Below the pieces are notes generated by a model that ran no database searches, was not told the origin of the DNA, and worked only from the letters and a program-made list of their open reading frames with translations. From a virus, in IMG/VR virus record IMGVR_UViG_3300048589_000171, positions 1 to 26,373 of that record: a stretch of 26,373 bases of DNA. One strand, written 5' to 3'. Positions 1 through 26,373 of the stretch are shown in pieces (within the stretch, counting starts at the first letter, position 1; every line of letters begins with the position of its first letter). The position numbers were made by a program, and so were the translations under genes.

Positions 1-276
1 GCGCGCGGCCGGGCCCATCTTGCCGCCAGTGAACAGGTAGGCGTAGAGGCTGATCAGGTCGCCGCCCTTCGCGTCCGAGGCGGCGAAGTCGGCCCAGGCG
101 CCGGTCGTCAGGTTGACCGAGAACGATCCGACGTGCCGATCGTCCCGGGTCGGGTTCGTAGCCTGCCATTCGTGGCCCGCCCGGCGCCCGGTCGGCAGCC
201 ACCGCGGCACAAGCCGGTCCGATGCCGACAGTGCGGCATCGGCGATCTGCCGAAAGTCGATCTTTCGGTCGGTCAC
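1..276 (-). CDS. Phage DNA primase/helicase, N-terminal fragment (cut by window edge)
   Basis: Open reading frame running off the left edge; 92 residues are visible. I chose the GTG at 276-274, three bases after the stop of the upstream gene, because no ATG gives the conserved N-terminus. The visible part has the layout typical of the N-terminal domain of phage and plasmid primase-helicases: a W-L-P-x-G-R-R-x-G-H-E-W stretch, then an S-x-N-L-x-T-G-x-W-x-D-F segment, then K-G-G-D-L-I-S-L-Y. In that family this precedes Toprim and helicase domains, which would lie outside the window. It is the third visible gene of a leftward operon after a CII-like regulator and a winged-helix protein, which fits a replication operon. 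No zinc-finger cysteines are visible in this fragment. The primase class is fairly secure; the full domain content cannot be known. Confidence 0.75.
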   Translation of the reverse strand, partial: MTDRKIDFRQIADAALSASDRLVPRWLPTGRRAGHEWQATNPTRDDRHVGSFSVNLTTGAWADFAASDAKGGDLISLYAYLFTGGKMGPAAR

Positions 277-279
277 AGA

Positions 280-714
280 TCAGATTACCGAGCAGCCAGT
301 CAGCAGCCGCACCAGCTCCGACGCCTGCTCGCGCGGCAACCGCACGCCGGCCACGCCGTTCTGCTCGATCGCAGCCACGCCGAAGATGTCCAGCTCGCCG
401 TCGTTCCACAGCGCCACGTTGAAGGCGTGTTCCTCGGCCGGCGGGTCAAAGGTGGTTTCGGGCACGAACTGCGGCACGTTGGCCGGCATCTCGGCGCCGG
501 CGCCCTCGGACCCGCAGAGCCTGAAGACGGACCGGTTCGGGCCGACCTTCACCAGCTCGACGCGCCCATTCTTGCGCGCGGTGGCCAGATACTGGTCGAC
601 CTGCTTCGCCGCGATACCCATGACCTCTCCGAGTTGCGGCCGACCCATCGCGCCCTGCTCGAGTGCGGCGAGTGCGGCAGCGGCCTTGCCGCCCGGCTTC
701 GGTTCGTAGCTCAT
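280..714 (-). CDS. Winged-helix phage protein of the replication operon
   Basis: 144 residues, ATG start overlapping the stop of the upstream CII-like gene by 4 bp (ATGA), so translation is probably coupled. Residues 9-65 look like a winged helix-turn-helix: a helix around AAAALAALEQG, a recognition-like segment around QLGEVMGIAAKQVDQYLATA, then a short beta wing ending VFRL. Residues 95-140 form a second block (ALWNDGELDI followed by a helix LPREQASELVRLLTG) often found in small phage proteins next to primases. The next gene starts 3 bases after its stop. A role in replication initiation or in regulating the operon is possible, but this is inference from position. Confidence 0.7.
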   Translation of the reverse strand: MSYEPKPGGKAAAALAALEQGAMGRPQLGEVMGIAAKQVDQYLATARKNGRVELVKVGPNRSVFRLCGSEGAGAEMPANVPQFVPETTFDPPAEEHAFNVALWNDGELDIFGVAAIEQNGVAGVRLPREQASELVRLLTGCSVI

Positions 715-1121
715 TTCACGCGGTCCTCATCGTTTCTTCTTGGTGGCCACGCGGCCGCGGCCAGGATGGCGGGTAGGTTCTCGAGCTGCTCGGCCAGCCG
801 CATCACCCGATCGAGCGCCTCGGCGCGCGCGGCGCCCTGGTCGCCCAAGTAGCGCTCGACCAGGTAGTAGAGCGGGATCAGGTCGCCGGTGACCTGCAGG
901 TAGCGCTCGAAGGCGTCCAGCGACAGATGCCGTATGCCGTCGTCGCCGAGCGCCACCGACAAGTTGCCGGGCGCCATGTCCAAGTCGGCGGCGGTGACCT
1001 TCAACCCACGACGGTAGACGCCCTGCGCGACCGCGTCGCGCGCGCACCGAAAGCGCTGCGCGAGCCCGGCCTCGAGCTCCAGCGTGAGTTGGAGGCGATC
1101 ACGACTGATAACGTCGGACAT
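711..1121 (-). CDS. CII-like (CP76-type) phage regulatory protein
   Basis: 136 residues; ATG with a GAGAG ribosome-binding site 6-7 bases upstream. The core (about residues 38-95) contains a helix-turn-helix-like segment LKVTAADLDMAPGNLSVAL followed by LSLDAFERYLQVTGDLIPLYYLVERYLGD. This resembles the CP76/CII family of phage regulators, where an HTH is followed by a 'tgd...l..la' helix. It lies second on the leftward operon after the Cro-like gene, exactly where CII sits in lambdoid maps, and precedes the primase. Its start region is enclosed by a 9-bp inverted repeat (see 1104-1155). CII function (activating lysogeny promoters) is inference from family and position; a replication accessory role is an alternative. 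Confidence 0.6.
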   Translation of the reverse strand: MSDVISRDRLQLTLELEAGLAQRFRCARDAVAQGVYRRGLKVTAADLDMAPGNLSVALGDDGIRHLSLDAFERYLQVTGDLIPLYYLVERYLGDQGAARAEALDRVMRLAEQLENLPAILAAAAWPPRRNDEDRVK

Positions 1122-1155
1122 TAATTTCTCTCGCTCAGGATCAACGGTTATCAGT
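1104..1155 (-). promoter_or_regulatory. Inverted repeat enclosing start of CII-like gene
   Basis: ACTGATAAC at 1104-1112 and GTTATCAGT at 1147-1155 are perfect 9-bp inverted copies, 34 bp apart. On the leftward mRNA they would form a stem whose loop contains the ribosome-binding site and ATG of the CII-like gene. It could be an operator dyad or a translation-controlling hairpin; the sequence alone does not decide. Confidence 0.5.
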
Positions 1156-1159
1156 GCAG

Positions 1160-1177
1160 GGCCTGGAAAATCAGGCC
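1160..1177. promoter_or_regulatory. Small perfect hairpin upstream of CII-like gene
   Basis: GGCCTG (1160-1165) and CAGGCC (1172-1177) form a 6-bp perfect stem with a 6-base loop, five bases from the inverted repeat at 1147-1155. No T-tract follows on either strand, so a classical terminator is unlikely. It may be a leader structure or a protein-binding site in the 150-bp gap 1122-1271, which has no other feature I can support and no clear promoter. Confidence 0.35.
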
Positions 1178-1271
1178 ATGGACATCACGCGGAAAACCCG
1201 TACCGGCCCGCCCCAGCCCGTGGCAGGATCGCAGCTGCGACACCACCAACCCCCCCACGGGAGGAGCAGTC

Positions 1272-1493
1272 ATGGGCCTATTGGACGATGCGACGATCGA
1301 CATTTCGTGCCCGAAGTGCGCCCGCAAGCGCAAAGAGAAGATCGGCAAGCTGAAAACGAACCCGGATCTGACCTGCCTCGGCTGCGGGACCGTCATCCAG
1401 ATCAAGGCGGACGAACTCCGGCAGGCGATCGACCAGGTCGACCGCAGCCTGGCGGACCTCAAGCGAAGCTTCAGCAAGATCGGCAAAGGCTGA
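1272..1493 (+). CDS. Small zinc-ribbon protein (moron-like)
   Basis: 73 residues, ATG with a strong GGGAGGAG site 7-8 bases upstream. Two CxxC pairs (C13/C16 and C35/C38), separated by a basic stretch, form a likely zinc ribbon. They are followed by a charged helix (about residues 46-72: ELRQAIDQVDRSLADLKR). This arrangement is common in small proteobacterial phage and chromosomal proteins of 70-80 residues with no fixed function. It is transcribed against the surrounding leftward operon, as expected for a moron gene expressed independently. Codon third positions are strongly G/C, supporting this strand over the antisense frame (1278-1550). Function unknown; nucleic-acid or protein binding is plausible. 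Confidence 0.8.
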   Translation: MGLLDDATIDISCPKCARKRKEKIGKLKTNPDLTCLGCGTVIQIKADELRQAIDQVDRSLADLKRSFSKIGKG

Positions 1494-1577
1494 GATCGCG
1501 CGCTCGGCCTCGGATGCGTCGACGTGTATGTGGATCGTTGAGGAGGCCATCACAACCCCACTGTGGGAGAGACGATC

Positions 1578-1964
1578 ATGGAACTGAAGGTCACGCACAT
1601 CACGCACTTACAGTCTGCGTCGATCGAGCCGCCCAACAAGGTCGTTCTGGTTTGCGCCCGAAAGGGCAATGCGCCGGCTCTGAATCTGTGCATCGAGCAC
1701 GAAGACCTGAGTGCGTTCATTTTTCACGTCCTCCAGGCAGCGGGAATTGCACGGTCACAGCTGGGCGAACCAGCGTCACCGGCGATGATTCCGCTTTCCG
1801 ACGTGGAAATCTCAGCGGCGCCATCGTTGCGTACTGTGGCCATCGTCCTGCATGTGCAGGGCGCGCGACTTCCGTTTGCTCTAGACGCAGCAGCTGCACG
1901 AAGGGCAGCGGAATCACTTCTCCGGCATGCAGCGATGATCGAGCCGGCGGGCGATCTGAACTAA
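1578..1964 (+). CDS. Hypothetical protein, moron-like
   Basis: 128 residues. I chose the ATG at 1578 over the in-frame GTG at 1563 because GGGAGAG lies directly upstream of it. The protein alternates beta-like segments (KVVLVCARKG, LRTVAIVLHVQG) with alanine-rich helices near the C-terminus. No family is recognised. The leader (CAACCCC...GGGAG...ATC-ATGG) resembles that of the zinc-ribbon gene 300 bp upstream, suggesting the two arrived or are regulated as similar units. It ends 5 bp before the stop of the convergent Cro-like gene. Role unknown; expression from the prophage is a guess based on its orientation. Confidence 0.7.
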   Translation: MELKVTHITHLQSASIEPPNKVVLVCARKGNAPALNLCIEHEDLSAFIFHVLQAAGIARSQLGEPASPAMIPLSDVEISAAPSLRTVAIVLHVQGARLPFALDAAAARRAAESLLRHAAMIEPAGDLN

Positions 1965-1969
1965 GCATC

Positions 1970-2248
1970 TCAGGCGACCTCCGTCGATTCGGCAGGCACG
2001 GCCGGCGCGCCCTCGGCGCCGATCAGCTCGGGCCAGATTCGATGCCAGTCGTCAGGGCGCAGGTCCCAGCGGCGGACGGCGCCACCAGTGGCCTGCTCGA
2101 TTGGAACGCACCGCTCGATCGGCACCGGCCGCAGGCCACCGGACCACTGGTAGATCAAGACCGGGTTCGACGGCTTCGTCAGCCCGATATCGGAGGCAAG
2201 CTCCGCTGCTCGACCCCGCTCTTCTGCAATCCACGTTGAAAGCTTCAT
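1970..2248 (-). CDS. YdaS/Cro-like helix-turn-helix regulator
   Basis: 92 residues, ATG at 2248. Residues 1-60 match the YdaS (Cro-like) fold: MKLSTWIAEERGRAAELA helix, then a recognition segment ending in IYQWSGGLRPVPIERC, then IEQATGGAVRRWDLRPDDW, a signature of proteobacterial prophage YdaS-type Cro proteins. It is the first gene of the leftward early operon and is divergent from the CI-like repressor at 2332, so it is the natural Cro antagonist. No clear Shine-Dalgarno precedes the ATG, and the best -10 element (2255-2260) ends only 6 bases before it, so the mRNA may be leaderless. The C-terminal 20 residues are low-complexity and probably flexible. Confidence 0.87.
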   Translation of the reverse strand: MKLSTWIAEERGRAAELASDIGLTKPSNPVLIYQWSGGLRPVPIERCVPIEQATGGAVRRWDLRPDDWHRIWPELIGAEGAPAVPAESTEVA

Positions 2249-2254
2249 GCACCC

Positions 2255-2284
2255 ACTCTAGCGCGACGCTATACTTAAAGTCAA
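2255..2284 (-). promoter_or_regulatory. Putative promoter of the Cro-like/replication operon
   Basis: On the minus strand TTGACT (plus positions 2279-2284) and TAGAGT (2255-2260) are spaced by 18 bp. The operator TAGCG-CGA-CGCTA (2259-2271) lies between and over the -10, so repressor binding would block it. Transcription would begin at or within a base or two of the ATG at 2248. Confidence 0.5.
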
Positions 2285-2323
2285 GCGCCACGCATGTACC
2301 GGAAACTATAGCGTTCCGCTATA
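2259..2323. promoter_or_regulatory. Three-site operator between cro-like and cI-like genes
   Basis: Site A, TAGCG-CGA-CGCTA, is at 2259-2271 (perfect 5+5 palindrome). Site C, TATAGCG-TTC-CGCTATA, is at 2307-2323 (perfect 7+7). Between them, AAGCG-CCA-CGCAT at 2283-2295 is a degenerate third copy. Centres are at 2265, 2289 and 2315, that is 24 and 26 bp apart, reminiscent of lambda OR1-3. The same palindrome occurs twice at 3156-3190. The CI-like protein at 2332 (and perhaps the Cro-like protein) is the expected ligand. Confidence 0.75.
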
Positions 2324-2331
2324 CGTGCCGC

Positions 2332-2733
2332 ATGGGTACCAAGCAAAACAGGATTCGTAATCTCAGGCGCCTGCTCGACGAGTTCGGCGGCGATCTCACC
2401 AAGCTTTCGGAGAGGGCCAGCACCAGCTACGACAACCTCTGGCAGATCCTCAACGGCACCCTTTTGCCAAGCGGCAAGCCACGCGGAATCGGCGATGAGC
2501 TCGCCGCGAGGCTTGAAGCGGCTGGGGAGAAACCCGGCGGCTGGATGGATCGGAACCATGAGCTTTCCGACGAGGCGATGGCGCTTGCGGAACTGTTCAG
2601 CCGCCTACCGGAGAGGCGTCAACAAGAACTGGCACCGATCATTCGGGCCGCGATAGGTCCGCACATCACCGACTGGGAAGTCGAGGAAAAGATGCCCGTC
2701 ACGAAGCCGGTGACCACCCGGAAGCGCGGCTGA
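2332..2733 (+). CDS. Short CI-like XRE repressor without peptidase domain
   Basis: 133 residues, starting at the ATG 8 bp after the last operator. Residues 7-62 form an XRE-type helix-turn-helix: LRRLLDEFGGDLTKLSERA, then STSYDNLWQILNGT, then GDELAARLEAA, followed by the PGGWMDRNH turn common in proteobacterial phage repressors. The rest (about 78-115) is helical and may dimerise. There is no S24/LexA-like serine peptidase domain, so RecA-stimulated self-cleavage is not expected and induction must work differently, for instance through an antirepressor. No Shine-Dalgarno is visible and a TATACG element ends 6 bases before the ATG, so a leaderless transcript is possible. Divergent to the Cro-like gene; its stop overlaps the next micro-ORF. 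Confidence 0.85.
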   Translation: MGTKQNRIRNLRRLLDEFGGDLTKLSERASTSYDNLWQILNGTLLPSGKPRGIGDELAARLEAAGEKPGGWMDRNHELSDEAMALAELFSRLPERRQQELAPIIRAAIGPHITDWEVEEKMPVTKPVTTRKRG

Positions 2734-2813
2734 TGGAGGGGCTGCCAGTAGTCCTGCTGCTGATCGCCGCCGGATACCTGGTCTGGCGGCTCGACGCTCC
2801 CTCCGATGACTGA
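2733..2813 (+). CDS. 26-residue single-pass membrane micro-protein
   Basis: ATG at 2733 overlaps the repressor stop (TGATG), and its own end overlaps the next start by 8 bp. The protein starts M-E-G, then a hydrophobic run from about residue 4 to 18 (LPVVLLLIAAGYLVW), and ends in a short charged tail (RLDAPSDD). Coupling to the repressor suggests expression in the lysogen. A regulatory or superinfection-related membrane role is speculation. It is too short to confirm without homologues. Confidence 0.5.
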   Translation: MEGLPVVLLLIAAGYLVWRLDAPSDD

Positions 2814-3150
2814 TCCCACGACCAGGTCAGCGCTGATCGTCATCGCGCTATTCGCGGCGCCGATCGTCGCGGTGCTGGCCTTGCTCCCAGACGGCGACCC
2901 GCCGGCGCAACCGCCAGCGCGAGCGGCCGAGACGGCGGGCGAAGTGCGGTCGGAGTCCAAGTCCATGGGCTTCGACGAGTGCCTCAAGTCCATCCGTCTG
3001 CTGGCGGAAAGCATCGGGCAAGCACCGATCAACATCGTCGAAACCGACAGCGTTCGCATGGTCCGATTCATCTCGTCGGACGGATCAGTGCTGGTCACCT
3101 GCAGTCGGCCCGACCAGAAGCAGGTGATTACGACAGCGCCCGGGAAATGA
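2806..3150 (+). CDS. N-terminally membrane-anchored hypothetical protein
   Basis: 114 residues, ATG overlapping the micro-ORF. Residues 9-27 (ALIVIALFAAPIVAVLALL) form one membrane segment or uncleaved signal anchor, followed by a Pro/Ala-rich linker (30-45) and a small domain with two cysteines (C59 and C101) that could form a disulfide outside the cytoplasm. As the third gene after the repressor it is probably expressed in the prophage state. Lysogen-expressed envelope proteins often mediate superinfection exclusion, but nothing in the sequence proves that here. Family not recognised. Confidence 0.7.
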   Translation: MTDPTTRSALIVIALFAAPIVAVLALLPDGDPPAQPPARAAETAGEVRSESKSMGFDECLKSIRLLAESIGQAPINIVETDSVRMVRFISSDGSVLVTCSRPDQKQVITTAPGK

Positions 3151-3155
3151 TGTTC

Positions 3156-3194
3156 TAGCGTGACGCTTGACAGTCTCTAGCGTGACGCTATACT
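3156..3194 (+). promoter_or_regulatory. Repressible rightward early promoter with twin operators
   Basis: TTGACA (3167-3172), 16 bp, TATACT (3189-3194): a near-consensus sigma-70 promoter. Operator TAGCG-TGA-CGCTT (3156-3168) touches the -35, and TAGCG-TGA-CGCTA (3178-3190) covers the spacer and part of the -10; centres are 22 bp apart. Both match the palindromes at 2259-2323, so the CI-like repressor should shut this promoter. It lies 28 bp upstream of the first early gene at 3222. Confidence 0.85.
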
Positions 3195-3221
3195 GACCCC
3201 GTCAACCCGACGGAGGTCACG

Positions 3222-3563
3222 ATGTCCGCAGCCCTCTCCCGCTACACCAACCCGGCGGCCCACATCGGTCACGCCGGTCACACCGCACCCATCCTCGACG
3301 ACGCGCGCCTTCTGTTCCTCGCCGACCTGCCGGCCTTTCCCGCCGGCAACGATCCGGCCACCGAAGGCCCGCGGTCGCAGCTGCTCGAACTCGAACTGGC
3401 ACACCTGCAGCGAGTTAACGCGCGCCTGCAGGGCGTCCTCGGTCGAGTGTTCGAGGAAACGCGCGACTTTCCAGACGAGAAGCCCTACTCCGCCGACTCC
3501 TACCTGCCGCCGCGCATGGTCGCCGAGATCGCAGAGGCGCTGCACACCGCGAGGTCGGCATGA
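3222..3563 (+). CDS. Hypothetical early protein, first gene of rightward operon
   Basis: 113 residues; ATG with GGAGG 6 bases upstream, 28 bp after the -10 of the repressible promoter. The central part (about 52-82) is a helix with leucine heptads (LLELELAHLQRVNARLQGVL) that could dimerise, and the C-terminus has a second helix (MVAEIAEALHTAR). No known domain is recognised. Its position as the first early gene suggests a host-takeover or regulatory role, but that is inference only. Its stop overlaps the next start by 4 bp. Confidence 0.75.
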   Translation: MSAALSRYTNPAAHIGHAGHTAPILDDARLLFLADLPAFPAGNDPATEGPRSQLLELELAHLQRVNARLQGVLGRVFEETRDFPDEKPYSADSYLPPRMVAEIAEALHTARSA

Positions 3564-3775
3564 AGCGCAACTACACCCGCCTGACCGGCCCGGCGCGGCG
3601 CCTGACCGCCGAGCACGAAGTCTGGTTCTACCTGCCCGACACGCCGATGCGCTCCGAGCTGATCGCGCATCTGCGCACCGGCCGGCATGCCGCGGTTCCC
3701 TTTCCCGAGCTTTCCGACCGAGCCCGCCGGTGGCTTGACGAGCGCGGCCTGTCGCCGCAGGAGGCGACGACATGA
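3560..3775 (+). CDS. Small hypothetical early protein
   Basis: 71 residues, ATG overlapping the previous stop (ATGA). Basic N-terminus, then a segment EVWFYLPDTPMRSELIAHL and a C-terminal helix ELSDRARRWLDERGL. No cysteines or membrane segment. No family recognised; part of the tightly coupled chain of small early genes. Confidence 0.7.
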   Translation: MKRNYTRLTGPARRLTAEHEVWFYLPDTPMRSELIAHLRTGRHAAVPFPELSDRARRWLDERGLSPQEATT

Positions 3776-3897
3776 GACGCGAATCCCCCACCCACCGCTT
3801 CTTGCGGATCTACGCCGACCAGATCGGCAGCGGCGCCGGCCTGCTGATCGTGGCGGTGCTCGGCGCTCTCATCGGCGTCAGCCTGTTCGGGAGCTGA
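3772..3897 (+). CDS. 41-residue single-pass membrane protein
   Basis: ATG overlaps the preceding stop by 4 bp. Residues 1-17 are charged (MRRESPTHRFLRIYADQ); residues 18-41 are a glycine-containing hydrophobic helix (GSGAGLLIVAVLGALIGVSLF). Likely an inner-membrane micro-protein with the basic end in the cytoplasm. Function unknown. Confidence 0.6.
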   Translation: MRRESPTHRFLRIYADQIGSGAGLLIVAVLGALIGVSLFGS

Positions 3898-3899
3898 CC

Positions 3900-4094
3900 A
3901 TGGCGCGCTATCGAGTCTGGATGATCAGCCGCCCTGGCCCGTATGAGCAGTACGACGGCCATGTCGATGTTTCGGCCGAGTCCGAGGACGACCTGTTTCG
4001 GCTGGCCGTGCAAAAGCTTCGGCGCACGTCGTTTCCTGATCGTGGCGAGGGCCACTGGCAAATGGTGTGCGCTGAGGAGTTGGAACTGACATGA
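3900..4094 (+). CDS. Small hypothetical early protein
   Basis: 64 residues from the ATG at 3900, two bases after the previous stop. An upstream in-frame extension exists but would overlap two genes, so I reject it. The protein reads as a small alpha/beta domain: a beta strand (YRVWMIS), an acidic helix (AESEDDLFRLAVQKL) and a final strand (HWQMVCAEELELT). No family recognised. Confidence 0.65.
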   Translation: MARYRVWMISRPGPYEQYDGHVDVSAESEDDLFRLAVQKLRRTSFPDRGEGHWQMVCAEELELT

Positions 4095-4243
4095 ACGTCT
4101 ACGAGCTCATCGGCCGGTCGATCGTGCTGGCGGCGGCCGCGCTGTTTCTCCTGACCTTGTTCGATCTGTCTGTCGGCAGCGAGCCGCGCGCGCTGTCGGC
4201 CGCGCAGGCCTTCCTCGTCGCGATTGACGGGGCGAGCCAATGA
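4091..4243 (+). CDS. 50-residue membrane protein
   Basis: ATG overlapping the prior stop (ATGA). Residues 9-28 (RSIVLAAAALFLLTLFDLSV) form a single membrane segment followed by a short alanine-rich tail. It is one of several single-pass micro-proteins in this operon. Function unknown. Confidence 0.6.
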   Translation: MNVYELIGRSIVLAAAALFLLTLFDLSVGSEPRALSAAQAFLVAIDGASQ

Positions 4244-4404
4244 AGCCGATTCGCACGACGGCCGAGTGCATTGCGATGGCCAGGCTGTCGCAAGCCAAGC
4301 GCACCGACCCGGCACCTAGCCGGCGCATCGATCAGATGCCGCTGCGCGACGCCATCCGCCTGTGGCGCGATCGGGTCGAGGTCAACTGGATGAAGCCGCG
4401 ATGA
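4240..4404 (+). CDS. 54-residue basic hypothetical protein
   Basis: ATG overlapping the prior stop by 4 bp. Rich in Arg/Lys, with a helix-forming C-terminus (LRDAIRLWRDRVEVNWMKPR); nucleic-acid contact is conceivable but not shown. No family recognised. Next gene overlaps by 4 bp. Confidence 0.55.
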   Translation: MKPIRTTAECIAMARLSQAKRTDPAPSRRIDQMPLRDAIRLWRDRVEVNWMKPR

Positions 4405-4607
4405 CCGAGCCCGTTGTCTGGATCGACACCAGCCAGAAGCTGCCGGACGCTGACGAGACGGTGCTGATCTTCCGGCCGCAAGGCGATGAGCCGGTGTGGC
4501 TTGGCTACTTTTCGGACGACGTCTGGCGCACCGACGACGGCTGGCCGGTCGATGTCGCCGTCGACCCGGTGACGCACTGGGCGGAAATGCCGAGAGGGCC
4601 GAAATGA
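4401..4607 (+). CDS. DUF551-like small phage protein
   Basis: 68 residues from the ATG at 4401, which overlaps the previous stop. An upstream GTG at 4362 is in frame but inside the preceding gene. It has the DUF551 hallmarks: a WI.....LP segment near the N-terminus, a central ETVLIFRP strand, aromatic residues WLGYFSDDVWR, and the terminal VTHWAEMP motif. The family is widespread in phage early regions with unknown function. Confidence 0.8.
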   Translation: MTEPVVWIDTSQKLPDADETVLIFRPQGDEPVWLGYFSDDVWRTDDGWPVDVAVDPVTHWAEMPRGPK

Positions 4608-4768
4608 ACACGCCGACCCTTATGGCAGACGCCAAGCGTCGCGCGAGACAGATCCGAACCGCGCGCACCGAGGCCATGCGCCGGGCGTTGGCGCGGCGGG
4701 TGTGCTTTGACCTGATCGCCGCGCTGAGGTTGGAGCGGGCGACACGACCAGTGAAGGAATCAGCATGA
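4604..4768 (+). CDS. 54-residue arginine-rich hypothetical protein
   Basis: ATG overlaps the previous stop by 4 bp and the stop overlaps the kinase start by 4 bp. It is almost entirely helical and highly basic (KRRARQIRTARTEAMRRALARR), so RNA or DNA binding is possible. No recognised family. Confidence 0.55.
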   Translation: MNTPTLMADAKRRARQIRTARTEAMRRALARRVCFDLIAALRLERATRPVKESA

Positions 4769-5379
4769 CCACCATCATCGGATTAACCGGCCACGCCGGC
4801 AGCGGCAAGGACACCGTCGCGGCGCTGCTCGCCGAACGGTTCAACGTCTGCCGCATCGCGTTCGCCGATTCTCTGAAGCACGAGATCGCGCACGCCTTCG
4901 GGATCGCCCGGCAGCTACTGGACGACCCGTACCTGAAGGCCGTCCAGACCGAGCAGCTCGCGCTGCGCAACTGCACCGAGCCCGGCTTCTGCGCCTACTC
5001 ATGGGGACTGGCCATGCTCGACGCGGTGACGCCGCGCACGATCATGCAGACGTGGGGCGACTGGCGCCGCGGCCAGGACCCGGACTACTTCGTCACACGC
5101 ACGGCCGAGATCATGCGCACGGTCGCCGACGACGTTGACGCCATCATCCTGACCGACTGCCGGTTCCCGAACGAGGCTCACCTAGTGACCCTGCTCAACG
5201 GCGAGCTCTGGCGGGTCGTGCGGCCAGGCGGTCCGAAGCCGTCGCGGCACCCGTCCGAATGGCTGCTCGACGGCCACGCGGTCAGCGCCGAGATCGTCAA
5301 CGACGGATCGACCGAGCAGCTCGCGAAGATCGCCACGGACCTGTTCCTGTACGCGCTCGGGCGCCGGGAGGCCGCATGA
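4765..5379 (+). CDS. Deoxynucleoside monophosphate kinase-like P-loop protein
   Basis: 204 residues. The N-terminus TIIGLTGHAGSGKDTVA has a Walker A P-loop (G9 to K15, D16, T17) of the G-K-D-T type seen in phage dNMP kinases (T4 gp1 relatives) and bacterial dephospho-CoA/adenylate kinase folds. The segment IAFADSLKHEIAHAFGI (about residues 31-48) matches the NMP-binding region of that family. RTIMQTWGDWRR (about 92-103) and IILTDCRFPNEA (about 134-145; the D-x-R-F-x-N-E-A motif) are also characteristic. It would convert dNMPs to dNDPs for phage replication. It is the largest metabolic enzyme in the early operon, coupled to both neighbours by 4-bp overlaps. Substrate range is inferred from family. 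Confidence 0.85.
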   Translation: MTTIIGLTGHAGSGKDTVAALLAERFNVCRIAFADSLKHEIAHAFGIARQLLDDPYLKAVQTEQLALRNCTEPGFCAYSWGLAMLDAVTPRTIMQTWGDWRRGQDPDYFVTRTAEIMRTVADDVDAIILTDCRFPNEAHLVTLLNGELWRVVRPGGPKPSRHPSEWLLDGHAVSAEIVNDGSTEQLAKIATDLFLYALGRREAA

Positions 5380-5687
5380 CCCGCGAAGCCATCCTGAAGC
5401 ACCTGGCCGAAGAACCGCAGTCGACGGCGCAGCTCAAGCGCCGGCTGTCGGCCTCGATCGCCAAGCCGGCTTGCGAGTCGATGATTGCCGGCCTGAAGGA
5501 CGCCGGCCTGATCCGACTGTCGTTCGGCCGGTGGCGACTGACGACGCGCGGCCGTGAGGCGATCCCGAAGCCGCCGGAGCCTCGGAACTGGGGAACGTAT
5601 GTGCCGCCGCCGAGGAACTGGCGGACAGGCAGTGACGCCGCGATGAAGCTGCCGAGCCTGTTCGCCGGCCGGAGGGTCGAGCGATGA
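5376..5687 (+). CDS. Small winged-helix protein
   Basis: 103 residues from the ATG overlapping the kinase stop. The first 65 residues form a winged HTH: EAILKHLAEEP, STAQLKRRLSASIAKPACESMIAGLKDAGLIRL, then a beta wing FGRWRLTTRGREA. This resembles the DNA-binding modules phages use as small regulators. The C-terminal 35 residues are Pro/Arg-rich and probably disordered. It may act on phage or host promoters; the target is unknown. Overlaps the next gene by 4 bp. Confidence 0.7.
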   Translation: MTREAILKHLAEEPQSTAQLKRRLSASIAKPACESMIAGLKDAGLIRLSFGRWRLTTRGREAIPKPPEPRNWGTYVPPPRNWRTGSDAAMKLPSLFAGRRVER

Positions 5688-6337
5688 AGCGCCACATCTG
5701 GTCCGACGCCGACACCGCCGCCCTGGTGCGCGACTACCCGCACCTGCCGAGCCGCGTCATCGCCGATCGGATGGGCCTGCGGGTCGAGCAGATCCACCAG
5801 AAGGCGAACCGGGCCGGGCTGAGGAAGTCGGCCGCGTTCCTCGCGAGCCCGGCGGCCCACCGTCTCGACGGCGTGATCGGCGCGGCCACGCGGTTCAAGC
5901 CTGGCCAGTCATCGTGGAACAAGGGCGTGTCCTACCAGGCCGGCGGCAGATCGCCCGAGACGCGGTTCAAGCCCGGCACGCTGAACGGCAAGGCGCAGAC
6001 GCTCTACCAGCCGGTCGGCACCCTGCGGATCAACTGCGACGGGTATCTCGACCGGAAGATCACCGACGACGGCCCGCCACACAAGCGCTGGGTCGCCGTC
6101 CACCGGCTCGTCTGGATCGAGGCGCATGGCGAGATTCCGCCCGGCCACGTCGTCGTGTTCCTGCCGGGCCGCAAGACCACCGTCCTCGAGCAAATCACGG
6201 CAGACGCGCTCGAGTGCATCCGCCGCCGGGATCTGGTGGCCCGCAACACCATCCACCGCTACCCGCCGGCACTGAAGCAGGCAATCCGGCTGGCGGCCAA
6301 GCTCAAAAGGACGATCGATGACCACCCGGAACATTGA
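5684..6337 (+). CDS. HNH endonuclease-like protein with N-terminal HTH
   Basis: 217 residues. Residues 5-48 (WSDADTAALVRDY...SRVIADRMGL...QKANRAGL) are a SANT/Myb-like or sigma-like HTH often fused to phage HNH proteins. Two copies of a RFKPG motif (about 70-74 and 94-98, the first followed by WNKG) resemble NUMOD-type linkers. The HNH core is AVHRLVWIEAHGEIPPGHVV (H140, H147, H155) followed by a C-terminal RRRDLVARNTI helix. It is degenerate compared with the usual core: the D-G-N after the strand reads P-G-R here, and the N-L pair before the last helix reads A-L. It may be a homing-type nuclease or a catalytically weakened DNA-binding protein. Ends 20 bp inside the next gene. Confidence 0.75.
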   Translation: MKRHIWSDADTAALVRDYPHLPSRVIADRMGLRVEQIHQKANRAGLRKSAAFLASPAAHRLDGVIGAATRFKPGQSSWNKGVSYQAGGRSPETRFKPGTLNGKAQTLYQPVGTLRINCDGYLDRKITDDGPPHKRWVAVHRLVWIEAHGEIPPGHVVVFLPGRKTTVLEQITADALECIRRRDLVARNTIHRYPPALKQAIRLAAKLKRTIDDHPEH

Positions 6338-6575
6338 CGACGTGCGGGCCGCGCTGTTCAAGGCGCTCGACGGCCTGGCAGACAAGTCGCTCGACATCGA
6401 GCGCGCGAAGGCGATCTCGGACGTTGCGCAGACGATCATCAACAGCGCGAAGGTCCAGGTCGACTATCTGCGGGTGACGGGGCAGACGGGCGAGGCGAAG
6501 TTCCTCGAAGGCGGGGAGCTGGAACAGTTGCCGGACGGGATCGTGTCGATCCGCCGGCATCGGCTGGAGGGGTGA
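6318..6575 (+). CDS. Conserved small phage protein
   Basis: 85 residues, starting at an ATG 20 bp inside the 3' end of the HNH gene with AAAAGGA upstream. It has a helical N-terminus (DDVRAALFKALDGLADKSLDIERAKAISDVAQ) and a short C-terminal beta region. Proteins with this 'L..ai..L......d...ak.i.d.aq.ii.saK.evd' pattern occur next to HNH and winged-helix genes in many proteobacterial phages, without known function. Confidence 0.72.
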   Translation: MTTRNIDDVRAALFKALDGLADKSLDIERAKAISDVAQTIINSAKVQVDYLRVTGQTGEAKFLEGGELEQLPDGIVSIRRHRLEG

Positions 6576-6578
6576 GGG

Positions 6579-6872
6579 ATGGACCCGTTCCGAAGCCTGA
6601 TCAGCCAATTGCCCGCGCCGCGGAAGACCGCACCTCGCGATGAGGCGATCGAGGTCGAGTACACCATCACGCGAACTTATCGGCCGCGCGGGAAGACGCT
6701 GACGATGATCCGTGCGCTGCGCGCGCATGGCGCGCCGATGACCTCCGCCGAGCTTGGGTCTGCCGCTGGCGTTGAAACCAAGCAGGTGCCCTCGATGCTG
6801 GCGATACCGCTGCGGGTCGGCCTCGTGACTTTGGATTGCGGCGACCAGCCGGTTAAGTGGGAGGCGCTATGA
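6579..6872 (+). CDS. Winged-helix phage regulator-like protein
   Basis: 97 residues, ATG with GGAGGGGTGAGGG just upstream, three bases after the previous stop. The C-terminal half (about 40-95) is a winged HTH: TMIRALRAHGAPMTSAELGSAAG, then ETKQVPSMLAIPLRVGLVTL and a short wing ending VKWEAL. The N-terminal 35 residues are polar and basic. It probably binds DNA; the target is unknown. The stop overlaps the next start by 4 bp. Confidence 0.7.
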   Translation: MDPFRSLISQLPAPRKTAPRDEAIEVEYTITRTYRPRGKTLTMIRALRAHGAPMTSAELGSAAGVETKQVPSMLAIPLRVGLVTLDCGDQPVKWEAL

Positions 6873-7099
6873 AGCTCGAGATCAACACGAACGGCGCCTG
6901 GAAGACGATCCTCGACGGCCTATGGGGTGAGGCGAGCGACGAGGCGATGGCCGCTGCGGCAGTGCTCGCGCGCCTGGATGCAGAAATGCGCACCGACCGG
7001 ACGCGCGGGAAGCCTGCGACATGGCGTCTCGTCACAGAGGGTGATGGAAAGGTCGTGGCCTACTGCGGCGCGGTCGGCTGGACGGAACGCGCGGCCTGA
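6869..7099 (+). CDS. Hypothetical early protein
   Basis: 76 residues. I use the ATG at 6869 that overlaps the preceding stop (ATGA), rather than the GTG at 6857 inside the previous gene. It has an N-terminal strand MKLEINTNGAWKTIL, an alanine-rich helix and a C-terminal strand pair (TWRLVTEGDGKVVAYCG). No family recognised. Confidence 0.65.
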   Translation: MKLEINTNGAWKTILDGLWGEASDEAMAAAAVLARLDAEMRTDRTRGKPATWRLVTEGDGKVVAYCGAVGWTERAA

Positions 7100-7101
7100 C
7101 C

Positions 7102-7341
7102 ATGCTGCCGCCTGAGTTCCTGCAGCCCGAGGAACTGCAAGCCCTGACCGGCATGCGGCAGAAGGCCGCCTGGCGCCGGTGGCTGGACTCGATCGGCGTG
7201 CGCTACGTGACCACCCCAGCCGGCCTGCCGCTGGTGTATCGTGACCGGCTCACACCCGACAAACCACAGCAGGCCGCCGGCGCGGCGGTGCTGAACCTGG
7301 AGGCGCTGCGTGGCACCCGCAGGACGTCCGCGAGCCGGTAA
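7102..7341 (+). CDS. DUF4224 protein (integrase partner)
   Basis: 79 residues. The first 50 (PEFLQPEELQALTGMRQKAAWRRWLDSIGVRY...GLPLVYR) match DUF4224, a small MerR/Xis-like domain found directly before tyrosine integrases in proteobacterial prophages. The last 30 codons overlap the integrase, whose GTG start uses a GGAGG at 7299-7303 inside this gene. An excisionase-like, DNA-bending role is the usual suggestion for this family but remains inference. Confidence 0.85.
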   Translation: MLPPEFLQPEELQALTGMRQKAAWRRWLDSIGVRYVTTPAGLPLVYRDRLTPDKPQQAAGAAVLNLEALRGTRRTSASR

Positions 7342-8377
7342 GAACCGCGACCTGGTGCCGGGACTCTACCGGCGCACCCGCGGCGGCAAGACGCGCTACT
7401 ACGACGCGACCGGCAAAGCACTGGGAGCGGACAAGTCGCGCGCGGTCGGCGAGATGCTGCGCCGGCACGCCGAACCAATCGGCCAGACCGCCGGCACCTG
7501 GCGCCACGCCACAAAGCGCTACCGTGACTGGATGGACGGTCCGGCGTGCGAGCTCAGACCCAAGACCGTCGCCGGCTACCTGAAGGCCCTGAGCGTGCTG
7601 GACAAGGTATTCGGCGACGCGCTGCTCGACGAGATCAAGCCAGTCACGATCGGCGCGATCAAGCGAGAGATGGCCGACCGGCAGAGATGGTGCAACGCGC
7701 TGATGACGGTCGTCTCGATCGTCTGGAAGTTCGCTCACGAAAACGGCTTGACGGAGGCGCCGAACCCGACCCGCGAGATCAAGAAGTTTCCGAATCGCGC
7801 GCGCGACATCGAGGTTACCGACGCGATGATCCAGGCGGTGGCAAGGCACGGTGACCAGCTTCTGCGGGACTGGATCGCGCTCGAACTCGTCGCCGGCCAG
7901 CGGGTGAGCGACACGCTCGAGCTGCGCCGAGAGCACATCGTCGGCGACGAGCTGCGCCCGCCGAACACCAAGACCGGCAAGCCGATCCGCATTCGGATCG
8001 ACGGTGACGTCAAGCGCGTGATCGACGATCTCGTCAGCCGGCCGCGCAAGGTCTCCGGTCCGTGGCTGGTACAGACGAACACCGGGCGCCAGGCGACCTA
8101 CTGGATGATCCAGATCCGCTGGGACGCGGCGCTCAGGAAGGCGAAGGAGGCCGACCCAAGCCTGCCGCACTTCCAGCGCCGGGATCTACGCGCCAAGAGC
8201 GCCACGGACGCGCCTGACGACGCCCAGGCGCGGCTCGGCCACACATCCGAGCGGATGACCCGTAAGCACTATCTGAGGTCGACGAAGCTGGCCGCCGGAG
8301 GGGTCTTGGCAGACGGAATTCTTGACCAAAATACCGACGGTTTCTTGACCCCATCAGAGGGGATATCCGATGAGTGA
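7310..8377 (+). CDS. int: Tyrosine recombinase (phage integrase)
   Basis: 355 residues from a GTG at 7310 with GGAGG 6 bases upstream. Residues 1-60 are a basic arm-type DNA-binding region, 61-150 the SAM-like core-binding domain and 165-325 the catalytic domain. Catalytic residues are R198 (GQRVSD), a lysine near K221/K224, R294 (RDLR), H311 (LGH) and the nucleophile Y321 (HYLR). The usual box II histidine (HxxR) is replaced by R291, a variant I have seen described for integrases paired with DUF4224 genes. It integrates and excises the phage at attP/attB. It is the last gene of the dense early operon; a 31-residue ORF and a lower-GC cassette follow without a gap. No attP core can be identified from this sequence alone. 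Confidence 0.93.
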   Translation: MAPAGRPRAGKNRDLVPGLYRRTRGGKTRYYDATGKALGADKSRAVGEMLRRHAEPIGQTAGTWRHATKRYRDWMDGPACELRPKTVAGYLKALSVLDKVFGDALLDEIKPVTIGAIKREMADRQRWCNALMTVVSIVWKFAHENGLTEAPNPTREIKKFPNRARDIEVTDAMIQAVARHGDQLLRDWIALELVAGQRVSDTLELRREHIVGDELRPPNTKTGKPIRIRIDGDVKRVIDDLVSRPRKVSGPWLVQTNTGRQATYWMIQIRWDAALRKAKEADPSLPHFQRRDLRAKSATDAPDDAQARLGHTSERMTRKHYLRSTKLAAGGVLADGILDQNTDGFLTPSEGISDE

Positions 8378-8465
8378 ATTTTGGACAGACCAGACCGGGA
8401 AGCCGCGCCAGGCCTCAAACTGGCATCTGATCTGCCGTCAGCCTGAAACGGAGGTAAGGCATTGA
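8370..8465 (+). CDS. 31-residue micro-ORF after integrase
   Basis: ATG at 8370 overlaps the integrase stop by 8 bp. The protein starts MSEFWTDQTGKPRQ and ends shortly before the TTG start of the next gene (4-bp overlap). A strong GGAGG for the next gene lies inside its 3' end. Overlaps on both sides and full use of the gap support translation, but its short length makes it uncertain. Confidence 0.45.
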   Translation: MSEFWTDQTGKPRQASNWHLICRQPETEVRH

Positions 8466-9016
8466 AAACTAAAGAGCGGGACGAAAAAGAAAGCGGCGCT
8501 GTCCAAAATGGGAACGCCGCACCAGCCGCACCGCACGACGACACCGTTGAATGCACAACCTGCGGTGCAGAAGTCGTCCGCGTTCCGGGCAAATACGATA
8601 AGCCCGACGACACTGCACTGCTGAGGCAGGCGCTTGAAGCGCTGCAACTCCAATCCTGCGCGCGGCAGATTGTGCCGGACAGCACGCTTCAGATTGGGCA
8701 GGGTTGCATAGATAGATGTGATGCTGCAATCACCGCCCTTCGCGCTCGCCTTGATGGCGCACCTCAGCCTGCGCGAGAACTGTCTGATGATGAGCGTAGC
8801 GTGCTTAATAAATCGCTTCGCAAGTCGGTGAAGGTAGTGGCGCGGTCGCAACCTGCGCGAGAACTGCCGCCGTTGCCCGAGTCGACGATCCGCAATCTCT
8901 GGCGCGATATCAAGGCAGCGGAAAACCCGCAGGGCATGAGCGCGCACGACGGGAAAATCAGGGTGGACGCATCAATTGTGCGCCGACTACTCACACCATA
9001 CGGGGCCGACGCATGA
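8462..9016 (+). CDS. Hypothetical protein with repeated PAREL motif
   Basis: 184 residues from a TTG start at 8462; the strong GGAGGTAAG 5-6 bases upstream decides this start. The N-terminal 35 residues are polar; a single CxxC is near residue 31. Two copies of Q-P-A-R-E-L lie 28 codons apart (the 15-bp DNA repeat CCTGCGCGAGAACTG at 8768-8782 and 8852-8866). The C-terminal region (about 140-180) is helical (STIRNLWRDIKAAE). Base composition is visibly more A/T-rich than the early operon, as in the rest of this cassette. Similar PAREL-type modular small proteins are common in beta-proteobacterial phages with no known role. Confidence 0.7.
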   Translation: MKTKERDEKESGAVQNGNAAPAAPHDDTVECTTCGAEVVRVPGKYDKPDDTALLRQALEALQLQSCARQIVPDSTLQIGQGCIDRCDAAITALRARLDGAPQPARELSDDERSVLNKSLRKSVKVVARSQPARELPPLPESTIRNLWRDIKAAENPQGMSAHDGKIRVDASIVRRLLTPYGADA

Positions 9017-9156
9017 GCGCCGCTCAACTATCCCTGATTTTGGCTGTGGCATTCATCGCGCCGCACACATCGCCACGCAGGGCTCTGCTATGGGGATGGG
9101 TATTCGTGGTGATCTCTTTAGCAGCGTCTATTTACGACATGCTGGAGATGAGATGA
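9013..9156 (+). CDS. 47-residue two-helix membrane protein
   Basis: ATG overlaps the previous stop by 4 bp. Residues 5-18 (QLSLILAVAFIAPH) and 25-41 (LLWGWVFVVISLAASIY) are hydrophobic, separated by a basic loop (PRRAL). It overlaps the next micro-ORF start by 4 bp. Probably an inner-membrane micro-protein; function unknown. Confidence 0.6.
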   Translation: MSAAQLSLILAVAFIAPHTSPRRALLWGWVFVVISLAASIYDMLEMR

Positions 9157-9212
9157 TCATTGAGCTGATCCGCGCAGTCGAGCGCCACCACGGAATCAGG
9201 AGCGAGGAATGA
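9153..9212 (+). CDS. 19-residue coupled micro-ORF
   Basis: ATG at 9153 overlaps the previous stop, and its stop overlaps the next start at 9209, giving ATGA junctions at both ends. The peptide MIIELIRAVERHHGIRSEE is helical and could be a leader-like coupling peptide rather than a functional protein. A longer in-frame reading upstream exists but would overlap two genes. Confidence 0.35.
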   Translation: MIIELIRAVERHHGIRSEE

Positions 9213-9565
9213 CCGACATCACAGAAGCAGAGGACGTTGTTGCGTGGATTCGGAAGCGGGAGGATGAGCACGAATGCCTACTCGCCGAACTCGACCGCCT
9301 GCGGTCAGAGCGCGAAGTCCAGGATGCGGCGCTGGCGAATCTGCGCGCAGACTTGAGAGAGGCAGTCACGATCAGGGATGCCGAACTCGACCGCCTGCGG
9401 GCCGAGGCAGCGTCATGGGAACAGCAAGCGCAAGACCGGACAGATGACGCGCTGAAGTTCGCTGCCGAGCGCGATGCACTGAAGGCTGAAATCAACAGGC
9501 TATGTCCGTCGTCATGGGACGAGAACGCGAGAGCGTGGGCAGAGGAACTGAGGAGTCAGGAATGA
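9209..9565 (+). CDS. Coiled-coil hypothetical protein
   Basis: 118 residues, ATG overlapping the micro-ORF stop. From about residue 15 to 98 it is one long heptad-patterned helix rich in E, R, L and A, with repeated AELDRLR units (ELDRLRSE, AELDRLRAE). A coiled-coil dimer is likely. Overlaps the next gene by 4 bp. It may be a scaffold or regulator; no family recognised. Confidence 0.7.
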   Translation: MTDITEAEDVVAWIRKREDEHECLLAELDRLRSEREVQDAALANLRADLREAVTIRDAELDRLRAEAASWEQQAQDRTDDALKFAAERDALKAEINRLCPSSWDENARAWAEELRSQE

Positions 9566-9960
9566 ACTGCCTGCAAATGATTGCTGAATGGCATAAGGGA
9601 TGCACTTGCGCCACTCCCGGCAAGCCGGAGGAGTGCCAGGAATGCACCAGAGCATTGATTGACGCGCTGGAGCGCAGGCTAAAAGATCCATCAGGCTACA
9701 CGTTCACACCACTACACGAAAAAATCTATACCGTCACGGCTTACCGATGGGGCATCTATGACAACGAATCGTACCCTGTCGGCTGCTATGCCGATGTCGA
9801 GTCTGCGGTAGCCGCAGCAGAGGCTGAGGAAGGCTCACGCGGCGGCAAGTACGGATGCGAAGTGCTGGAATGGACCGTCGGCGTTGGATTGATTGGAGCT
9901 TATCCGTTTGGAGACGGCAGCCCTGTTACCGTTATCCGCTTGCCAGATGCGGCTGTATGA
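9562..9960 (+). CDS. Cysteine-rich hypothetical protein, last gene of rightward operon
   Basis: 132 residues from the ATG at 9562 that overlaps the previous stop. The N-terminus has C14, C16, C25 and C28 (GCTCATPGKPEECQEC), which could bind a metal, followed by a helix TRALIDALERRL. The C-terminal half (about 55-130) looks like a small alpha/beta domain (KIYTVTAYRWGIYDN...YADVESAVAAAEAEE...). Its stop abuts the tandem terminators that end the convergent late operon. Function unknown. Confidence 0.7.
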   Translation: MNCLQMIAEWHKGCTCATPGKPEECQECTRALIDALERRLKDPSGYTFTPLHEKIYTVTAYRWGIYDNESYPVGCYADVESAVAAAEAEEGSRGGKYGCEVLEWTVGVGLIGAYPFGDGSPVTVIRLPDAAV

Positions 9961-9986
9961 AAAAGCCCCGGCCCGAAGGCCGAGGC
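9960..9986 (-). terminator. Intrinsic terminator for the leftward late operon (distal)
   Basis: On the minus strand: GCCTCGGCC, loop TTCG, GGCCGGGGC (plus 9965-9986), then TTTTT (9960-9964). A 9-bp stem with one G-U pair, a stable tetraloop and a T-tract; a textbook rho-independent terminator for leftward transcription. Confidence 0.85.
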
Positions 9987-10022
9987 GAACCGCCGGAGCG
10001 GGGAGGAGACACGGTAGCCCTG

Positions 10023-10052
10023 AAAAGCCCCGCCAGCCCTTTGACCGGCGGG
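10023..10052 (-). terminator. Second tandem intrinsic terminator for the late operon (proximal)
   Basis: On the minus strand CCCGCCGG and CTGGCGGG pair (plus 10045-10052 with 10029-10036) around an 8-base loop, followed by GC and TTTT (10023-10026). It lies 10 bp after the last late gene, upstream of the second terminator in the direction of transcription. Confidence 0.75.
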
Positions 10053-10061
10053 AAGTCCCTC

Positions 10062-10496
10062 TCAGGAAAGAGCAAGCTTCTCCAGCAGCCGCCGGACATG
10101 CGGCCAGCGGCGGCGCGATGAGTGAACGCCCAGGCCATCGGCGACGACGTTTGCGCCGCCACGCTCGTCCGATCGCCAGAACGAGATCGCCTCGGGACGG
10201 CACCAGGTGTCCCGACTCAGCGACACCCAATGGCCACCGAGCTTCGCGGCAGTCGATTCCAGCGTCGGCGACGGGTACGCACCCGGCATCAATCCGGCCA
10301 TCTGACCGTTCGCCCACAGTTCGATGCACTTGTCCCGCGCGATGAGCACCGACACACCATCCGCGCTGACCGGCTTGCGTGCGCGACCCGCCTGGACAAA
10401 AACGCGCCGCGCGATGATCGACCGGCGGCAGTGATCACAGACCGCCGAGACTTCGGTGACGTACCCGAGAACCTCGATGTCTGCGGTGTAGCGCAT
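10062..10496 (-). CDS. Hypothetical protein, last gene of late operon
   Basis: 144 residues. I place the start at the ATG 10496, two bases after the upstream stop, because a longer in-frame reading would overlap the preceding gene. Residues 1-45 contain a single CxxC (C20/C23, CDHCRR) within a beta-rich segment; two more cysteines follow further on (RDKCIELW and DTWCRPEA) and could complete a metal site. The C-terminus is helical and basic. It is followed by two terminators. It is found with lysis genes, but no lysis motif is visible. Function unknown. Confidence 0.65.
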   Translation of the reverse strand: MRYTADIEVLGYVTEVSAVCDHCRRSIIARRVFVQAGRARKPVSADGVSVLIARDKCIELWANGQMAGLMPGAYPSPTLESTAAKLGGHWVSLSRDTWCRPEAISFWRSDERGGANVVADGLGVHSSRRRWPHVRRLLEKLALS

Positions 10497-10498
10497 CG

Positions 10499-10945
10499 CT
10501 AGTTCACCGGAGGCACCGGAGGCCCGGACGGCGACAGGTACGCCGGAACGTAGAAATTTGCATCGAGCGGCGGACATTCGAGCCCGGTGACCGGCAGCGG
10601 CCTGATGCCGACCAGCACCGCGCCCCATCCTGCCGCCTCGATCTGCCGGTTTGTATTGCAGGCGAGGATCACGTACATGCGCAGTGAGATGTCGAACCGC
10701 GTGATGATCTTGCCGATATCTTCCGTGAGAACCGCCACCTTCGCTTTCTCGGCGTCAAGCTCGGCCCGCAGCGCCGCAATCTCGTCGGTATGCGCATTCA
10801 GCTTGTTCGTCTGCGCGGCGATGTACGGTTGCAAGTCCTGCCATTTCGTGATCGTCACGCTCTGCGCCATCACGACCGACGCGGCGAAGATGACGATCAG
10901 GATCGACAGCGAGACGGCGACGAGCCAGATGAAGCCCTTTCTCAC
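10499..10945 (-). CDS. Membrane-anchored coiled-coil protein of the lysis region (possible spanin-like)
   Basis: 148 residues from a GTG at 10945 overlapping the upstream stop by 4 bp (GTGA). Residues 5-27 (FIWLVAVSLSILIVIFAASVVMA) are one N-terminal membrane segment. Residues about 45-80 form a charged helix (LNAHTDEIAALRAELDAEKAKVAVL) typical of periplasmic coiled coils. The C-terminus is proline-rich. Topology and position (after endolysin and holins) resemble an inner-membrane spanin of Rz type, but no embedded lipoprotein partner was found, so this is a tentative suggestion. Confidence 0.6.
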   Translation of the reverse strand: MRKGFIWLVAVSLSILIVIFAASVVMAQSVTITKWQDLQPYIAAQTNKLNAHTDEIAALRAELDAEKAKVAVLTEDIGKIITRFDISLRMYVILACNTNRQIEAAGWGAVLVGIRPLPVTGLECPPLDANFYVPAYLSPSGPPVPPVN

Positions 10946-11187
10946 CGGATTTCCGGCAGCGTGATACTGCCGTCCTCGGCTGTCTCAACTTCGACCGGCG
11001 TCAGATCACCGGCACCCGCCGCCTCGAACTCAGCGACCAGCGCGGCGGCTTTGTCCAGCGTCGCGCGGTCGGCCTCGCTCATCGCAGGCCGCGCTTCGAG
11101 CGCAGCGACGCGAGCCAGCACAGGAGCCAGTGCGGCATTGCAGACCATGACAGAGATTCGCTGAATCACGTCTTGAACGATCGACAT
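10942..11187 (-). CDS. Small helical protein of the lysis region
   Basis: 81 residues, ATG at 11187 with GGAGG 5-6 bases upstream. It reads as two helices (about 1-32 and 36-57) with alanine-rich heptads, followed by an acidic tail (ETAEDGSITLPEIR). It starts 1 base after the endolysin stop and overlaps the next gene by 4 bp. Small soluble proteins of this type often sit between endolysin and Rz in proteobacterial phages; the function is unknown. Confidence 0.65.
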   Translation of the reverse strand: MSIVQDVIQRISVMVCNAALAPVLARVAALEARPAMSEADRATLDKAAALVAEFEAAGAGDLTPVEVETAEDGSITLPEIR

Positions 11188-11188
11188 A

Positions 11189-12214
11189 TCAACCTCCGAT
11201 AGTGCGCGTGAGCGCGTTGTCCTTCTTCTGGCTGCCGAACGACGAGCCGAGCCAAAACGCGGCGACCATGCCGACAGTGGCCAGCACCGCGGTGACGACC
11301 TGAATGCGGATCTCGGCAGACCATCCCGGCATGAACAGCACGGCAGCGACCACGCAGTAGAACGGCAGTAGCAGAGCAATCGAGATCCAGAGCGCAGGCA
11401 TCCGAAATGGCTCGGCAGACGCCGCGACGTTGAACTCACGCGCCCCGGCAATGCCGCCGCCGCCCGCCTCTGTCGCCTCGAACCAGTGCTCGCGGTCGAG
11501 TGCCTCCGTAGCCGCCGCCAAGGCCGCAGGATCGCGCTGGACGGCCTCGACCGCTGCCTGTGCATTCGGCGTGCCGGTCGCCGCCTGGACGATCTCCAAC
11601 ACGGCTTCTGCGGCTTTGGCGTTGCGGTCGGTGACCTGACCCTCGCTGCCGAACGTGCGGATCAGGCCAGGAATGGCTTGCAGTAGCGCCGGGAACAGCG
11701 CGGCGATGATCGGAGCAGGCATCGGAGCCTCCCATGTTGGTTTCGATTCGGTGATCGGCGCGGCACCCGCGAACATTGCCGCTTCGGCAGCGCGGCGCTT
11801 CGTCAGTCCGGCCATGACCTGGCCGTCGTTCAGGTTCCATCGCTGAAACTGCATCTCAGCGCCGTGGTAGTCGCCGGAGTTCAGCAGGCGCAGCAATGTG
11901 GAATCTGAGAAGGCGCCCTGGCCGACGTTCATCGTGAAAGACACCAGCGCGTCGAACTGGCCCTGCCGCAGCGGCACCTCGACCAGCTTGTTAACCGCGT
12001 CCTGCGCTTCCTGCGTATCCCGCTCGAGCAGCTCGACGGCCTCGGCTTCAGTGATCACATCGCCAAGCTGCCACGGACCGCCATCCATCCGCCGGGTGGC
12101 TCCGAAACCTACGGTCACCGGCAGACCATTAGACGAACCAGGATCTGGATACGCTTTGAGTCGCAGGCTTTCGTGTTCGCGGATCGCAGCCAGACCAGCA
12201 GCGGATAGTTTCAT
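11189..12214 (-). CDS. GH24 endolysin fused to a holin-like 3TM-type membrane domain
   Basis: 341 residues, ATG overlapping the upstream holin-like gene by 4 bp. Residues 1-150 are a GH24 lysozyme (muramidase cleaving peptidoglycan): catalytic E15 in IREHESLRL, D24 in YPDPG and T34 in VTVGFG. The E-D spacing is normal, with a short insertion before the threonine; the helical end is VMAGLTKRRAAEAAMF. A typical phage GH24 endolysin ends there (about 150-170 residues). Residues 165-341 add an amphipathic helix (PIIAALFPALLQAIPGLI), an alanine-rich helix AQAAVEAVQRDPAALAAA, an AGAREFN segment and two membrane helices (about 275-297 and 303-325). This resembles the GTA_holin_3TM family. No N-terminal signal or SAR sequence is visible. 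The fusion predicts a membrane-tethered lysozyme. Confidence 0.88.
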   Translation of the reverse strand: MKLSAAGLAAIREHESLRLKAYPDPGSSNGLPVTVGFGATRRMDGGPWQLGDVITEAEAVELLERDTQEAQDAVNKLVEVPLRQGQFDALVSFTMNVGQGAFSDSTLLRLLNSGDYHGAEMQFQRWNLNDGQVMAGLTKRRAAEAAMFAGAAPITESKPTWEAPMPAPIIAALFPALLQAIPGLIRTFGSEGQVTDRNAKAAEAVLEIVQAATGTPNAQAAVEAVQRDPAALAAATEALDREHWFEATEAGGGGIAGAREFNVAASAEPFRMPALWISIALLLPFYCVVAAVLFMPGWSAEIRIQVVTAVLATVGMVAAFWLGSSFGSQKKDNALTRTIGG

Positions 12215-12519
12215 CGCGGCCCCTCGCTCGCTGGATGCCAGAACAGCGTGACGATGATGCTGCCCGCCGCAATCAAAATCAGAGAGACGAGCGACGGAAG
12301 CGAGATCAGGATGTCGCCATCGGTGAACAGCTTGTAGCCGACTCGCGTTGCCAGCGATGTCCATCCGATCGCCATCATCCATCGGCCCGACAGCATTAAT
12401 AGCGTCCCGTACCAGTTGGCGATCCGCCAGTACTGAATCAGCGCGGACGTTGCCGCGAGCAGCATCAGCGCGACATCCAGTTCGACCAAGCCAACTCCGA
12501 CAAAATAGGATTCGTCCAT
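12211..12519 (-). CDS. Multi-pass membrane protein, putative holin
   Basis: 102 residues from the ATG at 12519 (TAATG overlap with the upstream gene). Hydrophobic stretches at about 8-30 (GLVELDVALMLLAATSALIQYW), 36-56 (GTLLMLSGRWMMAIGWTSLA) and 72-95 (LPSLVSLILIAAGSIIVTLFW) suggest three membrane helices. It sits immediately upstream of the endolysin with a 4-bp overlap. Size, topology and position fit a holin that times membrane permeabilisation, but no specific holin family is recognised. Confidence 0.65.
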   Translation of the reverse strand: MDESYFVGVGLVELDVALMLLAATSALIQYWRIANWYGTLLMLSGRWMMAIGWTSLATRVGYKLFTDGDILISLPSLVSLILIAAGSIIVTLFWHPASEGPR

Positions 12520-12770
12520 TACCGCCCCTGCGCGATGAGGGATTTCAATCCTTCCCAAACCGCCAACATCACCGCCGTCGCGATCAGGCCGACAAGCGAG
12601 ATAAGCCCGGTCGATTTCACGCGGTCAAAGAACTCTTTCCGCGCTCGCATTTCCTGCACGAGCGTGACCATTTCGGACGGCGTGACCTCGTATCGCTTGG
12701 CCATCAGCTGCAGGAAGTAGTCCACTTGCGCCGCCACCTTCGCTCGTTCTTCTTCGCTTAGATCGGTCAC
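12519..12770 (-). CDS. C-terminally anchored membrane protein, possible holin/antiholin
   Basis: 83 residues from a GTG at 12770, with GGAGA about 9 bases upstream inside the J gene end. Residues 1-55 are a charged soluble helix bundle (SEEERAKVAAQVDYFLQLMAKRYEVTPSEMVTLV); residues 56-75 (ISLVGLIATAVMLAVWEGL) are one membrane segment. Short proteins of this design lie between J and holin genes in several siphophages. It may modulate the holin; this is inference from position. Confidence 0.6.
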   Translation of the reverse strand: MTDLSEEERAKVAAQVDYFLQLMAKRYEVTPSEMVTLVQEMRARKEFFDRVKSTGLISLVGLIATAVMLAVWEGLKSLIAQGR

Positions 12771-12772
12771 TG

Positions 12773-15424
12773 TCAGGTCTCCGGCCCAATCGACCAGCCC
12801 GAAGGCGTGGTCTGGAGGGCATGCGCCATTCCGATGTACGGCATGGCAAATGACACGTAGGACACGCCAGACGTCACATTCCGACCAGGCCGCAGAACAA
12901 GACGCACAATCGCTGCGCTCGCTGGCGCTGTCACGAACCCATAGATTTGCTTGAAAAGCTCAAGCGACCCCAGTCCTGTGTATTCAGTCTCGGTGTAATA
13001 GAGCGTGTGAAGGTCGTTGTTCAACCCGAGCCCGTAGATGCCGAGATCGGCTCCCGATGCATCCAGGAATTGAACGTCGACTTTGGCGCTTCCACCGGAT
13101 TGCGCCGCATACACCTGGGCCTCGATCCTGTCGCCAGGTCGGCACGGGATTTCAGTGCCAGGGGCGACGAGGTAGTTCGTATAGCCACCGAACAGCGATG
13201 CCGTCCCACCAGACAGCCAGATCACCGCCAGCGCATTAAACGGGATCGGTCGCTGTGCGCCGTGTGTGTTGCCGTCAGCCACATGCGCGACTCGGCCAAA
13301 CGGGATTTCAGCGTAATCCGCGCCAAGCTCGAAATACGTTCCGGCGTTGAAGTGGTAGCGCCAAGGGCTGGCGCTAGAGAGCATGCGAGTATTCGAGTGC
13401 AGGTTGACGCCGATCCCGCCCGTAAACGATCCGCCGTTCACAGCCGCGTCCGGCGAGATCGTTACCGACTGAAAGACCCATGCCGACCGAACGCCGATGC
13501 CGTTGATCGCGCGCGCCTGCACGACATACACCTGATCTCGCGACACACCGTAGATGTCATGCACCAGGTTCTCGGCGGCAACGATGGCCGTCTGCCAGGT
13601 CGTCGCGTTCGCCTTGCGACACCAGAACTCGATACTCTCCACCGACTCGTCCATCTGCTGCCAGTAGGCGCGCAGGTACGGCCGCTGCGATCCGTCCGAC
13701 TCGATCGTGACGAACTCGGCACCCGACGCGAACGTGAGCACCGGCACGGCAACGATCAGCGGATTCGGCAGGTTCGTATTCGGCGCCGGATCAACATTGG
13801 TCAGCTCGCTGTAGCTGCTCGCGTAGATCGCCTCGGCATCTTCCTGAAAGATGCACTGCAACGTGCCGGTCGACGGCGAGTAGACCCGCGACAGGCAGCG
13901 GAACGGCTTTTCATCCCACCCGTAGCGATCGATGGTCCAGGTGACCATCCGGCCCGGATACAGCGCGTAGGCGGACATCTCGAGCGTGCAGGCGAACGTC
14001 AGCGCCTGGCGCGCCTTGTGCAGCATCAGCCGCGCGACCCGTTGCGCACGCTGAACGTCTGTGATCTGCGTCAGGTCGACGTCGAGAATCTCTGTCTCGC
14101 CGTTGTCCAGCGCGACGTAGGCCGGCGACACGTAGGCAGGGAACGAATCCTCGACCCACTTCGTCGGATCGGTGTACCGGCCGCCGATGCCGTTGAACAG
14201 TGAGCCATCCTCGGCAACGCCCTGCACGATGATCTCACCCGGTGCCAGGTCGTCCTCGTCGAGCGCGAGCGATGGCGCTTCCCATGCACCGGCCCAGATG
14301 TACCAGGTTCCGGCTACTCGGACGGCGCTGCCGACCATCGCCTGCAGGATGCGCTCGAGCCCGGCCTTGTGATCCGTCTCGGAACTGATCGAGTCGTCGT
14401 AGGTGTATCGCGCGTGCGTGGTCGACCCGTCGATGGCGACCTCCTCATCGCAGACGTTCGCTGCGGCGATGAGACTCGCTGAATCGTAGGTCTCGTTCGG
14501 AAACCGCTTGCTGATGTACTTCCACGCGATCAGCGCAGGATTGCGCGTCCAGACCGTCGTCGACGTGCGCGGGTCATAGCACTTCTCGCCTCGGATGACC
14601 GCCGAGACGTCGAGGATGCCGGTGGGGTAGATGTCGTTGTTCGCGACCCATGTCCCGGAAATGTACGACGTGCCGGTGAACTTGTCGCTCGCGCTCCAGG
14701 TCGTCGGCAGCGCGGCGATCAGGTACGGGTCGGCCGCCTGGCCTGACGCGCCGAGGAATGCTTTGGCTCGCGCATAGGTGCCGGTCAGGCTGTACGAATA
14801 GTTGACGACGACCGCGCGGCCAATCTGCGCAGCGGCGAACGTCAACACCGTCACCCCGCCGACTGTTGCGCTCGAGTACGCCCGGTCATCGGTCGCCGGA
14901 TCGCCAGCGTAGAACGTCGTCCCGCCGTCGTAATCGAAGGTGCTGCCGCTGGCAACCGATGAGATCGCGGTCGCAAGCTGCGGCAGCGTAACCGTCTGGC
15001 TCGTGCTGACGGTAAACGACCCGAATGCAGGCTCGGTGCGGGTAACGCCGTATGGCGCCTCGGTTGCGAACCCGTTCGCGTCGCGCGCACCGATCGACGA
15101 ATCGCCGAACCAGACTTCCTCGACGGCGTCGATCTCGTCTCCGAGCGCGACGACGAAATGCAGCCGCTCGGCATAGTCGCCGCTTGTGCCGGGGAATTGC
15201 ACCTGGCCGGACGTGCGGATGCGGCCGAACAGGTGCGGCCGGTCGGCCGTCGCCTCGCGCACCATGACATTGCGGTCGGAAATCTTCGAGTCCGCCGCGC
15301 GCTGCGCCTTCTTGCGCTGTTCGTTAGCGGTGTAGATGCCGACGATCATGCTGGCCGCAGCAAGATAGCCGGCGGTTGCGCCTGTCGTCAGAATGCTGCC
15401 GAGCGCCAGTGCGAATCCGAGCAT
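12773..15424 (-). CDS. Tail tip/host specificity protein J-like (TipJ)
   Basis: 883 residues, ATG one base after the upstream stop. It opens with a hydrophobic stretch (MLGFALALGSILTTGATAGYL...), as J-like proteins do. The conserved N-terminal block follows: DRNVMVREATADRPHLFGRIRTSGQVQF and HFVVALGDEIDAVEEVWFGD. The middle contains tail-hub motifs (AYALYPGRMVTWTIDRYGWDEKPFRC; about 480-510). Around residues 555-655 is a fibronectin type III-like domain (RAYWQQMDESVESIEFWCRK...YVVQARAINGIGVRSAW). The last 200 residues form a beta-rich tip domain. It would close the tail tube and contact the host receptor. It is the last tail gene before the lysis block. Confidence 0.85.
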   Translation of the reverse strand: MLGFALALGSILTTGATAGYLAAASMIVGIYTANEQRKKAQRAADSKISDRNVMVREATADRPHLFGRIRTSGQVQFPGTSGDYAERLHFVVALGDEIDAVEEVWFGDSSIGARDANGFATEAPYGVTRTEPAFGSFTVSTSQTVTLPQLATAISSVASGSTFDYDGGTTFYAGDPATDDRAYSSATVGGVTVLTFAAAQIGRAVVVNYSYSLTGTYARAKAFLGASGQAADPYLIAALPTTWSASDKFTGTSYISGTWVANNDIYPTGILDVSAVIRGEKCYDPRTSTTVWTRNPALIAWKYISKRFPNETYDSASLIAAANVCDEEVAIDGSTTHARYTYDDSISSETDHKAGLERILQAMVGSAVRVAGTWYIWAGAWEAPSLALDEDDLAPGEIIVQGVAEDGSLFNGIGGRYTDPTKWVEDSFPAYVSPAYVALDNGETEILDVDLTQITDVQRAQRVARLMLHKARQALTFACTLEMSAYALYPGRMVTWTIDRYGWDEKPFRCLSRVYSPSTGTLQCIFQEDAEAIYASSYSELTNVDPAPNTNLPNPLIVAVPVLTFASGAEFVTIESDGSQRPYLRAYWQQMDESVESIEFWCRKANATTWQTAIVAAENLVHDIYGVSRDQVYVVQARAINGIGVRSAWVFQSVTISPDAAVNGGSFTGGIGVNLHSNTRMLSSASPWRYHFNAGTYFELGADYAEIPFGRVAHVADGNTHGAQRPIPFNALAVIWLSGGTASLFGGYTNYLVAPGTEIPCRPGDRIEAQVYAAQSGGSAKVDVQFLDASGADLGIYGLGLNNDLHTLYYTETEYTGLGSLELFKQIYGFVTAPASAAIVRLVLRPGRNVTSGVSYVSFAMPYIGMAHALQTTPSGWSIGPET

Positions 15425-15425
15425 C

Positions 15426-15698
15426 TCAGATCACCTTATGCGCTGCGAACGCTTCGGACATCAACCGCATCGGGCCGGCGGCAGGCACGGCGTACTGGCC
15501 GACGCAGATGGCGAGCTGCGCGCCCTCGAACTCGACCAGGTCGCCGCGCTTCGCCAGCCGCCATTCGACCGTCTCGCCAAGTTCGCCGCCGCACTCGGCC
15601 AGCCATCCATCGACCCATGCCTGCTCGCCGATACCGTCCGGCCGCGCGCGAACGTACCGCGCCAGCCGCTCAGGCCAATCTTCGCGTCTTATCCCCAT
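15426..15698 (-). CDS. Shortened DUF6950-like tail assembly protein
   Basis: 90 residues from the ATG at 15698, overlapping the 3' end of the Ig-like gene by 10 bp. The N-terminus (REDWPERLARYV) and C-terminus (KRGDLVEFEGAQLAICVGQ...) resemble the two ends of DUF6950 proteins, small relatives of the K/NlpC-P60 tail peptidases. The central segment that normally holds a W-G-x-x-D-C motif is absent: about 40 residues seem to be missing, leaving a WVDGWLAECGG link. Peptidase activity is therefore unlikely. It sits in the K position before J. Family assignment is moderate. Confidence 0.6.
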   Translation of the reverse strand: MGIRREDWPERLARYVRARPDGIGEQAWVDGWLAECGGELGETVEWRLAKRGDLVEFEGAQLAICVGQYAVPAAGPMRLMSEAFAAHKVI

Positions 15699-16666
15699 CG
15701 CTTGAGCCACTCCCGGTTCGGCCAGATGATCTGGCGCTCGACGTTGTCCTTGACGCGCGAGAACGCGGTGTCTGCCGGATCGATCTTGCGTTGATCCGCG
15801 TCCGAGAACCGACGCGGCTGCGGCCGACCCATGCGCTTGACCACCGAGACACAATTGACGATGACCTTCGCCGAGCCGACCGTGCTGTATCCCGGCGCTT
15901 CGGCGACCGCCGTCACCGTGATCAGTACGCCGTCGCTGTCAACGCCGTCACAACTGGCTGTCAGCGTCGTGGTGCCTGCCACCAGCGCCGGCAGGGGGAC
16001 GACGACTCGGCCGTCAGCGCCAGTCGTGCCGGACGAAGGCGATGCAATGACAGCGCCGGACGTTGAGGACCATGTCACGGTGACGCCGGCCACCGGATCG
16101 GCGTTCTGATCCAGCACCCGCGCCGTCGCGGCGGTTGTGTTGCCCACCTCGATCGAAACCGCCTGCACAGAAAGCTCGACCGTCGTCACCTCTATCACGA
16201 CGATCGGCGGCGGGTCTTCGCCGACCATGTTCGTCGGCTGCGTCTGCGCCGTCAGCCCTTCGATTTCAGCCGTGATCGTCGCGGTGCCGATCGCAACCGC
16301 CGTGACCCTGGCCGTTGCCTCTCCGTTTGCATCAGTCGCCGCAAGCAGTGCGACCGTAGAAACGGACGGATCGCTAGACTCGACCTCTGGCGAGACATTC
16401 GGGATTCGGTCGCCGTCCTGATCCTCGACGGTGACGAGCATGTCATACGTTCCGCCGACGAACAGCGTCGATGATCCGACCAGCGTCACCACCGCGATCT
16501 GCGGCAGCCTGCCGCTGCCCGAGATCGACTCACCCACGTCCGCAGTCGATTCGACCTCGGCCCAGTAGGCGCGGCTCACCTGCACCATCGCGCCGACCTC
16601 GGCCCAGTAGACGCGCGAAACCGGGATCGGCTCTTGCTCTACCTCTGCCCAATAGACCTCGCTCAT
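15689..16666 (-). CDS. Ig-like (Big) domain tail protein fused to a minor-tail C-terminus
   Basis: 325 residues, ATG after the upstream fibre gene stop (TGACATG). Residues 4-38 carry three Y-W-A-E-V repeats (Y5, Y20, Y34), about 15 residues apart. Residues 57-145 and 155-255 look like two bacterial Ig-like domains (the first Big_2-like, with TLVGSSTLFVGGTYDMLVTV; the second Big_1/invasin-like, with VLDQNADPVAGVTVTWSS...GADGRVVVPL). Residues 266-320 are different: SAKVIVNCVSVVKRM, RRFSDADQ, then PADTAFSRVKDN and QIIWPN. This resembles the C-terminal end of minor tail proteins of the DUF2163/BR0599-like type, whose N-terminal part is encoded at 18944-19339. Ig domains on phage tails may bind surface glycans; that is family knowledge, not shown here. 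Confidence 0.75.
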   Translation of the reverse strand: MSEVYWAEVEQEPIPVSRVYWAEVGAMVQVSRAYWAEVESTADVGESISGSGRLPQIAVVTLVGSSTLFVGGTYDMLVTVEDQDGDRIPNVSPEVESSDPSVSTVALLAATDANGEATARVTAVAIGTATITAEIEGLTAQTQPTNMVGEDPPPIVVIEVTTVELSVQAVSIEVGNTTAATARVLDQNADPVAGVTVTWSSTSGAVIASPSSGTTGADGRVVVPLPALVAGTTTLTASCDGVDSDGVLITVTAVAEAPGYSTVGSAKVIVNCVSVVKRMGRPQPRRFSDADQRKIDPADTAFSRVKDNVERQIIWPNREWLKRWG

Positions 16667-16667
16667 G

Positions 16668-17699
16668 TCACGCCTTCACGAACCGAAGCCGAAGATCGCC
16701 CCAGTCGGTGACGCTTGACTGCTCGCCGCTGGTGAGCGTTTCCTCGTATGTCGTCGCTGAAACTGGCGAGTAGTTCCACGATGCAATCTGCGTCGAGCCC
16801 TCGCGCAGGCTGACGGTGCATTCGCCCTGAATTCTGAAACGTACCGTCGTCTGCCACCCGACCTGTGGCTCGGCAATCGTCGACAGCGCGACCTCGCACG
16901 TCCCGGCTGACGACGCCTCGATGTAGTCCGCATCCGATGGCGTTTCCTCGTCGAGCATCGCGTACAAATCCGAGCCGCTTGAAGCCGTCCAGGTGCCTGC
17001 CGACACGTCGGAATCCGGCCGCGCGGTCGTCGACGTGACCGAAGGTGCAAGCGCAACCCGATGGACGGTGACGCGAGCACTGCCTCCGCCGGACACCGAA
17101 ACAGAATCCGCGACAGTTCCGGTCGCGCCTGGCGATGCTGCTGTGCGCTCATAGATCGCAAGTGCCCGAGGGTCATAGTTGGCGATGACCTCGACCCGCT
17201 TCGTCCAGCCAGAGATCGTCGGCCAGACTGGGGTCGCGCCCACCGTCGTGAACCGCAGCCCGACGATGATCACATCCAGGCAGTCCGAGACCGTCGTCGT
17301 GATCGATGGGGCCGTGAATGAGTACGGGGACGCCGACAGCACTCCAGATATCGTTGCCGCCGCGCTGACATCAACGCCTGACGACCCCGAGTAGGCGAGC
17401 AATGCCGTCGCGCCGTTGAACGAATCATTGAAGCCGAAATCGTATGTTGCAGGCTCGCTGGCCCCGGCGGTCTTGACAGCCGACCATGCCCCGGTCGATG
17501 GCGCGGTTTCAGTCGTTGATGAATGCAGTGCCGAAAAACCGGACGGCAGCGTGGACAGGGTTCGATTGCCGTCGTTGTTCACGGCACCGAACAGCAGAAT
17601 GTCCGCTGCCGCTGTTCCCGACGGCTTGGTCATCGTGACCACGCCATCGGCTGAGTAATCGAACGCCGAGAAGTGCGCGCGGTATGCGGGTGCGGTCAT
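16668..17699 (-). CDS. Beta-sandwich tail fibre-like structural protein
   Basis: 343 residues from the ATG at 17699, with GGAG 7 bases upstream; a TTG two codons earlier is less likely. Residues 20-215 match a repeated phage adhesin-type domain (VVTMTKPSGTAAADILLFGAVNNDGNRT...GASEPATYDFGFNDSFNGATALLAYSGS), in which a 'PSG..adDiLl' strand begins a beta sandwich. The last 60 residues (VSLREGSTQIASWNYSP...DLRLRFV) resemble the C-terminal domain of accessory tail proteins. Low in charge and rich in S/T/A. Likely a virion surface protein in the fibre cassette. Confidence 0.72.
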   Translation of the reverse strand: MTAPAYRAHFSAFDYSADGVVTMTKPSGTAAADILLFGAVNNDGNRTLSTLPSGFSALHSSTTETAPSTGAWSAVKTAGASEPATYDFGFNDSFNGATALLAYSGSSGVDVSAAATISGVLSASPYSFTAPSITTTVSDCLDVIIVGLRFTTVGATPVWPTISGWTKRVEVIANYDPRALAIYERTAASPGATGTVADSVSVSGGGSARVTVHRVALAPSVTSTTARPDSDVSAGTWTASSGSDLYAMLDEETPSDADYIEASSAGTCEVALSTIAEPQVGWQTTVRFRIQGECTVSLREGSTQIASWNYSPVSATTYEETLTSGEQSSVTDWGDLRLRFVKA

Positions 17700-17701
17700 T
17701 G

Positions 17702-18943
17702 TCAAACTCCGATGAATGGCGGCGGGTTGTTGCGGATTTGCGCTGCTGTCACCTGGCGCAGTGAATAGAAGGCAAACAACTGCCAGTCGTTCGTGAAATA
17801 CTTGAAGCGGGAATAGCCCATCGGGTCGTTCGTGACCCCGACCTCTTTGCGAGTCGTGCCGTTGGCAACCAGTTCGTCTCGATAAAAGTCGCCGGCACCC
17901 GCGCCTAGAATCCGGCAGGCGGCGCGATCATCGGCACCGTTCGGGTTGTCGAGGATCTTCCGGCCGATAAAGCACGACGCGAGCGCCTGGTACGCTGGCA
18001 GCACCAACGGCGTCGTGAATTCATGCCAGTTGTGGCCCTCGTACAGTCCCCGGCCGATGTCTCGAACCGATGCGCCGCCGCCGTTGGCCGACTCGTCGCG
18101 CCACGTCGCATTGTTCATCGCCGTCGCCTCATTGCCCCACGAATTCGGAGGCATGTAAGCGCCAGGTGCCGGGCGATGGTTATGCAATCGCCACACGCCG
18201 CCGAGATCGAGATACCAGAGCTGAAGGTCACGGCATTGAATCCGCGTATTTGGCGCCTGGTTGCCCGTATAGGGACCTGGCACGCGCCACGCCCGTGCCG
18301 CATCGGTGCTACTGATGTTCTGCGAGTCCTCCATGATGTGAAACCACATCAAACCATGTGTCCAGCCAGACGGTCGCGGGTAAGAATCTGGCCACCCAGC
18401 ACCCGACCCCCACCCACTGATGAACTCCAGCACGTCACACGGCCCGTCGTGAAACAAAGCCATGTCAGCAATCAGCGTCTCGACGTAATCTCCGTCAACC
18501 GTCGGTTCCTCTGGTTCCTCGACTGGTGGTGGCGGCGGCGGCAGATCGTCGGTTGCAAGCAGTAGCACGAACGTCCCGCGCGTGATCGGCGTGTCAGCCG
18601 CAAGCGCATTCGCAAGCCGAAGCGTCCCTTCGCCGACCCCGGCAGAGAATCGGCAGACTTCATCGCCGTTCGAGTCTTTGCAGATCGCAAGCGTCGGCGT
18701 TCCCGAGCCCGTTTCGGGATCGGTGAACGTGCCCGGCCGGATCGGATACCGGCCATCGGCTTGCACCGCGCCGACTGTCCACGCGCCCGTTTCGACAGCG
18801 CGGATCAGCCCATCGCCGTTGTGCAATTCGATCGTCGATCCGGCGTCCAGCAGCGCAGCGAACGCATCCGCCCGCGCCTTCGTGCGGCGCGCCGTTGCGA
18901 GTACCGCAGTCCAGGCGTCAGCACTGAGAACAACGTCCGTCAT
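17702..18943 (-). CDS. Tail fibre-like protein with proline hinge
   Basis: 413 residues, ATG directly after the stop of the shortened minor tail gene. Residues 1-130 are an N-terminal virion-attachment-like domain (IELHNGDGLIRAVETG...GEGTLRLANALAADTPITRGTFVLL). A proline-rich hinge follows (DDLPPPPPPVEEPEEP, about 132-147). The C-terminal 265 residues form a distinct domain rich in Trp, Gly and Tyr (FISGWGSGAGWPDSYPR...WYLDLGGVWRLHNHRPAPGA...). This could recognise a surface glycan, but I see no catalytic triad I can name. The module appears to be a hinged receptor-binding protein. Confidence 0.7.
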   Translation of the reverse strand: MTDVVLSADAWTAVLATARRTKARADAFAALLDAGSTIELHNGDGLIRAVETGAWTVGAVQADGRYPIRPGTFTDPETGSGTPTLAICKDSNGDEVCRFSAGVGEGTLRLANALAADTPITRGTFVLLLATDDLPPPPPPVEEPEEPTVDGDYVETLIADMALFHDGPCDVLEFISGWGSGAGWPDSYPRPSGWTHGLMWFHIMEDSQNISSTDAARAWRVPGPYTGNQAPNTRIQCRDLQLWYLDLGGVWRLHNHRPAPGAYMPPNSWGNEATAMNNATWRDESANGGGASVRDIGRGLYEGHNWHEFTTPLVLPAYQALASCFIGRKILDNPNGADDRAACRILGAGAGDFYRDELVANGTTRKEVGVTNDPMGYSRFKYFTNDWQLFAFYSLRQVTAAQIRNNPPPFIGV

Positions 18944-19339
18944 TCATTCCACCCCGTCGATGACAGGCATCGTGTCGATTTGCAGGTCGGCTTCGAGCGT
19001 CGGCGTGCCCTGAATCGCGCCGGCAGAATTCATCGCCGCAACCCATACCTGGACCCGCTTGCCCTTGCCGAGCCCGAGAAGCGCCAGCGAAACCAGCGAG
19101 GCATTGACTCCGGATAGTTCAAGCTGCATCGCCGTCGACTGGATCTCCAGCGATTCCTCGATGTCGCTCATGCCGAGCAGCGTGCCGTCGCCGAGCCAGA
19201 CATGGCCGTCATAGGTGACGTTCCGGCCGGCGGTCGTCAGGTACATCGGCGTGTCGAAGTCAAGCTTGATCAGCTCGCACTTCTTGACGCCGCGTGCTGC
19301 AAAAAGCGTGTTCTGCTCTGTCGTGAGTGTGCGTGCCAT
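18944..19339 (-). CDS. N-terminal part of a DUF2163/BR0599-like minor tail protein
   Basis: 131 residues, ATG overlapping the upstream stop (TAATG). The sequence follows the N-terminal part of DUF2163/BR0599-like minor tail proteins: CELIKLDFDTPMYLTTAGRNVTYDGHVWLGDGTLL, then LELSGVNASLVSLAL and GKRVQVWVAAM. Family members as I know them run to about 190 residues and end with a RRY/F-x-x-x-DQ...P-G/A-D...F...I-W segment. Here the protein stops after IDTMPVIDGVE, before that segment. The missing C-terminal segment is found about 3 kb downstream, fused to the Ig-like gene (residues 266-320). This gene probably encodes part of the tail-tip complex, downstream of the tape measure. Confidence 0.75.
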   Translation of the reverse strand: MARTLTTEQNTLFAARGVKKCELIKLDFDTPMYLTTAGRNVTYDGHVWLGDGTLLGMSDIEESLEIQSTAMQLELSGVNASLVSLALLGLGKGKRVQVWVAAMNSAGAIQGTPTLEADLQIDTMPVIDGVE

Positions 19340-19959
19340 TACCAGCTCGGGTCTTCGATGAGCGTGACTGGGAAGGCCGGCGCGATGACCGATGCGTAGG
19401 TCATCGGAACAATGGATTCCTCGACCCTGAATGTTGTCGTCGGCTTGACCACGACCACCGCTGCGCCACCGCTGACCGCGCCGACCAGCGGCGGCACGAA
19501 CGACACCGCTGTCATGACGCCCGCTGACGACGTGACATCGGCGACGGCCTGGACAAGCTGCGTGCCGCCGGCCGTCAGCGCGACAGAGAACATATCGCCG
19601 GCAAGCAGTGTGAGACCGGTGGTTGCGACGATGTTCATCGTGCTCGCGCCCTCGGCCGCTGCCGCGCTCGTCACTGTATTGGCGCGCAGCGTTCCACGAG
19701 GCTCCGGCCTGGCCATGTGCCACAGCGCCACGTCTATGTCCGCATCCGTGGCCGAATTCCAGAATGCCTCGATCGTCGCCATGTCCGCGTGCGTGTGCGG
19801 CGTGTAGATCATCGTCACGGCCCACAGCGCGCCGATGTGCTCGATCGTCTTGCGGCGCCGCGTCAGCGGGTTGCGCCGCTGGTCGAGGTTGCGCTGCAGG
19901 TAGATCGTGAATTCCGCAGGGATAAACGCCCGCGTCGACGGATAGGTTTTCGTCGTCAT
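19339..19959 (-). CDS. Minor tail protein (tail tip assembly)
   Basis: 206 residues, ATG overlapping the tape measure stop by 4 bp. N-terminal RAFIPAEFTIYLQRNLDQRRNPLT, then LWAVTMIYTPHTHADMATIEAFWNSATDADIDVALWHM and a beta-rich middle, ending with VTLIEDPSW. Equivalent proteins sit directly after the tape measure in proteobacterial siphophages and in the gene transfer agent layout (where the position is filled by DUF2460 proteins). I rate it a minor tail protein by position and by the pattern. The exact family is uncertain. Confidence 0.7.
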   Translation of the reverse strand: MTTKTYPSTRAFIPAEFTIYLQRNLDQRRNPLTRRRKTIEHIGALWAVTMIYTPHTHADMATIEAFWNSATDADIDVALWHMARPEPRGTLRANTVTSAAAAEGASTMNIVATTGLTLLAGDMFSVALTAGGTQLVQAVADVTSSAGVMTAVSFVPPLVGAVSGGAAVVVVKPTTTFRVEESIVPMTYASVIAPAFPVTLIEDPSW

Positions 19960-22010
19960 GCCATCGACCGCCTGCGCTGATCAGCCATCGTTGCCACCGC
20001 GACATTGCGCATCATCGTCATCAGCCGCGCTTCCTGACCGCGCGTCATCTCGCCGTTGATCGTGATCTGCGGCGCCACCGTGAGCCCTGCGGCACCGTTC
20101 GGCACGATGTACCCATTCGAGCGCGGCACGAACATCTCCGGACCCTTTTCGCCGACCAGGTAGGCCGTGCCGCCGGCCACTGGACCGCCCGCCGCTCGCT
20201 TGCCGCCGAACAGGAACGAAAGCGCGCCGCCAAGCGCGCCGCCGACCTCGCCAGTCTTGGCAAAGTTGCCGAGCAGCGTCCGCGCCAGATTCGCCGCGGC
20301 AGCCTCGGCAATCATCCGTTTGAGCATGCCGCCGAACGACTTGCCGATTGACTCGAAATTGCCGTCGAGGATGTCGTACAGGCCCTGGCCGAGTGCGTCT
20401 TGAATGTTTCGTGCGGCCTGCAGCGTGAGCTCGTCAAGCTCCGTCCTGACTCTGGTCAGTCCGGCGAACACGCCGTCAGCTTCATTTCCGAGCAGGAACC
20501 GCGCCAGCGCCCCCTCACTCTCGGACAGGCCACCCTGCTGCGGCCCGAGCGCCACCGCGTCCATCACTTCTTCGTACTGGCGGGTGAATTCGCGCGTGGC
20601 GTCCGTGGCGTCACGCCATCCCTCGGCGATCTTGCGCAGCCGCTCGGTCTCGGATTCCTCGAAGCGCGCCGCCTTCTGCTCGAGCTCGAGCTGCAGCTTG
20701 AACGCCTGCTCTGCGCGGTACACGCGATCAGACTCGCGACTCTCCGACGCCGCGATGACGTCGAACAGCGGATCGGAAAACACGCCGGCAGACTTCTTCG
20801 CCCCGGCGCCGGCAAACCGTGCATTCGATGCCGCGACCAGCTTGCGGATGTCGGCTTCCGACTTCCCAGCCGCCTCGCCAGCCTTGCGGATTTCCTCTGC
20901 CGCCCTTGCCGCCCTCTCGGCATTCGTCGAGTAGGTCTTTGCGAGCGCATCCCAAGCAATTTTGGCGCGGATGACCGCAGATTGGCGCTGATCGAATTCG
21001 ACTTGTTCTGTCGCGCGCTCGCCTTCCTTGAACTGCTGCGCACTTTGCCGAAGCAACTTGTCACGCTCGGCGCGAAGCTTGGCCGCCTGCGCCGCTGCAA
21101 ATTGGTTGCTATCTCCGGCGCGCTCGTACTTGGCAATCTGCTCGTTGAGCTCGCTTATCCTCTCGCCGATCTTCGGCACCGCTGAAAGCTTGTCGAGCTG
21201 CTCCGCCACAAAACTGATCGCGCGGCCAATCTCAAGCAACGGCCCGCCCGTCTCTTTCTCGACCCGGTTTATCAGGCGACCAAACGAATTCCCGAGTTGC
21301 GTAAGCGACGACTCGACCGTCGGCACAATCTTCTTGAATTCTTCGTCAACAGTCGCCGCTACATTGGAGAACGCGAACGCGATGCGCTCGGCGGAAAGCT
21401 CGCCATCCGCCGCCATCTTCCGCAGTTGGCCTATGCTAACGCCTAAACCCTCGGCGATTGCGTAACCAACCCTTGAGGTTCCCTCCATCACCGAATTGAA
21501 TTCTTCGCCGCGCAGCGCGCCAGCCGCCAGACCCTGCCGAAGCTGAGTCAGGCTGTTGCTGGCCTGCTCTGCGGATGCGCCAGACAATGCGACGAGCTTC
21601 GACAAGGTGTCGAAGAACTGCAACTGCTGGTCCTGCGTTCCGATGGATGACCCGGCGGTGCGGGAGATCTGCGCGTAGGTCGTCGCCAGCGACGTGTAGC
21701 TCTGGCGCGTGCGCTGCGCGATCTCGAAGATGCGCGATTGCGCGGTGGCCAATTCGTTCGCTGTGCGAACCGCATTCGCAAGTTGCGAATCGACGTTTTT
21801 GTAAGCGTCCGAGATTGCAACGATGCTGCGCACCGCCAGGCCGCCGACGATGGCGCCGCCGAACGCCCTCACGCCAGCCGTCAACGTGCTGAACGCCGAA
21901 CCGACCGTCCGCGCCTGGCCCTGCAGGACCGACAGAGACTGCCGAACGGATTGGAATGCGCGACTTGTATCGTCGGTCGCGGTAATGCGAACTGTCGCCT
22001 TTTCAGCCAT
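19956..22010 (-). CDS. Tail tape measure protein
   Basis: 684 residues. I take the ATG at 22010, which makes a TGATG junction with the chaperone gene; a GTG one codon earlier is possible. The N-terminus ATVRITATDDTSRAFQSVRQSL leads into the tape-measure N-terminal domain (residues about 60-260; AYKNVDSQLANAV...IFEIAQRTRQSYTSLATTYAQISRTA...GASAEQASNSLTQLRQGLAAGALRGEEFNSVMEG). Long charged helices follow (about 280-490). The end has LARFL and a LGALGGALSFLFGGK-like hydrophobic glycine stretch, then APQITINGEMTRG. At about 1.5 angstrom per residue the tail would be near 100 nm, an estimate only. It sets tail length and enters the host membrane on infection. Confidence 0.92.
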   Translation of the reverse strand: MAEKATVRITATDDTSRAFQSVRQSLSVLQGQARTVGSAFSTLTAGVRAFGGAIVGGLAVRSIVAISDAYKNVDSQLANAVRTANELATAQSRIFEIAQRTRQSYTSLATTYAQISRTAGSSIGTQDQQLQFFDTLSKLVALSGASAEQASNSLTQLRQGLAAGALRGEEFNSVMEGTSRVGYAIAEGLGVSIGQLRKMAADGELSAERIAFAFSNVAATVDEEFKKIVPTVESSLTQLGNSFGRLINRVEKETGGPLLEIGRAISFVAEQLDKLSAVPKIGERISELNEQIAKYERAGDSNQFAAAQAAKLRAERDKLLRQSAQQFKEGERATEQVEFDQRQSAVIRAKIAWDALAKTYSTNAERAARAAEEIRKAGEAAGKSEADIRKLVAASNARFAGAGAKKSAGVFSDPLFDVIAASESRESDRVYRAEQAFKLQLELEQKAARFEESETERLRKIAEGWRDATDATREFTRQYEEVMDAVALGPQQGGLSESEGALARFLLGNEADGVFAGLTRVRTELDELTLQAARNIQDALGQGLYDILDGNFESIGKSFGGMLKRMIAEAAAANLARTLLGNFAKTGEVGGALGGALSFLFGGKRAAGGPVAGGTAYLVGEKGPEMFVPRSNGYIVPNGAAGLTVAPQITINGEMTRGQEARLMTMMRNVAVATMADQRRRSMA

Positions 22011-22635
22011 CACAGCGCCTTGAAGAATGACACCGGATCAGCTTCCGGCGCGTCGCGGCTCGGCTCGAGCGGCATGAAGTCCAGCGGCACGGCAGGCTCG
22101 GCGCCGTCCTTGCGCGAGCGGCCGGCATAGTTGGCGACCGTGGCGGCGATGATCCCGGCCTGCAGGTCGCCGCGACGCGGACCAATCGGAGAACGGCGGC
22201 TGTATTCGATCCACATCTCAAACTCGGCCGCGTCCATCGTACTGATCAGCTCCTTGAATGTGCGTCCGAGGCAGAGCGCGAGCGTCATCGCAAACTCGAC
22301 CTCGGCCGTTAGTTTTTTTCGACGTCCTCCGCGCCGCGACTCGTGAGCATCGTCACTTCGCCCACCAGCTCGAGCACCGCGTCCGGGTGGTTCGAATTGA
22401 ACCGCGCCCACCCGTCCACGTCGTACACCGGCTGGCCGTCACCCGCGATCACGCACGCCGCCAGCACCCGCAGCGAGAAGTCCGCCGGCCGCGTCCCGCC
22501 GGCATAGGCGCCTGCCTCGAGCCGAAGGTCGAGCGGCATCGGCCGCACTTCGACGTCGCCACCGAGCGCCTCGACGCCGACCACCTTGTTTCGCCAGGGT
22601 GGCGGCGGCGGGATCTTGTCTCGCGCGAGCAGCAT
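22010..22635 (-). CDS. GT-type tail assembly chaperone made by -1 frameshift
   Basis: Translation starts with the G product (22635) and slips -1 at AAAAAAC (plus 22312-22318). It then continues in the 22010 frame for about 100 residues (LTAEVEFAMTLALCLGRTFKELISTMDAAEFEMWIEYSRRS... ending DPVSFFKAL). The T part carries the EFEMWIEYSR segment seen in phage T-type chaperone extensions. The stop overlaps the tape measure start. The fusion should bind the tape measure protein during tail assembly, as lambda gpGT does. Frame +0 ends 1 codon after the slip site. Confidence 0.85.
22266..22318 (-). promoter_or_regulatory. Programmed -1 frameshift signal
   Basis: Slippery A-AAA-AAC (plus 22312-22318) is in the correct frame (GAA AAA AAC TAA). 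Six bases later CCGAGG (22300-22305) can pair with CCTCGG (22266-22271). Inside that loop CGAG (22295-22298) can pair with CTCG (22279-22282). Together they make a nested stem that could stall the ribosome. Slip efficiency cannot be judged by eye. Confidence 0.85.
22309..22635 (-). CDS. G-type tail assembly chaperone
   Basis: 108 residues from the ATG at 22635, two bases after the stop of the tail tube gene. A proline run (KIPPPPPW) near the N-terminus is followed by a beta-rich middle (VRPMPLDLRLEAGAY) and a C-terminal helical part (HPDAVLELVGEVTML). It ends D-V-E-K-N at TAA (22309-22311), just after the slippery heptamer. Position between tail tube and tape measure, plus the frameshift, identify it as the G-type chaperone. 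Confidence 0.85.
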   Translation of the reverse strand: MLLARDKIPPPPPWRNKVVGVEALGGDVEVRPMPLDLRLEAGAYAGGTRPADFSLRVLAACVIAGDGQPVYDVDGWARFNSNHPDAVLELVGEVTMLTSRGAEDVEKN

Positions 22636-22637
22636 AG

Positions 22638-23285
22638 TCAGGCGGCGTAGACGGTCGGACGGCCGTTCATCGACAGCGTGACCTGAGTCGTGACAACACC
22701 CGGCGCCGTGCCACCCGGCAGCAGCGTCGCCGAGACGCGGCCCAGGAACACCACGACGGCGCCGTCGGCAAACTGGATCTTTGCGCACTTGTCCGTCTGC
22801 GAATCCGCCGCAGCCTTCAGCGCGACCAGTCCGGCGTCCGCCGGGTCCCAGGTGCATTCGAACTGATACGTGATCGGCGTGGTCGGACCCGGAATGTCGC
22901 GCCCGAAGTTTTCGCTCACGTAGTAGATCGTCTCGACCTGCGCCTCGCCGCCAGACACTGTCAGGCCGGTGGCCGTCGCAAGCGTCGTGCCGAACGTGAC
23001 GACCGCGGCCGTGCCGCTGGTAAACGTATCGTAGGACGTGGTGTTCTCGCCCTCGAGCTCGAAGTCGTCGGTGCCCGTGTCCACGTTCGCGACCCGGAAC
23101 ACCCGGCCGTCGACCTGGTACATGCCGCTGACCGACAGAAGCACGAAGCTGCCGTCCGTGGGATCGGCGCCTGTGTACTCGACGACCCCCGGATTGGCCT
23201 TGCTCAACGTGTCCACGGTGACTGCCGTGGCTTTCGCGGACTCGATCGTGATCGAGACGTTCGACCACCGTTTGATATTTGCCAT
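22638..23285 (-). CDS. Major tail (tube) protein
   Basis: 215 residues, ATG with AGGAG 6-7 bases upstream, eight bases after the upstream stop. Beta-rich throughout: RWSNVSITIESAKATAVTVDTLSKANPGVVEYTG, GTDDFELEGENTTSYDTF, then TPITYQFECTWDPADAGLVALKAAADSQT and a C-terminal TTQVTLSMNGRPT. This pattern (I-x-x-x-x-A-x-V, 'FE.D..d.T.Y..F', 'W....l..L..A') is typical of lambda gpV-like tail tube proteins. It lies directly before the G/GT chaperones, as expected. It polymerises into the tail tube around the tape measure. Confidence 0.85.
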   Translation of the reverse strand: MANIKRWSNVSITIESAKATAVTVDTLSKANPGVVEYTGADPTDGSFVLLSVSGMYQVDGRVFRVANVDTGTDDFELEGENTTSYDTFTSGTAAVVTFGTTLATATGLTVSGGEAQVETIYYVSENFGRDIPGPTTPITYQFECTWDPADAGLVALKAAADSQTDKCAKIQFADGAVVVFLGRVSATLLPGGTAPGVVTTQVTLSMNGRPTVYAA

Positions 23286-23293
23286 GATGACTC

Positions 23294-23743
23294 CTAGATA
23301 AGCGTTCCCGGCGCATTGGCCGCGGTTGCGTAACTGACCCGAAAGCGCATCGTCTGCTGCGCGACCGGCATGTCGCCAGATGCGTCGAAAACTGGTGCCT
23401 CGATCGCGACGAGCGCGATGTCCGCCTTGCCGCTGGCCAGCGACCCGCCGCCGAGCACCGTCTCGACCTCGAGCGCGATGTCGTCCATCGTGTCATCCAG
23501 ACCGGACGCAGACCGAGCGCAGGCAATCACCTGGATCTCGAGCTCGCGATTGAGCATCGGCGCGGTATGGATCGACGCAACCTCGACGACCTCGACGCCA
23601 GTCGTGACCATCAGCGCCGGCAGCTCAGAGGTGAGCAGCGGCCGCGCCTGCGGACGATCGGCGAACACCCGCGCGCCAGTCGTCGACAGGCCGGTGACGG
23701 CCGTCACGACCGCATCTCGCAGGGTTTCGCGTGCGTGCGGCAT
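23294..23743 (-). CDS. Tail terminator/minor tail protein U-like
   Basis: 149 residues, ATG overlapping the upstream stop (TGATG). Starts RETLRDAVVTAVTGLSTTGARVFADRP, with ELPALMVTTGVEVVEV and LNRELEIQVIACAR, followed by a helix GLDDTMDDIALEVETVL. This strand-helix pattern is that of the tail terminator group (lambda gpU-like), which caps the tube and joins it to the head. It lies between the head-tail joining protein and the tail tube gene. Sequence similarity in this group is weak, so the call leans on position. Confidence 0.72.
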   Translation of the reverse strand: MPHARETLRDAVVTAVTGLSTTGARVFADRPQARPLLTSELPALMVTTGVEVVEVASIHTAPMLNRELEIQVIACARSASGLDDTMDDIALEVETVLGGGSLASGKADIALVAIEAPVFDASGDMPVAQQTMRFRVSYATAANAPGTLI

Positions 23744-24015
23744 CAGGTCGGCGCCTGCAATCTGGCGAGCGTCACGCCGGTCCCGTCAAGCTCGACGTTC
23801 GCCACCGTGTACGACGTGCCGGTAATGACCAGCGTGTTACCGCGCGCAAGCGCAGGCGCATCGGCCGTTGCGAACACGAACTGCGGCGCGCGGCCGGCAA
23901 AGTCCAGCGTCTCGGCGTAGGCGTTGTCGAAATGGCCGTTGACCGTCGCGGTCCCGTAAGTCGCGGCAACCGCCAGGTCGGCAGTCGAGAAGAACGCGGA
24001 CAGATCCTCGATCAT
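23743..24015 (-). CDS. Head-tail joining protein
   Basis: 90 residues from the ATG at 24015, overlapping the end of the methyltransferase-glycosyltransferase gene by 4 bp (ATGA). A longer in-frame reading upstream lies inside that gene and is rejected. An acidic helix MIEDLSAFFSTADLAVAATYG leads into beta strands (TVNGHFDNAYAE..., ALARGNTLVITGTSYTV). This is typical of the small lambda gpFII/HK97 gp10-like connector proteins. Position before the U-like gene fits. Confidence 0.72.
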   Translation of the reverse strand: MIEDLSAFFSTADLAVAATYGTATVNGHFDNAYAETLDFAGRAPQFVFATADAPALARGNTLVITGTSYTVANVELDGTGVTLARLQAPT

Positions 24016-25535
24016 GCCGCCTTCCTCTGTTCGGTGAGCCACTCGAGGTATTCGCCGACGACGTCCGCGACCTGTTCCGGCTTGATCGACGCCTGGCAGG
24101 CCGCGGCGCGGCTCACCGAGTCCATCGTGCAGGTTTCCATCGACGTGTGAATGCGGTGGCACGGGTAGCAGTCGAGCCCCTCGACGGCAATCGATACCGT
24201 TTCCGGCCAATCGCGCGTGAGGTTTTCCTGCGTCGAATGCGACAGCAAAACGATCTTGAGCATCGGCTCGAACGAGACAGCGTTCGTGATCGCCGATTCC
24301 GGCCCGATCACGACGTCGGCGACTTGCGCGAACGCCAGCGCCTCGCGGATCGACCCCCCGCGGCCGACCATGTGGATACGCTCGGATTCCGGCGGTCGAT
24401 CCCCGGCGGCATCGCCGAGCACGACGACATGCACGCCACGATCGGCGAGCAGCTCGGCGCATTGCGCCCAGTGCGGCCACCACTTGAACTGCCCCGATCC
24501 AGCGGGGTTGAGCACCGCCACCGGCCCGGCCATCCGCGAGCGAGCCTCGATCGCGACGGCGCGTTCCGTCTCGGTCGGATGAAAACGCACGCGCGGCTCA
24601 TACGGCACGCCGCACCAATCATGCACGGTCTGCAGGTAGTTCTGGTTCATCACCCGTCGGCGCACTTCGTCCGACCAGTAGAACTCGAAGTCCTTCGGCG
24701 TCGGCAGCAGCCGCGTCTCGATCGACCCGACCAGGTTCAGAAACCGGTTGTACTTGCGCTGCTCGTGCAGGAAGTAGCTGACGAGATTCAGGCCCGAGAA
24801 CAGGTAGTCAGGCATCTTGATGATGCGATCGATGTTCGGATCGTGCCGCAGCACTTCCTCGCCGGGGTCTTGCGTGTAGACCGTGACGTGGTAGCCGTCG
24901 GCCTTCAGGTGCGGCAGCACCGACGACAGCCACAGCGCATCGCCGAACGCGCCAAGGCGCACGAGCGCAAGCGACTTTTCCGGCCTCGCCTCTGACAACT
25001 CGACCTGTTCGTAGCCGGCGCGCTTGCGGTAGACCTGCAGGAACGAGTATTCGTCGCGCTGCGTGCGCGTCTCGTTGACCACCAGATCCCAGCCGCCGAG
25101 CGCGCGCATCGCCGAGACGATGTCATCAGGAACGAAGTCGTGCTTGTGGTCGGGGTTGGCGCCAGGCTCGCCGATGCGCGGATAGTGGTCCGCGTGCGGC
25201 AGGTACAGCGCCAGGTGTCCGCCGACCTTCAGAATCCGCCACCACTCGGCCAGCGCCGCCTGGTAGTCCTCGATGTGCTCGAGCGTGTGCGATGAAAACA
25301 CGCAATCGAACGCCTCGGGCGCGAACATCGAGAGGCTTTCGGCCTGCGCGCCCAGGTCCGGCCGGATCGGAATGCCGAATAACTGCGTGTCCTTGCAGTT
25401 GTCGACGCCGAGGAACGAGTCGAACACCTTCTCGGCCCCGCAGCCGATGTCGATGCCACGCCCGCAAGCGTAGGGCACGATGTCGAATCGCACCTTGGCT
25501 GCTTCGTTACCCTCCGGGTTGTCCGCCTTCCACAT
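24012..25535 (-). CDS. Class I methyltransferase fused to GT9 heptosyltransferase-like glycosyltransferase
   Basis: 507 residues. Residues 25-170 are a SAM-dependent methyltransferase (Methyltransf_11-like): motif I GIDIGCG (27-33), acidic V-D after the next strand (D45), then FDCVFSSHTLEHIED (76-90) and LKVGGHLALYLPH. Residues 187-500 are a GT-B fold of the GT9 heptosyltransferase type: SLALVRLGAFGDALWLSSVLPHL (N-terminal acceptor domain), AVLNPAGSGQFKWWPHW (340-356), VVVLGD (371-375) and FAQVADVVIGPESAITNAV. In that last donor-site segment, family members usually have D-x-x-x-H. A C-terminal Cys cluster (C456, C459, C469, C480) matches a cysteine-containing loop of heptosyltransferases. It lies between the capsid and head-tail joining genes, so a virion component is a likely acceptor. 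LPS, DNA and cell-wall targets are not excluded. No clear Shine-Dalgarno is visible. Confidence 0.85.
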   Translation of the reverse strand: MWKADNPEGNEAAKVRFDIVPYACGRGIDIGCGAEKVFDSFLGVDNCKDTQLFGIPIRPDLGAQAESLSMFAPEAFDCVFSSHTLEHIEDYQAALAEWWRILKVGGHLALYLPHADHYPRIGEPGANPDHKHDFVPDDIVSAMRALGGWDLVVNETRTQRDEYSFLQVYRKRAGYEQVELSEARPEKSLALVRLGAFGDALWLSSVLPHLKADGYHVTVYTQDPGEEVLRHDPNIDRIIKMPDYLFSGLNLVSYFLHEQRKYNRFLNLVGSIETRLLPTPKDFEFYWSDEVRRRVMNQNYLQTVHDWCGVPYEPRVRFHPTETERAVAIEARSRMAGPVAVLNPAGSGQFKWWPHWAQCAELLADRGVHVVVLGDAAGDRPPESERIHMVGRGGSIREALAFAQVADVVIGPESAITNAVSFEPMLKIVLLSHSTQENLTRDWPETVSIAVEGLDCYPCHRIHTSMETCTMDSVSRAAACQASIKPEQVADVVGEYLEWLTEQRKAA

Positions 25536-25634
25536 GATTTGTCGGTGCCCTATGCGACGCCCTGGAGGTGTTTCGGTGACAGGCCGCAGGGCTCACAGCT
25601 TTTCGGGCGATCGACCCTAGTCACCAAAACTCGA
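25536..25634 (-). promoter_or_regulatory. Short intergenic region with inverted repeats downstream of capsid gene
   Basis: This 99-bp gap is unusual in an operon where most genes overlap. GGTGAC (plus 25575-25580) and GTCACC (25620-25625) are perfect inverted copies, and inside them AGGG (25588-25591) can pair with CCCT (25615-25618). The mRNA after the capsid stop could fold into an attenuator that lowers expression of later genes relative to capsid. No T-tract is present, so it is not a full intrinsic terminator. Confidence 0.4.
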
Positions 25635-26373
25635 TCAGGCTGCGTAGTCTTTGGCCACCGCGAAGGAAGCCGCGCGGCGGATCGCCACGTCGACGTCCTG
25701 CAGCGCCACGACCCGCACCGTGCCGGTGTTGCTGGCGGTGTACGGATCGACCAGAAGGTCGAGGCCGCCCCACTGGCCGATCATCAGGTCGTTCCAGTTG
25801 CCGAAGATGGCAGCCGAGCGGCCGGTGGTCGTGCCTTTGGTCAGGTTGGACGGAATCTGGTTCGTGACGAACGTCCGGTAGCCGTTGACCGTGTTGCTCG
25901 GCATTTCCCAGATGAAGTCGGTGACGGCTGTCGACATGGCGATGGTCTTCAGCGCACCGCGCGTCTTCGAGTTGAAGAAGTACGACAGCGCGCCCATGTC
26001 GGCGTTACCCGCGGCGACCAGCGTCTCCAGCTCGACGATCGAGGCCCAAGTCGGAGCGCCGCCCTGCGCGCCGATGGTCGTCGTGCCGACCGAAGTCGAT
26101 GCGAGGATGCCCGACGGCTCGCTGCCGGTGCCGGCGCCGTTCAGCGCGGCCCGGTCGATCTCGGTGCCGATCTGGCCGTACAGGTCAGCGCGGACCATCG
26201 CTTCGACGTCCATCGAGGATTGCAGGACCAGCTTGCGGCTGAAGTCGACCCAGGCGCCGACGGTTTTCGGCGTCAGCGTGACCTGGCCGAACGTGATGTT
26301 GCCTTCGGTCGGCGCCGTGCCTTCCGCCACCCAGTAGGCGGTCGCACCGGCAGCCTTCGACGGGATCGCCACC
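25635..26373 (-). CDS. HK97-fold major capsid protein (5' end outside window)
   Basis: 246 codons are visible, C-terminal part; the N-terminus lies beyond the right edge. The frame runs open through the edge, so no start can be given. Typical capsid motifs are present: the AIPSKAAGATAYWVAEG strand, VTLTPKTVGAWVDFSRKL (A-domain/spine region), then LYGQIGTEIDRAALNGAGTGSEPSGIL, the conserved A-L-N-G-x-G segment of HK97-family capsids. The C-terminal block has NWNDLMIGQWGGLDLLVDPYTASNTGTVRVVALQDVDVAIRRAASFAV. It forms the icosahedral shell. A prohead protease and portal should lie beyond the right edge. Confidence 0.93.
   Translation of the reverse strand, partial: VAIPSKAAGATAYWVAEGTAPTEGNITFGQVTLTPKTVGAWVDFSRKLVLQSSMDVEAMVRADLYGQIGTEIDRAALNGAGTGSEPSGILASTSVGTTTIGAQGGAPTWASIVELETLVAAGNADMGALSYFFNSKTRGALKTIAMSTAVTDFIWEMPSNTVNGYRTFVTNQIPSNLTKGTTTGRSAAIFGNWNDLMIGQWGGLDLLVDPYTASNTGTVRVVALQDVDVAIRRAASFAVAKDYAA

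Follow-up and report, generated by a model that had tools for sequence, protein, structure and literature searches.

A methyltransferase–GT9 glycosyltransferase fusion beside the capsid gene of uncultured phages: a candidate enzyme for virion glycosylation

Introduction

Enzymes of glycosyltransferase family GT9 mostly act on LPS-type acceptors, and ADP-heptose is the donor of the characterised GT9 heptosyltransferases. Among sugar O-methyltransferases, RebM and AtmM act on secondary-metabolite sugars. TibC is a protein heptosyltransferase that uses ADP-heptose; its four cysteines, spaced CX2C X15 C X11 C, form an iron finger that is required for activity (PMC4358343). Some phage glycosyltransferases glucosylate DNA (discussed in PMC12619734). 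Moreover, capsid glycosylation by phage-encoded glycosyltransferases is described for mycobacteriophages Che8 and Rita (Freeman et al. 2023, as cited in PMC11256854), and Maravista, a related phage, has its glycosyltransferases near the 3′ end of the genome (PMC11256854). Our literature search returned no report joining a heptosyltransferase with a glycosylated bacteriophage capsid.

Here we analyse a gene in which a methyltransferase is fused to a GT9-like glycosyltransferase. It lies in a viral window, by which we mean the whole stretch of 26,373 nucleotides studied (IMG/VR record IMGVR_UViG_3300048589_000171, positions 1–26,373). The likeness to Che8 and Rita, as far as PMC11256854 describes them, is the glycosylation of capsid proteins by phage-encoded enzymes, which we propose for the fusion phages from the genes alone. 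There are differences too. A single GT9–methyltransferase chain is encoded beside the capsid gene, not near the genome end as in Maravista, and the hosts are of Proteobacteria type.

Results

The fusion gene runs on the minus strand from an ATG at 25535 to a TGA at 24012 and encodes 507 amino acids. A previous sequence-only reading had described it as a methyltransferase–GT9 fusion situated between capsid and head-tail joining genes and coupled to the next gene by 4 bp, and all of this holds. Both Pfam domains score above their cut-offs in one open frame. Specifically, residues 1–183 (24987–25535) form a class I SAM-dependent methyltransferase half (PF08241, 2e-11) and residues 184–507 (24012–24986) a heptosyltransferase-like GT9 half with GT-B fold (PF01075, 1e-5). 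Upstream, the window end truncates the gene of an HK97-type major capsid protein, leaving its C-terminal part (25635–26372; PF05065 8e-41, phrog_617 1e-70). Downstream follow head closure Hc1 (23743–24015; phrog_82 5e-11), whose start shares an ATGA with the fusion stop, the tail terminator (23294–23743; phrog_4204 6e-17), the major tail protein (22638–23285; phrog_584 5e-33) and the tape measure protein of a siphovirus-type tail module (19956–22013; PF20155 6e-55), all on the minus strand. Dozens of independent contigs show an unbroken fused frame, so it is not an assembly artefact. GC3 of the two halves is 0.87 and 0.85, as compared to 0.90 in the capsid gene; since codon usage of both halves is like that of the capsid gene, the fusion gene looks long resident.

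Two further reading frames of the window deserve mention. An endolysin ORF at 11189–12382 (minus strand) has a seemingly membrane-spanning C-terminal part with a match to a different phage family (phrog_1544), so that a fusion of the endolysin–holin type is possible. An integrase-like ORF at 7310–8377 (plus strand) matches a tyrosine recombinase model weakly, and the window phage may therefore be temperate.

The AlphaFold2 model of the fusion is confident (pLDDT 91.7, pTM 0.88). The sequence-only reading had suggested a structure comparison with both enzyme types; the model matches heptosyltransferases and SAM methyltransferases. The GT half gives structural Z scores of 22.9 with 3tov, 22.4 with WaaF, 19.8 with TibC and 18.8 with WaaC; those with 3tov, WaaF and WaaC assign the predicted half to the GT-B heptosyltransferase fold. 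Sequence similarity is weak. Glyco_transf_9 (PF01075) is matched over residues 299–464 with 25.3 bits against a cut-off of 22, and some relatives fall below it (18.6 bits in L192, no match in L193). Sequence comparison of the GT half with the PDB gave weak matches only, the best being 3tov (E 0.015). For this reason the correspondence with TibC is read from the aligned ranges alone: D199 would fall at TibC D110 and C480 at TibC C370, as offsets at range ends and not as a residue alignment.

In an alignment of 44 members, with relatives 42–76% identical to the window protein, the (nearly) invariant positions of the GT half include G198, D199, S347, K351, W353, P354, R397, E413, C456, C459, C469 and C480. 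D199 would be the catalytic Asp and K351 the donor-phosphate Lys, each invariant or nearly so. The fusion and WaaF/WaaC (CAZy GT9) are alike in the GT-B fold, the donor-site Lys and the catalytic Asp. Unlike them, the fusion is not in an LPS operon and carries a fused methyltransferase. It stays far below cut-off with the NCBIfam heptosyltransferase equivalog models, e.g. TIGR02195 for LPS heptosyltransferase II (WaaF) gives 11.8 bits against 134.6.

With TibC and its BAHT relatives the fusion shares a GT9-like catalytic fold, the catalytic Asp, the donor Lys and a four-cysteine cluster near the C terminus. It differs from them in its phage head context, in the fused methyltransferase, which occupies the N terminus where the TibC-type β-barrel is absent, and in the cysteine spacing, which is CX2C X9 C X10 C. 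Membership in the BAHT (TibC/Aah) family was rejected, as TIGR04414 (hepto_Aah_TibC) did not match the fusion; a Paraburkholderia BAHT scored 1.9e-200 with the same model. The C-terminal cysteine cluster pointed out in the sequence-only reading is present (C456, C459, C469, C480), and it loses its diagnostic value because similar clusters are common in ordinary GT9 enzymes, LPS-type ones included, as seen in a control with host genomes. After this control we no longer took the iron finger to prove that the acceptor is a protein.

The methyltransferase half matches Methyltransf_11 (PF08241) over residues 61–109 with 44.8 bits against a cut-off of 21.2. Both motifs named in the sequence-only reading, GIDIGCG and HTLEHI, are found in the window protein; the profile score, the SAM motif GIDIGCG and D45 place this half among class I SAM methyltransferases. 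The (nearly) invariant positions in the 44-member alignment include D29, G31, C32, G33, D45, SSHxLEH and NPDHKHDF. Given that the active sites of both halves are conserved, most members are read most simply as a pair of working enzymes. L192 has a degraded SAM motif, and a separate methyltransferase gene lies close by.

In structure the methyltransferase half matches 3dli (Z 16.4) and, with lower scores, RebM (3bus) and AtmM (6uvq); its sequence profile also matches AtmM (6uv6). The likeness to these sugar O-methyltransferases is thus one of fold and profile, and identity is low, about 20%. Cellular free-standing relatives of this half have a GT9 gene directly adjacent in 21 of 35 loci. GT9 genes make up 24 of 69 neighbours at ±1, as compared to 10 of 229 at ±4 to 8. 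These pairs are adjacent separate genes and not fused, the methyltransferases are about 29–39% identical, and the loci resemble surface-polysaccharide clusters, as read from the sequence alone. Fold likeness and partner genes suggest that the methyltransferase half may methylate a sugar hydroxyl.

The sequence-only reading had proposed a search for the same fusion next to capsid genes of other phages, and it was found there in two head types. Wherever a siphovirus-type capsid gene is in view, the fusion lies 13–1159 bp downstream of it (110/110 fetched loci), in 99 of them at 440 bp or less; the loci were mostly fetched through the fusion, with repeats included, so that 110/110 measures consistency and not frequency. 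Podovirus-type heads are represented by 36 loci on 34 contigs with the capsid gene followed by the fusion or by the GT half. Here the order is scaffold, a capsid gene from a different family, in many cases a decoration-like gene of 130 aa, and then the fusion or GT half, often with gp4-like and gp10-like genes. Exceptions are four loci, three of them distinct (L071, L072 and L073/74), where the fusion adjoins portal or terminase. Homologues lying consistently beside LPS or DNA-modification genes would speak against a role in the head; the phage homologues lie in head modules.

Some phages do without the fusion. A scan with the L001 capsid protein found capsid relatives of 29–55% identity in which small head genes come after the capsid gene, in some relatives with a Bbp16-like gene, and then Hc1 or the terminator. 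Judging by gene content, the capsid-adjacent slot is optional and exchangeable. On the capsid tree, presence or absence of the fusion needs 3–4 changes. The fusion tree tracks capsid type with 5 changes, the minimum possible being 4. Within it the clade of the window protein falls inside the sipho2 copies, a placement of moderate support, and this suggests that the fusion entered the same slot by transfer one or more times.

Several loci hold other genes around the capsid. In L211 (7903–9122) and L231 a pair lies between the capsid and head-closure genes, consisting of a 174-aa gene with a weak, below cut-off MptE-like match and a class I methyltransferase; it is possibly an alternative modification cassette. 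In L043 a 276-aa gene of no known family (7168–7998) stands between capsid and fusion. Group I introns (Rfam RF00028, above gathering score) were found at or near breaks of the capsid gene in three fusion-bearing podovirus-type loci (L090:7424–8437, L097:3435–3762 and L182:4356–4649), and the capsid break of L090 also holds an HNH-like ORF on the opposite strand.

The sequence-only reading had regarded such a system as uncommon. This has to be revised, since the fusion is widespread in uncultured phages, though absent from the cultured phages of the collection searched. IMG/VR yielded 211 relatives with the window protein as query and 554 with the family profile; many of the contigs overlap or are near-copies. 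No full-length match was found among 50,697 GenBank phage records. With the full-length protein as query against GenBank phages and plasmids only the methyltransferase part was matched, at 22–29% coverage; neither the GT-only form nor, in a near-identity DNA search, positions 12000–26373 of the window matched GenBank phages. About 16 (nearly) full-length copies are found in bacterial isolate or metagenome-assembled genomes. Among the isolates are Paraburkholderia rhynchosiae WSM 3937, Paraburkholderia sp. C35 and Aromatoleum anaerobium LuFRes1; the loci hold scaffold, capsid and decoration-like genes and are in this respect prophage-like. A terminase search with a single model in three host genomes, which is uninformative as a search, gave no match.

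Discussion

It is well supported that the fusion belongs to a bifunctional class of sugar-transfer and methylation chemistry. The sequence-only reading had gone further and proposed glycosylation and methylation of a virion protein or of a sugar on it. From that proposal the two enzyme halves, the head-module slot and glycan building with methylation as the likely chemistry stand; the virion-protein acceptor, the donor sugar, late expression, the order of steps and the benefit are what we infer. On balance we consider it probable that a late-expressed enzyme puts a methyl-capped sugar, probably derived from ADP-heptose, on a head protein. The fusion gene would be expressed late with the head module. 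Its GT9 half, with D199 and K351, would transfer a sugar to newly made head protein, i.e. a capsid or decoration protein. The donor is most likely ADP-activated, such as host ADP-heptose, because this is what characterised GT9 heptosyltransferases use. The N-terminal half would then O-methylate the transferred sugar with SAM, and the fusion would couple both steps, much as adjacency of the methyltransferase and GT9 genes probably does in bacteria. Particles would come to bear methyl-capped glycans, plausibly as a shield or with an effect on their surface and stability. A head protein as acceptor is suggested by the gene position, and we propose the major capsid protein as the acceptor or its neighbour. 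Capsid proteins with and without the fusion showed no distinguishing insert, domain or C-terminal tail; the few Ser/Thr differences between them are confounded by phylogeny.

A narrower form of this explanation is that the GT half acts, like TibC/Aah, as a direct protein O-heptosyltransferase, its four cysteines forming an iron finger that recognises the protein substrate. TibC is among the best structural matches, the offsets pair D199 with D110 and C480 with C370, and the finger spacing is similar. Nevertheless, 3tov and WaaF score higher than TibC, the cysteine cluster occurs in LPS GT9s as well, and both the TIGR04414 match and the β-barrel are missing, so that we regard this form as possible yet doubtful. 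It is also conceivable that the target is a polysaccharide of the host surface (LPS core or O antigen), modified late in infection; a methyl-capped sugar added there might, for example, keep progeny from adhering to debris or prevent superinfection. The classical GT9 enzymes work on LPS, WaaF and WaaC are among the top structural matches, and the cellular methyltransferase relatives adjoin GT9 genes among glycan-type genes in surface-polysaccharide-like loci, which keeps a host glycan as a live alternative. What makes it unlikely is the association of the gene with capsid genes, seen in two unrelated head types, and not with tail-fibre, lysogeny-conversion or integrase regions; moreover, among the neighbours searched we identified no gene for a glycan flippase or polymerase.

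The optional, exchangeable nature of the slot, which holds other genes in L211 and L231, would also suit a cargo (moron) gene that acts on the host, has nothing to do with virions and was merely inserted beside the capsid genes. This we consider improbable, as very divergent phages with two types of head retain both the position and the fusion, and the fusion tree agrees closely with capsid type. Hypermodification of phage DNA with a methylated sugar, which the sequence-only reading had mentioned as an alternative, has DNA-glucosylating phage enzymes as its precedent and found no support in our analysis. Enzymes of the nearest folds and families have carbohydrates or small molecules as acceptors, and the partner genes in cells are of glycan type. 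We identified no gene for nucleotide-base modification next to the fusion, whose slot is in the head module. We therefore think it highly improbable.

Coming back to a methyl-capped sugar on a head protein, a bolder version can be put forward tentatively, as something we would not yet expect to be true. In diverse uncultured phages one shared slot of the head module may be dedicated to glycosylation of the virion. The single enzyme most often found in it would attach heptose directly to a capsid or decoration protein and afterwards cap this sugar by O-methylation. If this is true, it would be a heptosylated virion, of which we know no report, and the enzymes would form a lineage of protein glycosyltransferases separate from BAHT. 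Glycosylation of the particle would then be usual in many environmental phages and not a mycobacteriophage curiosity, and a compact, genetically simple enzyme would build and cap a glycan in one chain. Bacterial isolates carry copies in prophage-like loci, so that an experimental test is already feasible.

The GT half is found alone in 19 podovirus-group contigs, with no methyltransferase-half match in the fetched stretch, and occupies the same slot wherever a capsid gene is in view. This makes the GT the apparent core and the methyltransferase an apparent addition, kept by most members. Other modification-type genes are found near fusions: TylF-type O-methyltransferases in six loci (two confirmed by Pfam), a second family with O-methyltransferase-like fold in eight loci, and a GT2 gene in L087. 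Directly before the GT-only gene, three loci carry a Gly/Asn/Ser-rich protein of 400–465 aa (L193:4640–5935, L195:2270–3487 and L198:4541–5935). Its L193 copy had no Pfam match, and the protein is a candidate acceptor.
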